Below are positions 1 to 64,000 of a stretch of DNA of 64,000 nucleotides, in pieces (the stretch's first letter is position 1; every line of letters starts with the position of its first letter). Under the pieces are notes generated by a model that saw nothing but the letters and a program-made list of their open reading frames with translations, did no database searches and was not told the origin of the DNA. The position numbers were made by a program, and so were the translations under genes. This DNA is from Methylovulum sp. (GTDB lineage: Bacteria; Pseudomonadota; Gammaproteobacteria; Methylococcales; Methylomonadaceae), in assembly GCA_030653435.1 (NCBI GenBank), contig JAURZI010000014.1:1-64000 (forward strand). The letters are read 5' to 3'.

Positions 1-405
1 TAACACCTGGACAAACAAGTCGGATAACGTATTCAAAAAACGCTTGCGGAAGGTGTTGATGCTGTCATGGTCTGGATGGGTTCCGCCCGTTATGAACAGG
101 ACGGGGATCAATTCATAGGTGGCCCGCTCCATTTTGCGACAGGAGAAAATGCCCCTGGCGTAACAGTAAAACAACAGGGCCAGCATCATCTTGGGCGGGT
201 ACGGCTGACTTCCGCCACCTCCATACGCCTGCTCTATCTCACGGGTGTCCAGTTGCTCCATAATCTCCACCACAAAACGAGCCAGACTGTTTTCGTCCAT
301 CCAACCCTCGCAGTTCCCTGGCACGTTGATCGGATCGTTTCGGTTAATGTCGATAAAATGATTGCTAATGGCCTTACTACCTTTTCCGTAATTGCTAATC
401 CTACG
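1..405 (-). mobile_element. IS1182-like transposase, N-terminal part, cut by window edge
   Basis: The minus strand is open from 405 to the window edge and reads as the N-terminal domain of a DDE transposase of the IS1182/IS5 group (DUF772 type). Visible hallmarks are GGGGSQPYPPKMMLALLFY, ARGIFSCRKMERATYEL and GGTHPDHDSINTFRKRFL. The first in-frame ATG is at 300, but similarity to the family appears to begin upstream (GKGSKAISNHFIDINRNDP), where no ATG, GTG or TTG is in frame. The start codon may therefore be mutated, or a rare codon such as ATT may be used. The catalytic domain is outside the window, so activity cannot be judged. Terminal inverted repeats were not identified. Confidence 0.75.
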
Positions 406-832
406 CTATTCTAACGCTTTATAATGAGGGATAGCAGAAAGACCGACAGACTCCTAGAAACTTGTTTGCCTATTTCAACATTTTTTTCTGCCCTCTCAAA
501 CAAATAGCTTTGCAACTATGCTTCGCACGGTCATGACCTAGCCGTGTTATCCTGTCCAGACAGACACAGCGCTGGGCTTAAATTTAAAACAGGCATACCA
601 TCATGACCGCTAAAAAGATTTTTTCAACCGCCATCCTGTTGCTTTTTAATAGATTTGTTTTTACACCAAACAAAGGAGACTATGTCGGATGCCTAAACAT
701 ACTGAAGCCGCTAAAAAATAATGCAAAACTGGAACCGCACCCATTGCATGAAGCTGACGCTGAATTAATGATGCCGATAGCCAAAGCCACGCGGACTAAT
801 TCGCAGTTGTGCGGTCAATAGGCCGGGCCACG

Positions 833-1333
833 ATGTTTATCCATTCCTTACCGGTGTTTTTTACCCATATTGGCTACGCCTCCCCCTTGGAATTGCTGGT
901 TATTTTTCTGGGCCTGTTTATTGTGCTGTTTATGGCTACCCAGGCTCGCGGCGAAAACGGGCCGCTACAACAAGGCGATTATCTGTTTGCCGCATGGAGC
1001 GGCAAGGTAAAACTGGCATGGGCGTTCTGGCCATTTTTCTTGGTACTGAACGCCAGCTTATATGCCGCTGACATACTGGCAACAACCGGTATATTCACTG
1101 TTTCCAGTTGGGACGACATACACATAGCCTTGTTGTTGCCGATAGTCTGGTGGGCCACAAGCGTATGGCGCTGCTCTGCAAACAGCACCGCACGTGCATG
1201 GGGTGCTTGCGCCCGGCTAATGACTATCAGCGTGTTTTTTGAATACGGCTTGAAGTTATTGATACGCATGGACTATCCACGACTGTTCTTTAATTGCGAG
1301 GAATTGCTGCTCGATTATGGCAGTTGTTTTTAA
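833..1333 (+). CDS. Hypothetical small membrane protein
   Basis: A 166-residue protein of unknown family with several hydrophobic stretches (for example ELLVIFLGLFIVLFM, LAWAFWPFFLVLNASLY and IALLLPIVWWATSVW). It is probably an inner-membrane protein with about four helices. The ATG at 833 is preferred over 809 because the extra residues look non-coding, although neither start has a strong ribosome site. The 406-832 stretch upstream has no convincing gene; an ORF of 72 codons at 603-821 is doubtful. The downstream lipoprotein gene begins about 220 bp away. No function can be assigned. Confidence 0.55.
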   Translation: MFIHSLPVFFTHIGYASPLELLVIFLGLFIVLFMATQARGENGPLQQGDYLFAAWSGKVKLAWAFWPFFLVLNASLYAADILATTGIFTVSSWDDIHIALLLPIVWWATSVWRCSANSTARAWGACARLMTISVFFEYGLKLLIRMDYPRLFFNCEELLLDYGSCF

Positions 1334-1556
1334 CGGTCTTGAGGGCTTACGCTTCAATGAATTGATCGCCCGTTAAAACCGGATTTACAATCCCTATCCG
1401 CCTATAGTAGGCGCTAGTGACCAGCCGACTGCGGAAGTGCATCTATGCGTCCAGCCACACATCTTATGGCTACGTGCAGCAAATTATCTTACTGCTAGTT
1501 TAAAAGATTATAATACGCCCAAATTCTCCCCACATTTCCCAGTAACAGGACCCTTT

Positions 1557-2186
1557 ATGAAAGCAAACCTAAATATTTTGATTGGCGGCCTAGTGATAGG
1601 CTTGGCGGCGTGTTCGACCGAGGGCGTCAAGGACGATGCCGCCACTGCAAAACCGGTCGATAATATCTCGCCATCCGCTAACGGCCCATTGGCAATGCCG
1701 GGGCAAGAGCCCCGGATGACCATCACCAAAAACGGTAAAACTTTAAACTTGGTCAGAATCATGGATGGCGCGGTCTGTAAAAACGACCTTGAAGGCGCAA
1801 AAGGCAGTTTTCTGTTGTACGCCTATCCTGCCGATATAGCGCGTATCAAACGTGACAAGGGCGCAAAAATTTTCAGTGAATTCGAAGGCAAAATTCAGAG
1901 TTTTTCAGAGCATGTATTACAGGAAGCGATAGACAAGACCAACTTATCTAAAGATCCGTTTGCGCTAGGCGATGATGAAGCACAGCAAAAACTGGCGCAA
2001 CAATTGGACGAAAATTTCCGTAACACCGTCGCTAAAGCCATTAATGCGTTTGAAAAAGAAACCACGCTGACCATTGATGTCGCAGCATTCCCCTCTTCAT
2101 TTGTATTTTACCAAAAAGGTTGTGAAGCAACCTTGCCTGAGTCTGATTTGACTGATATGAGCGGCGCAGAAGCGGGCAGCTATTGA
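1557..2186 (+). CDS. Putative lipoprotein of unknown function
   Basis: A 209-residue protein with a lipoprotein signal peptide: MKANLNILIGGLVIGLAAC ends in a lipobox (GLAAC), so the mature protein would start at Cys19 and be lipid-anchored. The reading frame is open back to 1437. The ATG at 1557 is chosen because AGGA lies six bases upstream and it places the signal peptide at the N-terminus. The mature part is soluble, with a helical middle section (residues about 80-170) rich in Lys, Glu and Ala, and two Cys (C-K-N-D and G-C-E-A-T) that could form a disulfide. No family was recognised. It stands 70 bp before maeB on the same strand. Confidence 0.75.
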   Translation: MKANLNILIGGLVIGLAACSTEGVKDDAATAKPVDNISPSANGPLAMPGQEPRMTITKNGKTLNLVRIMDGAVCKNDLEGAKGSFLLYAYPADIARIKRDKGAKIFSEFEGKIQSFSEHVLQEAIDKTNLSKDPFALGDDEAQQKLAQQLDENFRNTVAKAINAFEKETTLTIDVAAFPSSFVFYQKGCEATLPESDLTDMSGAEAGSY

Positions 2187-2256
2187 AAGCGTGTACTTGC
2201 CGTCAGGCAGCGCGCCGTTTAGCCGTTTTTGAAAACAAACCCAGGACAGTCTGAGC

Positions 2257-4617
2257 ATGACATCTATCGATCCTAAAGCAGAGTTGCGCCAACAACTAAA
2301 ATTGGCGGCGCTTGAATACCATGAATTCCCCACCCACGGCAAAATCAGCGTCACCCCCACCAAACAGCTGACCAACCAGCGTGATCTTGCCCTGGCTTAT
2401 TCACCGGGCGTCGCTGCAGCCTGTGATGAAATTGTCGCCAATCCGGCTAATGTCGCCAAATACACGGCGCGGGGCAATCTGGTTGCCGTCATCACCAATG
2501 GCACGGCGGTATTGGGTTTGGGCAATATAGGCCCATTGGCGGCCAAGCCTGTGATGGAAGGCAAAGCGGTGTTGTTTAAAAAATTTGCCGGCATTGATGT
2601 GTTCGACATCGAAATCAACGAGTCTGACCCGGATCGCTTATGCGACATCATTGCCTCGCTGGAACCGACGTTCGGCGGCATTAACTTGGAAGACATCAAA
2701 GCGCCCGAGTGTTTTTATATCGAACGCAACTTGCGCGAACGCATGAAAATACCCGTATTCCATGACGACCAGCATGGCACGGCGATTATTGTCGGTGCGG
2801 CTGTGCTGAACGGCCTGAAAGTCGTCGGCAAAACTATCAACACATGCAAACTGGTCGTGTCCGGTGCAGGGGCGGCGGCGCTGGCCTGCCTGGATTTACT
2901 GGTAGACCTGGGGTTTCCGATTGAAAATATTTATGTCACCGACCTGGTCGGCGTTGTTTATCAAGGCCGCACCGAATTGATGGATCCCGATAAAGCCCGT
3001 TTTGCCCAGGATACCGCGGCGCGCACGCTGGCGGATGTCATCCCCGGCGCAGATGTGTTCCTGGGTTTATCGGCAGGCGGCGTGTTAAAACAAGACATGG
3101 TCAAAACCATGGCCGCCAACCCCTTGGTGATGGCATTGGCAAACCCTACGCCGGAAATTTTGCCTGAAGAGATCAGGGCGGTGCGCGATGATGCCGTTAT
3201 TGCAACCGGCCGCTCCGATTACCCCAACCAGGTCAATAATGTCTTGTGTTTCCCGTATATATTTCGGGGAGCATTGGACTGCGGCGCCAGCACGATTACC
3301 CGCGAAATGGAAATTGCGACTGTCCATGCCTTGGCCGGGTTGGCCCAAGCCGAACAATCCGATATCGTCGCGACCGCTTACGGCATCAGCAACCTGTCTT
3401 TCGGCCCCAATTATCTGATACCGCTGCCTTTCGACCCGCGATTGATGAGCCATATAGCCCCTGCGGTTGCCAAAGCGGCTGCGGCATCGGGCGTTGCCGC
3501 CCATCCCATAGAAAATATGGATGCCTATATCGAACGGCTACAACAATTTGCCTATCATAGCGGCAGTTTTATGCAGCCGATTTTCCATAGCGCCAAAAAA
3601 GCGGCGCAAACCGAAAAACGTATGGTCTTTGCTGAAGGCGAAGATGAACGTGTGTTGCGCGCCGTTCAAATCCTGGTCGATGAGAAAATCGCCAACCCCA
3701 TTTTGATCGGCCGCCCGGCAGTTTTGGCGCAACACATCGAAAAATTCGGCTTGCGCCTGGAGCCCGGCATAGATTTTCAGGTCGTCAACCCCGAACTTGA
3801 TGAACGCTACCGTGATTTTTGGCAAACCTATCTGGATATGACGATACGCAAAGGCGTCACCGAACAATACGCCAAGTTGGAAATGCGCCGCCGCCATACC
3901 TTGATCGGGGCTATGCTGATACATAAAGGCTATGCCGACGGCATGATCTGCGGCACCTTCGGTACGCCCCCCTTGCATTTGCATTACGTCGACCAGGTGT
4001 TGGGCAAACGCAGGGGAGCGAAGGTTTATGCGGCCATGAATTGTCTGGTGTTGCCTGATCGCCAGATTGTTCTGGTGGATACCCATATCAACGAAAACCC
4101 CACCGCCGAACAGCTTGCCGAAATTACGCTGCTGGCTGTGGAACAAATGCGCCTGTTTGGCTTGGTGCCACGTGTGGCCCTGTTATCGCATTCCAACTTC
4201 GGTTCCAGCAACAGTGACTCGGCGCAAAAAATGCGCGCTGCACTGGCGCTCATCCAGCAGCAGGCGCCGGAACTGGAGGTAGACGGCGAAATGCACGGCG
4301 ATACAGCACTGGATTTGAATATGCTGAAGAAAACAATGCCGGATTCAACATTAAAAGGCAGCGCCAACTTGTTGGTGTTACCGAATATAGATGCCGCTAA
4401 CATTGCTTATAATTTGCTTAAAACCGCAGCCGGAAACGGCGTCGCCATCGGTCCGGTACTATTGGGTTGCGCCAGACCGGTGCACATCCTGACCGCTTCG
4501 GCAACTGTGCGCCGTATCGTCAACATGACCGCCTTGTGTGTGGTCGATAGTGTGCTGGGCGTGGATTGCCGCACGGAAAGCCAGGGCGCGCCGGGTACGG
4601 AGTCTTGGGCTATGTAA
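2257..4617 (+). CDS. maeB: NADP-dependent malic enzyme with C-terminal phosphotransacetylase-like domain
   Basis: A 786-residue protein of the MaeB type. It oxidatively decarboxylates malate to pyruvate with NADP+, supplying NADPH in the cytoplasm. Residues about 1-430 are the malic enzyme part: N-terminal catalytic domain with [13 protein letters not shown] and [14 protein letters not shown], then a Rossmann domain with [16 protein letters not shown] and [11 protein letters not shown]. Residues about 440-775 are the phosphate acetyltransferase-like domain ([49 protein letters not shown]). That domain is regulatory rather than catalytic in characterised MaeB. The length is normal for the family. 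Its 3' end overlaps the convergent stress-protein gene by 8 bp. Confidence 0.95.
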
Positions 4618-5059
4618 CATCCTGTAGTAGGCGCACCGCTATCACATCACACAACGCATGATGCAGCAAGCTGTTTGCCGTGGAGCCCAATAACAACGCC
4701 AAGCCGTGCCGCCCATGCGAACCGGCCACGATTAAATCAACGCTATGTTGGTTTGCCAGCCGGATAATCTCCTGCTTGGGAACACCCCAAACCAACCACC
4801 GGCTGGCGGGATCAATGCCCAACCGATCACAATAAAGTATAAACCTGGCTTTTTCGGTCTCCAGCAAGACATTGTCCGACCCCGCTTCCAGCGGGATCAC
4901 AGTGCCGTAGCCCGTGTCCGGCATGGGAATATTATCGAGGACATGGATAATGCTCAGTTTTGCCTGGTACAGATTTGCCAAAGCTTGGGCCTTGGCAGCC
5001 ACAGTAGCGGCATGTTCCGAATAATCGGCGGCCAGTAATATATGTTGGTAGTATTGCAT
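4610..5059 (-). CDS. Universal stress protein, UspA family
   Basis: A 149-residue single-domain Usp. The N-terminal strand YYQHILLAADYSEHA and the C-terminal nucleotide-binding loop (AGSHGRHGLALLLGSTANS, followed by CDVIAVRL) match the ATP-binding subgroup with its G-x2-G...G-S/T loop. It is a cytoplasmic stress-response protein; the client process is unknown. It lies 5 bp downstream of the two-component GGDEF gene and in the same direction, so it may be the last gene of the receptor-kinase-regulator operon starting near 13.25 kb. It is convergent with maeB. Confidence 0.9.
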   Translation of the reverse strand: MQYYQHILLAADYSEHAATVAAKAQALANLYQAKLSIIHVLDNIPMPDTGYGTVIPLEAGSDNVLLETEKARFILYCDRLGIDPASRWLVWGVPKQEIIRLANQHSVDLIVAGSHGRHGLALLLGSTANSLLHHALCDVIAVRLLQDVT

Positions 5060-5064
5060 GCTAA

Positions 5065-5991
5065 CTAGGCCCCGTCTTGAGGGCAGATTTGGTTACCATC
5101 CTGTGCTTTGGCCTGATACATCAAACGTACTGCAACATCTAGTAAAACCGATGCGTCACCCTGCTCCCAAACCGGATTAACCGCCGCCACGCCAAAACTC
5201 AGCGTAATATGGTCGTGGGTAGGTGCATGCAGATGTGAAATCGCCTTGGCAATGACTGCCGCCTGTATTTTTTTGGCCACATGCAAAGCGCCATCCAGGT
5301 CAGTTTTTGATAACACGCACACAAACTCATCATCGCGGTAACGGGCAACCAAGTCCGTTTTTCGTTTCAGGCAATCTGTAAGTACGTGGGCAACTTTTTT
5401 TAAGCACCGGTTACCGGCAATATGACCATAGTTGTCGTTATATTTTTTAAAATGATCAATATCCATGTAGACCAGCGCTATTTTTTCATCAAAACGCACG
5501 GCGCTCTGCCAGGCCTGTTCAAAAAAAAGCTCGAAACCGCGCTTGTTGGCAATACCCGTTAAACTGTCCTGGGATGACAAATAATGCAACTGGTCGCGCT
5601 GGTGCTTCAATTCCAGATAGTTATTGATGCGTGCCAAAATAATGGCTGGGCGGTAAGGTTTGACGATGTAGTCTACGGCACCCAATTCCAAGCCTTTTTT
5701 TTCTTCCGCCTCGCCGGTCGCCGCAGTGACAAAAATAACCGGGATATCCCGCGTGACCTCGTTGCCTGACAAATACTGGAACACTTGATAACCGTCCATG
5801 TCGCCCAGTCCTATGTCCAATATGATGATATCCGGCGGTGCGAGCATCGCGCGTCTCAGTGCCTGTTCGCCATTGAGCGCGACAATAAGGTCATATTTAT
5901 CCCGTAATATGGCGTCCAGCATACGGACACTGGTAATATCATCATCAACAATCAGAATTTTAGCGCGTGTTGTCGTCATTAGGAATCTCAT
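5065..5991 (-). CDS. Response regulator with degenerate GGDEF domain
   Basis: A 308-residue protein: receiver domain (about 10-130; phospho-acceptor Asp in IIILDIGLGDMDGYQ, conserved Lys in DYIVKPYRP) followed by a GGDEF domain (about 140-300). The signature that should read RYGGDEF or RYGGEEF is RYRDDEF, so both glycines of the A-site are replaced (Arg-Asp). This should abolish or strongly reduce diguanylate cyclase activity. The inhibitory-site motif R-x-x-D (RKTD) sits five residues before it and is intact, so the domain may bind c-di-GMP. It is clearly a paralogue of the adjacent gene at 6088-6987 (same domain order and many identical segments). The start could also be the ATG at 5979. 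Confidence 0.9.
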   Translation of the reverse strand: MRFLMTTTRAKILIVDDDITSVRMLDAILRDKYDLIVALNGEQALRRAMLAPPDIIILDIGLGDMDGYQVFQYLSGNEVTRDIPVIFVTAATGEAEEKKGLELGAVDYIVKPYRPAIILARINNYLELKHQRDQLHYLSSQDSLTGIANKRGFELFFEQAWQSAVRFDEKIALVYMDIDHFKKYNDNYGHIAGNRCLKKVAHVLTDCLKRKTDLVARYRDDEFVCVLSKTDLDGALHVAKKIQAAVIAKAISHLHAPTHDHITLSFGVAAVNPVWEQGDASVLLDVAVRLMYQAKAQDGNQICPQDGA

Positions 5992-6087
5992 CCATGCTAT
6001 TGTTTTTAAATGTTTTTATAAGATATTTCCAGCTAGTCAACCCAATCAGGATAGGCGTCCCCGATGCAATAGGGCATCCAGATTCCA

Positions 6088-6987
6088 TTATGACACGACC
6101 TGGTTTCTGCCCTGATTTTTGGCCTCAAACAATTTTTTGTCCGCCGCTTCAAGCAAATCCGTAGGGCAGCCCTGCTGCGTAGCGGGACGGGCTGAAACTA
6201 CGCCAAAGCTCAACGTAACACAGCTGTGATTAGAATATTGGTGCGGTATGGCCTGGTCAAGAATGGCTGAGCGCAAACTTTCCGCCACTATAAGGGCGCC
6301 GGCAAGACTGGTTTTAGGTAACACGCAGACAAATTCCTCGCCGCCGTAGCGAGCCAGCAAATCAGTGGATCTGTTTAACGCGCCCTTCAAAACACCCGCA
6401 ACATCCCTCAGACAAGCATCGCCAGCCAAATGCCCGTAATTGTCGTTGTATTTTTTAAAATGGTCGATATCCATAAAAATAATGGCCAGTTCATCGTCAT
6501 ACCGGACTGCCTTTTGCCATTCCTGTTCAAGAAAATTTTCCAAGCTCCGACGATTGGCTATACCGGTCAGGGTATCGTGGGAACAAAGGCGGTCGAGCAT
6601 GTCACGCTGGTGCTTCAATTCCAGATGATTACGCAAGCGTACCTGAATAATGGAAGGGCGGTAAGGCTTGGTAATATAATCTACCGCCCCCAATTCCAGC
6701 CCTTTTTTTTCGTCTTCTTCATCCGTCAGCGAGGTCATGAAAATAACCGGTATGCTGCGCGTAATGTCGTTTTTCATCAATTGCCTGCACACCTCGTAAC
6801 CATCCATGCCCTCCATCTGAATATCCAGCAGTATCAAATCCGGCGGCGGCAGCGTGGTTGCACGCCTAAGCGCCTGCTTCCCGTTTAGCGCAACGATGAT
6901 CTCGTATTTATCCCGCAACATATCGTCGAGCATACGGATGTTAATCGGTTCATCATCAATAATCAGCAGTTTAGAGTGGGCTTTCAT
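6088..6987 (-). CDS. Response regulator with active-type GGDEF (diguanylate cyclase) domain
   Basis: A 299-residue receiver-GGDEF protein (PleD/WspR-like two-domain layout). The receiver has acidic residues in LLIIDDEP, the phospho-acceptor Asp in [15 protein letters not shown] and Lys in DYITKPYRP. The GGDEF domain keeps RYGGEEF and the I-site R-S-T-D five residues upstream. It is therefore predicted to make c-di-GMP from GTP when phosphorylated and to show product inhibition. Its start overlaps the 3' end of the hybrid kinase gene by 17 bp, which implies translational coupling and makes that kinase the likely phosphodonor. Confidence 0.93.
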
Positions 6988-9900
6988 CGTAATATGATTT
7001 CCATAGAGGCATTTCTTTCAAGGCATTTTGCATAACCGTTAACGTGCCTTCGGCACCCTCAAAATCAAAATTATCGATTTGGGTCTCCAGCCGTTCCATC
7101 TGCTCTTGCAGCATGCCGCCCAAACAGGCCCGGATGTCAGCCAGTAGATCAATGGCGCGGGGAGTGCCTTCCTGCAAGCGTTCGGACAGCATGCCCAACA
7201 AACGCCGTAGATTTGTCCTATCGTCAGCTGAATGAGCCTGTTGTATATATTTTTCATCGACAGACGCGGGCTCAGGCAGCAACGCCAGCGCACTGATAAT
7301 CTGGTTAAACTGCTGTTGAAAATCGGCGTACAATTCCTGGCCCTGTTCCCCCCGCTTCAACGCCTCATCCAGTCGGGTTGCGTTGCCGAACAACCCGACC
7401 ATACCGAGGTTGCCCGACACGCCTTTGATCGCATGGATCATACGCTGGGCATAATCAATCTTGCCCTCGCTTAATGCCAGCCCGATCTGCCCGGCGGTAT
7501 CACCGTGTTCCCGGTAAAATGCCAGCAGCAATTTGTAATACAAACGGTGATTCTGCCGCAACCGCGCCAAACCCGCAACTAAATCAATGCCGGGGATCGT
7601 TTCGGGAAAATCATCCGGCTGGCTGGCCATGGCTAAAGCCAGGGTTGGCAGTGATGCCTCGGCCAAATCCGGCAAGTCGGCGTTTATAGCCGTGCTCGGC
7701 AGCCAGCGCACCAACGCGTTCTGCAACAGAGCCAGATCAATAGGTTTGGCAATGTGGTCGTTCATGCCCGCCGCCAAACATCGCTCACGGTCACGGGACA
7801 TGGCATTCGCCGTCATCGCGATAATAGGCAAATCTTCGAACCTGTGTTGGCGGCGTATTATTTCCGTCGCTTCGTAACCATCCATTATCGGCATCTGAAT
7901 GTCCATCAATACCACGTCGAAAGACCTGTCAGACACGGTTTCCACAGCTTCCAGGCCATTGCTGGCGACAACCACCGTCAGCCCTAGCACCTCAAGCAGC
8001 TCCTGCTCAAGTTTCTGGTTAATCAAATTATCTTCCACCAGCAGCACGGTACCGTTAAGCCGTTGATGCTCCTGCCCGGCATCCCAAAAAGCGGGCTGAT
8101 GTACCGTACCCAGACGTTTACCGCCCACCGCAGTTTTGTCCAACACTTTGCTGATGGTGTTGAAAAATGCTGACGCTGTGCATGGCTTCAGCAGCACCCC
8201 GTCCACCCCTAGGCTATCGACAGCATTGAGCAATTCATCGCTTGCGGAGGCCGTCAACATCATGACCATAGGTGGCTGCAAGCTGGCATAGGCACGGATC
8301 AGGCGAACCGCCTCAATGCCATTCATGGCCGGCATTTTGCTATCCATCAAGACCAGGTCGTAACCACCGACATCGCTACGCGCGGCCTGTTCCAGCTCCC
8401 GTAAGGCATCGCCCCCCGAAGCGACCGCATGGACATCCAGCCCGTATTCCGCCAGCATCGCCGATACGACCACCCGCGCGCGCGGGTGGTCGTCAACCAG
8501 CAAAATACGCCGACGGCCAAGCGTATCCGAGCCCAAAAACGGCAGCCGCTTCTGCGCCGACGGCTGGATGCCGAAACGCGCAGTAAAGAAAAATTCGCTA
8601 CCCTCCCCTGGCCGACTGGTGACGCCAATGTCCCCTGCCATCAGTTCCACCAGGCGTTTGCTGATGGCCAGCCCCAACCCCGTGCCGCCGTAGCGGCGCG
8701 TCGTGGAACAATCCGCTTGTGAAAATGACTGGAATAGGGCCGCTATCTGCGTTTCGGTCATGCCTATCCCCGTATCACTCACAGTAAATCGCAAAACCAC
8801 CTCATCCGAAGTTTTACTGTGGACGTCCACAGTAATGGTTACTTCACCCTTATCGGTGAATTTCAGGGCATTAACGGTCAGATTGATCAACACCTGCCCC
8901 AACCGTAGCGCGTCACCGACCAAGGCCTGGGGCACGGAAGGCAAATAACGCAACATCAGTTCAATATTTTTTTCTTCCGCGTTAATGGCAATCAAATTGA
9001 TAAGGCCATTCAGCACCGTATCCAGCTCGAACGCTTCATGCGCCAACTCCATTTTACCGGCTTCAATTTTTGAAAAGTCGAGTATGTCATTGACTATAGA
9101 AAGCAAATGCCCGGAAGCCGACCTCATATTAGCCAGATGAGCACGCTGCTTTTCGTTCAGCTCAGTACGCGCCAGCAAATAACCCACACCGATCACAACG
9201 TTTATCGGCGTACGGATTTCATGGCTCATATTGGCAAGGAAATCGCTTTTTGCCCGGTTTGCCGCTTCCGCCTGCTCTTTGGCGTCATTCAATTCGATAG
9301 TGCGCTGTTTGACCTCACCTTCCAGCAATTCCTGTTGCCTATGCAATTCGTTGTCACGAAGGCGAATTTGCTCCAACATAAAATTGAAATTGCTGATTAG
9401 CGCGGCGATTTCCTGATATTTGCTATCGGTGACGCGAATAGAATAATCCTGATGCCGGGTCACCTTCTCGGCGGCATGCGCCAACTCCATAATCGGCCGG
9501 GTAATAGTGCCGCTTAGGCGCAGGCCCAGCCGAACCGCAATCAGCATGCTCATAAAAGACAACATGATGCCTATCAACAGCCCAACCAGCCATTGTAGCC
9601 AGACCGGATAAATGTCTGCATGCAGCACAACGTGACCGATGGTCTCACCATTACGGATAACGGGTTGTTCCAGTTGTAAATGGGCAGGAAATAATCGGCG
9701 CAGGATAGGTTCCATGAGCATGACCCTGCTGTCATGATTATGCAACAATGGCGCGGTGTAGCTGGCAAACAGACTATTATCGGCATCATAGATAAATGCC
9801 GCATTGATTTCGGGCTTGGACTGCAAGGCGCCCAACGTGGTTTCGGCGCTCTCCTGATCGCGAAAAAGCAGCGCCGCCTGGTTATTTTCGCAAATGACCT

Positions 9901-10075
9901 GGGCCAAGCTTAACAACTGGCTTTGGGTGTCCTGATAAATTTTTAGTCCGACACAGGCAGCAAACACAAAGACCACCAACGTGATCGCGAGCCCCGTAGT
10001 CAGCACCAGAATCACCGAAAAACGCCGCGCCAGGGACAACTTGCCGCCGTCTACACGGTCATAAATAACGGTCAT
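6971..10075 (-). CDS. Membrane hybrid sensor histidine kinase (CHASE8-HAMP-HisKA-HATPase-REC-REC-HPt)
   Basis: A 1034-residue hybrid kinase. Order: transmembrane helix 1 (about 15-45), periplasmic CHASE8-like sensor region ([17 protein letters not shown]), helix 2 (about 160-185), HAMP (about 185-240), coiled coil, and dimerisation/phospho-acceptor domain with His in [19 protein letters not shown]. The ATPase domain follows with [20 protein letters not shown] and [13 protein letters not shown]. Then come receiver 1 (Asp in [13 protein letters not shown]), receiver 2 (Asp in [15 protein letters not shown]) and a C-terminal HPt (His in [13 protein letters not shown]). It carries a full phosphorelay in one chain and can pass phosphate to the two GGDEF regulators encoded downstream. 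Its start overlaps the YfiR gene by 4 bp. Confidence 0.95.
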
Positions 10076-10632
10076 TGCAATACCTTGGTAGCCAGCTTCA
10101 AGAGTTGGCTGTTGATAGTCAAACCCACTTTACGGGCCGCCGCCAGATTAATCTCGAAACGAACCCTATCATCTATCACCTTCATGCCTATGATGCCGCC
10201 GACCAGCGCAAAATCAGGCAGATCGCTGATGCTGAGCACAGGCTGAGCCGCTATGTCCTGCAGGAGATCCGGCAAGCGTTGTCCTTCGTCTTCGCCGATA
10301 AAAAGGATATGGCAATCCCCCAGACCCGGCTTGGTGACCGTCCGCACCTCAATGGTACGATCATTAAGATCTCTGGCTTGCAACAAGCCAATATTACCGG
10401 ACAAAGGCTGCTCACCGACAACACAAATAATAAAAGGCCCGCCGGCACGTGCCGAGGGCGGCCAAGTTATAAATTTGGCAAAATTGTAGATAAAACTGAC
10501 TTTAACCTGCTGTTCTTTTGTGCCGTCGGCAAACACAGGCGCAACCATGCACACCCAGACCAGCAAGCAGGCAAGTAGCGTTTGCTCTTGGAACGGTTTA
10601 AAGGCATCACGGATTTTTTCAGAAAGGCGCAT
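10072..10632 (-). CDS. YfiR family (DUF4154) periplasmic protein
   Basis: A 186-residue exported protein: a basic, hydrophobic N-terminus ([17 protein letters not shown]) looks like a signal peptide, followed by the DUF4154/YfiR fold starting [16 protein letters not shown]. Family landmarks are [13 protein letters not shown], the Cys in [14 protein letters not shown], and the C-terminal [17 protein letters not shown] and [10 protein letters not shown]. In Pseudomonas, YfiR is the periplasmic repressor of the diguanylate cyclase YfiN. Here it sits between a TonB receptor and a hybrid kinase and overlaps the kinase start by 4 bp. The likely role is a periplasmic link between receptor state and the kinase sensor; this is inferred from gene order. 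Confidence 0.92.
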
Positions 10633-10982
10633 AAAATAACCGGGCTAACACAGTCGCCGCCTTTAGGTGAAATGAGTGTCTCATGCTGAAAATCTATGCC
10701 ATGTTTTGGGGCGCGCGCCAATTCCCGGAGCGGCTTCAAGCTGCCTGACGCAAAGTTCCGCCAAACCTGCCTGGACAACAGATGCCCCTGTTGTCTCCCC
10801 AGAGTTTGTTAAACAATAAGGTCCTAACACAAATTCTAGTGGGTTGTAACCCTTAAAAAGCAGGCCAACCACAGTAGCGACCTGCGCCAGCGGATAGTGA
10901 ACGAACTCTGCCATCAAGTCTGTTGTTTTCATCTTGAACCCATGTCGAATATGTTGGGCATTTAGGGGCTGATTGCCGGACA
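10633..10982. other. Intergenic stretch between TonB receptor and yfiR-like gene
   Basis: About 350 bp separate the receptor from the YfiR-like gene on the same strand. It contains a short hairpin at 10773-10798 (GGACAACAG / CTGTTGTC). A minus-strand frame of about 83 codons (10681 to about 10932) has no recognisable domain, and I cannot tell whether it is expressed. No clear promoter was identified, so it is open whether the yfiR-kinase genes have their own start site or are transcribed from the receptor promoter. Confidence 0.4.
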
Positions 10983-13253
10983 CTACAGCAAACTCAGCTT
11001 CGCTTTCAGCCAAAACGTCGTCGCTTCCAGCGCCGGCGTTCCGGGGGACACGAAACTGTTTGCGTTATTATTCATCGGGTACAAATTATTTTCACCGAGT
11101 ATGTTTTTAACGCTCAACGATAATTCCAGCCGTTCCCAGGGACTATAGAGTACGCCAGCGCTTAACAGATGCCCTCCATCAGCCCTCATGCCGGTCGTTG
11201 CATACCAGTCGCTGTAATACAGATAATTGACGCCGAAACTGACTTGCTGCAAGGCATGCCAAGTGATATTCAAGCGGGTTACATTCTGGGGGGTTGCCCG
11301 TAATTGGCCCGTTTTTGTAATATACATGCTGCCTATGTTTTGTTGGCTGACCGACAAGACATCGACATAAGCATGGCTGGCAGTTACATGGAACGGCCCG
11401 GCGACATAATGGAGGCTGGCTTCAAAACCCAGCTGGTCAATGCTGCCGTCATTGTTTTTAAAAAACCAGTAGTTGTTTGCACTGCCCGGAACATCGCTGC
11501 CTATCGGCGGCACTACGACCCCCAGATCATTACCGTGAATCGCCGCGACGCCAATAATGTTTTTAACCTGGTTATAAAACACCACGTTTTCCCATTGCCA
11601 GTGCGGGCTAAAATGCTGGTTGAAGGCCAGCTCAAACGTCTCCAGTTTTTCAGGCTGGATAGCCGACAAATTTTCGTACCCCGGTATGTTTGCACGACTG
11701 ACCTTGTCGAAATTACCCTCACTAAGCAGGCCGTCATTCCGAAAGCCACCACTGTAATTTAAACCCACTGCACCGCGAAACCCTTGGCTGTAAGAAACCC
11801 GAAACTGCCCGTCTTGCCATGGATAATAAAAAAAACCTAAACGCGGCGACAGGTTTTCACCCCAGTTTTTATGATGGTCGTAACGTATGCCGCCGAATAA
11901 GGTCAGGCTATCATTGAGGACGTAATTGTCTTCGGCAAATAAACTGTACACATCAATATTATTCGGATAGACAAAAGTGTTGCTTTGCTTGAGGGCATCC
12001 AGCATGGCCCGATTTTGGTCAGACATGATATTAACGATGAAATTGTCGCCGTTGGCATTGTTTTCGCCCAAATCATACTGATGAAATTCCGAGCCTAAAG
12101 CCAGCGTATTACCTTGCCATAAATCCTTCAGGCGCAACACAGCCTGTAATCCGTAACGGTTTTCGCGGGTGCCACCTGAAACGGCATTTGCCATTACTGA
12201 ATGCAAGGTGTAATCATCCACGGTCACATCCGCTTTGGTATCCAATTCCACCCCCGGATGAATGTCCCAGCGATGCGACAGGCCGATATAGGTGAGGGAT
12301 TGTTCGAGCTGGTCGCGGTCATAATAAAAATTATACAGATCACGGGTCTGGTCGGTATGAAGCACATCAATATTCAATTTCTGGTAACGAAAATGTCCAA
12401 AAAGACTGAGATTGTCCGAACGCTTTAAACGATGCCCGGCATCGGCAACAAAACCGCCTGAGCTCCCAAGAAACGCCTTGCTTTCCGCCCAGCCTTCGTC
12501 GCGCAAGGCCTGTCCGTCATAATCGTTTTCACTGATGTGCAAGTAAGCGTCATGGCTTCCATTATTAAACGCATACTCCATACCGCCTTGCCAAGCATTA
12601 TTTAAACCGGCTCCGGCCAGTAAATTGGCTTTGCTTTGCTTGCAGCCCTGCACCAACTGTTCGGCATTGCGGGTAACGATATTAATGACCCCCAGCAAAG
12701 CGCCTTGCCCTAAAGTCACTGATCCTGGGCCGCGGATCACTTCGATGCGTTCAATCCAGTCAAAACTATTGCCGTTGAGAATGGCATCCGGCGGCCCCAT
12801 AAACCATTCGGCATTAAGGTTATGCCCGTTCAACAGCATCATTACCTTGGAATTATTATCAGCCGCCAAGCCCCTGAATGACGCTATCGTGTCATCCTGG
12901 TCTTCCACTGTGAAAAAGCCGGGAACATAAGTCGTTAACGCCTCGCTTAAAGTGCGTGCACCGCTCAATTGCAATTGTTCATGAGTGACGACGGTCACCG
13001 AAGCCGGCTGCTTGTCGGGATCCGTAGACACCTTGGAAGCGACGCCTACCCCTGTTTCCAGCAATTGTTCCAACGGCAGTTTTAGCAAGTCGTCGAAAGA
13101 TGCGTCACAATCGGCCCATAATCCCTGTGAGTAGACCAACAAAACCAATACGGACAATGTCTTCAGCCACCGCTGCCTGACAACTACGGCCAGTATTTGA
13201 GAGCCAATAATATCCATTAAACTTCTGCTATTGATGTGATTCTTGTGCCGCAA
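10983..13253 (-). CDS. TonB-dependent outer-membrane receptor
   Basis: A 756-residue receptor. After a signal region (LKTLSVLVLLVYSQGLWA) comes a short segment (DLLKLPLEQLLETGVGVASK) typical of this receptor subgroup. The plug domain follows (QPASVTVVTHEQLQLSGA, VMMLLNGHNLNAE, IERIEVIRGPGSVTLG, GVINIVTRN), then a 22-strand-type barrel ending in an aromatic-containing terminal strand (FWLKAKLSLL). It imports a ligand across the outer membrane with TonB energy; the ligand cannot be read from sequence. The start may be the ATG at 13217. It is the first gene of the receptor-YfiR-kinase-regulator series and resembles the receptor at 43958-46126 in having a YfiR gene directly downstream. Confidence 0.92.
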   Translation of the reverse strand: MRHKNHINSRSLMDIIGSQILAVVVRQRWLKTLSVLVLLVYSQGLWADCDASFDDLLKLPLEQLLETGVGVASKVSTDPDKQPASVTVVTHEQLQLSGARTLSEALTTYVPGFFTVEDQDDTIASFRGLAADNNSKVMMLLNGHNLNAEWFMGPPDAILNGNSFDWIERIEVIRGPGSVTLGQGALLGVINIVTRNAEQLVQGCKQSKANLLAGAGLNNAWQGGMEYAFNNGSHDAYLHISENDYDGQALRDEGWAESKAFLGSSGGFVADAGHRLKRSDNLSLFGHFRYQKLNIDVLHTDQTRDLYNFYYDRDQLEQSLTYIGLSHRWDIHPGVELDTKADVTVDDYTLHSVMANAVSGGTRENRYGLQAVLRLKDLWQGNTLALGSEFHQYDLGENNANGDNFIVNIMSDQNRAMLDALKQSNTFVYPNNIDVYSLFAEDNYVLNDSLTLFGGIRYDHHKNWGENLSPRLGFFYYPWQDGQFRVSYSQGFRGAVGLNYSGGFRNDGLLSEGNFDKVSRANIPGYENLSAIQPEKLETFELAFNQHFSPHWQWENVVFYNQVKNIIGVAAIHGNDLGVVVPPIGSDVPGSANNYWFFKNNDGSIDQLGFEASLHYVAGPFHVTASHAYVDVLSVSQQNIGSMYITKTGQLRATPQNVTRLNITWHALQQVSFGVNYLYYSDWYATTGMRADGGHLLSAGVLYSPWERLELSLSVKNILGENNLYPMNNNANSFVSPGTPALEATTFWLKAKLSLL

Positions 13254-13509
13254 CCGAATATTAACGGCGGCAATGTCCGCACTGATAATAAGCTAAGGCC
13301 GCATGCCAAGCAAGGCAGATATAAGCCGGAATGGTTTACAATGACCCCATGCCGTCTATTGCCGCCTATCCTGGCATATTAAGGATGCCCGCTGGCGGGA
13401 AAAATTTCTGGATGCCCTGCCATTCGTCCAAGGTTTCGTCCCGGTTTTACTGTATATTTGCCGAACCGACCGAAAGCCATGCTATTTTCCTACTGAAACG
13501 ATCCTCGCC

Positions 13510-14211
13510 ATGCCCATCATCCAACTTAACCATGTGCATAAAGCTTATCAGCTTGGGCAACTGAAACATGCCGTGTTGCATGATATTTCCCTAACCATAG
13601 ACATCGGCGAATTTGTCGCGATAGTGGGCCCTTCAGGCAATGGCAAATCGACGTTGCTGAATCTGTTAACCGGCATAGACCGCGCTTGCCAGGGTGAAAT
13701 CATCGTCAACGGCAGCGCCCTACAGCTTTTGCGCGAAGAACAATTATCCGTCTGGCGCGGCTCTAATGTCGGCATTGTGTTTCAGTTTTTTCAGCTGTTG
13801 CCGTCATTAAACCTGCTGCAAAATGTAATGTTGCCTATGGATTTTGCCGGGGTGATAGCTAAACGTGAACGTCTCGACAGGGCGCGTTATTTGCTCGATT
13901 TGGTTGGGCTGGGCGCTAACCTGAAACAACTGCCTAGTCAGGTTTCGGGCGGACAACAGCAACGTGCGGCAATAGCACGGGCTTTGGCCAACGACCCTAA
14001 ACTGGTAGTCGCCGACGAGCCTACCGGCAATCTCGATAGCGCTACTGCGGATGCGGTGTTTGAACTTTTTACACAATTGAACCGGCAAGGCAAAACCCTG
14101 GTCATGGTGACCCATAATGAAACACTGGCAGCGGCGGCAACGCGCCGCATCACGATACATTCAGGCCGCATCCATGACGACCAACCCCATTTCAGGCCGC
14201 AATCCCATTGA
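13510..14211 (+). CDS. ABC transporter ATP-binding protein (LolD/MacB type)
   Basis: A 233-residue ATPase with Walker A GPSGNGKST, Q-loop FQFFQLLPSLN, signature VSGGQQQR, Walker B LVVADEPTGNLDS and switch His in VMVTHNETLA. The signature and the NLDS D-loop place it with the LolD/MacB/FtsE group, which powers FtsX-type permeases for lipoprotein handling, peptide or drug export, or mechanotransmission. The permease gene overlaps it by 4 bp. The frame is open upstream to 13331 but the family N-terminus (MPIIQLNHVHKAYQ) begins here. Confidence 0.93.
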   Translation: MPIIQLNHVHKAYQLGQLKHAVLHDISLTIDIGEFVAIVGPSGNGKSTLLNLLTGIDRACQGEIIVNGSALQLLREEQLSVWRGSNVGIVFQFFQLLPSLNLLQNVMLPMDFAGVIAKRERLDRARYLLDLVGLGANLKQLPSQVSGGQQQRAAIARALANDPKLVVADEPTGNLDSATADAVFELFTQLNRQGKTLVMVTHNETLAAAATRRITIHSGRIHDDQPHFRPQSH

Positions 14212-16622
14212 AGCTATTTTGGCATAAAGTCTGCTCCAACCTTACGGCGCATAAATCCCGTACCTTGTTGGCGATCTCCAGCATCGCGATAGGCCTGTTT
14301 ATCGTCGGCGCCTTGCTGGGCATGATGGACATGCAGCTAGCCGATATGGATAAGGCGCATCAGCTGTCCCGACCTTCGCATATTAACCTCATCCTTAAAT
14401 CCGATGCCGATAATGCGCTTGTCGAACATATCAAAAACATCGCTGGCGTAGCCCAGGTCGATACGCTAACGCAATGGACAGTGCGCTTTAAAACGCCAGG
14501 CAATCCTGCATGGCAAACAGGCACTGCGCTGTTTCGACCCGATTATCGGCAACAACATTTTGATCGCATGACTTTGTTGTCCGGGCAATGGCCGCAAGCC
14601 CAAAGCATAGCAGTGGAACGCTTGTCGGCAAAACAAACCGGGCTGCAACTCGGCGATGCCGTCGAATTTGCGACAACCACCGGCACGGTATTATTGACAA
14701 CCACCGGCATCATCAGGCATCCCTTTGTTAAACCGCCAGCCTTCGGCGGACAAGTGCATTTTTTTATCGCCCCGGAAACCGCCGCCCTCTTTGGCGTAGC
14801 GCCGCATAGTTTTCGCCAATTGCTGGTACAGATCAAGCCGCCGTATAACGCAGATCAGGCGCGGGCCGTCGCAGCAGCGGTACGCACCGAACTAGGCATA
14901 TCCGGCATAGGCGTCAATACCACACTATTACAAAATCCTGAACAACACTGGGGACGGCCGTTTTTTGCCGGAATTAATCTGGTATTGACGGTGATGGCCT
15001 GGGCATCGTTGGCATTGAGTTGCGTGTTGATCCTGAACACCGTCGCCGCCTTGATTACCCAGCAGACCGACCAGATCGGCATCATGAAAGCGCTAGGCGC
15101 ACGGCGCGGGCTTATCGCCAGATTGTATTTGTGCGAAGTGCTGGCGCTGGCGCTGGCGGCACTGGCCTGCGCCCTGCCCTTGGGCATGGCGGGCGCTTAT
15201 TTCAGCAGCCGCTGGCTGCTGGATCTGTTCAATATCGACATGAACGGTTTTGAATATTCCCCACGAGCTGTACTATGGACGTTAATCGGCGGCTTGCTGG
15301 CGCCACTGCTGGCGGCCTTATGGCCGATCTGGCGCGGCGCGGCGATGCCGGTACGTCAGGCGCTTGCCAGTTACGGCCTGGGGGCGGATTTTGCCGGCCA
15401 CGGTTTTGACCGTTGGCTGGAACACAAACTAAGCCGTATCCTGCCCACGCTTTATGCCGTCGCTTTAGGTAATTTATTGCGCCGCAAAGCAAGGTTGTTG
15501 TGGACGCAAAGCGTGCTCATCATTGCCGGGGTTTTGTTTATCGTCATCATGAGCCTCGCCGCATCGGTCCGGCTGACACTGGATAATGAACTGGCACGCA
15601 GCCGCTATGCCGTGCGCCTGGGATTTAGCCAGGATCAGCCTTGGGCGCTGATTGACAGGCTGGTGCGCTCGGTACCGCAGACCACCGGTGTCGAATTTTG
15701 GCGACGCTTGCCTGCCGAACTGGCCAACCACAATAAGCCATTACGCCAAGCAGGCAGCCTGGGCGCGCAAATCGTCGCTTTGCCGGTCACCAGTCGTTTA
15801 TATCAGCCTCTTATCGTCGCCGGGCGCTGGTTCGACAGTAATGACAACGGTCAAAACCGCTTGGTGTTGAACGCCGACACCGCCGAACTTAACGGCATAG
15901 CCCTGGGCGATACGCTTCAGGTGAGTGTGGCGCAAGCCGACAGTACATGGCAAGTGATAGGCCTGTATCGCTGGTTTGCCGGTTCCGCTTATACGGTTGA
16001 ACCCATATATGCACCGCTCAGCACAATACAAACGCTGACCAAACGCAACGAAACCAGTTCGTTCGCATTGCTATCCGCCAAAGTCGAAACCCTGGCGGAA
16101 GAACAAACTTACGCAGATACCTTAAAACAATTATTCCAGGACCAGCATATCAAACTGGACATCTACACAACTATTGCGAGACTGGAACAACGCCTTAACG
16201 CCGAAAACCAGTTCCGCCCCATCCTTAGCATGCTCTTGGGACTCGCAGGCCTAATCGCTGCCGTGGGTGCCATCGGTTTATCCGGGACGCTGGCCATCGG
16301 CGTCTTGCAACGCACCCGCGAAATCGGCGTGTTACGTGCAATAGGCGCAAGTTCCGCCGCGATATTTAAGCTGTTCATACTGGAAGGCGTTTTCCACGGG
16401 TTGATGGCCTGGTTAATCAGCGTACCCATCGCTTATCTGGCAGCGGGACCCTTATCCAGAGAATTGGGCGTCATCATGCTAGGCATACAACTGGACGCTG
16501 TATTTTGCTGGCTTGCGGTCTGGCTATGGCTAGCCCTGGCCTTGGTGTTAGCCATCCTGGCCGCGTATCTGCCTGCACGGCATGCGACTAAAATAGCGGT
16601 ACGCGCCAGTTTGGGGTATTGA
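14208..16622 (+). CDS. ABC transporter permease with two FtsX-like domains
   Basis: An 804-residue membrane protein. The N-terminal helix (LLAISSIAIGLFIVGALLG) is followed by a large periplasmic domain, three helices of a first FtsX core (about 260-385), another anchor helix (about 425-450), a second periplasmic domain, and a second FtsX core (about 685-800, with RTREIGVLRAIGASSAAIF). Such duplicated permeases act as one chain with the LolD-type ATPase encoded just upstream (4-bp overlap). The substrate is unknown; lipoprotein or outer-membrane component export is typical of relatives. A 10-bp hairpin at 16658-16684 ends the unit. Confidence 0.9.
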   Translation: MKLFWHKVCSNLTAHKSRTLLAISSIAIGLFIVGALLGMMDMQLADMDKAHQLSRPSHINLILKSDADNALVEHIKNIAGVAQVDTLTQWTVRFKTPGNPAWQTGTALFRPDYRQQHFDRMTLLSGQWPQAQSIAVERLSAKQTGLQLGDAVEFATTTGTVLLTTTGIIRHPFVKPPAFGGQVHFFIAPETAALFGVAPHSFRQLLVQIKPPYNADQARAVAAAVRTELGISGIGVNTTLLQNPEQHWGRPFFAGINLVLTVMAWASLALSCVLILNTVAALITQQTDQIGIMKALGARRGLIARLYLCEVLALALAALACALPLGMAGAYFSSRWLLDLFNIDMNGFEYSPRAVLWTLIGGLLAPLLAALWPIWRGAAMPVRQALASYGLGADFAGHGFDRWLEHKLSRILPTLYAVALGNLLRRKARLLWTQSVLIIAGVLFIVIMSLAASVRLTLDNELARSRYAVRLGFSQDQPWALIDRLVRSVPQTTGVEFWRRLPAELANHNKPLRQAGSLGAQIVALPVTSRLYQPLIVAGRWFDSNDNGQNRLVLNADTAELNGIALGDTLQVSVAQADSTWQVIGLYRWFAGSAYTVEPIYAPLSTIQTLTKRNETSSFALLSAKVETLAEEQTYADTLKQLFQDQHIKLDIYTTIARLEQRLNAENQFRPILSMLLGLAGLIAAVGAIGLSGTLAIGVLQRTREIGVLRAIGASSAAIFKLFILEGVFHGLMAWLISVPIAYLAAGPLSRELGVIMLGIQLDAVFCWLAVWLWLALALVLAILAAYLPARHATKIAVRASLGY

Positions 16623-16657
16623 TACGCGCGGTGCATACCCGCTGCAATCCTAACTAC

Positions 16658-16684
16658 GCCTCTGTTGTGCGGCTCAACAGAGGC
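16658..16684. terminator. Hairpin between convergent genes
   Basis: A perfect 10-bp inverted repeat (GCCTCTGTTG / CAACAGAGGC, 7-nt loop) lies between the convergent ABC permease and MFS/spermidine-synthase genes. It has no long U-run, so it may act as a weak or bidirectional terminator or as an RNA 3'-end stabiliser. Confidence 0.55.
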
Positions 16685-16715
16685 ATATCCTTGTGTTGAG
16701 CCGCCACGGCAAGCC

Positions 16716-18281
16716 CTATCTGACCAGCAACTCCGGCCCAAACCAATCCACAATAACGCGCCGGTAATGCTCGGCTTTTGCCGTTTGCAGATGTTCCAGC
16801 GGGTTCAGGTTATCGGTAAACACTACACCCACGCTGTTGTCCACTGCGAACACCCGGTCTTTCAGCCAGCGGATCTGATCCGGCAGCAAGGCTTTTGATT
16901 CAAGGTCGATAGGCTGATGGGCGGCCAGGAAAATAAAGTCGTTAAAGTCCCGACCGGGCTCGGAGATAAAAACCGATTGCTGCGGGAACACTTCGGTCAG
17001 CGTTTTTGACACGGAGGACAGCGCAACACTGTTTTCGCCATGCGAGAAACCCACGAAATTCAAGGCCAGTATGCCTTGCCCTGTCAACAAGCCGCGTAAC
17101 TGCGTTAGCGTCTCAACGGTTAATAAATGCGCGGGTTCCGAGCCGCCGGTGAAGCAATCGTGAATAATTAAATCGTAAGGGCCTTTTAGATGCCGTATTT
17201 CATAACGCGCATCGCCGACTATCGCCATGCCGGTAGGTTTGAAGCCGAAATAGTGAGTAGCCGCATCAGCGACCGCCGGGTCGATTTCCAGGGTATCGGT
17301 TTCGATGCCGTAACGATCATGCAACACCTTGGCCATGTGGCCTGCGCCTAAACCGATAATCAGTGCACGGGTCATTTTCTTGGGAGCTAACGCGGGAATT
17401 AGGCCGACAATATCCTGATAACTCAAGCGGCTTTGTCCGTCGCTAATGCCGGATGCGCCTATCGTTGACGCATCGGAAGTCAACAGCCGCAGGTCACGGG
17501 ACGGTTGGTCTATCACCCGCACCCAACCGTACAGGCTTTCGCGCTCGGACTGGATGTGAAACATATTGCCGCCGGTATAGCTATGCCCTGCCCCGACTAT
17601 TTTCGGCAACAGGCACAAACCGACTATCGCCAACACCACACTGGGCGTCACGGCAAACTGCATGCTTAATTTTTGTTGCTCATAAATAGCGACAATAATC
17701 GCCAAGACCAGCAATAACAGGCCCAGGCCGACCAGAATCTGCCGCGAACCCACCATCGGAAACAGGAAAAAACCCAAGGTTAGCGTGCCTACCACACTGC
17801 CTACGGTACTGACCGCATAGATGGAGCCGGCGCTGTTGCCGACGCCATCCAGTTTGGATGTCGCCAGTTTTATCGCAAAAGGTCCGACCATGCCCAGCAG
17901 GGTCAAGCTGGGGAAAAACAGCAGCAGCGAACTGACAAAAGCACCGGCGCGTAAGCCTAAGGGGTCGGTCGCCAGCAATACCGCACGGGTCGCCCACGGT
18001 ATCAACAACGTGAATAAGGCGGCCAGTGCGATAATCAACGATAATCCGGTACGCTTTGCCCGGTCTGCCCAGCGTCCGCCGACAAAATAGCCGACAGCCA
18101 GCGCAATCATCGTCACCGAAATCAACGATGACCAGACATAAAGACTGGCTCCGTAAAACGGCGCGATCATCCGTGTGCCTAACAGCTCTATCACCATGAC
18201 CGAAGCCCCGGTTAAAAAAACCGTCAGATAAAGGCCGGTGCGGCCAACCCTATTTAGCGTATTATTCATCATCTTTTCCAT
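16716..18281 (-). CDS. Fused MFS-type membrane domain / spermidine synthase-like protein
   Basis: A 521-residue fusion. Residues about 10-225 carry seven or so transmembrane segments (starting LYLTVFLTGASVMVIELLG, with the VIELLGTRMIAPFYG motif common to this family). Residues about 270-500 are a SpeE-like Rossmann methyltransferase fold (ALIIGLGAGHMAKVLHDRYG, DTLEIDPAVADAA, DLIIHDCFTGGSEPAHLLT). Such fusions are widespread; whether they make polyamines is unclear. It is the most downstream gene of the long minus-strand series and is separated from apbE by 92 bp, so it may or may not be co-transcribed with it. Confidence 0.9.
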   Translation of the reverse strand: MEKMMNNTLNRVGRTGLYLTVFLTGASVMVIELLGTRMIAPFYGASLYVWSSLISVTMIALAVGYFVGGRWADRAKRTGLSLIIALAALFTLLIPWATRAVLLATDPLGLRAGAFVSSLLLFFPSLTLLGMVGPFAIKLATSKLDGVGNSAGSIYAVSTVGSVVGTLTLGFFLFPMVGSRQILVGLGLLLLVLAIIVAIYEQQKLSMQFAVTPSVVLAIVGLCLLPKIVGAGHSYTGGNMFHIQSERESLYGWVRVIDQPSRDLRLLTSDASTIGASGISDGQSRLSYQDIVGLIPALAPKKMTRALIIGLGAGHMAKVLHDRYGIETDTLEIDPAVADAATHYFGFKPTGMAIVGDARYEIRHLKGPYDLIIHDCFTGGSEPAHLLTVETLTQLRGLLTGQGILALNFVGFSHGENSVALSSVSKTLTEVFPQQSVFISEPGRDFNDFIFLAAHQPIDLESKALLPDQIRWLKDRVFAVDNSVGVVFTDNLNPLEHLQTAKAEHYRRVIVDWFGPELLVR

Positions 18282-18356
18282 TGGTGTTTATGTGATAGGC
18301 GCGCCGCGCGCCTTCTTTGCAGCGTGGGGGGGCTCGTTTTAACCGCAACTCCCTTT

Positions 18357-18377
18357 GGCGCGCACGGCGCGCCCTAC
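18357..18377. repeat. GC-rich palindromic repeat, copy 1
   Basis: GGCGCGC-ACG-GCGCGCC followed by CTAC is a near-perfect palindrome. Related copies occur at 27183-27203 and 39601-39626, all ending in CCCTAC. This copy abuts the 3' end of apbE, whose TAG stop lies inside the repeat tail. It looks like a REP-like dispersed intergenic element. Confidence 0.5.
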
Positions 18378-19270
18378 AAAATTAATGAACCGCCGGTATT
18401 GCCCTGGACATCGGCCCAACAATATGGCAAGCCCAAGCCCTCCAGCCATGTGGCGCCCTGGTCTTCCTTAAGCATGGCTATCGTGGATGCGCTGCCGGCA
18501 ACAACGCAGAACTCGCCGACTACGCTGACCGAAGCCAAGTGTTTTACCGGCCAGCCGGTTTTAGGGTTAAGGACATGCCCATAGCGCACGCCATCGACGA
18601 TGAGGCAACGCTCGTAATCGCCGCTGCTGGCCAACGCCCCGTCGAACAAGGACAGTGTTTCCAGTACCGCATCTTTCCGGCGGGGATGGCGTATGCCGAT
18701 GCGCCAGGGACTGCCGTCAGCCCGCGGGCCAATAATTTTAATATCGCCGCCCAAATTGACGACGCCGTGGCGAATACCCGCAGACCAGCACAATGCCGCC
18801 GCCCTATCGACGGCGTATTCCTTGACGATGCCGCCGAAATCGATTTCCATGCCCGGTATCAGAAACTCCAGCACCGCATTATGCCAACGCAGCTTATGCC
18901 AACCTATTTTAGCCAGCAACGCCTGAATCTGACCCTCATCCGGCAAACCTTCACGGTCAAAGCGCCAAGCCCGGCGTAAAATGCCTGAGGTTATATCAAA
19001 CAAACCATCGCTTTGCTGATGGCAGGTTGCCGCATAATTCAGCAACCCGGCGGTTTCAGGATCGACGGCGATACTGCCGCCGGTTGCCGCCACACGATTG
19101 ATCTTGGCTAAAAAACTATCGTCGCGATAGCGGGAATAACGCAGTTCCAGCCGCCTGACATCGGCAACCGCAAGATCTGCCACCTGTTTCGCCCGCGTTG
19201 TGGTTTTGGCAAACAACTGAATATCACAAGGCGTGCCCATCGCCTTGAATTCATTATGATAAAACTTCAT
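18374..19270 (-). CDS. apbE: FAD:protein FMN transferase (ApbE family)
   Basis: A 298-residue ApbE-family enzyme, which attaches FMN covalently to Ser/Thr of exported or membrane flavoproteins, for example NqrB and NqrC. Landmarks: AMGTPCDIQLFAKTTT near the N-terminus, DGLFDITSGILRRAW, the catalytic-region VVNLGGDIKIIGPR, SSGDYERCL, and HVLNPKTGWPV. The start at 19270 (MKFYHNEFKAMGT) is chosen because residues encoded further upstream are unlike the family. No clear signal peptide is seen. It ends the TlpA-DUF4266-DUF3570-ApbE module and is the only apbE in the window, so it could also serve the NQR encoded 36 kb away. Confidence 0.92.
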   Translation of the reverse strand: MKFYHNEFKAMGTPCDIQLFAKTTTRAKQVADLAVADVRRLELRYSRYRDDSFLAKINRVAATGGSIAVDPETAGLLNYAATCHQQSDGLFDITSGILRRAWRFDREGLPDEGQIQALLAKIGWHKLRWHNAVLEFLIPGMEIDFGGIVKEYAVDRAAALCWSAGIRHGVVNLGGDIKIIGPRADGSPWRIGIRHPRRKDAVLETLSLFDGALASSGDYERCLIVDGVRYGHVLNPKTGWPVKHLASVSVVGEFCVVAGSASTIAMLKEDQGATWLEGLGLPYCWADVQGNTGGSLIL

Positions 19271-19307
19271 GCTTGGCTTGACCCGCCCGGTGTATGTGGG
19301 ACGACGC

Positions 19308-21962
19308 TTAAAACGCCAGGCTCCAGGTCGCCGACAACGCACCTTCACGATCCAGCTGATAACCGTTAACATCGGTGTGTACAGGTTGCAACCATTCGAC
19401 GCCCAGGCTGTTGCCCGCCAGATCGCCGCTAGGCACAACGGCATTCAGGCCGAAACCGAGGTCCCAGTAACGTCCGCCGTAACTGCCGGGGTAATCCATA
19501 GGCCCGGATAAAGGATTGACATTCTTGACCACCGCGCCATCGACGACGCCTGGCGTAGGCTTGAATTTGCCGCTGACCGCGTTCTGGTCGGTATAAACGC
19601 CGCGTATCGACGCCGAAAGCCAATGGGTCAGGCTATACCCGCCCCAGGCAGTGGACTGGAATATATCGCCAAAGGCAAAGCCTGATTGGTTTTTATCTTC
19701 GAGACGCGCAGTCCCGCTCATCTGGGCCCCCCATGACCAATCATCCCACTTGCCGGTATAGGTCAGGCTGGGCTTAAAATCCCAGGTGCCGCTGCCCAGT
19801 TGCATGCCGTAATGGATATAGCCTTCGTCCTGTTGATGAGTACGCCTGAGTTTAATGTCTACATCACCGGTCGGTGCGCTGAGGCCCAAACCTAAATGGA
19901 TATGGTGCATCGGCCTGTCGAACAGCTTGAGCAACGCATACATGCCGGTATCGCCAACTCCGCCCGTCGCATGCCCTGTGCCGGTATGAACGTGCCCGCC
20001 CTGTTTAACCGGCGGCGCGCCGTCCAGCTCCCGTAAATTCATTTCCATATCCATGAATTGCGGCATCAGCATCAAGTTTATCCAATCGGTAGGCGCATAC
20101 ATAATGTCCAGCATGTGCATGTGCATATCCATATAGGTCGGCGTTAACCTACAACGGTTACTGCCTTTACCGCAGCCGTTATTGACGATAGCCATATCGT
20201 CGGCTGTTTTTGAACCGTGCAGCACATCCCCTGCCTGACGGCTGTACATGTAACGGTAACCCGCCATCACCTCGTTGGTTTTGCCCAGCATGTGCCCAAA
20301 CATGACACCCGCCGGCGCATGGCTGCCGTGATGGCCGTCGTGACCATGATGGCTGCTGCTGTGATCGCTAAGGGCGGCATTGCCCAGCGTCGCTAAATTC
20401 ACTTTTAACGCGGCGTTGGCGATAAAATAATTGACATCGCTGTAACTGCCTTCGCCGCCGCCGTCCAGTTTTAGCGAACCGGCATGGATATAGTATTCAA
20501 ATCCGGCCTCAAGGCTGACCGCTTTGGAGAATTGCTTGTTTACCGTGACGCCGCCGCTGAGAGCGCCGTAACCTGACAAGCGCTGGTCGCTGGAAAAATT
20601 AGCCGGCAATTGCTGTGGATCAAAAAAAACGGTGGAAGAAATCCCTGTCGTCTTGTCGAATACGCCTTTGGAAAACGCCTGTTTGGAGAGCAGATAAGGC
20701 GCATAAAAGTCGGCGGCAGATTGGGAATAGTAGCGGACTCTGGGCGTGACCGTCCATGTGTTGCCTACAGGCTGCACCCAATCCGCCTCGAAGGTATGGG
20801 CGTCTATGCCCCAATCGTCATGAAAAAAACGGTAATCCAGATGCAGGGCGGCATCCAGCATACCGATATGCTGGATATAACGGCCGCCCAAAGTCATCTG
20901 GTTACGCTCATCAGGCCGTTGTTCCAGCAAGGCGCGCACCATACCCGTCAGGTATTTGCCTTGCTGGTCGGGATCGACGAACACGACGGTCATCACCTTG
21001 TAAGGATTTTCCATATAACCGGTGCTGCGCGTATAAGCTAAGCTGGTCTCGACCAGCGCATCCTTGTTCAAGACCTGCGTCAAACCCAACGCCGTTCCCC
21101 AATCCTCGCGATTGCCGTGCAGGATTTTTAATGCGCCGGCCTGTTCAATCTGGTCTGAAAAAGCGGTGTCAAGGATGTTTGAGTAAGTAGTGTTGAAAAT
21201 ATATGACGTTGAATCATGGTCGAGTATCGCGGACGTGTCGCTGTTGGTGTAACTCAATCCGAGATTCAGGCTGGTCTGTTTCTGGTTAAAATCCCAACGG
21301 CCATTAATATTGCCGAACCGCGATTCATAGTCGTTCTCGACTGAAATGCCGCCGCCTAGATCCAGCGCCGCCTCATCCCATTCGTAGCCCAGTTTGAAAT
21401 CACCCTGCTTGCGTGTTTCCGGCGATGCGCTGGACAAGACATGCACTAGCCGCTCACCGCCATCAATCACCTTATTATTTGAGTTTTGCCTGAGCGGGGT
21501 AAATTGTTTATCCAATAATATCTCGCTAAAGATAATAGGCGATGCGCCAACCGTGACCGTACGCCCGGACGCGGTATTGATCTGGTAGGCGCGGTTGCCT
21601 TTTGTGGCCAGCGGCGCCGTAGTGACCGGCGTGGCGCCTGACCAGGTATCCTGAGTGTAATTGAAAGCGAACTTGATACGGTCTGACAGGCTGATTTTCG
21701 CCTTACCCAGCAAGCTTTCCACTTCAATAGGGTTTCTGTCATTCTTGACAGTATAAAGATTGCGTTTGCCTTCCTGGTAATGACCGTACTGAAAATTGAC
21801 TTCATCGTCTTCTGCGGCATAAGCCGGTGACAACACCAAACCGGGCAAGGCCAATGCGGCAATAGTCAATGCTTGCAGCGATGGACTGGCTGTTGCGGCA
21901 GATTTAGGCTTGGCCGTCCGGGTAAATAGTCGCTGCGCCAGATACCGGCAGGCCGACTGCAT
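19308..21962 (-). CDS. DUF3570 outer-membrane protein fused to a Met/His-rich barrel-like domain
   Basis: An 884-residue exported protein. Residues about 1-50 include a signal-like segment (LTIAALALPGLVLSPAYA). Residues about 50-470 match DUF3570, a beta-barrel-like family found beside DUF4266 and ApbE. A histidine-rich linker (DHSSSHHGHDGHHGSH) joins it to a second barrel-like domain of about 350 residues with a methionine/histidine cluster (YMDMHMHMLDIMY, LMLMPQFMDMEM). The protein ends in a terminal aromatic strand (ATWSLAF). Most DUF3570 proteins lack the second half, so this looks like a fusion. The His and Met clusters suggest metal binding. The start at 21962 lies 19 bp after the DUF4266 stop; the frame is open further up. 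Confidence 0.8.
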   Translation of the reverse strand: MQSACRYLAQRLFTRTAKPKSAATASPSLQALTIAALALPGLVLSPAYAAEDDEVNFQYGHYQEGKRNLYTVKNDRNPIEVESLLGKAKISLSDRIKFAFNYTQDTWSGATPVTTAPLATKGNRAYQINTASGRTVTVGASPIIFSEILLDKQFTPLRQNSNNKVIDGGERLVHVLSSASPETRKQGDFKLGYEWDEAALDLGGGISVENDYESRFGNINGRWDFNQKQTSLNLGLSYTNSDTSAILDHDSTSYIFNTTYSNILDTAFSDQIEQAGALKILHGNREDWGTALGLTQVLNKDALVETSLAYTRSTGYMENPYKVMTVVFVDPDQQGKYLTGMVRALLEQRPDERNQMTLGGRYIQHIGMLDAALHLDYRFFHDDWGIDAHTFEADWVQPVGNTWTVTPRVRYYSQSAADFYAPYLLSKQAFSKGVFDKTTGISSTVFFDPQQLPANFSSDQRLSGYGALSGGVTVNKQFSKAVSLEAGFEYYIHAGSLKLDGGGEGSYSDVNYFIANAALKVNLATLGNAALSDHSSSHHGHDGHHGSHAPAGVMFGHMLGKTNEVMAGYRYMYSRQAGDVLHGSKTADDMAIVNNGCGKGSNRCRLTPTYMDMHMHMLDIMYAPTDWINLMLMPQFMDMEMNLRELDGAPPVKQGGHVHTGTGHATGGVGDTGMYALLKLFDRPMHHIHLGLGLSAPTGDVDIKLRRTHQQDEGYIHYGMQLGSGTWDFKPSLTYTGKWDDWSWGAQMSGTARLEDKNQSGFAFGDIFQSTAWGGYSLTHWLSASIRGVYTDQNAVSGKFKPTPGVVDGAVVKNVNPLSGPMDYPGSYGGRYWDLGFGLNAVVPSGDLAGNSLGVEWLQPVHTDVNGYQLDREGALSATWSLAF

Positions 21963-21981
21963 GGGACGATGTCGTTTTGCT

Positions 21982-22206
21982 TTAATAACAACCACAACCA
22001 CCCCCGCTAGCCGCACTGCTGCCGGAAGCCGCTTCACGGCTGCCATAGCTGTGTTCCCGAAAAGCGCGCTGCATCGGATGAGGCTCCAGGGCCATAGAGG
22101 CTTTGGCCAGTGTGCCACGTTGCCACGGCGCGACCGGCGAACACGCCGCCCCGCTAAAGCCTAAAGCTATCAGCAACACGGTGGACAGGGGGTTCGTTAT
22201 CTTCAT
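21982..22206 (-). CDS. DUF4266 lipoprotein
   Basis: A 74-residue lipoprotein: signal peptide to the lipobox SGAAC (Cys23), then the DUF4266 pattern PWQRGTLAKASMALEPHP, AFREHSYGSREAASG and the Gly/Cys tail GGGCGCY. The conserved C-terminal Cys-Gly-Cys could bind a metal or be modified. DUF4266 genes are regularly found with DUF3570, a thioredoxin and ApbE, as here. It starts 20 bp after the TlpA-like gene and ends 19 bp before the DUF3570 gene. Confidence 0.88.
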   Translation of the reverse strand: MKITNPLSTVLLIALGFSGAACSPVAPWQRGTLAKASMALEPHPMQRAFREHSYGSREAASGSSAASGGGCGCY

Positions 22207-22226
22207 TTGACATTCCTGGACAGCTG

Positions 22227-22730
22227 TTAGTGTTCGGCCAGTAATTGTTCAACCAGCACTTTCAATTCTTCAGCTTCCCCTGCCCTGAACCCCAGATGGA
22301 TATGTCGGATGTGGCCCTTGCGGTCTACCAGATAAGAGGAAGGCATCGCTTTAACGCCGAAATCCAGCGCACATTGCTGGTTGGTATCAGCGGCTATTTT
22401 GAAACTGGCCGGATATTTGGCAAGAAAACTTTCAGCATCGGCAACTTGCTCATCTAAATTAACACCGATAATCTGCAAGCCGCGTTCTCGGTAGTCGTGA
22501 TCGAGCTGGTTCAAAAAGGGGAATGATTTGGCGCAAGGCCCACACCAGGACGCCCAGAAATCGACATAAAGCACTTTGCCTTCAAATTGCTTAAGCTTGA
22601 AGAGACTATTGTCGCCGGCGGCAGTTAAACGACAGTCCGGCAGTGTGTCACCTTTTTCTGCTGCAAGTGCTGCTGGGGCTGCGCCTAGTGCCAGCACGGC
22701 GCTAAGCAGGATATGGATAGGTGGGTTCAT
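22227..22730 (-). CDS. TlpA/ResA-like periplasmic thioredoxin
   Basis: A 167-residue exported thioredoxin-fold protein: signal peptide MNPPIHILLSAVLALGAAPAALA, then the AhpC/TSA-like core with active-site WASWCGPCAKSFPFL. It probably reduces disulfides in the periplasm, for example on heme or metal-binding partners. It is the first gene of the compact thioredoxin-DUF4266-DUF3570-ApbE series; the DUF4266 lipoprotein with its CxC tail is a plausible client. Confidence 0.92.
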   Translation of the reverse strand: MNPPIHILLSAVLALGAAPAALAAEKGDTLPDCRLTAAGDNSLFKLKQFEGKVLYVDFWASWCGPCAKSFPFLNQLDHDYRERGLQIIGVNLDEQVADAESFLAKYPASFKIAADTNQQCALDFGVKAMPSSYLVDRKGHIRHIHLGFRAGEAEELKVLVEQLLAEH

Positions 22731-22789
22731 TTTTTCTTATTATTCTTGTCACAACGGTTTAACAAGCGACTTCCGGTTAACGCAAGACA

Positions 22790-22819
22790 GGCTTGGCAAG
22801 GTTTTGCTGCTGCCAAGCC
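22790..22819. terminator. Hairpin upstream of the thioredoxin gene
   Basis: Perfect 9-bp inverted repeat (GGCTTGGCA / TGCCAAGCC) with a 12-nt loop, between the secreted-protein gene at 22903 and the TlpA-like gene. It may end the transcript of the former. No U-tract follows. Confidence 0.4.
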
Positions 22820-22902
22820 TTCCGCATTTATTTGTATAGCCTATACAGTGAACGGTCGCAATTTTGTTTTCAAGATACCGCAGGGCTCGCCCAACCGATT
22901 AT

Positions 22903-23346
22903 TTATTGGTTTTGGAGCCGAACAGGTTCAAATGTGCCGGTATGTTGACCTGCGCTAGTCTCGCAATGAATTTGTATATTGTAATTCTCTGCATTTGCGG
23001 CTGTTTTATCCACCGTTAAATAATACATCCCGTTGCCGCCCTTAACCTTCAGCGTTGGGCTATAGGTTGTGTTGCCATCAACAGCATCGGTGGTGTTTCT
23101 CGCGATGGAGCCTTTGGTGACCTGGACGCTGACCAACGGCGCGGCGACCGGCGTCGAGTCTTTGATTTTTACGATAAGATGCTCGGCTGGCCCGGTGCCA
23201 TCATCGAAGCATTCCACTTGGTAATAATCCGTCGCGCCTGCGGCCGATCCTAGCGCTCCGTTTATATCATGGGCCGCAGCAGCACCGGCATATCCGATTG
23301 CAGCGAGCATTGCCACCAGTGTTTTATTCATGGTTATTTGTTTCAT
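22903..23346 (-). CDS. Small secreted protein, paralogue 1, predicted mature N-terminal His
   Basis: A 147-residue exported protein of no family I recognise. The signal peptide is predicted to be cut at GYAGAAAA|HDINGALG, leaving His at position 1. The mature 120 residues have two Cys (VECFDDG and IHCETS), probably a disulfide, and further His in AEHLIV, IQIHC and GQHTG. Conserved blocks shared with its two neighbours are TDAVDGNTTYSPTLKVKGG, VDKTAANAENY and a C-terminal Q-N-Q. The start has GAGG four bases upstream; an alternative ATG at 23331 lacks a ribosome site. An N-terminal His plus internal His is the usual layout of a copper histidine brace; this is inference. Confidence 0.8.
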   Translation of the reverse strand: MKQITMNKTLVAMLAAIGYAGAAAAHDINGALGSAAGATDYYQVECFDDGTGPAEHLIVKIKDSTPVAAPLVSVQVTKGSIARNTTDAVDGNTTYSPTLKVKGGNGMYYLTVDKTAANAENYNIQIHCETSAGQHTGTFEPVRLQNQ

Positions 23347-23387
23347 AAAACCTCTTTAGTTAATAAGTTGTGATACTTTAAACGCTT

Positions 23388-23478
23388 AAGTTTTCGATTT
23401 TTTTGTGTACGCATCGCGTACCTTTTTAGCATGGTGATAAAAATCAATGTAAAAGGTACGCGATGCGTACGAAAACTT
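23388..23478. repeat. Long imperfect palindrome between secreted paralogues
   Basis: Two perfect 20-nt arms (23407-23426 and 23451-23470, GTACGCATCGCGTACCTTTT and its complement) are flanked by outer arms AAGTTTTCG (23388) and CGAAAACTT (23470). Each inner arm is itself a small palindrome (GTACGC-ATC-GCGTAC). The 24-nt centre is AT-rich. It could be a miniature transposable element or a strong RNA hairpin separating transcripts. Confidence 0.75.
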
Positions 23479-23511
23479 GTAAAAACCGTATTGTGACTGT
23501 GCGAAGCATAG

Positions 23512-23958
23512 TTACTGATTTTGTACTGTGGCGATGGCCGTGCCCGTGTTTTTGCCGGCGCTATTCAGGCAAGCGTACTTTAAGGTATACAGCTCTGCGC
23601 CGACAGCCGTCTTATTAACCCTGACGTCGTAAGTGCCGTTGCCGCCTTTGACTATCGCCGCCGGACTATAGGTGGCGTTCCCATCAACAGCATCGGTAGC
23701 GTTTTTACCTAATATGCCTTTAATCACCTGAACGCTAATCATCGGAGCAACGGCCGGCGCCAAGTCGATAAGCGTCACCTTGAGGTTATCGGTGCTGCCG
23801 TTGGCATTGGTGGTGCAGGTAACCCGATAAAAATCAGTTACGCTACTACCCGCACCTAATGAACCACTTAAAGTTCCAGCCGATGTAAGCCCTGTTTGTG
23901 TCAGCAGCCCCAGTAATGCCGCCATTAGCAAGGTGTTTTTTAGGGGTAATTTGTTCAT
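23512..23958 (-). CDS. Small secreted protein, paralogue 2, histidine-less
   Basis: A 148-residue exported protein, clearly paralogous to the genes on both sides (SGSLGAGSSVTDFYRVTC, TDAVDGNATYSPAAIVKGG, VNKTAVGAELYTL). The signal peptide is predicted to end at TGLTSA|GTLSG, so the mature protein starts with Gly. All histidines shared by the other two copies are replaced (N-terminal H by G, DHL by DNL, HC by AC, QHTG by KNTG), while both Cys are kept. GAGG lies six bases before the ATG. The fold is probably kept while a His-dependent function, perhaps metal binding, is lost or changed. Confidence 0.8.
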   Translation of the reverse strand: MNKLPLKNTLLMAALLGLLTQTGLTSAGTLSGSLGAGSSVTDFYRVTCTTNANGSTDNLKVTLIDLAPAVAPMISVQVIKGILGKNATDAVDGNATYSPAAIVKGGNGTYDVRVNKTAVGAELYTLKYACLNSAGKNTGTAIATVQNQ

Positions 23959-24068
23959 GGTAATCCTCGTACCGCTAGCGGGCCAGCGTAAAAAACAATG
24001 TTAAACAGCAATGCAACGTTCCATGAATCCGCAAGTGCAAATTGCCAGAAACAGGCGCGAGCGTAAAC

Positions 24069-24518
24069 CTATTGGTTGGTAAGGCTAAAAATATCGGTAC
24101 CGGTATGTTGATTGTCCCCGGTAATGCAGTGATACTCGATAAGATAGTTTTCTGCACCTGCAGCTGTTTTATCAACCGTCATCAGATAATATTGGTCAGC
24201 ACTGCCCTTAACACTGACTTCCGGGCTATAGCTGGCATCACCGTCCACAGCGTCTGTGGTGTTCGTCGCCGTATCATCCCTGATAACCTGAAGGCTGACC
24301 TTGGGTGTCGCTTTCGGCGCTAAATCTTTTACTGCCACTTCAAGATGGTCGTTAGCGCCACTACCATCGTCAAAGCAATGGACCTGATATTGGTCGATAG
24401 CAGAGTTTGCGTTACCTAGCGAACCGGATTGGTCATGGGCAACCGCCACATTGGCCTGCCCTAACACAGCCAATAATGACACCATTGCCAAAACCGGCTT
24501 TAACGATATTTTTTTCAT
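24069..24518 (-). CDS. Small secreted protein, paralogue 3, predicted mature N-terminal His
   Basis: A 149-residue exported protein. Predicted cleavage at GQANVAVA|HDQSGSLG gives an N-terminal His. Conserved features: Cys in VHCFDDGSG and YHCITGD, His in NDHLEV, YHC and NQHTGTD, and the block TDAVDGDASYSPEVSVKG. It differs from paralogue 1 by extra acidic residues. The start at 24518 is chosen for the AAGGAAC ribosome site; the frame is open to 24533. It is 63 bp downstream of the HEAT-repeat gene. Confidence 0.8.
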   Translation of the reverse strand: MKKISLKPVLAMVSLLAVLGQANVAVAHDQSGSLGNANSAIDQYQVHCFDDGSGANDHLEVAVKDLAPKATPKVSLQVIRDDTATNTTDAVDGDASYSPEVSVKGSADQYYLMTVDKTAAGAENYLIEYHCITGDNQHTGTDIFSLTNQ

Positions 24519-24573
24519 AGTGTTCCTTGTCATTGCTAGTATGCTAGCGTTAAAAATTAAGTCGTACAGCCTG

Positions 24574-24597
24574 GCTTGCTGTCACGGTGCAGCAAGC
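24574..24597. terminator. Hairpin at the 3' end of the HEAT-repeat gene
   Basis: Perfect 8-bp inverted repeat (GCTTGCTG / CAGCAAGC, 8-nt loop) overlapping the stop codon region of the HEAT-repeat gene. It lacks a U-tract, so it may be a pause or processing site rather than a full terminator. Confidence 0.35.
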
Positions 24598-25382
24598 GCA
24601 GCCAATTTCAGCGCCGCAAATTCACGCACGGTTTCATCGCTGTCGCCCAACGCCTGTTGCAATAAGCCGGCATCATTCCCGGCATTATCGACAGCCATTA
24701 ATCGTACCGAGACATCGCTATCTTGTAACGCTGATTGTAATACGGCGGCCATATCTTGCCCTTTAGCCAAACCCGACACGGCTTGCGCCCTCACCTCGGC
24801 ATTTTCGTCTGACAACGCCGCGTCCAAGGCTTTATGGATGGCAGGGTTTTGAACTTCCCCCCGTGCGGCCAACTGGGCAACCGCATCCGCACGGTACTGG
24901 GGATTTTCTGCTGTCGCCGTCTCCAGTAATTTCTCCATACCGTCCATACCCCGTATTTGCGTATCGGTTACGGTATCCACGTCAGCGACCATAAGCCCAG
25001 GCTCCACCTCAAAGCGCCTACCCAACACCCATAGCTCTGCCAGAGGTCTGGGTTGATCGTCTTTAGAGGGCGTGAGGACGTAACGGAAAATCAAATCTGC
25101 ATTTTTGTCCAGCAAACAGTGAAGGATTTCAGTCACCGTTGTTTCTATGCAACTCAACGTAAACAGGCTTTCCGGTAACCCCGAATAATGTATAACCATG
25201 CCGGTTTTATCCGCAACTGCGTTAAGGGCCTGGGCTAAAGGCGCTTGCCGCACTTTCAGCTGCAACTCGGCTCCGGCGTCCCCACCCATCAGGTAGCGGA
25301 TATTACTGTCTTCTGCCATCAACGCCATAGGCGTGCACAACAACCCAGCTATTGCCCATACCCAGAATTTACCTGCAATCAC
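24582..25382 (-). CDS. Exported protein with STN-like and HEAT-repeat domains
   Basis: A 266-residue protein. The GTG at 25382 (GAGGTGG just upstream) gives the signal peptide ending CTPMALMA. Residues about 35-100 resemble a secretin/TonB short N-terminal (STN) domain: LKVRQAPLAQALNAVADKTG, VIHYSGLP and TVTEILHCLLDKNADL. Residues about 150-265 are HEAT-like repeats (YRADAVAQLAARGEV, ALSDENAEVRAQAVSGL, ALQDSDVSVRLMAVDNA, ALGDSDETVREFAALKLA). STN domains usually contact TonB-system or secretin partners, and HEAT repeats are protein-binding, so a periplasmic adaptor role is likely. It sits between the large and small secreted paralogues. Confidence 0.75.
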   Translation of the reverse strand: MIAGKFWVWAIAGLLCTPMALMAEDSNIRYLMGGDAGAELQLKVRQAPLAQALNAVADKTGMVIHYSGLPESLFTLSCIETTVTEILHCLLDKNADLIFRYVLTPSKDDQPRPLAELWVLGRRFEVEPGLMVADVDTVTDTQIRGMDGMEKLLETATAENPQYRADAVAQLAARGEVQNPAIHKALDAALSDENAEVRAQAVSGLAKGQDMAAVLQSALQDSDVSVRLMAVDNAGNDAGLLQQALGDSDETVREFAALKLAALAAP

Positions 25383-25494
25383 CACCACCTCAATAATGCA
25401 AACATCCAGACAACATCCGTCTCTTCTAGCTACAACAAGAAAAGCCAAAACAATCGCCGTATTATCAACAGCAACTGTTTCGGCATAAGCCACC

Positions 25495-25538
25495 GATTTT
25501 TAAATCACCACGCCCGTCCGCAGAGTGATTTAAAAATC
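25495..25538. terminator. 14-bp hairpin downstream of large secreted protein A
   Basis: Perfect inverted repeat GATTTTTAAATCAC / GTGATTTAAAAATC with a 16-nt loop, between the large secreted gene and the HEAT-repeat gene. It is the second of two adjacent hairpins met by a transcript from the minus strand. Confidence 0.5.
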
Positions 25539-25539
25539 G

Positions 25540-25569
25540 CAGTACCCTTACGATCAGGCAAGGGTACTG
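25540..25569. terminator. 10-bp hairpin downstream of large secreted protein A
   Basis: Perfect inverted repeat CAGTACCCTT / AAGGGTACTG with a 10-nt loop, one base from the next hairpin. The pair probably terminates or processes the sigma-54-driven transcript of the gene at 25634-26671. Confidence 0.5.
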
Positions 25570-25633
25570 AAAACACCGACGATACTCAAGCTTTTCAAGG
25601 CTTGCTATCGCCCGATTTTATCCGTTACTTGGA

Positions 25634-26671
25634 TTATTCAAATTTTGCGCCGGGTGCAGCACCAGGATATGCGCCTTGTTTGATAGTCAGGTTAGCGTCG
25701 ATGTCGGCGCCGCTAGGCTCAACAACGACATCATAACTTTCGCCATTACAGGCAGCAGGCAGTGGGTTAGTCGTTTCATTACGCGTCACAGTGAAAGATG
25801 GCCAGAAGCTTTTGCCATTGCCTTGCTCTGTCAACGTGGCATCCGTCATGCCTAATGTTTCACGGCTATTGGGCATAATGCCGTGATCTGGGCCTGTCAT
25901 GCTATATAAAACGCTGCCGGTATCGGTGCCAATCCAAACGTCTTTACGGTCGGCATCATGTTTCTTACCGCCGCCTCTTTTGCACCAGTTAGAAACTGCG
26001 GTACGCACGATAAGATTTTTGGCACAGGATGTGGTTTTAAAGGTAGGCACGTTAAATTTGAAAGCAGAGAGTCCGGTCGTGCTAACGATACTTTCCTGTA
26101 AAGGCGACTCAATCATGGAATACGGGCCTTGTTGTACCGGGCCGTTGAAAACGGCATAGCCACGGATAGCCAGAGTATCGTTTACTTTCGGAATAATCAA
26201 AGAACCAAACAGGTTTGGCGTCACCAGACCCAGACCCATATTGCTGAATGCTGCACCTGCCACTGCGCCATTGATATCATCCGTCAAGTCGCTAGGGCTG
26301 ACAACCGGCAGGCTGGTTGGCTGTCCGGTAAGGACCGTTCCATCCACACCCACTGTGTTGGCGACAATAGAACCAGTTTTGTAGCGATAGATAATAGCAT
26401 CAGCTGAACTGGGTGAATTGGGGAACAAGGCTCCAACCGCAATCACATTGCCACGTACCGCTGCGCCGCCTTCTGGAATGGCGTTGCTTGCACAGCCATG
26501 ACTGACAGTAAACGCATTATAAGCGGATGCGCCACTTCCCGTGTTGCCTACGCCTTCAACAAACACTTTATCTTTAATGCCTGTGTGGGCAAATGCACTT
26601 TGTCCAGCGACACAAATAACCGCCGCTACTGAACACAAAGCTATTTTTGTTGCGATGCTGTTTTTTTTCAT
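25634..26671 (-). CDS. Large secreted protein A, predicted mature N-terminal His
   Basis: A 345-residue exported protein of uncertain family. Signal peptide cleavage is predicted at GQSAFA|HTGIKDK, giving N-terminal His. Landmarks shared with protein B: AYNAFTVSHGC, PTFKTTSCAKNLIVR, NWCKRG, DVWIG, and a C-terminal block with FWPSFTVTRN, TNPLPAAC and ADIDANL. Four Cys positions are conserved. The domain reminds me of the copper-responsive surface proteins MopE/CorA of methanotrophs, but I cannot confirm homology here. GGAGG five bases upstream fixes the ATG at 26671. It is preceded by a sigma-54-type promoter. Confidence 0.8.
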   Translation of the reverse strand: MKKNSIATKIALCSVAAVICVAGQSAFAHTGIKDKVFVEGVGNTGSGASAYNAFTVSHGCASNAIPEGGAAVRGNVIAVGALFPNSPSSADAIIYRYKTGSIVANTVGVDGTVLTGQPTSLPVVSPSDLTDDINGAVAGAAFSNMGLGLVTPNLFGSLIIPKVNDTLAIRGYAVFNGPVQQGPYSMIESPLQESIVSTTGLSAFKFNVPTFKTTSCAKNLIVRTAVSNWCKRGGGKKHDADRKDVWIGTDTGSVLYSMTGPDHGIMPNSRETLGMTDATLTEQGNGKSFWPSFTVTRNETTNPLPAACNGESYDVVVEPSGADIDANLTIKQGAYPGAAPGAKFE

Positions 26672-26765
26672 CAAGTCCTCCAGGACATTATATTTATGTA
26701 AGATAGTGTGACCTAGGCATTCAATCCATTATCGCCTATATCCGTTTAAGGTTACATCATCATAG

Positions 26766-26784
26766 TAAGCACTATTCATGCCAA
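26766..26784 (-). promoter_or_regulatory. Sigma-54 (-24/-12) promoter of large secreted protein A
   Basis: The minus strand reads TTGGCATGAATAGTGCTTA: TGGCATG, four bases, GTGCT, with the diagnostic GG (26782-26781) and GC (26770-26769) exactly 10 bases apart. The same block occurs before protein B. The predicted transcription start near 26757 gives a leader of about 85 nt. Confidence 0.75.
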
Positions 26785-26965
26785 AAAAAACAATGCACGA
26801 GCTTTTTTTAGAAGCCTCCCGCATTACATAACGACTTAATTTACAATTAGTTAGCAATACACACACAAAATAACCCACACTTATTCCGACCACACTCCGT
26901 AATATCATTCCCAAACTCCTAAAAAGCTTAGCCTCTATTGTGTTTTCTTAATGAATTTAGTGAGT

Positions 26966-27076
26966 CATATCACACATTTTAATCGGCCTGTTAATGCCAC
27001 AACCCGCATTCCTATTAGCTGTAAATTAAAATGCGTGATATGCCTAACAAAACCGGGGCATATAACACAGTTTAAT
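26966..27076. promoter_or_regulatory. Three copies of an upstream activator-like motif
   Basis: Consensus CATATNACACANTTTAAT. Copies: 26966-26983 (CATATCACACATTTTAAT), 27025-27042 in reverse (complement CATATCACGCATTTTAAT) and 27059-27076 (CATATAACACAGTTTAAT). The first overlaps a dyad GTGA-N6-TCAC. They are about 205, 265 and 300 bp upstream of the -12 element of protein A, the usual range for enhancer-binding activators of sigma-54 promoters. Confidence 0.65.
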
Positions 27077-27182
27077 TATTTCATTACCCCCATCTGAGTC
27101 AAGAAGCGTTGAAGTTTTTGCCAGAGGTCATTATTCAGCCTTTTCCCACCGCGCGCGCCATCCGCGGCTCGGTACCGGAAAA

Positions 27183-27203
27183 GGCGCGCGCGGCGCGCCC
27201 TAC
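27183..27203. repeat. GC-rich palindromic repeat, copy 2
   Basis: GGCGCGC-GCG-GCGCGCC followed by CTACG, matching the copy at 18357. It interrupts the array of upstream motifs between 27076 and 27214. Confidence 0.5.
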
Positions 27204-27213
27204 GTTTCTGGGT

Positions 27214-27231
27214 CATATAACACAGTTTAAT
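27214..27231. promoter_or_regulatory. Fourth copy of the upstream motif
   Basis: CATATAACACAGTTTAAT is identical over 18 bases to the copy at 27059. The two flank the GC-rich palindrome, which suggests local duplication. It is about 450 bp from the protein A promoter. Confidence 0.55.
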
Positions 27232-27396
27232 TATTTTGTTAATTCAGTTCGCTCTAGCGAAACACGTAGGATGGGTTTATGTAGGAAGTGCCAACAACAG
27301 ATATGCCATGTCTGACAGCCTCTAAGGCATCATTCAGGGCAGGCTTAAAAAGCTACAGCGAAACCTTATCGGATAACCGTGCCAACCTTAAACCAA

Positions 27397-27470
27397 CCAA
27401 TTGACGCATAGGAGCCTGCCTGATTTATCAGCGCAGAATCCTATGCAATATGAATAGCCCAATCAATTGG
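27397..27470. repeat. Nested inverted repeats
   Basis: Outer arms CCAATTGA (27397) and TCAATTGG (27463) enclose inner arms GCATAGGA (27406) and TCCTATGC (27439). The structure lies 65 bp past the stop of protein B. It may be a structured 3' end or the end of a decayed small element. Confidence 0.45.
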
Positions 27471-27534
27471 ACTTAACAACTAGACCGATCATTGCATCGG
27501 CAAGCTGTGAGGATATTTTGCAGATGCCTGTTGA

Positions 27535-28455
27535 TTATTTTCTAGTCGTTGGCCAATAGAATTGGGGCGCCGCTTTTGGAGCATGACCATAAGGAATCGG
27601 CAAGTTTGCGTCAATATCCGCATCAGCAGGTTCGATAGCCAAGTTATAACCGTCACCGCATGCAGCAGGCAGGGGGTTGGTGGTTAGGTTACGGGCAATC
27701 GTCATCGTCGGCCAATAGACCTTACCCAAATCCATATCGGCTTGGCTGTAAGGCATAACGGCTGGATCATTGAATTTTGTGGTCAGATGACCAATCCAGA
27801 CATCGGCTCTGGCGGAATCTTTATAGCTTTTTAGGCCTTTTTCGCAGTAATTGACTTCAGCTACACGCACTCTCAAGCTCTTAGCGCATGACGTGGATTT
27901 GAAAGACACCGGACCGACAACGAAAGGAGCAAACGCAGATCCGCTGGTGACTTCTTGCCAGATAGGCGCTGACTCATAAGGTTTTGGGCCGTTGTGTGCA
28001 GCGAAACCTCTTTTTAAAGGCGTTGAATGGGCTCCAACCAACGTATTTTTGTCAATATTTGGGATAAAGTTAGGAAATACGTTAGGCTGTACCGTATTTA
28101 ATCCGAGTCCGGTAAAACCTACGCCAGACACCACACCCGTAATATCCTCGGATAAGTCGGGTAAAGTGCCTACAATCGCACCGGTAGTCACATCCAGCTT
28201 GGTTACGACAGCCATCAACGGGTCGGCGGCATTTGGAAACACAGACGACATGGCAACGATATTTTTGCTGTTTCCCGTTGCTGAGTCACCATTACCATCA
28301 CAACCATGAGATAAGTTAAATGCGTTATAGGACACTACGCCTTCCTGAACAACATCTCTGATGCCGGTATGCGCCAATACGCTTTGGGCAGCAACAGATA
28401 CTAACGTCGCAGCCGAATAAAGTGCCAATTTTTTTACCAGTTTGGTGTTTGTCAT
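27535..28455 (-). CDS. Large secreted protein B, predicted mature N-terminal His
   Basis: A 306-residue paralogue of protein A. Predicted cleavage at AAQSVLA|HTGIRDV again yields N-terminal His. Shared landmarks: SYNAFNLSHGC, QPNVFPNF, SFKSTSCAKSLRVR, VNYCEKG, DVWIGH, YWPTMTIARN, TNPLPAAC and ADIDANLPIPYG. It has extra His residues (GAHSTP, AAHNGP, YGHAP). The ATG at 28455 has GGGGG five bases upstream, in the same position as in protein A. It carries its own sigma-54 promoter. It is probably a periplasmic, surface or secreted protein; metal binding is inferred from the N-terminal His and the conserved SHGC. Confidence 0.8.
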   Translation of the reverse strand: MTNTKLVKKLALYSAATLVSVAAQSVLAHTGIRDVVQEGVVSYNAFNLSHGCDGNGDSATGNSKNIVAMSSVFPNAADPLMAVVTKLDVTTGAIVGTLPDLSEDITGVVSGVGFTGLGLNTVQPNVFPNFIPNIDKNTLVGAHSTPLKRGFAAHNGPKPYESAPIWQEVTSGSAFAPFVVGPVSFKSTSCAKSLRVRVAEVNYCEKGLKSYKDSARADVWIGHLTTKFNDPAVMPYSQADMDLGKVYWPTMTIARNLTTNPLPAACGDGYNLAIEPADADIDANLPIPYGHAPKAAPQFYWPTTRK

Positions 28456-28562
28456 CAAGTCCCCCTTGGGATACGTTATTAGATTGTTATGTGAGTTTTA
28501 CCGTTACCGTATAGGCCAGGATCGTTTACAGCCTGTTCCGTTTATCGCTAACTCAATAAGAC

Positions 28563-28581
28563 AAAGCACTACTCATGCCAA
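28563..28581 (-). promoter_or_regulatory. Sigma-54 (-24/-12) promoter of large secreted protein B
   Basis: The minus strand reads TTGGCATGAGTAGTGCTTT, with GG (28579-28578) and GC (28567-28566) separated by exactly 10 bases. It differs at only two positions from the 19-nt block before protein A. The predicted start near 28554 gives a leader of about 100 nt. Confidence 0.75.
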
Positions 28582-28751
28582 CCTCAATATACAGACCAAT
28601 ATTATATTTTTTAATAACTAATTGAATTAAAAGTAAAAAAATATTGTTGATAACAAATTTTCAGAACTAACCATCCCGGCCCCGCTGCTTTAAAAACCCG
28701 CTATTATTCAAAAAAAGCCAGTCTCCCCAGCTTTGGAATAAGTAAATGTGT

Positions 28752-28771
28752 GAAATGACACACTTTGTAAT
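28752..28771. promoter_or_regulatory. Upstream activator-like motif of protein B, proximal
   Basis: GAAATGACACACTTTGTAAT resembles CATATNACACANTTTAAT with a 2-base insertion, and lies within the dyad TGTGT-N6-ACACA (28747-28762). Its centre is about 195 bp upstream of the -12 element, matching the 205-bp spacing in protein A. Confidence 0.5.
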
Positions 28772-28845
28772 CACGCTGCCGTACGGCAAGCTGCATGCCG
28801 CCTAGCCCCAAGAAAAACCATGCTATTTGGCCTAACGGACTGCGC

Positions 28846-28863
28846 CATATGACACGGTTTTTT
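28846..28863. promoter_or_regulatory. Upstream activator-like motif of protein B, distal
   Basis: CATATGACACGGTTTTTT matches the consensus at most positions and lies about 288 bp upstream of the -12 element. This compares with about 300 bp for the corresponding copy upstream of protein A. Confidence 0.5.
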
Positions 28864-28910
28864 ATAGGGCTGAAAGCTTGCGTGGCACTGGATTGATGCC
28901 CTGCCTACAA

Positions 28911-28954
28911 AGCAAAAAAGGCATGAAGTACGAGGACTTCATGCCTTTTTTGCT
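28911..28954. terminator. Strong bidirectional terminator after secA
   Basis: A perfect 19-bp inverted repeat (AGCAAAAAAGGCATGAAGT and its complement, 6-nt loop) gives U-rich ends in both directions. It lies 20 bp beyond the secA stop and ends the secA transcript on the minus strand. Confidence 0.9.
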
Positions 28955-28974
28955 ACTGGGCTTTATTGATAACG

Positions 28975-31695
28975 CTAACTGATTTTGCCGTGGCATTGCT
29001 TAAATTTCAATCCAGAACCACAAGGGCAAGGGTCGTTACGGCCTACCTTATTCGGATCCCGGATTATAGGCTGTTGCACCGCATCATCGTCGCCCTCTGC
29101 TTCGTCAGACTCCTTTTCGTAAGTCTCCAGTGCAGACGCCGTGGCATGCTCAAAGTGCATTTCCCTAGGCGCTTGCATTTGTTCGTCGATAGCCTGGACA
29201 TCTTCTTCTTGCCTGACCTGGACCTTCAATAAAATACTGATGACTTCATATTTGATATGCTCAAGCAAACTGGTGAACATCTCAAACGCTTCACGCTTGT
29301 ATTCTTGCTTGGGGTCTTTTTGCGCGTAGCCCCTGAAGTGTATGCCTTGGCGCAAATAATCCATAGCGGCCAAATGTTCTTTCCAGCTATTATCCAGGAC
29401 TTGCAGCATGACTGACTTTTCAAAATGCCGCATGACTTCTTCGGTGATATGCTGCTCTTTTGCCTTATGATTTTCTTCCAGAAGCGTGATAATGTGCTCA
29501 CGCAACGCAGCTTCATGCAGGGTATGATCTTCCTCAAGCATTTTACGCACAGGAACCTGCACATTAAATTCCTGGTGCAAATGCTCTTCCAGTTCGTCGA
29601 TAGCCCATTGCTCCACCATAGTCTTGGGCGGAATGTATTGGGTGATAAGGTTGTTCACAACATCCCTGAGTATCGCCGCGATAATATCGGAAATTTCCGT
29701 TGCCGCCATTAGCTCAGTACGCTGTGCATAAATGACTTTACGTTGGTCATTGGCCACATCATCGTAAGCCAGGATTTCCTTACGCACATCAAAGTTACGC
29801 CCTTCAACCTTGCGTTGTGCGTTTTCTATCGAACGGGTCACCCATGGATGTTCAATGGCTTCACCATTACCCATGCCCAATTTCTGCATTAAGCCCGCAA
29901 CCCGGTCGGAAGCAAAAATACGCATCAAATCATCTTGCAGCGACAGATAAAAGCGCGTGGAGCCTGGATCGCCCTGACGCCCCGAACGGCCTCTTAACTG
30001 GTTATCGATACGACGTGACTCATGACGCTCTGAACCGATCACATGCAAACCGCCAGTGGCAAGCACCTGGTTATGTCTATCCAACCAAGCGCCTTTTACC
30101 TTGTCTTTTTCAGCATCTGTGGCATCAGGCCCCAAGGCTTTCAGTTCCGCCTCAAGATTGCCGCCCAACACAATATCGGTGCCCCGCCCCGCCATATTCG
30201 TCGCAATCGTGACCGCGCCGGGCATGCCCGCCTGTTCGATAATATGCGCTTCACGTTCATGCTGCTTGGCATTGAGCACCTCGTGCGTAATCCCTTGCTG
30301 CTGCAATAACAGCGATAAACGCTCGGAATTTTCAATCGAGGTCGTGCCTACCAGCACCGGTTGTCCTCGACTGACACATTCTTTGATGTCTTCGGCAACC
30401 GCGTTATATTTCTCGTCGGCCGTCAGATAAACGACGTCGCATAAATCCCGACGTATCATCGGCCGATGCGTAGGGATGACGATAACTTCCAGCCCATAAA
30501 TCTTGTTTAATTCAAACGCCTCGGTATCCGCCGTACCGGTCATGCCCGACAATTTTTCATATAGGCGGAAATAATTCTGGAACGTGATAGAGGCCAGCGT
30601 CTGGTTTTCATTTTGTATCTTGACGTGTTCTTTTGCTTCGATAGCCTGATGCAGGCCTTCGGACCAGCGCCGACCGGGCATGACCCGACCGGTAAACTCA
30701 TCGACAATAATGACTTCATTATTGGCCACGATGTAATCGACATCTTTTTTGAACAACACATGCCCCCGTAACGAGGCGCTGAGATAATGCATCATGCGGA
30801 TATTGGTCGCATCATAGAGACTGGTCCCGTCCGCAATTAAACCATGTTCAACCATTAAACGCTCGACACGTTCATGGCCTGCTTCGGTCAAATGGATTTG
30901 CCGCGCTTTTTCATCAACGGTGTAGTCACCCGGTTCACCCTCTTTTTCCTGTTTTTGCAGGCATGGGATGATCTCGTTGGCTTTAATATAGACTTCAGTG
31001 CTTTCTTCTGTCGGCCCTGAAATAATCAGCGGCGTCCTCGCCTCATCAATAAGAATAGAATCGACTTCATCGACAATCGCAAAGCTCAAGTCCCGCTGGA
31101 CTTTCTGCTCCATGCTAAACGCCATGTTGTCACGCAAATAATCGAAACCAAATTCATTATTGGTGCCGTAAGTGATGTCTGCCGCATAAGCGCTACGCCT
31201 TGACGGTTGATCCATCTGGCTGATAATTACACCGGTGGTCATGCCTAGAAAGGCATAAAGCCGACCCATCCATTCAGAATCACGTTTTGCCAAGTAATCG
31301 TTAACGGTGACCACATGCACGCCGCGTCCAGGCAGAGCATTGAGATAGGCCGCCAACGTCGCCATCAGGGTTTTGCCTTCACCCGTCTTCATTTCGGCAA
31401 TTTTGCCGTCATGGAGTATCATCCCGCCGATCAACTGCACGTCGAAATGGCGCATGCCAAACACCCGCGTAGAGGCCTCCCGAACTGTTGCAAAAGCTTC
31501 AGGGATAAGGCTATCCAGTTTTTCGCCCTGTGCCAGACGGTCACGAAACTCCTGGGTTTTTGCTTTTAATGCCTCATCAGATAATTTTTCGTATTCCAAA
31601 GCCAGTGCATTGATCTTTTTGACCAACTTCCTTTTTTTCTTGACCAGCCTATCGTTACGGCTCCCTACAACAAGTTTAACTAGCTTACCCAGCAT
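28975..31695 (-). CDS. secA: Protein translocase ATPase SecA
   Basis: A 906-residue SecA, the motor that drives unfolded preproteins through SecYEG. Visible: N-terminal [16 protein letters not shown], Walker [14 protein letters not shown]-like [32 protein letters not shown], and [21 protein letters not shown] split across motifs V/VI. A C-terminal zinc-binding tail follows ([19 protein letters not shown]) for SecB and lipid contact. The length is typical. A strong terminator follows and the promoter region is shared with the divergent DUF502 gene. Confidence 0.98.
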
Positions 31696-32048
31696 GTCTT
31701 TTTCCGGTGTGAATTGAATGGTGTGAATGAGTAATAGATGAATCTAAGCGCCGGATTATATACTGTCTGACTTATTAGTTACAGATAAAACACCCCGTGT
31801 TTATCCACGCCACGCCAGCATGAGGCAGCTAAGTGACTGATTTAACAACGGGAGCTCCAGGCACGTAGCCGCCTACCCCATGAACATACCGTACATAAAT
31901 CCGCCCGGCATTGAATTTGGCATATAATTCCCTGCGGTTTGCGTCGGTTGAATACGGTATTCCGCAGCATTCAAGCGGCATTATCAATGCACACCAGCCC
32001 TGGCGCATTCGGGCACAGATCATTATCGAGCGGACACGAGGAGAAAAA
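31696..32048. promoter_or_regulatory. Divergent secA / DUF502 promoter region
   Basis: About 350 bp with no gene. On the minus strand a perfect -10 hexamer TATAAT (31760-31755) stands 60 bp before secA, but its -35 is weak (TGTAAC at 17-bp spacing). On the plus strand TATAAT (31923-31928) is a candidate -10 for the DUF502 gene. No SecM-like leader peptide gene was recognised. Confidence 0.4.
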
Positions 32049-32639
32049 ATGAAAGAATCTACTAAAAAATTATTAAATTATTTCCTTATCGGCATCCTAG
32101 CCATTATCCCTATAGTTGTTGTTCTACAGATTATCATTTTCCTGAAAGGCTTAGTTTCCGACCTGTTCAGCGTCGTTTACGGCTATGCAGACAGTTATGT
32201 TTATACTGCGCTGCTGTTCATGCTCAGCTTTGTTATCGTCGTTTTCATAGGTTACAAAATCGTCGAAACAGGCCGCCCGTGGGTCATTACTATCTTTGAC
32301 CATATCATTGATAGAATTCCCTTTTTAAACACCATTTACCGGGTGTTGAAAAAAGTCATCAATATGTTCTCGTCGCACGACCAAAAAATTGCGAAAGAAG
32401 TCGTTTATGTGGAATATCCCAGTGCCGGCATATGGGTGCCCGCTTATGTAACCAACCGCTACGAAGACAAATATGTATTGTTTATCCCGACCTCGCCCAA
32501 TCCTACCTCAGGATTTACTGTCATCGTCGATAAATCAAAAATAGTGAAATCCACCATGGATATTGAAGAAGCTACCAGTTTTATTGTTAGCGTTGGCGTC
32601 GATTACGAAAAAGCATCGGAAATGACTGACCTGAACTGA
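32049..32639 (+). CDS. DUF502 family membrane protein
   Basis: A 196-residue protein with two transmembrane helices (LIGILAIIPIVVVLQIIIF and LLFMLSFVIVVFIGY) and the DUF502 core: HIIDRIPFLNTIYRVLKK, YVEYPSAGIWVPAYVTN, FIPTSPNPTSGFTVIVD and STMDIEEATSFIVSVG. The function of DUF502 is unknown. The ATG at 32049 follows GAGGAG; the frame is open further up. It is followed by a small lipoprotein gene. Confidence 0.92.
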   Translation: MKESTKKLLNYFLIGILAIIPIVVVLQIIIFLKGLVSDLFSVVYGYADSYVYTALLFMLSFVIVVFIGYKIVETGRPWVITIFDHIIDRIPFLNTIYRVLKKVINMFSSHDQKIAKEVVYVEYPSAGIWVPAYVTNRYEDKYVLFIPTSPNPTSGFTVIVDKSKIVKSTMDIEEATSFIVSVGVDYEKASEMTDLN

Positions 32640-32674
32640 TGAGCCACCCACACCAAAACAAAGAAGAGGGCACT

Positions 32675-32869
32675 ATGAACCAGTATAAAGTAGCGGTATT
32701 GCTGTTGCTGATTGCGGTGGCTGCATGCAGCAAAGAAGAAGAACAAGAGCTTAAGGCGGAAGCGCCTGCGCCCTTTAAAGCCCAAGTGGATACCGCCAAA
32801 CAGGTAAATGGGACCATCCAGGATGCTGCTGCACAGCAACGGCAAAGCATTGACGAACAATCCCAATAA
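32675..32869 (+). CDS. Small lipoprotein
   Basis: A 64-residue lipoprotein: MNQYKVAVLLLLIAVAAC ends in lipobox VAAC, and the mature part is short, charged and Gln/Glu-rich (SKEEEQELKAEAP, QDAAAQQRQSIDEQSQ), probably disordered or helical. AGAAGAGGG precedes the ATG. It lies 35 bp after the DUF502 gene and is probably co-transcribed with it. A 12-bp hairpin follows. No function is known. Confidence 0.75.
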   Translation: MNQYKVAVLLLLIAVAACSKEEEQELKAEAPAPFKAQVDTAKQVNGTIQDAAAQQRQSIDEQSQ

Positions 32870-32875
32870 GCGGAC

Positions 32876-32902
32876 GGTAGAGGCGCAGTTTGCGCCTCTA
32901 CC
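32876..32902. terminator. Hairpin between small lipoprotein gene and fbp
   Basis: Perfect 12-bp stem (GGTAGAGGCGCA / TGCGCCTCTACC) with a 3-nt loop between convergent genes. It is probably a shared terminator, although no U-run follows on the plus strand. Confidence 0.6.
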
Positions 32903-32908
32903 TAAGAT

Positions 32909-33913
32909 TCAGCCTTCCTGATGATAGCTGACGATACGCTCCACTTCATTTTTGGAGCCCAACACCACCGGCACACGTTGATGCACGCCGGTCGGCTTAA
33001 TGTCCAGTATGCGCTCACGCCCTGTAGAACAAGCGCCGCCGGCCTGTTCGATAATAAACGCCATGGGGTTGGCTTCATACATGAGGCGTAATTTGGCGGG
33101 CTTTAACGGATCACGCGTATCCAAGGGATATAAAAATACGCCGCCGCGCGTCAGTATCCGATAAACATCGGCAACAAAAGACGCCACCCAGCGCATATTA
33201 AAGTCTTTGCCGCGCACACCTTCCGTACCTTGCAAGCATTCTTCTATATAACGCTGCACGGGCGCTTCCCAGAAACGCTGGTTTGACATATTAATGGCAA
33301 ATTCGCAGGTTTCGTCAGGAATCCTCATATCAGGATGCGTCAACAAGAATTCACCTATATCCTGATCCAGGGTAAAACCGTTAACGCCATGCCCTGTTGT
33401 CAATACCAGCATTGTTGACGGCCCATAGATCACAAACCCCGCGCAAACCTGCTCAGAACCCTTGCGTAAAAAATCTTCCAGCTCCGGCTCCACCGCTTCC
33501 CGGCAACGCAGGATAGAAAAAATAGTACCCACGGCCAAATTGACATCGATATTTGAAGAGCCGTCCAGCGGATCGAACAAAACCAGATATTTGCCTTTTT
33601 TATATTGCGAAGGGATAGGAATGAACTCATCGTTTTCTTCCGACGCCATACCGGCCAGATGCCCTGTCCAATTGAGCGCATTGACCATAATGTCATTTGT
33701 GATGATATCCAGTTTTTTTTGCACCTCGCCTTGGATATTCTCGGAACCGGCGCTGCCCAGCACACCGATCAACTGGCCTCGGTTAACCTTGTGAGAAATT
33801 TGCTTGCAGGCCGTGACGATATTGTTCAGCAATAAAGTGAACGTGCCTGATGCTTCCGGTAACTCGCACTGTTGTTCTATGATGAACCGTGTCAGGGTAA
33901 CTTTATTAGTCAT
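32909..33913 (-). CDS. fbp: Fructose-1,6-bisphosphatase class I
   Basis: A 334-residue class I enzyme that hydrolyses fructose 1,6-bisphosphate in gluconeogenesis and in sugar-phosphate regeneration (ribulose monophosphate pathway). Motifs: metal-binding and substrate region [16 protein letters not shown], the upstream acidic site [11 protein letters not shown], and the C-terminal [15 protein letters not shown]. The start at 33913 ([15 protein letters not shown]) fits the family; the ORF extends upstream to 34000 without similarity. Confidence 0.97.
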
Positions 33914-34080
33914 ATAACTCTCTACTCTGTGTAAAAAAACATGGGTGCCGTGCCCCGAAAACTTTGCCCCCCCACTTCGCCTCATCCAAGATATCCGCAA
34001 TAGCGCGCGTTACCCAAATCTAGGGGAAGGCGCGCACCGCCGCCCACATATGACTATGCACAGCAGTTGCCAGCAGCGCG

Positions 34081-34353
34081 CTATCTCTTCTTGAATACGG
34101 TATTGTAAATTTTGCAGGTTAGTATGGAAGCCGCCAGCATGAAGGTGATGGCATTGGCAAAAATGATGGCGTTATTGGCGATATAAATGCCGTAGACCAG
34201 CCAGCAAAACACGCCGCTGGTAAACAAGCTGTACATACCCAAAGAAAGGGAATCCGTGTCTTTGGTTTTGATCGTCAAAATGGCTTGAGGTAAAAATGAA
34301 GACGTTGTCAACGTGGCGGCCAGATAGCCGATTATTTCAGGCGTGATAATCAT
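34081..34353 (-). CDS. SemiSWEET-type (PQ-loop/MtN3) small transporter
   Basis: A 90-residue protein with three transmembrane helices, one triple-helix bundle as in bacterial SemiSWEETs, which dimerise to move sugars. The PQ-like motif is in SSFLPQAILTIKTKDTDSL, followed by SLFTSGVFCWLVYGIYI and IIFANAITFMLAASIL. The substrate cannot be predicted. It stands alone between fbp and the hydroxylase-like gene. Confidence 0.88.
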   Translation of the reverse strand: MIITPEIIGYLAATLTTSSFLPQAILTIKTKDTDSLSLGMYSLFTSGVFCWLVYGIYIANNAIIFANAITFMLAASILTCKIYNTVFKKR

Positions 34354-34487
34354 AGGTAGTATTGGGTTTTTGCTTTAGCGCAGCCGAAAAACGCTGAAGA
34401 ATAGGGCTATCACCGTTGCGGGCTAGTCTAGTGAGTCACTATCGACATGTCAATACAAGCGCGATGGCCAGGATTCGTCGCAGCCCG

Positions 34488-34964
34488 TCAGCGTTTAATC
34501 CGGGTCCCCAGCAAATAATCAAACCAGGGCCAGGTGACACACCAGTTGCTGTCGTGACCGGACGAATTGCACAAATGATGCTCATAATGCCAGCGCAAAT
34601 GCCGTTTTGCCCAGATAGGATCAAGATGGGCCCTGCGGTGTTTGTAGTAATAAAGCGCCAAAGACAAATAAACCGCACTGACCAATTCCGGCAACCAGAA
34701 CAATAACGGCAGGTGCAACAACACAATGCCGCCTAACACAACCAGCTCCTTGCTTTGGGTATTCCAGGTCGTCAGGCTGATATGTTTATAGCCCGGATCC
34801 ACCATGCCGTTTTGGGCGCAAACAGCATGATGCTCGTGCAAATGATAAGCCCAGAAGCTGTGCGGATTTCCCCCCAGGGCATGCAGAATATATTTGTGCA
34901 TCAGCCATTCACCGGCATTGGCATACAACAGGCCCAACAGGAATTGAATGGCTGTAGCTAGCAT
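34488..34964 (-). CDS. Fatty-acid hydroxylase/sterol desaturase-like di-iron membrane protein
   Basis: A 158-residue membrane protein with the histidine motifs of the integral-membrane di-iron hydroxylase family: EWLMHKYILH, HLHEHH, HRRAHLD, and HLRWHYEHH near the C-terminus. It is shorter than typical sterol desaturases but in the size range of small bacterial members. It would hydroxylate a lipid or carotenoid-like substrate. The start lies 2 bp from the hemF stop, so it is probably in an operon with hemF, an O2-dependent enzyme. Confidence 0.8.
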   Translation of the reverse strand: MLATAIQFLLGLLYANAGEWLMHKYILHALGGNPHSFWAYHLHEHHAVCAQNGMVDPGYKHISLTTWNTQSKELVVLGGIVLLHLPLLFWLPELVSAVYLSLALYYYKHRRAHLDPIWAKRHLRWHYEHHLCNSSGHDSNWCVTWPWFDYLLGTRIKR

Positions 34965-34966
34965 CG

Positions 34967-35902
<936 letters not shown>

Positions 35903-35933
35903 TTAAACAAGTGCAAATGCTATCAGTTTTTCC

Positions 35934-35968
35934 AACCGCAACAAAAAATCCTTTTTTTTGTTGCGGTT
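35934..35968. terminator. Perfect 15-bp terminator-like hairpin upstream of hemF
   Basis: AACCGCAACAAAAAA and its exact complement with a 5-nt loop. A-rich and U-rich arms resemble a bidirectional intrinsic terminator, yet it lies in a divergent intergenic region upstream of two genes. It may attenuate hemF or end an unannotated short RNA (see the structured segment at 35997-36065). Confidence 0.6.
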
Positions 35969-35996
35969 ATTACTGAACTGTATTACCCGTCCTGGT

Positions 35997-36065
35997 GGCA
36001 AAGCCAAAACCTGCATAAACGCAGATAGCTTATCCGCTTTCCGGCTACACCTTAAAGCTAAGGTG
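35997..36065. other. Structured intergenic segment, possible ncRNA or leader
   Basis: Consecutive short hairpins: GGC-AAA-GCC (35997-36005), CTGC-ATAAAC-GCAG (36011-36024) and CACCTTA-AAGC-TAAGGTG (36048-36065). Together with the terminator-like hairpin at 35934 they suggest an RNA transcribed on the minus strand. No known riboswitch consensus could be matched. Confidence 0.3.
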
Positions 36066-36158
36066 CATTCATAAAGATGAAACAAAAACACGTCATAATG
36101 ACGACACATCTTTTTGATAATATTGAAAATACTACGACACTCATCAATAAACAATATC

Positions 36159-36518
36159 ATGGTTATGAATACTATACTTTCAGATTTGAACAACACCTCA
36201 ACCGGCATTGAAGCGTCGGCAATCATATCGGCTGATGGTTTAGTGATCGCTGCGGCCCTTCCGGAAGGCATGGACGAAGACAGTGTCGGCGCAATGAGCG
36301 CAGCACTGCTGTCAGTCAGCAGCCGTAGCAGCCTGGAGTTGGTTAACAGCGCGCTGGAACAGATAGTGGTTAAGGGCAAGCAAGGCTATATCTTGATCAC
36401 TCATGTGTGCAAAGACGTGATATTGACCGTCATCACCCAGTCCCACAAGGAGCTTGAGCCTATTATTTCGGAAATAAAACATTCGAGCGAAAAAATCAGT
36501 GCCCACCTAAATAGATAA
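36159..36518 (+). CDS. Roadblock/LC7 domain protein
   Basis: A 119-residue single-domain roadblock/LC7 protein: IEASAIISADGLVIAAALP, GAMSAALLSVSSRSSLEL and KQGYILITHVCKDVILTVI. Bacterial members (MglB-like) dimerise and often act on small Ras-like GTPases or in motility and polarity, but no GTPase gene is adjacent. ATGs at 36159 and 36165 are both possible. It is followed by cysM 60 bp downstream. Confidence 0.85.
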   Translation: MVMNTILSDLNNTSTGIEASAIISADGLVIAAALPEGMDEDSVGAMSAALLSVSSRSSLELVNSALEQIVVKGKQGYILITHVCKDVILTVITQSHKELEPIISEIKHSSEKISAHLNR

Positions 36519-36579
36519 GCGGCACTTGCCGACGAATATGGGATAATCAGGCCATCGTTTTTTATCTTTGGTGCCCGCC

Positions 36580-37470
36580 ATGACTTATCCCACTATTGAA
36601 TCTTTTGTCGGCAATACCCCTTTAGTCAAACTGCAACGCCTGCCTGGCCAGACCTCCAACACTATCCTGCTTAAGCTGGAAGGCAATAATCCGGCTGGGT
36701 CGGTAAAAGACCGTCCAGCGTTAAGCATGATCAAGCACGCCGAAGCCCGTGGCGACATCAAGCCCGGCGACCGCTTAATCGAGGCGACCAGCGGCAATAC
36801 CGGCATCGCCTTAGCCATGGCCGCAGCAATCAAAGGTTATAAAATGACCTTGATTATGCCTGATAACATGAGTGAAGAACGTCGTGCATCCATGAAAGCT
36901 TATGGCGCCGAGATCATTCTGACACCGGCTGCCGGCAGCATGGAAGCTGCGATTGATTTGGCCAGAAGCATGGAAGCGGCCGGCAAGGGCAAAATCCTCG
37001 ACCAGTTTGCCAACCCCGATAATCCCCGCGCCCATTACGAAGGCACCGGCCCTGAAATTTGGCGCGACACGCACGGGCACATCACCCACTTCGTCAGCGC
37101 GATGGGCACCACCGGAACCATTATGGGAACATCGAAATTCCTTAAGGAACAAAATCCGGCAATTCAAATTATCGGAGTGCAACCGCAAGGCGAATCCAAA
37201 ATACCGGGCATCAGGCGTTGGCCACAACAATATTTGCCCAAAATCTACCAAGCGGATCGGGTGGACAAGATTATTGACGTCGATCAGCTGTCAGCTGAAA
37301 ACACCACGCGCGCGTTGGCTGCCCAGGAAGGCATTTTCGCCGGCATTTCAACCGGAGGAGCCGTTTATGCGGCACTGGGGCTGACCGCAGAGCTAACGGA
37401 TGCCGTCATCGTCGTGATTAACTGCGACCGGGGCGACCGGTATTTATCGACCGGCGTTTTCCCCGGTTAG
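36580..37470 (+). CDS. cysM: Cysteine synthase B (O-acetylserine sulfhydrylase)
   Basis: A 296-residue PLP enzyme making cysteine from O-acetylserine and sulfide or thiosulfate. The PLP Lys is in NNPAGSVKDRPAL, the substrate loop is EATSGNTGIALAM, and the phosphate-binding loop is MGTTGTIMGTSKFLK. The CysM-type PQGESKIPGIRRWP and GISTGGAVYAAL are also seen. The start at 36580 (MTYPTIESFVGNTPLV) fits the family. Confidence 0.95.
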   Translation: MTYPTIESFVGNTPLVKLQRLPGQTSNTILLKLEGNNPAGSVKDRPALSMIKHAEARGDIKPGDRLIEATSGNTGIALAMAAAIKGYKMTLIMPDNMSEERRASMKAYGAEIILTPAAGSMEAAIDLARSMEAAGKGKILDQFANPDNPRAHYEGTGPEIWRDTHGHITHFVSAMGTTGTIMGTSKFLKEQNPAIQIIGVQPQGESKIPGIRRWPQQYLPKIYQADRVDKIIDVDQLSAENTTRALAAQEGIFAGISTGGAVYAALGLTAELTDAVIVVINCDRGDRYLSTGVFPG

Positions 37471-37497
37471 TGCTGCCAGGACATCTAGCACAAGATC

Positions 37498-39552
37498 TTG
37501 GGATGCCTGAGCCGTGCAGTGATTAAACCGCTGTTGTGCATTATTTTTGTTTTAATGCCCGTCAAGACCAGGGCAGGCCTATCCTTGCACATAGACCGCA
37601 TCACAACGGCAAACTGGAATGTACAAGACCTAGACATCAGCTTGACCGGGCCGACACAAAGCCAACAACAACTGGCTTTAACGATAGCCCGGCTCAAACT
37701 GCCCGAACCGTTTAATGACTTGTCCCAGGTCAAAATCCGCTGTGACCCGTTCAGCCTGCAAAACCATACCCTACTATGCCCAACAGGCCGGGCAGAAGCA
37801 CATACGCCGCGCTGGCAATCGCCGACCGCCGACTTTTCCCTGCACATTAGCGAACATCTGGGCAACCTCACCGTCAGCAAGTTACGCTTAGCGGACGGCA
37901 CGCTAGCGGTCACCGCCGAGCAACGCGACGGCCAATGGCAGTTACACAGCACTGCCCGATCTATCTCCGGCGGCTATGTACAACGTGCATGGCAACCCAA
38001 GGACTTTGCCTTGAAAAACGGTCAGTTCAGCTTCACGCTAAAGGCCAGCGGTAACGGCGCACAACCGCGCTCTGTGGACTTAAGCACCCGGATAGACGCC
38101 TTAAGCGGGCAAACCAGCGATGGACGTTATGCCGCCGAAAACCTGGGTATAACAGCCACATTACACGCCCGTTTTGACCAGGAGTTGTGGCATTGGCAAC
38201 AGCAGATACGCAGCAAAGGCGGCGCATTCTACGCAGAACCGCTGTACCTGGATACCCACACCCAAACCATGATCGGGGATGCCAAGGGTGATTGGCATCC
38301 CTTAGCAAAGACGCTAACCATCAGCTCCGCCCGATACCGTCATGGCAAAGCCGTCTCATTGGCAGGCACGGCTCATATGCAGTACGCACAAGGCTTCACG
38401 ATTGCAAAAGCCAGTTTGTCGCTGCATAGCGAGGATTTACAACTGCTGTCAGCGACCTATTTAAAACCGCTACTTGAACAAACCGCATGGGAAGGGCTTT
38501 CCTTTGCAGGCAGCGCCCATGCCGACATTACAGTGAGGAAAAACGAGCTATCGGCATTAACGGCGACCGTCAAACAACTGGTGGTAAACGACCCCCGGCA
38601 GCACATCACGGCAAATGGCGGCACTGGCACCGTGTATTGGAGCAAGGACAAAACCTCGCCAAAACCGTCAAACCTCGCTTGGCAACAACTTACACTGGGC
38701 AAACTGCCAATAGGCCCCAGCCGACTGCGTTTTTTGGCGCGGAACCAGCAAATCGGACTACTGGAACCCGTCACTGCGCCTTTTTTAGGCGGGACCATCA
38801 CCATTAATCAATTCAGCTGGAAAGCAAAGCCACAGCAAGAACCCGAGATTTTTTTTACTGGCAGCATCAACAACGTATCATTGGAACAATTGTCCTTGGC
38901 GTTAAACTGGACACCCTTATCAGGCAACATCAACGGCACTATCCCTAAAGTGCGGTACCGAAACAACACGCTGAGCCTGGATGGCGAAATAGTGGTTAAT
39001 GTGTTTGACGGGACGGTCAAAATCACCAATCTGGCTTCATCTGACTTATTTAGCGGCTATCCCAAACTGTACAGCGAACTATGGATAGACAACCTGGATC
39101 TCGACCAACTCACGCAAAAATTCGAATTCGGCGGCATTACCGGTAAATTGTCCGGCTATGTCAGGCAGCTAACCCTGGAAAACTGGCGTCCGGTAAGCTT
39201 CTTTGCCTGGTTGGGCACGCCGGATAATGATAATTCCAGCCATCGGATCAGCCAGAAAGCAGTGAAAAACATCGCCAATATCGGCGGCGGCGGTGCATCT
39301 GATCTGGTATCCCGCAGCTTTCTCAGCCTCTTCAAAACCTTCGGCTACGACAAACTGGGGCTAGGCTGTTATTTGTCCAACGGCGTATGTCAATTAATGG
39401 GGGTAGACAGCCAATCTTCGGGTTACCGAATTATTAAGGGCGGCGGTCTGCCGCGGATAGACGTGATAGGCTATAATCCCCGGGTTGATTGGAATGTGCT
39501 GATGGAACGGTTAAGCCATATCTCAACGACAGATGAGATTAGAATTGAATAA
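37498..39552 (+). CDS. YdbH-like AsmA-type envelope protein
   Basis: A 684-residue exported or anchored protein: hydrophobic N-terminus (IKPLLCIIFVLMPVKTRA), then long beta-rich repeats as in AsmA/TamB/YdbH lipid-bridge proteins. It ends with YdbH-type C-terminal features (FDGTVKITNLASSDLFSG, WIDNLDLDQLTQKFEFG, GYVRQLTLENW, LGCYLSNGVCQLMG, GGGLPRIDVIGYNPRVDW). In E. coli, YdbH with YnbE forms a bridge for phospholipid transport to the outer membrane. The downstream DUF1318 lipoprotein supports this identity. The start is uncertain: TTG 37498 or GTG 37519. Confidence 0.8.
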   Translation: MGCLSRAVIKPLLCIIFVLMPVKTRAGLSLHIDRITTANWNVQDLDISLTGPTQSQQQLALTIARLKLPEPFNDLSQVKIRCDPFSLQNHTLLCPTGRAEAHTPRWQSPTADFSLHISEHLGNLTVSKLRLADGTLAVTAEQRDGQWQLHSTARSISGGYVQRAWQPKDFALKNGQFSFTLKASGNGAQPRSVDLSTRIDALSGQTSDGRYAAENLGITATLHARFDQELWHWQQQIRSKGGAFYAEPLYLDTHTQTMIGDAKGDWHPLAKTLTISSARYRHGKAVSLAGTAHMQYAQGFTIAKASLSLHSEDLQLLSATYLKPLLEQTAWEGLSFAGSAHADITVRKNELSALTATVKQLVVNDPRQHITANGGTGTVYWSKDKTSPKPSNLAWQQLTLGKLPIGPSRLRFLARNQQIGLLEPVTAPFLGGTITINQFSWKAKPQQEPEIFFTGSINNVSLEQLSLALNWTPLSGNINGTIPKVRYRNNTLSLDGEIVVNVFDGTVKITNLASSDLFSGYPKLYSELWIDNLDLDQLTQKFEFGGITGKLSGYVRQLTLENWRPVSFFAWLGTPDNDNSSHRISQKAVKNIANIGGGGASDLVSRSFLSLFKTFGYDKLGLGCYLSNGVCQLMGVDSQSSGYRIIKGGGLPRIDVIGYNPRVDWNVLMERLSHISTTDEIRIE

Positions 39553-39600
39553 CGCCACCACGAATAGACGGCGTGGATACCTTGTTGTATTCGAGATAAC

Positions 39601-39626
39601 CGTAGCGCGTGCCATACGCGCCCTAC
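39601..39626. repeat. GC-rich palindromic repeat, copy 3
   Basis: GTAG followed by GCGCGT-GCCAT-ACGCGC and CCTAC. It is diverged from the copies at 18357 and 27183 but keeps the same layout and CCCTAC end, and lies between the ydbH-like and DUF1318 genes. Confidence 0.4.
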
Positions 39627-39670
39627 ACGATGCGTCGTTGCACGTTTTTTAAACCACCCTGGAGCACACC

Positions 39671-40261
39671 ATGAAACAACTCGCTTTGCTGGGCATCTTA
39701 TTATTGACAGCCTGTGTCACGATTAACATTTATTTTCCTGCCGCCGCCGCAGAAAAAGCCGCCGATGAAATCATTAAAGACATCCAGGACATTGCCCCGG
39801 AGAAAATTGCCCCAAAACCCAAAGCCGCCCTGACTGACTGGCAGATCGCCGCCTACCATCTGCTCGAACAGGCCATGGACACCCTAGTCCCCGCTGCCCA
39901 CGCCGACGGAGCGGACTTGAGCATCGACAGCGCAGACGTCAGGCAGATAAGAGCCGCCATGGAAACCCGTTTTACGGCGTTGCAACCCAATTATGCAGCC
40001 GGTTATATCGGCATACAGGCCGACGGTTTCTTAGTCATCCGCAATATCGCCGCCATACCGCTACAAAACAGAAATCTGATCACTAAACTGGTGGCCGCCG
40101 AAAATGCAGACCGGCAAAAACTTTATCAGGCGATAGCCAATGCCAATGGTCATCCCGAATGGTCTGGACAAATCAAAACAACCTTCGCCAGCCGCTGGGC
40201 AAGCAATGCCCAACCCGGCTGGTGGTATCAAACCTCAAATGGAATCTGGAAACAACGATAA
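39671..40261 (+). CDS. DUF1318 (YdbL-like) lipoprotein with YnbE-like N-terminus
   Basis: A 196-residue lipoprotein: MKQLALLGILLLTAC ends in a lipobox, directly followed by VTINIYFPAAAAEKAADEI, which resembles the beta-strand and tail of YnbE. Residues about 85-170 match DUF1318/YdbL: GYIGIQADGFLVIRN, LVAAENADRQKLYQAIANA. In E. coli ydbH, ynbE and ydbL are three adjacent genes; here the lipoprotein and YdbL parts appear to be one polypeptide beside ydbH. Predicted location is outer-membrane periplasmic face. GGAG lies ahead of the ATG. Confidence 0.8.
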   Translation: MKQLALLGILLLTACVTINIYFPAAAAEKAADEIIKDIQDIAPEKIAPKPKAALTDWQIAAYHLLEQAMDTLVPAAHADGADLSIDSADVRQIRAAMETRFTALQPNYAAGYIGIQADGFLVIRNIAAIPLQNRNLITKLVAAENADRQKLYQAIANANGHPEWSGQIKTTFASRWASNAQPGWWYQTSNGIWKQR

Positions 40262-40263
40262 GC

Positions 40264-41601
40264 ATGGCCCGTACACGATCAAGAAGAAAACCCCTACCCG
40301 AAACACCGGTTAAAGCCACGATAGAATCCCTTGCCCATGACGGACGCGGCGTCGCGCATGTCGATGGTAAAGTGGTCTTTATCGACGAAGCGCTGCCCGG
40401 CGAAGACGTCGAATTTGTCTATACCGAAATCCGCAAAGATTATGCAGAAGGCCGGGTAAGCACATTGCTAAGCCGTAGCGATATTCGTGCCGATGCACTA
40501 TGCCCCCACTACGGCGTTTGCGGCGGTTGCAGCTTCCAGCATGTCGCATCCAGCGAACAACTCCGCGTCAAACAGGATTTGTTGGTCGAACAATTCAAAC
40601 GCATCGGTAAAATTGCCATCCCGGAAATTTGGGAACCGTTGGCCGGCCCGCATTGGGGATACCGCAGAAAAGCACGTATGGGCGTCAAATATGTCGCCAA
40701 AAAAGACCGGGTGTTGGTGGGGTTCAGGGAAAGGCGGCACCCTTATTTAGCCGAAATCGACAGCTGCATCGTCATGCACCCGCTAGTGGGCACCCAATTG
40801 CTGGCCTTGGGCGAGCTGATAGCAGGCTTGACTATCAAGGATAAAATCCCGCAAATAGAAGTCGCCATCGGCGACGAGCAATGTGTGCTGTCCATTCGCG
40901 TACTGGAACCGCCCACCGATGAGGATCAGGCGCGTATGCGGGCTTTCGGCCATGAACATAACATGAGCCTGTGCCTGCAATCCAAAGGCCCGGACACTAT
41001 CGTGCCGTTGACTGGCGAACCTGAAATCATCCCGACCTATGCGCTGCCGGACCAAGGCATCGAATTCAAATTCAGGCCGGCCATGTTTACCCAGGTCAAT
41101 TACGAAATTAACCGGCAAATGATTAACCGGGTTATCGAAACCTTGGATCTGGACGAAAATGACACGGTGCTGGACTTGTTCTGCGGTCTGGGCAATTTCA
41201 CGCTACCTATAGCCAAAAAAGCGGGCAGTGTAGTCGGCATAGAAGGCGACCTACCTCTGGTCAACCACGCCAAAGCAAACGCGCTGCATAATAACATTCA
41301 TAACGTCGAGTTTTATGCCGCCGACTTAAGCAAAGACATCAGCGATTACCCGTGGGCCAACCGAAAATACAACAAAATTATGCTGGACCCTTCCAGGGCA
41401 GGTGCCTCCGAAGTGTTGCACCATTTTAAAAAATGGCAACCCGAGCAGATCATTTATGTTTCCTGCAACCCATCGACGCTGGCCCGTGATGCGGGCATAC
41501 TGGTCAATGAGCTGGGCTATACATTAATCAAGGCGGGCGTGATGGACATGTTCCCGCAAACCGGGCATGTTGAATCCATTGCGTTGTTTGCGAAAAAATA
41601 G
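40264..41601 (+). CDS. rlmD: 23S rRNA (uracil-5-)-methyltransferase RlmD
   Basis: A 445-residue RumA/RlmD enzyme, SAM-dependent m5U methylation of 23S rRNA. It has an N-terminal TRAM domain (KATIESLAHDGRGVAHVDG), an iron-sulfur cluster site CPHYGVCGGCSFQHV, a SAM-binding region VLDLFCGLGNFTLPIA, the motif MLDPSRAGA, and a catalytic Cys in IIYVSCNPSTLARD. The start at 40264, 2 bp after the DUF1318 stop, fits the family; the ORF continues upstream out of context. Confidence 0.96.
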   Translation: MARTRSRRKPLPETPVKATIESLAHDGRGVAHVDGKVVFIDEALPGEDVEFVYTEIRKDYAEGRVSTLLSRSDIRADALCPHYGVCGGCSFQHVASSEQLRVKQDLLVEQFKRIGKIAIPEIWEPLAGPHWGYRRKARMGVKYVAKKDRVLVGFRERRHPYLAEIDSCIVMHPLVGTQLLALGELIAGLTIKDKIPQIEVAIGDEQCVLSIRVLEPPTDEDQARMRAFGHEHNMSLCLQSKGPDTIVPLTGEPEIIPTYALPDQGIEFKFRPAMFTQVNYEINRQMINRVIETLDLDENDTVLDLFCGLGNFTLPIAKKAGSVVGIEGDLPLVNHAKANALHNNIHNVEFYAADLSKDISDYPWANRKYNKIMLDPSRAGASEVLHHFKKWQPEQIIYVSCNPSTLARDAGILVNELGYTLIKAGVMDMFPQTGHVESIALFAKK

Positions 41602-41979
41602 CGTCCTGCCCCTGATATACGCCGAATGATGACCGTTTAAAGTAACATCGCAAGGGGCTGAATAGTTACGATGCGGCTGGCCGCAATCATGCACAGACCT
41701 TATACAAGTAAATATTTTTTGCCTGACCCGTAAGTAATGACAGTGCTTTGAATAAACAATGGGCTAGACTAAATACAACGCTGGAAACCGCCCGTAAAGA
41801 CCAGCCCCAAGTAGTCCTGTTTATTAAAAGCGTCACGGAACCGTTCGGTTTTTCCGGACATTCCCGCTAAAACTCGATATTAGATGACCGATAACATCTG
41901 CGATTTCAATTCAATCCGTTAACACTTGAAGGGTTGAGCTTGCAAACGGCCGGACTTGACACCAAGAAGAGTATGTATC
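41602..41979. other. Intergenic region before diguanylate cyclase
   Basis: About 380 bp with no ORF of note. A short hairpin GCGG-CTG-GCCGC occurs near 41672. I looked for a GEMM-type c-di-GMP riboswitch, since a diguanylate cyclase follows, and did not see its conserved segments. No clear promoter. Confidence 0.35.
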
Positions 41980-43062
41980 ATGAAAAAGAAAAATGCTTAT
42001 TACCGGCTAAATAATGAACCGGACATACTAAACGGATTTAGCCGTACACTGGCGGAAATCGAGTGGTTATTGTTGGTGCTGGTCTTGTTTTATCTGGTGG
42101 TCGGGCAAGTAAGCGATACTATTAGACCGATATTGATAATGGCCTCCTGTTTATACGGCGGACTGGTTATTTTTTTCCAGTATTTGAATTTTTTTAAGGA
42201 AGCCAAAGAGTGGAAAATCGCCTTTCAAACTTGGGTCATGATTATTTTTATCAGTTGGGTAATCTGGTATACCGGAAAATTACATAGCCCTTTGTTCAAC
42301 CTTTACCTGCTTCCCGTTATCGCCAGCGCCATCACGCTAGGCAAGTTGGTGACATTGTTGGAAGTCGGCTTGATTTGCGCCATTTTCCTGTATTTGAAAT
42401 ATGATGCCTACGAAATGACGGCATACCTGTTTACGCTAGTCGACACCAGCAATTTATCCATGTTGTTTTTCCCTATGGTATTAGTCGCCTATATTTCAAC
42501 CATGCTGGCTGCCGATATTCAAATGGGTTTCAACAAGCTTAAAGTCATATCGGAAATAGACGACCTGACCAAACTGTTTAACCACCGGACGTTTAAATAC
42601 TTGTCTGAAAAAGTGATCCACCATGCTGAACGCCAAATCCTGCCGGTATCGGTGCTGATGATTGACGCAGATAACCTAAAAAAAGTAAACGACCGGTTTG
42701 GTCACGAAGCAGGCAACCTGTTATTGACCAATATAGCGCAATGCCTGACCTCGGCGCTACGCGGAGGGGACATTGCCGCACGATATGGCGGCGATGAATT
42801 TGTCATTTTACTGCCTGATTGCGACCAGGAAAATGCCACGCTGGTCGCCAACCGTATTGTCGATGAATTTAAGGCCACGCAAATCAGGTATCAGGGCGAA
42901 ACCATCCATCTGAGCGCCAGCATTGGCGTGGCCTGTTTCCCGACACAGGGACAAGCCATTGATATTTTGCTGAGCAAGGCGGACAAGGCCATGTATGCCA
43001 GTAAACGCCGGGGCAATAATCTCGTGACGCTGTATAGTGCAGACTTGGACATAATTGATTAG
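41980..43062 (+). CDS. Membrane-anchored diguanylate cyclase
   Basis: A 360-residue protein with about five or six N-terminal transmembrane helices (residues about 25-190) and a C-terminal GGDEF domain. The active-site motif is RYGGDEFVILLPD, and an I-site R-G-G-D lies five residues upstream, so it should be active and product-inhibited. GGDEF metal and substrate residues are also present (LMIDADNLKKVNDRFGHEAG). The ATG at 41980 follows AGAAGAG. It is oriented away from the rlmD unit by a long gap and is probably monocistronic. Confidence 0.93.
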   Translation: MKKKNAYYRLNNEPDILNGFSRTLAEIEWLLLVLVLFYLVVGQVSDTIRPILIMASCLYGGLVIFFQYLNFFKEAKEWKIAFQTWVMIIFISWVIWYTGKLHSPLFNLYLLPVIASAITLGKLVTLLEVGLICAIFLYLKYDAYEMTAYLFTLVDTSNLSMLFFPMVLVAYISTMLAADIQMGFNKLKVISEIDDLTKLFNHRTFKYLSEKVIHHAERQILPVSVLMIDADNLKKVNDRFGHEAGNLLLTNIAQCLTSALRGGDIAARYGGDEFVILLPDCDQENATLVANRIVDEFKATQIRYQGETIHLSASIGVACFPTQGQAIDILLSKADKAMYASKRRGNNLVTLYSADLDIID

Positions 43063-43083
43063 CCGGGCGCAGCTACCGCCCTG

Positions 43084-43698
43084 TCATTCGATGCCCTTAC
43101 CCCACTGCCCGGCATAAAACCGCTCAGGCAATGCGGCCCTGGAACGGGCTGCCAATTCGGCTTCCTTAAAATCACCTTCCAACACATCGACTTCGGCCTG
43201 ATAGCCGACTGCCATCATCGCCACCGGTTTGCAAGCGTCGGGCAATTTGAAAACCTCGCGGGCTTTTTCCGCATCAAAACCTCCCATTTGGTGCACGCAC
43301 AACCCCAACGCAACCGCTTGCAAGCACAAACTAACACTAGCTGCCCCGGTATCGTAAAAAGCATGGCGGTTAGGCTTGCCGTTATGGTTAAAATCATCCA
43401 TCGCGACGGCCAATATCAAGACCGGTGCGTTCTTGGCCCATTGCTGGTTTTTTTCGGCCAGCGTTGCTAACGCCTGTTGCCAACTGGCTTCGTCAGCGGC
43501 TTTATCGCAGACAATAAAACGCCAGGGCTGATCATTAAAGCAAGAGGGAGCCCAGCGCGCGGCTTCCAGCAAGGCCAGCAGATCATCATGGCTGACTGGT
43601 TTGCCCGCGTCAAAAGCCCTGGGGCTCCAGCGGGTTTGGATAATATCGTGGATTTTTACGCGGGTTGTTGCAGGTTTTTGTTGCATGTTTATGGCCAT
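43084..43698 (-). CDS. Nitroreductase family FMN protein
   Basis: A 204-residue nitroreductase-like oxidoreductase using FMN and NAD(P)H. Family signs: TRWSPRAFDAGKPVS, LEAARWAPSCFNDQPWRFIV, YDTGAASVSLCLQAVALG and VHQMGGFD. The physiological substrate is unknown. It is convergent with the diguanylate cyclase gene and divergent from the TonB receptor. Confidence 0.92.
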   Translation of the reverse strand: MAINMQQKPATTRVKIHDIIQTRWSPRAFDAGKPVSHDDLLALLEAARWAPSCFNDQPWRFIVCDKAADEASWQQALATLAEKNQQWAKNAPVLILAVAMDDFNHNGKPNRHAFYDTGAASVSLCLQAVALGLCVHQMGGFDAEKAREVFKLPDACKPVAMMAVGYQAEVDVLEGDFKEAELAARSRAALPERFYAGQWGKGIE

Positions 43699-43957
43699 TA
43701 TTGGGTTAGGTAAAAACGGTTCACATTATCGCCCCTAACCGCTATAGTGCCAGCCATAACGCCACCCCTATCTTTGGGGTTGAACAAGGGACGTTCGTTT
43801 CTTATACATGATATCGATATCAATAGGCTAGCTTTCTTGTTGCGTTAACTCATAAATAGTCTCATTGGGCGCACTTTAGAACGGCAGTCACTATACCGCC
43901 TGATATTGATTTTTTGCACCCATGACATGAAGTCAATTTAATTTAGCCCCCCCTGTT

Positions 43958-46126
43958 ATGAAAAATTGTATCCAACAAAAGCGTATGAACCGTAAACATG
44001 GTCCTGCGAAACATATGCTGGAAATAATGCCTGAACACCCTTGCCGAAACCACTCTGCCAACACGCTATCCGACAAGCAACAAAGACAGGCAGTCGAAGT
44101 TAGCAGGTTCGTCCGAACGTGTTACAGGTATATCAGCAGCATCACGTTCATTGCTGCCTTGAGCTTCAGCAGCGCATCCGTGCACTCGGAAGAAGCGCCG
44201 GATCTGACCGAATTGCCCATCGAAAACGTGCTGAATATGGAAGTTTACAGCGCCTCCAAATTCACCCAGAAAAAAACCGAAGCCCCCTCCGCAGTGACGG
44301 TTATCACCGCACAAAATATTAAGGATTACGGCTATCGCACCCTGGCCGATATTGTCCAGAGCATACGTGGGGTTTACGTCGATTATGACCGCAATTACAG
44401 CGCGGTGGGCACTCGCGGCTTTAGTGTTTCCGGCGATGCGAATACCCGGATGCTGCTTCTGGTGGATGGCTATCGCATCAATGATGCAACCTATGATTCC
44501 GGGCCATTGGGCAGCGAATTTCCGGTCGATGTGGACTTGATTGAACGCGTGGAGTACCTGCCCGGTGCGGGTTCGGCGATTTACGGCAATAATGCCTTTT
44601 TCGGTGTGATTAACGTCATCACCAAGTCCGGCAAGGATTACCAGGGCAAAGGCGTGGAGCTATCGGGGCGGCTTGCCAGTTACGGTACCGACCAGGAACG
44701 CTTGAGTTACGGCAAGCATTTCGATAGTGGCCTGGATCTGTTGGTTTCGGCCACCCGCTACGACAGTCAAGGACAAAACGGGCTCTATTTTCTCGAGTTT
44801 GATGCGCCGGAAACCCATAACGGCATTACCAACCATACGGATTATGACAACGCCGAGCGTTTATTCGGCAAGTTTTCCTGGCAGCATTTTACGCTGGAAA
44901 GCGGCTACTCAAAGCGTAACAAAGGCATTCCGACGGGCGAATACGCCACGCTGTTTAACGATACCCGCAACCAAAATGCCGATCAACATGTCTTTATCAA
45001 TTTCACTTACGCCAATCAAATTGCTGAACATTTGGACTTGTATGCCCGCGCTTATCATGGCCGTTACGATTATCCAGGCACTTTTATTTACGACTTTCCG
45101 CCGCTTGTTGTTAGTAAGGAATTGGGATTGGGGCGCTGGTGGGGTTCGGAAGTACGCTTGTCCAGTACGCATATTGACGGGCACAAACTGATGATAGGCG
45201 GTGAATTTCAGGATAACTATCATTTATCGGATCATATTTTCGATGTGGATCCGCCTGATTCCGATTTTGACTTGAGTTTCCAGCGTTCGAATCACCGCTA
45301 CGGCATCTATGTTCAGGATGAGATAGCCCTGCGTGATGATCTTATTTTTAATGCCGGCCTGCGCTACGATTCCTTAAGTTATGCCGGTGCTGCCATTAAC
45401 CCGCGTCTGGCCTTGATTTACCAGCCTCGGGACAACGCCGCCTTCAAGCTGCTGTACGGCTCGTCTTTCAGGGCGCCCAGCGCTTCTGAGCTGTATTACA
45501 CCGATGGCATAACCTTGACCAGTGTCAATCTCAAGCCTGAACATATCAAAACTTACGAAGCTATTATTGAATATCAGCCTAGCCGCTTTCTGCGCCTGAC
45601 CGCAGTGGGCTTTCATTATCAAATCGATAACCTTATCCAATACACAAATATTGGAGAAGACATAAACCGATATATGAATGCCGGTGCCAATGAAGCCTGG
45701 GGCGCCGAATTTGAAGTTGAAAAACTGTGGGATAATGGCGCCCGTCTCCGCACCAGCTACACGTACACCGATGCCTACGATACCGGTAATAACCAGGCAT
45801 TAATCAACTCACCCAACAACCTTTTTAAATTTAATTTTTCAACGCCATTGTTCAGGCGCTGGCTGCGTACCGGCATTGAAGCGCAATACACCAGTAGCCG
45901 CTTAGGCCGCAATGGCGCTAAAACTGGCGGCTATTCCTTGTTCAACCTGAGCTTGACCAGCGGTGAGAAGCTCTTTGACGGTCGGCTTAAAGGCTTGGAG
46001 ATTTCCGGTAGCGTTTACAATCTTCTGGATCATGCCTATGCCAGTGTGGTCGATGATGCCTACATTCAGGAATTTATCACGCAAAATGGCCGTAATTTTC
46101 GCCTGGTGTTCAGTTACCGGTTTTAA
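43958..46126 (+). CDS. TonB-dependent outer-membrane receptor, second copy with YfiR partner
   Basis: A receptor of up to 722 residues. The signal segment ISSITFIAALSFSSASVHS is preceded by about 50 odd residues, so the true start may be further in. Mature N-terminus DLTELPIENVLNMEVYSAS and plug APSAVTVITAQNIKDYGYR, RMLLLVDGYRINDATYD, IERVEYLPGAGSAIYG and GVINVITKSG are clear. The barrel ends in FRLVFSYRF. It belongs to the same receptor subgroup as the one at 10983 (P-I/L-E-x-L-L/N followed by V-x-S-A/K), and again a YfiR gene follows 56 bp downstream. The ligand is unknown. Confidence 0.92.
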   Translation: MKNCIQQKRMNRKHGPAKHMLEIMPEHPCRNHSANTLSDKQQRQAVEVSRFVRTCYRYISSITFIAALSFSSASVHSEEAPDLTELPIENVLNMEVYSASKFTQKKTEAPSAVTVITAQNIKDYGYRTLADIVQSIRGVYVDYDRNYSAVGTRGFSVSGDANTRMLLLVDGYRINDATYDSGPLGSEFPVDVDLIERVEYLPGAGSAIYGNNAFFGVINVITKSGKDYQGKGVELSGRLASYGTDQERLSYGKHFDSGLDLLVSATRYDSQGQNGLYFLEFDAPETHNGITNHTDYDNAERLFGKFSWQHFTLESGYSKRNKGIPTGEYATLFNDTRNQNADQHVFINFTYANQIAEHLDLYARAYHGRYDYPGTFIYDFPPLVVSKELGLGRWWGSEVRLSSTHIDGHKLMIGGEFQDNYHLSDHIFDVDPPDSDFDLSFQRSNHRYGIYVQDEIALRDDLIFNAGLRYDSLSYAGAAINPRLALIYQPRDNAAFKLLYGSSFRAPSASELYYTDGITLTSVNLKPEHIKTYEAIIEYQPSRFLRLTAVGFHYQIDNLIQYTNIGEDINRYMNAGANEAWGAEFEVEKLWDNGARLRTSYTYTDAYDTGNNQALINSPNNLFKFNFSTPLFRRWLRTGIEAQYTSSRLGRNGAKTGGYSLFNLSLTSGEKLFDGRLKGLEISGSVYNLLDHAYASVVDDAYIQEFITQNGRNFRLVFSYRF

Positions 46127-46182
46127 GCTGATGACTATCCTGGCTTCGCCGATAAAGGCAACTGCCTGCTTGGGCGACGTAA

Positions 46183-46740
46183 ATGGCTGAACGCGCTTTG
46201 TTGCCCATCAACGTCAGGCGCGGGTTGTCAGTCATAGCCATATTGTCGGCTTATGCCGGCTGGACGCCCGCCTGTGCAGATGCTGTTGGGGAATATGCCG
46301 CCAAGTCGGTTTTGACACTCAACTTAGCGCGCTTTACCGATTGGCCGCCTGAGGTCTTTAAGGATAGCAGCGCCACGGTTAATGTTTGTGTGCTGGGCGA
46401 TGAAGCCGTTCAGCAAGCCTTTACCGTTATTGATAAAAAGCGGGTAGGAAACAGAACGCTATCACTGCACAACATCAACGGCGATAAGCGGGTGGAACTA
46501 TGCCACGTGCTTTACATCAGTGCGGAAACGGCTATAACCGCCCGGTTGTTTGAACAAAGCCGAAAACAGCCTATTTTAACTATCGGTGACGGCGATAGTT
46601 TTCTTGCCCAAGGCGGTATGGTTTATCTGGAAATGGTCGACGCTAAAATTAAACTCCATATTAACCTAAGCGCCGCCCAAAAAGCTGAGGTGCATATCAG
46701 CAGCCGCGTCCTAAAACTTGCAACTATTTTCAATCCCTAA
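46183..46740 (+). CDS. YfiR family (DUF4154) periplasmic protein, second copy
   Basis: A 185-residue exported protein: signal-like AILSAYAGWTPACA, then the DUF4154 fold (AAKSVLTLNLARFTDWPP, VNVCVLGDEAV, VELCHVLYISAE, GMVYLEMVDAKIKLHINLS, SSRVLKLATIF). It resembles the YfiR protein at 10072 in all these blocks. Unlike that copy, no kinase follows; the next gene is convergent. It is probably the periplasmic partner of the receptor upstream, or acts on a diguanylate cyclase elsewhere. Confidence 0.9.
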   Translation: MAERALLPINVRRGLSVIAILSAYAGWTPACADAVGEYAAKSVLTLNLARFTDWPPEVFKDSSATVNVCVLGDEAVQQAFTVIDKKRVGNRTLSLHNINGDKRVELCHVLYISAETAITARLFEQSRKQPILTIGDGDSFLAQGGMVYLEMVDAKIKLHINLSAAQKAEVHISSRVLKLATIFNP

Positions 46741-46968
46741 CGGATGATGCTTACGCTGGGTTGTGGATGCTGCAATGGCATTGTCTACCTTAGTCGCCGA
46801 AACTGAGTCGCGTAATGTGCTCATCCGAAAACCAGACACCGTAAAGCCGTCGGTTTTTTTAAGATGCACCGGTTTCTGGACCAACCAGCCAATATGGATA
46901 TTACTAGACGACTAAGCCCCATACTTGCGTGTGCCGCGCCTTATAGGGAAGCCCATGCACGCCCTCAC

Positions 46969-47952
46969 TCAGCAACCAAACGACAAATTCAACAACTCGT
47001 TATCCAAGCGTCCGGCACGGAAACTGTTACCGGATTCCATAGCGGTGACAATGACGCTGGCGGGGCTAAACAGCATCGCATCAACCTTGAAAAAATCGTA
47101 TTGATATTCTTTGAATATTTGTGCAAACGGCTTACCGTAATCCTTGGATGTTGAGCTGGGCAATTCATGGGCTAATTTTTCGGCCGCCTCATCCGTTCCT
47201 TTTACAAAAATATGCACCAAACCGGCAAATAAAATCGCATCGTTAGTACGCCCCATCGCTTGGACAAAATCAGGGTGCGGAGGGCAAATCGGCGCACTGC
47301 CGCTACCGTCTATAATATGTTCCAGTGGAAAATGCAGGGCATGGGCTTTGTGCATCGCAACTTCCAGGACACGGCCCACCACTTGCACACAACCGGCCAA
47401 GCTGCTGGTAGGCGTGACGATGAGCGTCAAATTTTCCGGCGACACACCGCAGGCGGATGCCACTTTATCAATGATTTCCACTGGCGGTATTTTATCATTT
47501 TCAATAACCAGCACGGTTTGCCCAAACTGATCCTGGTAGCCTAGCTCTTTATACAATTCTTCAACGGGACTGGTCACGCCTTCTTTGGTTTTCGTCGCCA
47601 GTGCCCGCGCAGGGCCGGAACCTAAGGCATAGTATTTTTCATGCGACAAACTCCAACCGGCATACTGGCTACCCAAACAGGCCAGCACGGGGTTGCTGGT
47701 ATGGACATTAACGGTCAACGGCCACTTGTCGGTATAACTGCTTTGCGAAATGGAGACTGTCCCCATACCGCCCAGACAAATTTCAGTGATGATACGTCCC
47801 GCTTCCAAGCCTCCAGGCGCCTTGATACCGGCATCAATTATCGTGCAGCCATTAGCCGACTTTTGTACATCAAGCCTAAGTTTGTCGGCATGGTTAAGCA
47901 GTTCCTGCACTAAAGGCTGGGAGAGTTTATTAACGCTAGCGGTGTATTCCAT
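46969..47952 (-). CDS. mch: Methenyltetrahydromethanopterin cyclohydrolase
   Basis: A 327-residue Mch: hydrolyses methenyl-H4MPT to N5-formyl-H4MPT in formaldehyde oxidation by methylotrophs. Recognised from [77 protein letters not shown] and [17 protein letters not shown]. It is the key marker that the host uses H4MPT-linked C1 metabolism. The ATP-grasp gene of the same pathway lies 23 bp upstream on the same strand. Confidence 0.97.
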
Positions 47953-47975
47953 CGAGTGAACCTGTTTGTGGTTGT

Positions 47976-49076
47976 TTAAAAAGTGTGTAGTTGTTTTAAA
48001 AGGCTATGTTGTTTACGCTGCAGCAGCCGGAAAACATGCCTGGGGGTATTATGGCGGGCAATAATACTGCAAATCGGCCGTTCTTTGCGACATATAACGC
48101 CTGCCGCAGGTAAATCCATACCGTATCGGGGCCATGCGAACGCCTCAGGGATGGTGATATCCCGCTCTGCATAAATGATCTGATACCCAACATAGCCATT
48201 CTGCGCTGCATAAGAGCCCGATATATCACCTAGACTGGCGCGGATATGCCGGGCCAGCAGACCGTCAGCATACAGCTGCATGCTCGCCGATAAGCGCGGG
48301 TTAATTTCCAACACATAGATGCCCTTCCCGTCCTGGATAAAATCTAAAGAATTCAGCCCTTTAAGATCGAATACTGTAACTAGCACGGCCAACCAGCCGC
48401 TAATCAATGCCCGCTGCCCGTTCGTTAACCGGCTGCTATTGATGATGCCTGAGAAAATAAACGCCTCGTCTACGCTATTTCCCACGGTCCATTGCGTATT
48501 AAAGCCGATGGTCTGCGCCGCTTGGCCATCGGCTAAAAACAATACCGACTGCGGACTGCCTGGCTGATATTGCTGCCAGTAAACCGGGACTTCCGGGCAA
48601 TCATGATGGTAGCGTTTTATGCCAACGCCGCCCTGCCCTTGTACAGGCTTGACCAACCAATTATCGGCACGCCCAGGCGCAGTGAAAGCCACCTCAGGAT
48701 ATGGGATGTCCAACGCGGACAACGCCGAAAAAAAATCGACTTTGTCCTGCAGTCGTACAAACGTGTCAGGCGTGTTGCCCAACAAGGTTAACCGGCTATC
48801 CAAGTAGTACAGGCTTTCGGGATAATATTCAAAGCCACTACCATAAATAACATGCACAACCGCATAGCGCTTAACAAAAAAATCAATTGCAACAGCCAGT
48901 TGCGCTATCGCTAACGACGATACTTGCTGGCAAGCTTCCGCATACCGTTGTGTGTCGAGGTCGGCAAACAGGTCAATGACTAAAGGTTTCAAGCCCGCTA
49001 TGCTGGCCGCTTGTGCCAACATACGGGCTGAACTGGCGATAATCAAGATGTACGGGGAAATTTGCGGGGCATTCAT
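47976..49076 (-). CDS. ATP-grasp protein of the H4MPT C1 gene cluster (orf5-like)
   Basis: A 366-residue ATP-grasp ligase-like protein: N-terminal Rossmann-like [19 protein letters not shown], a P-loop-like glycine strip [19 protein letters not shown], and the metal-binding [17 protein letters not shown]. Genes of this type regularly accompany mch and are needed for the H4MPT pathway, perhaps for cofactor synthesis; the exact reaction is not settled to my knowledge. It is in a probable two-gene unit with mch (23-bp spacing). Confidence 0.9.
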
Positions 49077-49208
49077 GGCCAGGACAATCCTATTATCATC
49101 AAAGAGTAGTATGTGATAATCTTGCTAAACTCCCCGTATCCAACAACCGCACAGCCTGTGATGTACAAAATAACAGGCTACATCATGCAGTCAAATTAAG
49201 AGGCCAAA

Positions 49209-49598
49209 ATGTTCAAGATCACTGTTGTTTTAATATCTTTAGGATTACAAAGCTGTGCCGCTTATTTCTATAAGGCGGCAGACGATAATGCCGGTTATTT
49301 TGCGGATGCTACGGGCTGTTTTCAATCTTCCGTGCGTAAAGAATCGGTAAAAGTGCCTACGGCTGGAACGATGACCGTTATTGATCTCCCTATCGGTAAT
49401 GACGCTAACATTTTTGGCCTGTGCATGGAACAAGCCGGGCATCCCGCCCCCCAAGCAAACCCAAACGACTATCTGGATGTCGCGCGGTACTGCTTGCAGC
49501 AGGCCCGCAGCTCATCAGAGCCTGATGACACTTATGCTCGTTGTGTTCGGCTTGGAAAAATCACCGTTGAAACTATCCCGGCCGGGCGCTCAAAATGA
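49209..49598 (+). CDS. Putative lipoprotein, unknown function
   Basis: A 129-residue protein with a lipoprotein-type N-terminus (MFKITVVLISLGLQSC, lipobox LQSC). The mature part has further Cys in ATGCFQ, FGLCMEQ, ARYCLQQ and YARCVRL, possibly two disulfides. AAGAGG precedes the ATG. No family recognised. It is divergent from the ATP-grasp gene. Confidence 0.65.
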   Translation: MFKITVVLISLGLQSCAAYFYKAADDNAGYFADATGCFQSSVRKESVKVPTAGTMTVIDLPIGNDANIFGLCMEQAGHPAPQANPNDYLDVARYCLQQARSSSEPDDTYARCVRLGKITVETIPAGRSK

Positions 49599-49698
49599 AT
49601 CGCATGCGCTGATCCGAACATATCCTGTTGACTCTTTGCCATTTTATGTCACATTGAGCGAACCGTTATGCAACAGCGCTTTTTTATTAGAATCGTCT

Positions 49699-50142
49699 AT
49701 GAACCCCATACTCTATTTTTCTATTTTCCTGGTGACACTCATTACGTCAACACCTGCCGCCACAGCGGCGCAAAAAAAGCTGCCGCTTTGCAACAATAGC
49801 CCCAACTGCGTGTCCAGCCAAGCCAAAATTGCCGACAAACAGCACTATATTGCACCTTTTGAAATTAAAGGCGATCCTGAACTGGCTTGGGTCGAATTAA
49901 AAAACGCAATCCTCAAACAAGACCGCATGGTCATTACCCATGAAACCAGGGATACGTTACATGCCGAAGCGACCAGCCTGATATTGCGTTTTGTAGACGA
50001 TATTAACGCCATTTTGGATGCCCACGCACAACTCATCCATATCCGTTCCGCTTCCCGGATAGGCCATAGTGACTTTGGCGTTAACCGCAAACGCATAGAA
50101 GCATTACGCTCGCAATTGCAAAAATCCGGTGTTTTAGAATAG
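49699..50142 (+). CDS. DUF1499 family exported protein
   Basis: A 147-residue protein: signal peptide MNPILYFSIFLVTLITS and the DUF1499 pattern CNNSPNCVSSQA, HYIAPFEIKGDPE, THETRDTLHAEATSLILRF, DDINAILD, HIRSASRIGHSDFGVNRKR. The function is unknown. The start at 49699 is chosen because it gives a signal peptide; the frame is open to 49381 through another gene. It lies 13 bp before the photolyase gene, so the two may be co-transcribed. Confidence 0.9.
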   Translation: MNPILYFSIFLVTLITSTPAATAAQKKLPLCNNSPNCVSSQAKIADKQHYIAPFEIKGDPELAWVELKNAILKQDRMVITHETRDTLHAEATSLILRFVDDINAILDAHAQLIHIRSASRIGHSDFGVNRKRIEALRSQLQKSGVLE

Positions 50143-50155
50143 GGCCGCACGGATT

Positions 50156-51529
50156 ATGATCTGTTATGAAACATCGTTGTTCATCTTCCGCCGGGATCTG
50201 CGGCTACAGGATAATACCGCGCTAAACGCAGCGTTAAGGCTGTCGCGGCAAGTCATTCCCTGCTTCATTTTTGATCCCAGACAGACCGAACCGCACCCTT
50301 ATCAAAGCAAGCCTGCGCTAAGCTTCATGCTACAGGCTATTGCCGACCTGCAACAACAATTACTCGCATCAGGCGGCAGACTTGCCTTGTATCAGGACCT
50401 GCCGGAACTGGTTATTATGCAATTACATGGGCAACAGCAGATACAAGCTGTATTTATCAATCGTGATTACACGCCTTTCAGCCGACGCAGGGATATTGAA
50501 ATAGCTGATGCTTGCAAAAAGCTGAACATATCCCTGCATTACCTTGCCGATGCGCTGCTGACCGAACCGGAACAGGCGCTTAAAAGCGACCAAACACCTT
50601 ATAAGGTTTTTACGGCATTTTACAATCATGCAAGACAATTTCCCGTTAGCCCACCCCAGACCTTGCTTAAGCAAAGCTTTTTGGCGCCATCATCTGGGTA
50701 CAGCAACGATATCCCTATGATGGCAAACCCAGACCCGATAGCGGTTAGCGGTGGACGTCACCAAGCCTTAACGCTGCTGAGTAAGCTCGAAGCATGTAGC
50801 GAATATCAACAGACTCGCGACTACCCAGCGCTAAACGCCACCAGCAGGCTTTCGGCACATCTAAAATTCGGGACCTGCTCAGTACGGGAAGTTTATTATG
50901 CCATCACCGGACAGCTCGGCGACGAACATCCGTTAATACGACAATTGTATTGGCGTGATTTTTTTACGCATATCGCCTATCATTTTCCGCAGGTATTCGG
51001 GCAGGCCTTTGTTACAAAATTTGCACAGGTGCATTGGGACAATAACCGCGATTATTTCGAAGCTTGGCGTACGGGTAAAACCGGCTTTCCAATTGTCGAT
51101 GCAGGCATGCGGGAATTAAATGCCACCGGATTTATGCACAACCGTTTACGCATGATAGTGGCATCGTTCCTGGTCAAAGATCTCCACATTGACTGGCGTT
51201 GGGGGGAGCGTTACTTTGCTCAGCATCTGGTCGATTATGACCCGTGCGTCAATAATGGAAATTGGCAATGGGCGGCATCGACAGGTTGCGACGCACAACC
51301 TTATTTCAGGATTTTCAACCCTTGGCTGCAACAACAAAAATTCGATGAGGATTGCCAGTATATTTACCAATGGATTCCTGAACTTAACAGTATTGCCTCT
51401 AAAACTATTCACCAATGGGATAAGAAGCACAGGGTTTGCAGCTATCCGGCACCGATTGTTGACCATGCTTACGAAAGCCGGATAAGCAAGCTGCGGTTTA
51501 AGGAATCCGCCGAACATTCAAAACGTTAA
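50156..51529 (+). CDS. phr: Deoxyribodipyrimidine photolyase
   Basis: A 457-residue class I photolyase/cryptochrome that repairs UV-induced pyrimidine dimers using light, FAD and an antenna cofactor. It has an N-terminal photolyase domain (LFIFRRDLRLQDNTAL) and a FAD-binding C-terminal part with LYWRDFFTHIAYHFPQV, GMRELNATGFMHNRLRM, DLHIDWRWGERYFAQHLVD and NNGNWQWAASTGCDAQPY. It overlaps the convergent sbcB gene by 4 bp. Confidence 0.96.
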   Translation: MICYETSLFIFRRDLRLQDNTALNAALRLSRQVIPCFIFDPRQTEPHPYQSKPALSFMLQAIADLQQQLLASGGRLALYQDLPELVIMQLHGQQQIQAVFINRDYTPFSRRRDIEIADACKKLNISLHYLADALLTEPEQALKSDQTPYKVFTAFYNHARQFPVSPPQTLLKQSFLAPSSGYSNDIPMMANPDPIAVSGGRHQALTLLSKLEACSEYQQTRDYPALNATSRLSAHLKFGTCSVREVYYAITGQLGDEHPLIRQLYWRDFFTHIAYHFPQVFGQAFVTKFAQVHWDNNRDYFEAWRTGKTGFPIVDAGMRELNATGFMHNRLRMIVASFLVKDLHIDWRWGERYFAQHLVDYDPCVNNGNWQWAASTGCDAQPYFRIFNPWLQQQKFDEDCQYIYQWIPELNSIASKTIHQWDKKHRVCSYPAPIVDHAYESRISKLRFKESAEHSKR

Positions 51530-53013
51530 GCAAGACAGGAGTGCTGCCCCGGCTCGATTTCCAACAGTTGCATTTTTTCGATGGCATAAGCTTCTAGTGC
51601 ATCAATAATGTCGGCATCAGCATCACCAATACGCTTGAGTTCCTGTAAACGGGCAAAATATTTATCGAAGGTAATACCTGCTCCCGGCAGCTCACCGCTT
51701 AAACGCTTGGCACAAAACTCATGCCATGCGCGTTTTTCATGCGAGCTTAATGTTTCGGGATAATTACGCGCCCTATACCTGAACAGCATCTCTGGTAAGC
51801 GTTTATCCACAAAACTAAAATTAAGCGTTGCCAATTGTTCTGGCGAACTTGCCCTGATTTTTGCCATTTTTTGTTTATCGGCATCAACAAAAAAACCGCC
51901 ACTATAAATGGCAAGATCAGGATCAGTATATTCCTCCATAGCTAATAGAGGGCTAAAAACGGCGGACAATTTTTCTGGCAAACCGGTTACGGCCTTAATT
52001 TTACCGATATTTTCATGGCATAAATCCAAGTCAATTTGCAAACGTTTGGCATCTTCCGGCCTGATGACGCTTATTGGCGCCAAAACCGGGCATTTATTAA
52101 GGTGGACGGTTTTAAGCGGTATCCTGATTATGTTTTCAGGTAGTTGATGAGTCGGCGTAAACAACCTTTGCTTAATCTCTTCAACCGATAAGGTAAGCAT
52201 GGGTTCAGGATCAATCGATAAATCATAAACGATAATGCCGTTGTTATTGCTCGGATGCTTGCACAACGGCAACACAACCGCCAAACAATGCTTGACCGCC
52301 GGATATTTACCTGAAATATGCACTACCGGCTTAAAGCTTGCCGTTTCCAGCAACGCAGCCGCTTCCGCTTTGACACGGTGCTGCAACAAAAACTGATAGA
52401 GTTTAGGTTGTGCCTGTTTAATGAGTTTAGCGACAGCTATCGTTGCATAAACATCTGACAACGCATCATGTGCGGCTTCGTGGACAATGCCGTTCGCCGC
52501 GGTCAACTGGTCCAGCCTAAAACTGGGTCTGGGCGCTTCGCCGCTGTGCTCCGGGCTTGTATCCGGCCAATTAATCCCATCCGGCCTGAGTGCTCTCGCC
52601 GCCCTGACGACATCAATCAGATCCCAGCGTGAATTGCCATTCTGCCATTCACGCGCATAAGGATCATAAAAATTACGGTAAAGGCACACACGGGTCACCT
52701 CATCATCGAAGCGAATACTGTTATAACCCAGAGTGCAAGTATTGGCTTTAGCCAATTGTTCATGAATCAGTGCAATAAATTGAGCTTCGCAAACACCCTG
52801 TTGCTGTGTCAATTGGGGAGTGATGCCCGTAATTAAACAAGCATCGGGATTGGGCAGGCTGTCTGTTGCCAAACGGCAATAAACGACTTCAGCTGCATCT
52901 ATTATGTTGAAATCGCCATCAGTACGGACGCCTGCAAATTGGGCTGGCCTATCCAGTGTGGGGTCTATGCCAAAAGTTTCATAGTCATGCCAATAAAACG
53001 TATTGCCTACCAT
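51526..53013 (-). CDS. sbcB: Exodeoxyribonuclease I
   Basis: A 495-residue 3'-5' single-strand DNA exonuclease of the DEDDh family: catalytic Asp-Glu in FYWHDYETFGIDP, Asp in YNSIRFDDEVTRVC, and His-Asp near EAAHDALSDVYATIAVA, followed by the ExoI SH3-like and helical C-terminal domains (LDLCHENIGKIKAV, PETLSSHEKRAWHEF). It functions in recombination and mismatch repair. Confidence 0.96.
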   Translation of the reverse strand: MVGNTFYWHDYETFGIDPTLDRPAQFAGVRTDGDFNIIDAAEVVYCRLATDSLPNPDACLITGITPQLTQQQGVCEAQFIALIHEQLAKANTCTLGYNSIRFDDEVTRVCLYRNFYDPYAREWQNGNSRWDLIDVVRAARALRPDGINWPDTSPEHSGEAPRPSFRLDQLTAANGIVHEAAHDALSDVYATIAVAKLIKQAQPKLYQFLLQHRVKAEAAALLETASFKPVVHISGKYPAVKHCLAVVLPLCKHPSNNNGIIVYDLSIDPEPMLTLSVEEIKQRLFTPTHQLPENIIRIPLKTVHLNKCPVLAPISVIRPEDAKRLQIDLDLCHENIGKIKAVTGLPEKLSAVFSPLLAMEEYTDPDLAIYSGGFFVDADKQKMAKIRASSPEQLATLNFSFVDKRLPEMLFRYRARNYPETLSSHEKRAWHEFCAKRLSGELPGAGITFDKYFARLQELKRIGDADADIIDALEAYAIEKMQLLEIEPGQHSCLA

Positions 53014-53029
53014 GACTAGGCTTTAAATC

Positions 53030-53446
53030 CTATATAACCAGTTTTTGTGTAGCGCTGACAGCCACCAAAGCCTTTAACACATCGGTGCGACTGATGATGC
53101 CAACGAGTTCTCCATCTTGAAAAACGGGAAAACTTCTGACTGTGGAAGGTTGGAATTTTTCTGCCAAGTCTACGATACTCGATTCTGCCTCAATGCTTAA
53201 CGTATCAGTCGTCATAAAATCGCCAACTTTTCCGCTCATGCCAAGATTGTAAACGCTTTCTAAAAATACCTTCATGCCATCTTTTTCAGAAAACATGCCC
53301 AATAAATGCCCTTGCGGGTTAAGCACGGGGGCACAGGTAATTTTATGATCGAGCAACTTTTCTATAGCGGCAATAACATCAGTTTCTGGTGTCAGTGTAA
53401 CCAATCTTTTGCTCATATAGTCAGCAACAGTAATTTTAGCCAGCAT
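53030..53446 (-). CDS. CBS-domain pair protein
   Basis: A 138-residue protein made of two CBS domains (residues about 5-60 and 75-130; ITVADYMSKRLVTLTPETD and KVGDFMTTDTLSIEAESS). It would bind an adenine nucleotide and regulate a partner. The start at 53446 is chosen for the GAGGG site; the ORF runs up to 53479. It is 49 bp downstream of nqrM, so it may be at the end of the nqr transcript, and no partner is obvious. Confidence 0.88.
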   Translation of the reverse strand: MLAKITVADYMSKRLVTLTPETDVIAAIEKLLDHKITCAPVLNPQGHLLGMFSEKDGMKVFLESVYNLGMSGKVGDFMTTDTLSIEAESSIVDLAEKFQPSTVRSFPVFQDGELVGIISRTDVLKALVAVSATQKLVI

Positions 53447-53495
53447 CGCTATTCCCTCTCTGTTCGTTATAATTGTCAAATGCCTAAGGCGCTAG

Positions 53496-53675
53496 TTATA
53501 CACTACCTTCAGCTTCCATTTTCTTTCGTTTATCACATTTTTCAACACAAACACAATCGCTGTTATTAATGCCTCCGCAAGAACCCTTTATGGCTTTCCG
53601 TCCAAACAGCACGCCTATTGCCATGACGCCCACAACAATTAACATGAAAAAAAATGTTACTATAAAATAATTCAT
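53496..53675 (-). CDS. nqrM: Na+-NQR maturation protein NqrM
   Basis: A short gene of 59 residues. One transmembrane helix (FFFMLIVVGVMAIGVLF) is followed by the DUF539/NqrM signature GRKAIKGSCGGINNSD and a Cys cluster (C-V-C-V-E-K-C). NqrM is needed for inserting iron into the NqrD/NqrE site of the NQR complex. It lies 45 bp downstream of the DUF2845 gene and about 0.6 kb past nqrF, on the same strand. An ATG at 53675 fits the length of known members. Confidence 0.88.
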   Translation of the reverse strand: MNYFIVTFFFMLIVVGVMAIGVLFGRKAIKGSCGGINNSDCVCVEKCDKRKKMEAEGSV

Positions 53676-53720
53676 TTGCTTATCCTCAGATGTTTAATCC
53701 AACACGGTTGATGCAAGGCA

Positions 53721-54095
53721 TTAACCGCCACGATCCAAGCGTTTAATTTCCTTTAACCTGCCGTTTTCGAAACGCAGATATTGTTGAAATTTTCTACGGC
53801 CAAAATCATAAACCCATTCTTCAACAACTACTTCTATTTCGACGTATTGTTGCTGCCCATAATTGCCAGAAGCGCGGGGATATTTGCCATTGCCGTAATA
53901 GCGGGAACGACTGGCAAAGTCGCTGCCCCCACGTCTTTCAATATGAGTCTCTATAGATTCCGGTTCGCCACATTTGTCTATGACATCTGCCTTATAGTCG
54001 CCTAAATCGACCAACTCATGCCCGCAACGCAATGCATAAGCGGCATCTGCAAAACACAAACATAGCGACAGGAACAATAATATTAATAGCTTCAT
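53721..54095 (-). CDS. DUF2845 exported protein
   Basis: A 124-residue protein: signal peptide LLILLFLSLCLCFADAAYA, then ALRCGHELVDLGDYKADVI and DKCGEPES (two Cys, the DUF2845 pattern), and a beta-rich end (VEEWVYDFGRRKFQQYLRFENG). The function is unknown. It lies between nqrF and nqrM, which in many genomes are separated only by apbE. Confidence 0.88.
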   Translation of the reverse strand: MKLLILLFLSLCLCFADAAYALRCGHELVDLGDYKADVIDKCGEPESIETHIERRGGSDFASRSRYYGNGKYPRASGNYGQQQYVEIEVVVEEWVYDFGRRKFQQYLRFENGRLKEIKRLDRGG

Positions 54096-54259
54096 AGCGA
54101 TTCCTTAATAAACTCAGATCATCTATTAATTTATACAGTGCAATACTGACAACTGCTTTATGAATCTAGGCTATGAACGTGAATAAATGCTGAATACCTG
54201 TTATTACTGAAAATCCCCTCCTAAACAACACGGTTATTCCAGAAGGGGTAGGGGTCTAT

Positions 54260-55480
54260 TTAACCGCCAAAGTCGTCCAGCATAATGTTTTCAGGTTCCA
54301 CACCATTATCCAGCAGCATTTTGATAACCGCCGTGTTCATCATAGGTGGCCCGCACATGTAGAACTCACAATCTTCTGGAGCGGGATGGTTCTTCAAATA
54401 TTCTTCAAACAGCACATTATGGATAAAGCCGGTGTAGCCATCCCAGTTGTCGTCTGGCAAGGGGTCGGATAACGCGACATGCCATTCAAAGTTTTCATTT
54501 TCTCTGGCCAGCATATCGAAATCTTCAACATAGAACATTTCGCGTTTGCTGCGGGCGCCATACCAGAAGCTCATTTTACGTTTAGACTTTAGCCTGCGTA
54601 ATTGGTCGAAAATATGCGAACGCATAGGCGCCATACCGGCACCACCACCGACAAAAACCATTTCAGCATCGGTCTCTTTGGCAAAGAACTCACCATAAGG
54701 TCCTGAAATAATACATTTATCTCCTGGCTTCAAGCCGAAGATATAAGATGACATGATACCTGGCGGCACATTCTCAGGGGCGCGGGGTGGGGGAGTTGCA
54801 ATACGCACGTTGAGCATGATTTCCCGTTCTTCGGGATAAGAAGCCATCGAGTAAGCGCGCAAAGCAGGATCTTTTACATCAGACACATAACGCCACAAGT
54901 TGAATTTATCCCAATCGTCCCGGAACCGTTCTTCCACGGCGAAATCACTGTATTTGGCGACATGTGGCGGGCATTCAATCTGAATATAACCACCAGCGCG
55001 ATAATTTATCGCTTCGCCTTCCGGTAAATCCAACACTAATTCCTTGATAAAAGTGGCTACGTTATTGTTGGACTTAACAGTGCATTCCCATTTTTTTACG
55101 CCAAAAACACTGTCTTCAACTTCTATAGACATGTTGTTTCTGACCGTGACTTGGCAAGAAAGGCGTTCGCCTTCAGCGGCCTCGCGTTTAGTTATATGCG
55201 ATGTTTCAGTAGGTAAAATGTCTCCGCCGCCTGAATGCACTTTAACGCGGCATTGGGCGCAAGTACCGCCACCACCACAGGCTGACGACACAAACAAGCC
55301 GTTATCCGCCAACGCGCCTAATAATTTAGATCCCACCGGCACATGAATTTTCTTTTCATCGTTGATCAGAATCTCGACATCGCCCGCCGCAACCAATTTA
55401 CTTTTGGCACCGATAATCATGAAAACCAGTGCAATCACAAAAGCCGTGAAAATAATAATGCCTAATACAATTTCCAGCAT
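54260..55480 (-). CDS. nqrF: Na+-translocating NADH:quinone reductase subunit F
   Basis: A 406-residue NADH-oxidising subunit. An N-terminal helix ([15 protein letters not shown]) is followed by a plant-type [2Fe-2S] ferredoxin domain with cluster Cys in [15 protein letters not shown] and RLSCQ. The FAD-binding ferredoxin-reductase domain ([10 protein letters not shown]) and NADH domain ([33 protein letters not shown]) complete it. It passes electrons from NADH to the rest of the NQR complex. It is the last subunit gene of the nqrABCDEF order. Confidence 0.97.
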
Positions 55481-55492
55481 TACGGTACCTTC

Positions 55493-56101
55493 CTAAAGTT
55501 GAATTCCAGAGAAAGCCATGAAGCCAAGCGACATCAGACCCGCAGTAATAAAAGTGATACCCAGGCCTTGCAAACCAGCCGGTATGTCACTGTATTTGAG
55601 TTTTTCGCGCACACCGGCCATAACGGTGATTGCCAGTGCCCAGCCTAAACCGCTACCCACACCATAAGTGACACTTTCTCCAAAGTTATAATCACGCTCT
55701 ATCATAAACAAACTACCACCCAAGATAGCGCAGTTCACCGTGATTAACGGCAAGAAAATACCCAAGGCAGAGTACAGTGCAGGAAAAAATTTATCCAGAA
55801 TCATTTCCAGGATCTGCACTAATGCGGCAATCATGCCGATGCAGCTTAACAAGGCCAGAAAGCTCAAGTCGACACCGGTAATGCCCAGCCAAGATAAGGC
55901 ATTCTCTTTCAACAACGTGTGGTAAACAAGGTTGTTGGCAGGCACAGTAATCGCCTGCACAACCATGACCGCCACACCCAAACCCATAGCTGTCGATATT
56001 TTCTTGGACACGGCGATAAAAGTACACATGCCCAAAAAGAAGGAAAGCGCCAGATTTTCAATAAAGACCGCTTTTACAAATAAACTGATATAAGCTTCCA
56101 T
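55493..56101 (-). CDS. nqrE: NQR subunit E
   Basis: A 202-residue membrane subunit with about six helices ([24 protein letters not shown] start region, [34 protein letters not shown]). Together with NqrD it holds a membrane iron site. It is 12 bp before nqrF and its start touches the nqrD stop by one base. Confidence 0.97.
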
Positions 56102-56781
56102 TAGTGATGTCCCCCTTCACCATGAGCAATCGACATGATTTTAAATTCAACTTTCTCGCTTTGCTCCGGTTTCCACTGGCGGACGCCCCAGATAATCAGC
56201 CCGATAATGAAGAAAGCGCTGGGCGGCAATAGCATCAAACCGTTAGGATCATACCAGCCGCCATCTTTGGTCAGTTTGAAGACTTCGATACCTAATAACT
56301 TACCGGAACCCAAAGTCTCCCTAAAAAATGCCACAATGACCAATATTAAGCTATAACCCAAACCATTGCCGATGCCGTCCATAAAACTTTCCAATGGCGG
56401 ATTTTTCATCGCATAGCCTTCGGCACGGCCCATGACGATACAATTGGTGATGATCAAACCAACAAATACAGACAACTGTTTACTGACATCATAAGCAAAC
56501 GCCTTCAGGATCTGGTCCACAACTATAACCAACGAAGCAATAATCGTCATCTGCACGATAATGCGTATGCTGCTGGGGATGTGGTTTCTGATAGCGCTAA
56601 TCGCCGCACTGGAAAACGCGGTGACCAGGGTTAACGCCAAAGCCATAATCAGTGACGTGGTCATTTGCGACGTGACCGCCAATGCCGAACAAATCCCCAG
56701 AACTTGTAAGGTTATCGGGTTATTACTGACTAAGGGCTCAACTAATACTTTTTTTGTTTCACTATTCAATACTGCGCTCAT
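56101..56781 (-). CDS. nqrD: NQR subunit D
   Basis: A 226-residue membrane subunit with six helices ([53 protein letters not shown]). It pairs with NqrE in Na+ translocation and shares the membrane iron site. The start overlaps nqrC by 4 bp. Confidence 0.97.
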
Positions 56782-57713
56782 GACACACCTCTTTTAACCG
56801 TTCTTACTTTACTCAAATACGGTGCAAAACCTTCTTTGCTAGTCCAGTATCTGATCAGATTGGTCACGCCGGTACTGGTTAAGGTTGCGCCTGCAAGACC
56901 ATCAACCTGATACTGCGAACCGGGCTTACTGTTATCAACAACACCTTTAATCAAGCTTAATGCCGGTTCACCCATATCGGCTTCGGCAATCAGGCCCTTA
57001 TCCATAGAAGGCTGGTCTGTTTCGGCATACACTTTCTTACCTTTCCATAAAGCCCGCCAGTTTGGATTGACGACCTCGCCTCCCAGTCCCGGCGTTTCCG
57101 CTTGATCATAGAAGTTAATGCTTTGTACGGTCTGTCCGTCAGGATCCAAAGACAAGAATCCATACAAGGTTGACCATAAGCCGTAACCGTTGACCGGCAG
57201 AATAATTGACTTTATCGCGCCGGCTTCTTTAACCAAAAATACTTTTGCATATTTGGCCTTAATCCGAATATGGGCAATATCCTTATCTTTCGGGATGGCT
57301 ATGCTTTGCGCCGGATCTTTCGCTGCTTTCCGTTGATCGTAGTCACCGGCATTAATGCTTTCAACATAATCACCAGTTTCCAGGTCAACAATCTTTGCTT
57401 CTATTTTCTCGGCAAACGCCGCATCAATATCGCTGCCTGGTTCAAGCAAACCCGCCACATCGAGGATATTCTGTTTCATATCCAACTCTTTGTTATTGAT
57501 TTGCAATGGCTTCAAGGCAACAGCCGCAAATGACACCAAAACGGCGCAAACCAAGCAGAGTGCTACAGCTATCGCAATGGTTTTTTCTAAACTATCATTA
57601 CCTAAAGCAAGAATCCGATCTGCATAGGCTTTAAATTTTTGATAATTTTCGTTTTTTTCAAGAACTGCACAAAGTTTCGCATAATGCTCACATTGCTTTT
57701 TTTCATTAGGCAT
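56778..57713 (-). CDS. nqrC: NQR subunit C, with N-terminal extension
   Basis: A 311-residue FMN-carrying subunit, longer than usual (about 260) because of about 45 extra residues ([18 protein letters not shown], charged and helical) before the single transmembrane helix ([21 protein letters not shown]). The covalent FMN site is the Thr in [15 protein letters not shown]. Flavinylation requires ApbE; the only apbE in this window is at 18374. It overlaps nqrB and nqrD at both ends. Confidence 0.95.
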
Positions 57714-58908
57714 GACGTTTCATCCTTCTTCTAATATTGGCCTGAATGACAAAGTAATCGATGGTTGGCGCGAACATATTGGAAAACAAAATCGCCAGCA
57801 TGATACCTTCTGGAAATGCCGGATTAACCACTCTAATCAACACCGTCATGACACCCACCAAAACACCGAACACCCAACGGCCGGTATTCGTCATGGCCGC
57901 GCTGACTGGGTCGGTCGCCATGAAAACCATACCGAAAGCAAAGCCGCCAACGGTTAAATGCCAATACCAGGGAAACGCGAACATCGGGTTAGTGTCGCTA
58001 CCGATAGTGTTGAACAATAATGACGTAGCAACCATGCCGAGAAAAACACCCGCCATGATGCGGTATGAAGCGACCCGTGTATAGAGCAAAAATGCCGCGC
58101 CGAGCAGAATGGCCAAGGTGGAAGTTTCCCCGAGACAGCCTGGCTCGAAACCAAAAAATGTTTGCATCCAGCTGTAATGGGCGGCATAAACTGCATCAAG
58201 GCCGCCATTTGCGGCAAGACCTAACGGGGTCGCTGCCGTATAACCGTCAACCACCACCCAAACAGAATCACCTGTAATAGAAGCGGGATAGGCAAAATAT
58301 AAAAAAGCCCTCCCGGTTAATGCCGGATTAAGGAAATTTTTACCGGTACCGCCAAACACTTCCTTACCAATAACAATACCGAATGAAATGCCCAAGGCAA
58401 CCTGCCATAACGGCATGTCGGGGGGCATAATCAAGGTATAAAGCATTGACGACACCAAAAAGCCTTCATTGACTTCATGGCCGCGCACGGTTGCAAACAA
58501 CACTTCCCATATACCACCCACAGCCAGCGTAGTGATGTAAATGGGCAGGAAGTACAATGCGCCATGAACCATACAGGATATCGGGTTAACCGGGCTATAC
58601 CCGAACACCATCATCGGGATGCTGCGCCAATTATCCGCCTTGTCCAACCCCAGTGCTTCCATTGCCAGATTGGCCTGATAACCGGTGTTATACATCGCCA
58701 TCAAAACACAAAACAAGGTCGCTATCACGACAAAAGTCATAGTCCGCTTCAAGTCATTACCGTCGCGGACATGGGTACTGCCACGAGTCACATCAGCAGG
58801 TGTGTAAATGAAAGTATCAACCATCTCATAGAGGCCATAATACTTTTCAAGTTTGCCGCCTTTTGCAAAATGCGGCTCTATGCTATCTAAAAAATCTCTA
58901 GCCGACAT
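57706..58908 (-). CDS. nqrB: NQR subunit B
   Basis: A 400-residue membrane subunit with about ten helices, covalent FMN at the Thr of DGYTAATPLG, and riboflavin and quinone sites. Landmarks: GTGKNFLNPALTGRAFLYF, PVSAAMTNTGRWVFG and NPAFPEGIMLAILFSN. It is central to Na+ translocation. It starts on the base before the nqrA stop and overlaps nqrC by 8 bp. Confidence 0.97.
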   Translation of the reverse strand: MSARDFLDSIEPHFAKGGKLEKYYGLYEMVDTFIYTPADVTRGSTHVRDGNDLKRTMTFVVIATLFCVLMAMYNTGYQANLAMEALGLDKADNWRSIPMMVFGYSPVNPISCMVHGALYFLPIYITTLAVGGIWEVLFATVRGHEVNEGFLVSSMLYTLIMPPDMPLWQVALGISFGIVIGKEVFGGTGKNFLNPALTGRAFLYFAYPASITGDSVWVVVDGYTAATPLGLAANGGLDAVYAAHYSWMQTFFGFEPGCLGETSTLAILLGAAFLLYTRVASYRIMAGVFLGMVATSLLFNTIGSDTNPMFAFPWYWHLTVGGFAFGMVFMATDPVSAAMTNTGRWVFGVLVGVMTVLIRVVNPAFPEGIMLAILFSNMFAPTIDYFVIQANIRRRMKRHA

Positions 58909-60857
<1,949 letters not shown>

Positions 60858-62993
60858 ATGAAAAGCCCTGAACGCCGTAAATTTATGCAATTAATGGGAA
60901 CCGGCACCCTGGTGGCATCACTGCCCGCCAGCATAACCCGTGCATTGGCTATTCCCGCGAACAACCGTACCGGCACCATTAAAGACATTGAGCACATTAT
61001 CATCCTGACCCAGGAAAACCGCTCTTTCGACCACTATTTCGGCACGCTACGTGGCGTGCGCGGTTTTGCCGATCCACACGCAGTAACCCTGCCTTCCGGC
61101 AAACCGGTGTGGCACCAGCCCAACGGTGCCGACGAATTGTTACCTTTCCGCCCACCGGTCGATAATCTAGGCCTGACTTTTCTGCCTGATCCGCCTCATG
61201 GCTGGAACGACACGCATGCCGCCTGGAACCAGGGCAATCACGATCAATGGGTGCCCAACAAAGGCGCGGTTGCCATGACCTACCATACACGTGAAGACAT
61301 CCCGTATCACTTTGCCCTAGCTGACGCGTTCACCATTTGCGATGCCTACCATTGCTCGCTGATGGGGCCTACCGACCCTAACCGTTACCACATGTGGACT
61401 GGCTGGGTAGGCAACGATGGACAGGGGGGCGGCCCCGTCATCACTAACGCCGAGGCCGGCTACGATTGGCACACCTACCCCGAACGCCTGCAAAAAGCCG
61501 GTATCACATGGAAAGTCTATCAGGACATCGGTGACGGCTTATTTGCTTCCGACACCGTCTGGTGGGGTTGGACCGGCGACCCGTACATCGGCAACTACGG
61601 CGACAATTCCCTGCTATTTTTCCATCAGTATCAAAATGCCCAACCTGGCGACCCATTGGCTGATTTCGCTAAAACCGGAACAGAAATCAAGGCCCACAAT
61701 CGCAACCCCCACAAGTTGCTGGATATATTCCGCGATGACGTGCGTAACGGCAAACTGCCCCAAGTGTCTTGGATTGCAGCACCCGAAGCTTACACCGAAC
61801 ATCCGAATTACCCAGCCAACTATGGCGCATGGTACGTCTCGCAATTCATCGAGATTTTGGCGTCCAACCCTGAAGTTTGGAGCAAAACCGCGTTGTTCAT
61901 TAATTATGACGAAGAAGGCGGCTTTTTCGACCACATGGTTCCACCTACGCCACCGCAAAATGCCGACCAAGGCGATTCAACCGTAGACACAGTCAACGAA
62001 ATCTACCCCGGCGACCCCAATCATCCAAGCGCGCCTTATGGCCTGGGAATGCGCGTACCATTGATCGTGGTTTCCCCTTGGACCAAAGGTGGCTGGGTCA
62101 ATTCGCAAGTATTCGATCACACATCCCTCATCCGCTTCCTTGAACAGCGTTTTGGCGATGAATATCCCGATCTGATCGAGACCAATATCACGCCTTGGCG
62201 TCGGGCGGTAGCCGGCGACCTGACTTCGATATTCAATTTCGCCAACCCTAATTCAACCCCGGCATTTTTACCCAGTGCCGCCGCTTATCTGCCCCCTGAC
62301 AAAAAGCTGCACCCTGACTATCCTGTGGATGACAATCTCCCAGTGGTTCAAGAACTGCCTATGCAGGAGCAAGGCATCCGTCCAGCACGCGCCTTACCGT
62401 ATGCGTTGCACGCCCATGGTAAAGCCAATACCGCCAAAGGCACATTTAAAATTGCTTTCACCAATACCGGCACGGCAGCCGCTGTGTTCCATGTGCGCTC
62501 AGGCGACGGCGCTCTTGCTCCCCGCAGTTTCACCGTCGAAGCCAATAAGAATTTGATTGGCAATTGGAAGAGTGACGCGGGTTACTACGACTTGTCAGTC
62601 TACGGTCCGAACGGCTTCTTCCGCGGCTTCAAGGGAAACACCTCCGGAGGCAATCCAGCCAACTTGGATGTAAGCGCCAGCTACAGCTACGATGAAACGA
62701 AAATCAGCATCAAGTTGGACTTAGTTAATCTGTCCACACAGACAGCCAAAATTCATGTCCATAACAAATACACCGGCAAAAACTTCGTGAAAGAACTTAA
62801 GGCTGGGGAATCCATATCGAAAAACTGGCCGCTGGCCCGCTTCTTCGGTTGGTACGATTTGACCATTACAGTCGAGGGTGATGCTAACTTAGAATACCGT
62901 TTTGCCGGTCATGTCGAAAGCGGCAAGGACAGCTACAGCGACCCCATCATGGGCGGCCTGTGCAATTCTTTGAACGCTTGTGTAACCCTTTAA
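60858..62993 (+). CDS. Phosphocholine-type phospholipase C, Tat-exported
   Basis: A 711-residue phospholipase C of the acid phosphatase superfamily. The twin-arginine signal (SPERRKFMQLMGTGTLVASL) is cut around ITRALA. The catalytic region starts with HIIILTQENRSFDHYFGTLRGVRGF; metal and substrate residues are in LMGPTDPNRYHMWTGW, INYDEEGGFFDHMVPP and RVPLIVVSPWTKGGWV. Two C-terminal beta-rich repeats (about 510-705) are the usual PLC C-terminal domains. It hydrolyses phosphatidylcholine-like lipids outside the cytoplasm, perhaps for phosphate supply. AAAGGAG lies eight bases upstream of the ATG. Confidence 0.94.
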   Translation: MKSPERRKFMQLMGTGTLVASLPASITRALAIPANNRTGTIKDIEHIIILTQENRSFDHYFGTLRGVRGFADPHAVTLPSGKPVWHQPNGADELLPFRPPVDNLGLTFLPDPPHGWNDTHAAWNQGNHDQWVPNKGAVAMTYHTREDIPYHFALADAFTICDAYHCSLMGPTDPNRYHMWTGWVGNDGQGGGPVITNAEAGYDWHTYPERLQKAGITWKVYQDIGDGLFASDTVWWGWTGDPYIGNYGDNSLLFFHQYQNAQPGDPLADFAKTGTEIKAHNRNPHKLLDIFRDDVRNGKLPQVSWIAAPEAYTEHPNYPANYGAWYVSQFIEILASNPEVWSKTALFINYDEEGGFFDHMVPPTPPQNADQGDSTVDTVNEIYPGDPNHPSAPYGLGMRVPLIVVSPWTKGGWVNSQVFDHTSLIRFLEQRFGDEYPDLIETNITPWRRAVAGDLTSIFNFANPNSTPAFLPSAAAYLPPDKKLHPDYPVDDNLPVVQELPMQEQGIRPARALPYALHAHGKANTAKGTFKIAFTNTGTAAAVFHVRSGDGALAPRSFTVEANKNLIGNWKSDAGYYDLSVYGPNGFFRGFKGNTSGGNPANLDVSASYSYDETKISIKLDLVNLSTQTAKIHVHNKYTGKNFVKELKAGESISKNWPLARFFGWYDLTITVEGDANLEYRFAGHVESGKDSYSDPIMGGLCNSLNACVTL

Positions 62994-63029
62994 TTGTGCT
63001 AAAGGGAGCGTATATATAATGTGAGTCGG

Positions 63030-63059
63030 GGTGGGCAAGCGTCTTTTGGCTTGCCCACC
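63030..63059. terminator. Hairpin 1 after phospholipase C
   Basis: Perfect 11-bp stem GGTGGGCAAGC / GCTTGCCCACC with an 8-nt loop, 37 bp past the phospholipase stop; no U-run. Confidence 0.65.
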
Positions 63060-63075
63060 GGTTGCCCCGAATTCC

Positions 63076-63108
63076 ATGTGGGCAAACGATAGAGCCGTTT
63101 GCCCACAT
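63076..63108. terminator. Hairpin 2 after phospholipase C
   Basis: Perfect 13-bp stem ATGTGGGCAAACG / CGTTTGCCCACAT with a 7-nt loop. It shares the TGGGCAA core with hairpin 1, so the pair may be a duplicated element or a double terminator between convergent genes. Confidence 0.65.
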
Positions 63109-63119
63109 GTCTATGGAAA

Positions 63120-64000
63120 TTAATCTGGAATAACGGATTCTTTCAGAAATCTACCGATATTGTAAAAATACGCATCGGTCAACCCTCGTGCCAATGGGTG
63201 TTGGCATATAACAAATGTTGTTCTGCTAGTCTTTCTATACGCCCACCCTTCATTTGTCTGGAGAAAATCACCTACGATACTTTGCCAGTATTCTGGATAA
63301 GGAGGCGTAGTACCGTACATCACGACAGCCTTCGGTTTTAAATCATCAATCTGTTTCTTTAGCCAAGCAATTCGTCGAGGCACGATTACCTCGCGATAGC
63401 CAGACTTAGTAGGATAGAGATTGTCATGATCCCATGAGGCCAGATTCTTGTGAGGAATTGGCAACAATTCGAGGAGTGCAAGATCATCAGTCGCCAATCT
63501 CTCGACCTGATACTATCGCACCTCTTCTATTCCGACAGGTAAATCGAAATAAGCAAATGCGGCAAGGATTGGTCCTTTCCATGTCTTTTGAATCTGAGGT
63601 GTTTTAAATGTAGTGTCAAACCACCTTGATTCACTTATCAGTCGATGAAACTCTCGAATATCCACAGTCGATAACTTACCTAAGGTTGACCAAGCATCAA
63701 GGCGGTCACTAAGAGACTCTTCTCCAACACCTTCCTCCATCCCTATAAACCATAAAGGAGAAGACAAATTGCCATAACCAAAGAAGGTTGCCATGTAGGC
63801 GTCAAGAAGCTCTGGCTCCGTTAGATGCGTCGAATTTATCGATAAAATTACGCTTTCTCTATTTTTACTGTTCTGATTCTCAATAACCTGAAGCGGCGAT
63901 TTAGAACGAATTGCTTGAGTTACCGCTACCAACCAACCTTGTTTGATGCAATAATCGACGAACCCGTGTCCACCTGCTGGATGGTCATGTCCTTTACACC
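63120..64000 (-). pseudogene. Uracil-DNA glycosylase-like protein, interrupted by an in-frame stop
   Basis: Two minus-strand reading frames, 63513-63932 and 63120-63497, are in the same phase and separated only by a TAG at 63513-63515 (GIEEVR-stop-YQVERLATDD). Read through, they give one protein. An N-terminal part has PLWFIGMEEGVGEESLSDRLDAW and KTWKGPILAAFAYFD; a C-terminal part has LLELLPIPHKN and PKAVVMYGTTPPYPEYWQS. I take this as a uracil-DNA glycosylase-fold protein of a poorly studied branch. The frame is still open at the window edge, so the start is outside or undefined. It is either a pseudogene or expressed as two parts. Confidence 0.6.

Follow-up and report, generated by a model that had tools for sequence, protein, structure and literature searches.

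Organisation of the locus

The window, i.e. the whole 64,000-nucleotide stretch of DNA analysed, belongs to Methylovulum sp. (assembly GCA_030653435.1, contig JAURZI010000014.1). Its minus strand carries a block of genes that opens with two members of a large-protein family, designated here BIG: P0005 (27535..28458; 306 amino acids from the ATG, predicted mature His1 at 28371, motif His22-Gly-Cys24) and P0004 (25634..26674; predicted mature His1 at 26587), which are 44% identical over residues 2-300. A HEAT-repeat protein follows (P0006, 24582..25493; HEAT_2, E 3.4e-9), which is probably exported and whose true start probably lies inside the open reading frame (ORF). By eye only, its N-terminal part is STN-like, with no Pfam match for STN. 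Three members of a small-protein family, SMALL, come next. P0003 (24069..24533; predicted mature His1 at 24437) has three characteristic histidines, His1, His103 and His111, and P0001 (22903..23346; predicted mature His1 at 23271) has them as well. The paralogue lying between these two, P0002 (23512..23958), has Gly, Ala and Asn in the three columns and keeps both cysteines of the family.

The operon runs past the interval 22903-28455 to which the sequence-only reading had been confined. It also comprises a TlpA/ResA-like thioredoxin-fold protein with a CGPC motif (22227..22730; Pfam/NCBIfam scan), a small lipoprotein-like DUF4266 protein with CGCY at its end (21982..22206; PF14086, E 2.1e-20), a DUF3570 protein (19308..22118; PF12094 at residues 82-565) and ApbE, an FAD:protein FMN transferase (18374..19444; PF02424, E 1.4e-73). 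A fused MFS/spermidine-synthase-like protein (16716..18281; NF037959, E 1.2e-59) lies beyond ApbE; this gene closes the block in several relatives and is represented in 11 of 37 related loci. The order of the block is thus BIG-(HEAT)-SMALL-TlpA-DUF4266-DUF3570-ApbE. Across 37 BIG loci, the partners present are SMALL (31 loci), TlpA (25), DUF3570 (25), HEAT (19), ApbE (18) and DUF4266 (15). All six BIG loci lacking SMALL are ones in which the contig stops within about 1.5 kb after BIG. At one of the 25 loci with TlpA (L087) its gene lies about 7 kb upstream, outside the block. No gene for copper transport could be recognised in a scan of 20 window proteins, and a literature search covering titles and abstract openings, with some longer passages, yielded no recognisable description of the block.

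Histidine at the predicted mature N-terminus

It had been claimed from the sequence that four of five exported proteins of the cluster have a signal-peptide cut site directly before histidine. We found the ORFs where they had been placed, with AxA directly ahead of His in all four. The signal-like segments end (slash at the predicted cut) QSVLA/HTGIRD in P0005, QSAFA/HTGIKD in P0004, NVAVA/HDQSGS in P0003 and AGAAAA/HDINGA in P0001; the fifth protein, P0002, reads LTSA/GTLSGS and has no histidine directly after the predicted cut. As the HEAT ORF within the interval may be exported too, "four of five" could equally be "four of six". Moreover, the four proteins form two paralogue pairs, amounting to about two independent events, so that conservation of His1 is stronger evidence than the count.

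This conservation was followed in row sets assembled without any rule on histidine, because two of our alignments (A2 and A3) and one further row set had been chosen by a His-after-Ala/Gly rule, in which His1 is conserved by construction. All 54 distinct complete stand-alone BIG rows (63 rows minus four fusions, two truncated rows and three copies) have both His1 and His22, and the residue ahead of His1 is Ala in 52 of them, Ser in one and Gly in one. Of 89 distinct full-length SMALL domains, 64 have His1; the domains came from loci already retrieved, where 119 of 135 domain matches were full length and 89 were left after removal of duplicates (two of the 89 turned out to be near-copies in a later check). 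Conservation of His1 is therefore real in both families.

The simplest alternative is that histidine after AxA is incidental, the protein being cut elsewhere, or His at +1 being a cleavage feature of these bacteria. Cleavage sites were indeed placed by the AxA rule for signal-peptide cleavage together with conservation, and the AAAA run of P0001 permits several exact cut positions. Against this, a crude survey of other signal-peptide-like ORFs, in the window and in related loci, gave five of 130 with AxA-His; three of these five belong to BIG or SMALL, and the remaining background is 2/127, a denominator that may include some family members without His, as compared with 54/54 and 64/89 above. 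In addition, three genomes (L026, L027, L028) encode a natural fusion of a three-histidine SMALL domain to a BIG domain, and the fused BIG domain has no histidine at its start, which is no longer chain-terminal. We regard an incidental origin as very improbable, and cleavage is predicted to leave His1 as the mature N-terminus. For comparison, histidine at mature position 1 makes up 2.6% of the SignalP 6.0 training set, according to a passage of PMC12537917.

Three co-varying histidines in SMALL

His1, His103 and His111 are all present in 63 of the 89 SMALL domains, all absent in 24 and mixed in two, and both cysteines are retained in all 26 rows lacking the complete triad. Candidates in SMALL for the second histidine expected of a histidine brace are His103 and His111, which co-vary with His1, with exceptions. 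P0002 falls into a clade of eight His-less paralogues, all from the genus of the window. In a tree built without the three columns (83 rows, six of the 89 domains being left out because they are internal to their proteins), the His1 column changes five times, His103 five times and His111 four times; joint losses are few and only two are forced by well-supported branches, so that a sign test on them cannot reach significance. The exceptions come mainly from six later distinct full-length members (one incomplete row and two copies of the known fusion uncounted), of which four, weakly related copies, are neither all-His nor all-absent. One of these, in genome G324, has K, F and H at the three columns. 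The other three belong to a second operon in the window's own genome, where the aligned first histidine lies away from the chain start and the other two are partly kept, both of them in one protein.

The nearly all-or-none pattern strongly suggests that the three histidines form a metal site. Another possibility is an envelope-stress or disulfide system, in which the cysteine proteins would be substrates of TlpA and DUF4266 and the histidines would serve folding or BIG-SMALL contact. Consistent with it are the conserved cysteines of both families and the operon's genes for TlpA and a CXC protein; however, in 87 of 89 domains the three histidines, which lie far apart along the chain, are either all there or all missing, and the cysteine pair persists when they are lost. 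Moreover, an exposed chain-terminal histidine would have no obvious folding role. We consider this explanation quite improbable.

BIG and its resemblance to YcnI

In 39 BIG rows of alignment A2, the residues H22, C24, P46, C176, W192 and P248 are invariant. Four of 44 BIG matches were excluded from it (one with a truncated start, one having Ser in front of the histidine, and two fragments that neighbour the L091 gene), and of the remaining 40 one (L076) was omitted as a near-copy of L075. Here the candidate for the second histidine of a brace is His22, which is as conserved as His1.

YcnI (DUF1775, PF07987) is a monohistidine-brace copper protein, and it shares with BIG export and a mature N-terminal histidine. 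In 17 proteobacterial DUF1775 sequences the motif is mostly His1 with His23-Gly-Cys25, as compared with His1 and His22-Gly-Cys24 in BIG. A YcnI profile comparison, suggested by the sequence-only reading, bore out this likeness in part. Over the first 60 columns, hhalign of BIG against DUF1775 beats 200 of 200 decoys, in a match nearly in register with His1, although the decoys destroy the HGC motif and their failure says little beyond a shared motif. The likeness spans about 20 N-terminal columns only and was looked for with the motif already known. It does not extend to the whole domain. A Pfam scan of 31 BIG members (E up to 10) matched neither PF07987 nor any known copper family, and BIG is about twice as long as YcnI, with four conserved cysteines. 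We also considered BIG as a full YcnI homologue, with Trp192 after Cys176 as the equivalent of YcnI Trp137. The sub-profile comparison gave this no support, the C-terminal part of BIG scoring no better than decoys (112 of 200 reach its score), and the idea was dropped. In an alignment, the HGC of BIG falls next to a Glu in the solved structure of a DUF1775-like protein, and this Glu may be the ligand Glu of YcnI. In the window's own genome, no DUF1775 was found at E <= 1e-10.

Two dissimilar families as probable partners

BIG and SMALL had been described as two unrelated families sharing one feature, and this holds: hhalign gives a probability of 0.2% that they are related, so mutual kinship has no support, yet both have a conserved N-terminal histidine within one conserved block. 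Their fusion in three genomes suggests that the two families probably work together. Neither has a curated name, in agreement with the earlier statement that they could not be named. Pfam and NCBIfam scans of the window proteins, Pfam scans of every member of three alignments (A1, A2 and A3) and comparison with PDB sequences gave nothing usable for either family and matched neither convincingly to a solved structure. Low-score names from these searches look like chance.

Putative flavin and thiol redox partners

The redox side of the proposed system, whose proteins may be extracellular or periplasmic, is stronger than could be known from the smaller interval, since TlpA, DUF4266, DUF3570 and ApbE are encoded in the same operon. 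At least one [S/T]GA[S/T] motif, the flavinylation type, occurs in 20 of 25 DUF3570 rows and two occur in 12 of 25 (pieces of 500 residues or fewer excluded); the window protein has one, SGAT, and is predicted to be flavinylated. Its C-terminal part contains 21 His and 20 Met in the last 370 residues and has no Pfam name.

Systems combining DUF3570, DUF4266, thioredoxin and ApbE are described in sections of PMC8238504, where experiments identify DUF3570 as a substrate of ApbE, its logo contains two [S/T]GA[S/T] motifs and 316 such clusters without DsbD nearby are counted. All four partners, with the motif, are present here. In contrast to those systems, the present block opens with BIG and SMALL, and its DUF3570 protein is extended at the C-terminus by a His/Met-rich part. 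The words "methylo" and "methanotroph" have no occurrences in the main text of PMC8238504.

An electron-donor chain in the same block also fits an LPMO- or peroxygenase-type enzyme, in which the brace copper of SMALL or BIG would be reduced by the flavin/thioredoxin chain and activate O2 or H2O2. Passages of PMC10952591 link the histidine brace to oxygenase and peroxygenase activity, and one locus (L097) joins a small-type domain to a segment with a haem motif. Several points speak against such an enzyme, which we think quite unlikely: no LPMO family appeared in Pfam scans of 31 BIG and 36 SMALL members, neither family convincingly matches a solved structure, three histidines with the amine would leave little room for O2, and no substrate is in sight.

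Relation to known copper proteins

Pfam holds models for CopC, PCuAC, MbnP/MopE and the LPMO families. The kinship to CopC, PCuAC or MopE for which the sequence-only reading had wished a profile search did not emerge in Pfam scans of the same 31 BIG and 36 SMALL members. The SMALL scan (E up to 1) covered 36 members: 34 of 35 rows picked by rule and two added by hand, P0002 being one of the latter (alignment A3). It gave no known copper family.

CorA/MopE and CorB, which Methylococcales export, have been implicated in copper acquisition, as stated in part of PMC11784148; BIG and SMALL are likewise exported and from Methylococcales, and neither CorA/MopE nor CorB is among their Pfam and PDB matches. 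The MopE site is described, in an excerpt, as kynurenine with two histidines. A metal site on the mature N-terminal histidine is reported, in passages of PMC10952591 and PMC12537917, for CopC, the PCuAC domain of PmoF1, DUF4198, DUF6702 and Ang-1/Ang-2. The comparison covered the first four, all of which are absent from the Pfam matches of BIG and SMALL. These N-terminal-histidine proteins have other partners, and BIG and SMALL are without a permease domain. MEALZ_0810/0811 are described in an extract as surface proteins induced by copper limitation.

Distribution and relation to pMMO

Within the genomes searched, BIG and SMALL occur only in methanotroph lineages. In the family of the window, SMALL is present in 46 of 50 BIG-positive genomes versus 29 of 101 BIG-negative ones. 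Outside this family BIG has three matches, two of them (G286, G178) weak or broken. The plasmid collection searched contained no relatives of P0003 or P0005. The pmoA gene was looked for in 38 of the 53 BIG-positive genomes and found in 36; it was also found in 11 of 11 BIG-negative family members tested. The latter, together with the two BIG-positive genomes without pmoA, indicate that pMMO does not require the block and that a strict tie between the two has to be rejected.

The same site could hold another metal (Ni, Zn, Fe or Mn), which the block would scavenge or reduce. An iron-assimilation role has been suggested for DUF3570 systems, 25 DUF3570 clusters being accompanied by the VIT1 iron transporter (PMC8238504, in part), and N-terminal-histidine proteins can prefer Ni, as DUF4198 does (PMC12537917, in part). 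Copper is weakly favoured instead by the Met/His-rich tail and by the restriction to methane oxidisers, most of which have pMMO, a copper enzyme; we judge another metal unlikely.

A putative copper-capture system

Overall, the block is best read as encoding an envelope redox system of methanotrophic Gammaproteobacteria that binds metal, copper being the likely one. In SMALL, the N-terminal amine, the His1 imidazole, His103 and His111 would coordinate a single metal ion, Cu(II) being the most likely, at a site adjoining a presumed Cys21-Cys104 disulfide. BIG may bind metal at its N-terminal end as well, with His1 and His22 as ligands arranged as in YcnI and His22 roughly where YcnI has its Glu ligand. 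BIG and SMALL could assemble into a single complex in which the His-less SMALL paralogue has a structural role. Electrons would flow, in one direction or the other, between the bound metal and flavinylated DUF3570, TlpA and DUF4266, and reduced metal might be accepted by the DUF3570 tail rich in Met and His. In our preferred reading, to which we assign a probability of about 0.5, Cu(II) would be captured in the cell envelope and reduced, and Cu(I) passed on to supply pMMO. A more specific version is possible but doubtful: BIG and SMALL as a single surface complex with two separate N-terminal-histidine copper sites, wired to a flavinylated outer-membrane DUF3570 whose Met/His-rich domain accepts copper, the whole being a machine for reductive copper capture that differs from methanobactin and MopE/CorA.

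To our knowledge, how methanotrophs without methanobactin collect copper and deliver it to pMMO is an open question. The block offers specific genes and a candidate three-histidine site for it, and supplies a flavin/thiol electron-transfer set. The natural His-less SMALL paralogues present built-in negative controls. Each of these points is directly open to experiment in culture, for instance in Methylovulum miyakonense, a relative that has the block in its genome (locus L061).

Two exported-protein families in one gene block

Upstream of the block lies secA. The block itself is encoded on the minus strand and comprises two large exported proteins (BIG; window 27535-28458 and 25634-26674), 44% identical to each other, one HEAT-repeat protein, three small exported proteins (SMALL; 24069-24533, 23512-23958 and 22903-23346) and, as its remainder, a TlpA-like thioredoxin, DUF4266, DUF3570, ApbE and an MFS/spermidine-synthase-like gene. 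The sequence-only reading covered just the first six of these genes. It described two unrelated families sharing a histidine directly after the predicted signal cut in four of the five exported proteins, and both points hold: AxA precedes His in those four, and BIG and SMALL lack similarity to each other.

BIG and SMALL nevertheless probably belong to one system. In three genomes (L026-L028) they are naturally fused, a three-His SMALL domain being joined to a BIG domain without His at its start. Among 151 genomes of the window's family, BIG is present in 50 and SMALL in 75; SMALL occurs in 46 of the 50 BIG-positive genomes versus 29 of the 101 BIG-negative ones. SMALL was found at 31 of 37 BIG loci, and at the remaining six the contig stops within about 1.5 kb past BIG. 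Raw neighbour counts at these 37 loci, with loci cut by contig ends included, are TlpA 25, DUF3570 25, HEAT 19, ApbE 18, DUF4266 15 and the last gene 11; gene order is not fixed (for example L074, L084, L093 and L095). At L091:8592-9229, upstream of an intact BIG gene, two short overlapping ORFs in different frames match the BIG profile and may represent a broken copy. Unnamed proteins without a Pfam match lie in or adjoining the block at L096:11698-12396, L097:2468-3130 and L091:11871-12512; the first two share a membrane-anchor-like start and similar ends.

N-terminal histidine of BIG and comparison with YcnI

The predicted first mature residue, His1, and His22 are present in 54 of 54 distinct complete stand-alone BIG rows, which are ORFs taken from a profile search with His not a selection criterion; the preceding residue is Ala in 52, Ser in one and Gly in one. 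His22, Cys24, Cys176 and Trp192 are invariant in the 39 rows of a BIG alignment whose rows were selected for His1, so that it is no test of His1 conservation. As background, AxA-His occurs in 2 of 127 other signal-like ORFs, and His occupies mature position 1 in 2.6% of a published set (excerpt of PMC12537917).

BIG does not pass the membership tests of the YcnI family (DUF1775), which the sequence-only reading proposed for comparison. Profile comparison gave a probability of 11% initially, 24% without gappy columns and 56% for the first 60 columns, the match being confined to the same 16-20 columns every time. Proteobacterial DUF1775 proteins have a His1...HGC start with spacing nearly that of BIG. 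Copper ligands of Bacillus subtilis YcnI are His27, the mature N-terminus, and Glu50, with Trp137 nearby (excerpt of PMC8424229). The HGC of a proteobacterial member aligns beside a Glu of a DUF1775-like solved structure, which we infer to be the ligand Glu. BIG would thus plausibly act as YcnI does, with His replacing Glu.

Three-histidine pattern of SMALL

SMALL His103, which precedes Cys104, and His111 are nearly invariant, and the middle protein of the window (23512-23958), which has no His1, also lacks both. Among 89 distinct full-length SMALL domains from the fetched loci, 63 carry the full His triad, 24 lack every one of the three (six of these being internal domains or having a gap at position 1) and two are mixed (positions 1, 103 and 111: D,H,H in L057 and H,T,H in L096). 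Both Cys are retained in all 26 rows other than HHH. On a tree of 83 rows, built without the three His columns, His1 changes five times, His103 five and His111 four; well-supported branches force just two His1 changes, and a paired test was unable to reach significance.

Six distinct full-length domains found later include one with all three His, one with none and four of other kinds. One of the four, in G324, reads K,F,H; the other three come from the window's own genome, where they are encoded in a second operon. This operon, of the same build (L117, G000:C123:62000-80000, about 6978-13015), contains genes for a HEAT protein, three weak SMALL-like proteins, DUF3570 with a His/Met-rich tail and a DUF4266-like protein; BIG was not seen in it. 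Once cleaved at the probable site, its SMALL-like proteins would start with G[VD]IKPLH (GVIKPLH or GDIKPLHG), the His aligned with His1 being residue 7; one of three retains both other His and two retain one. They are evidence against a strict three-His rule, and we read them as a separate subgroup.

Triad-less SMALL-type domains also occur in exported proteins of about 290 residues (ALDSG...ATDYFKI.C) in L075, L077, L079, L083 and related loci, each with a short SMALL protein of the three-His type after it. In Methyloglobulus (L097:6692-7609), one protein combines a SMALL-type domain without the triad and a segment with a CATGCH haem-type motif, whose Pfam cytochrome match (E 0.007) is under the model's cut-off.

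Redox partners and putative function

Clusters of DUF3570, DUF4266, thioredoxin and ApbE are already known, and ApbE flavinylates DUF3570 proteins at [S/T]GA[S/T] (both in an excerpt of PMC8238504); the same four partners are present in the window. The window DUF3570 protein has one SGAT; at least one such motif occurs in 20 of 25 DUF3570 rows and two in 12. In the window protein, 21 His and 20 Met fall within the final 370 residues, and 24 of the 25 rows reach 12 or more His and 16 or more Met within the last 360, the exception being a cut ORF. Three of these tails, when scanned, gave no usable Pfam name. The genome's third DUF3570 gene (G000:C43:15945-17126, open frame of 464 aa) is without the long C-terminal extension.

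Our firmest functional proposal is that SMALL is a putative N-terminal metal binder. Copper as the putative metal is a weaker step, as is a putative role in copper capture and reduction for the copper-dependent methane oxidase pMMO.

Distribution

Of 37 BIG loci among 84,980 species genomes, 31 carry methanotroph taxon names and six are "uncultured proteobacterium"; 37 is a lower bound, because the scan used a single peptide pattern and was thus non-exhaustive. The window itself (G000, contig C32) comes from a genome of the Methylovulum group, and of the genomes with a name, Methylovulum miyakonense and other Methylovulum match BIG best. In 274 Gammaproteobacteria drawn, BIG matched five and SMALL three. 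Of the five BIG matches, three fall outside the window's family; two of these three are weak or broken, and pmoA is found in each of the three genomes. This gene was present in 36 of 38 BIG-positive genomes tested (53 found), also in 11 of 11 BIG-negative members of the window's family tested, and matched in 1 of 11 other Gammaproteobacteria. A plasmid search found no relatives of the BIG protein at 27535-28458 or the SMALL protein at 24069-24533.

Other features of the window

Between two SMALL genes, window 23373-23511 is an intergenic element of a dispersed family with 26 further rows elsewhere in the genome (E <= 1e-3); both strands match at several of the places. Centred on a 20-bp perfect hairpin starting GTACGCATCGCGTACC, with a DNA fold z-score of -7.3, it looks like a palindromic REP/MITE-type repeat. 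Near the block, window 5065-13253 encodes a TonB-dependent receptor, a YfiR-like protein, a CHASE8 hybrid histidine kinase and two GGDEF response regulators.
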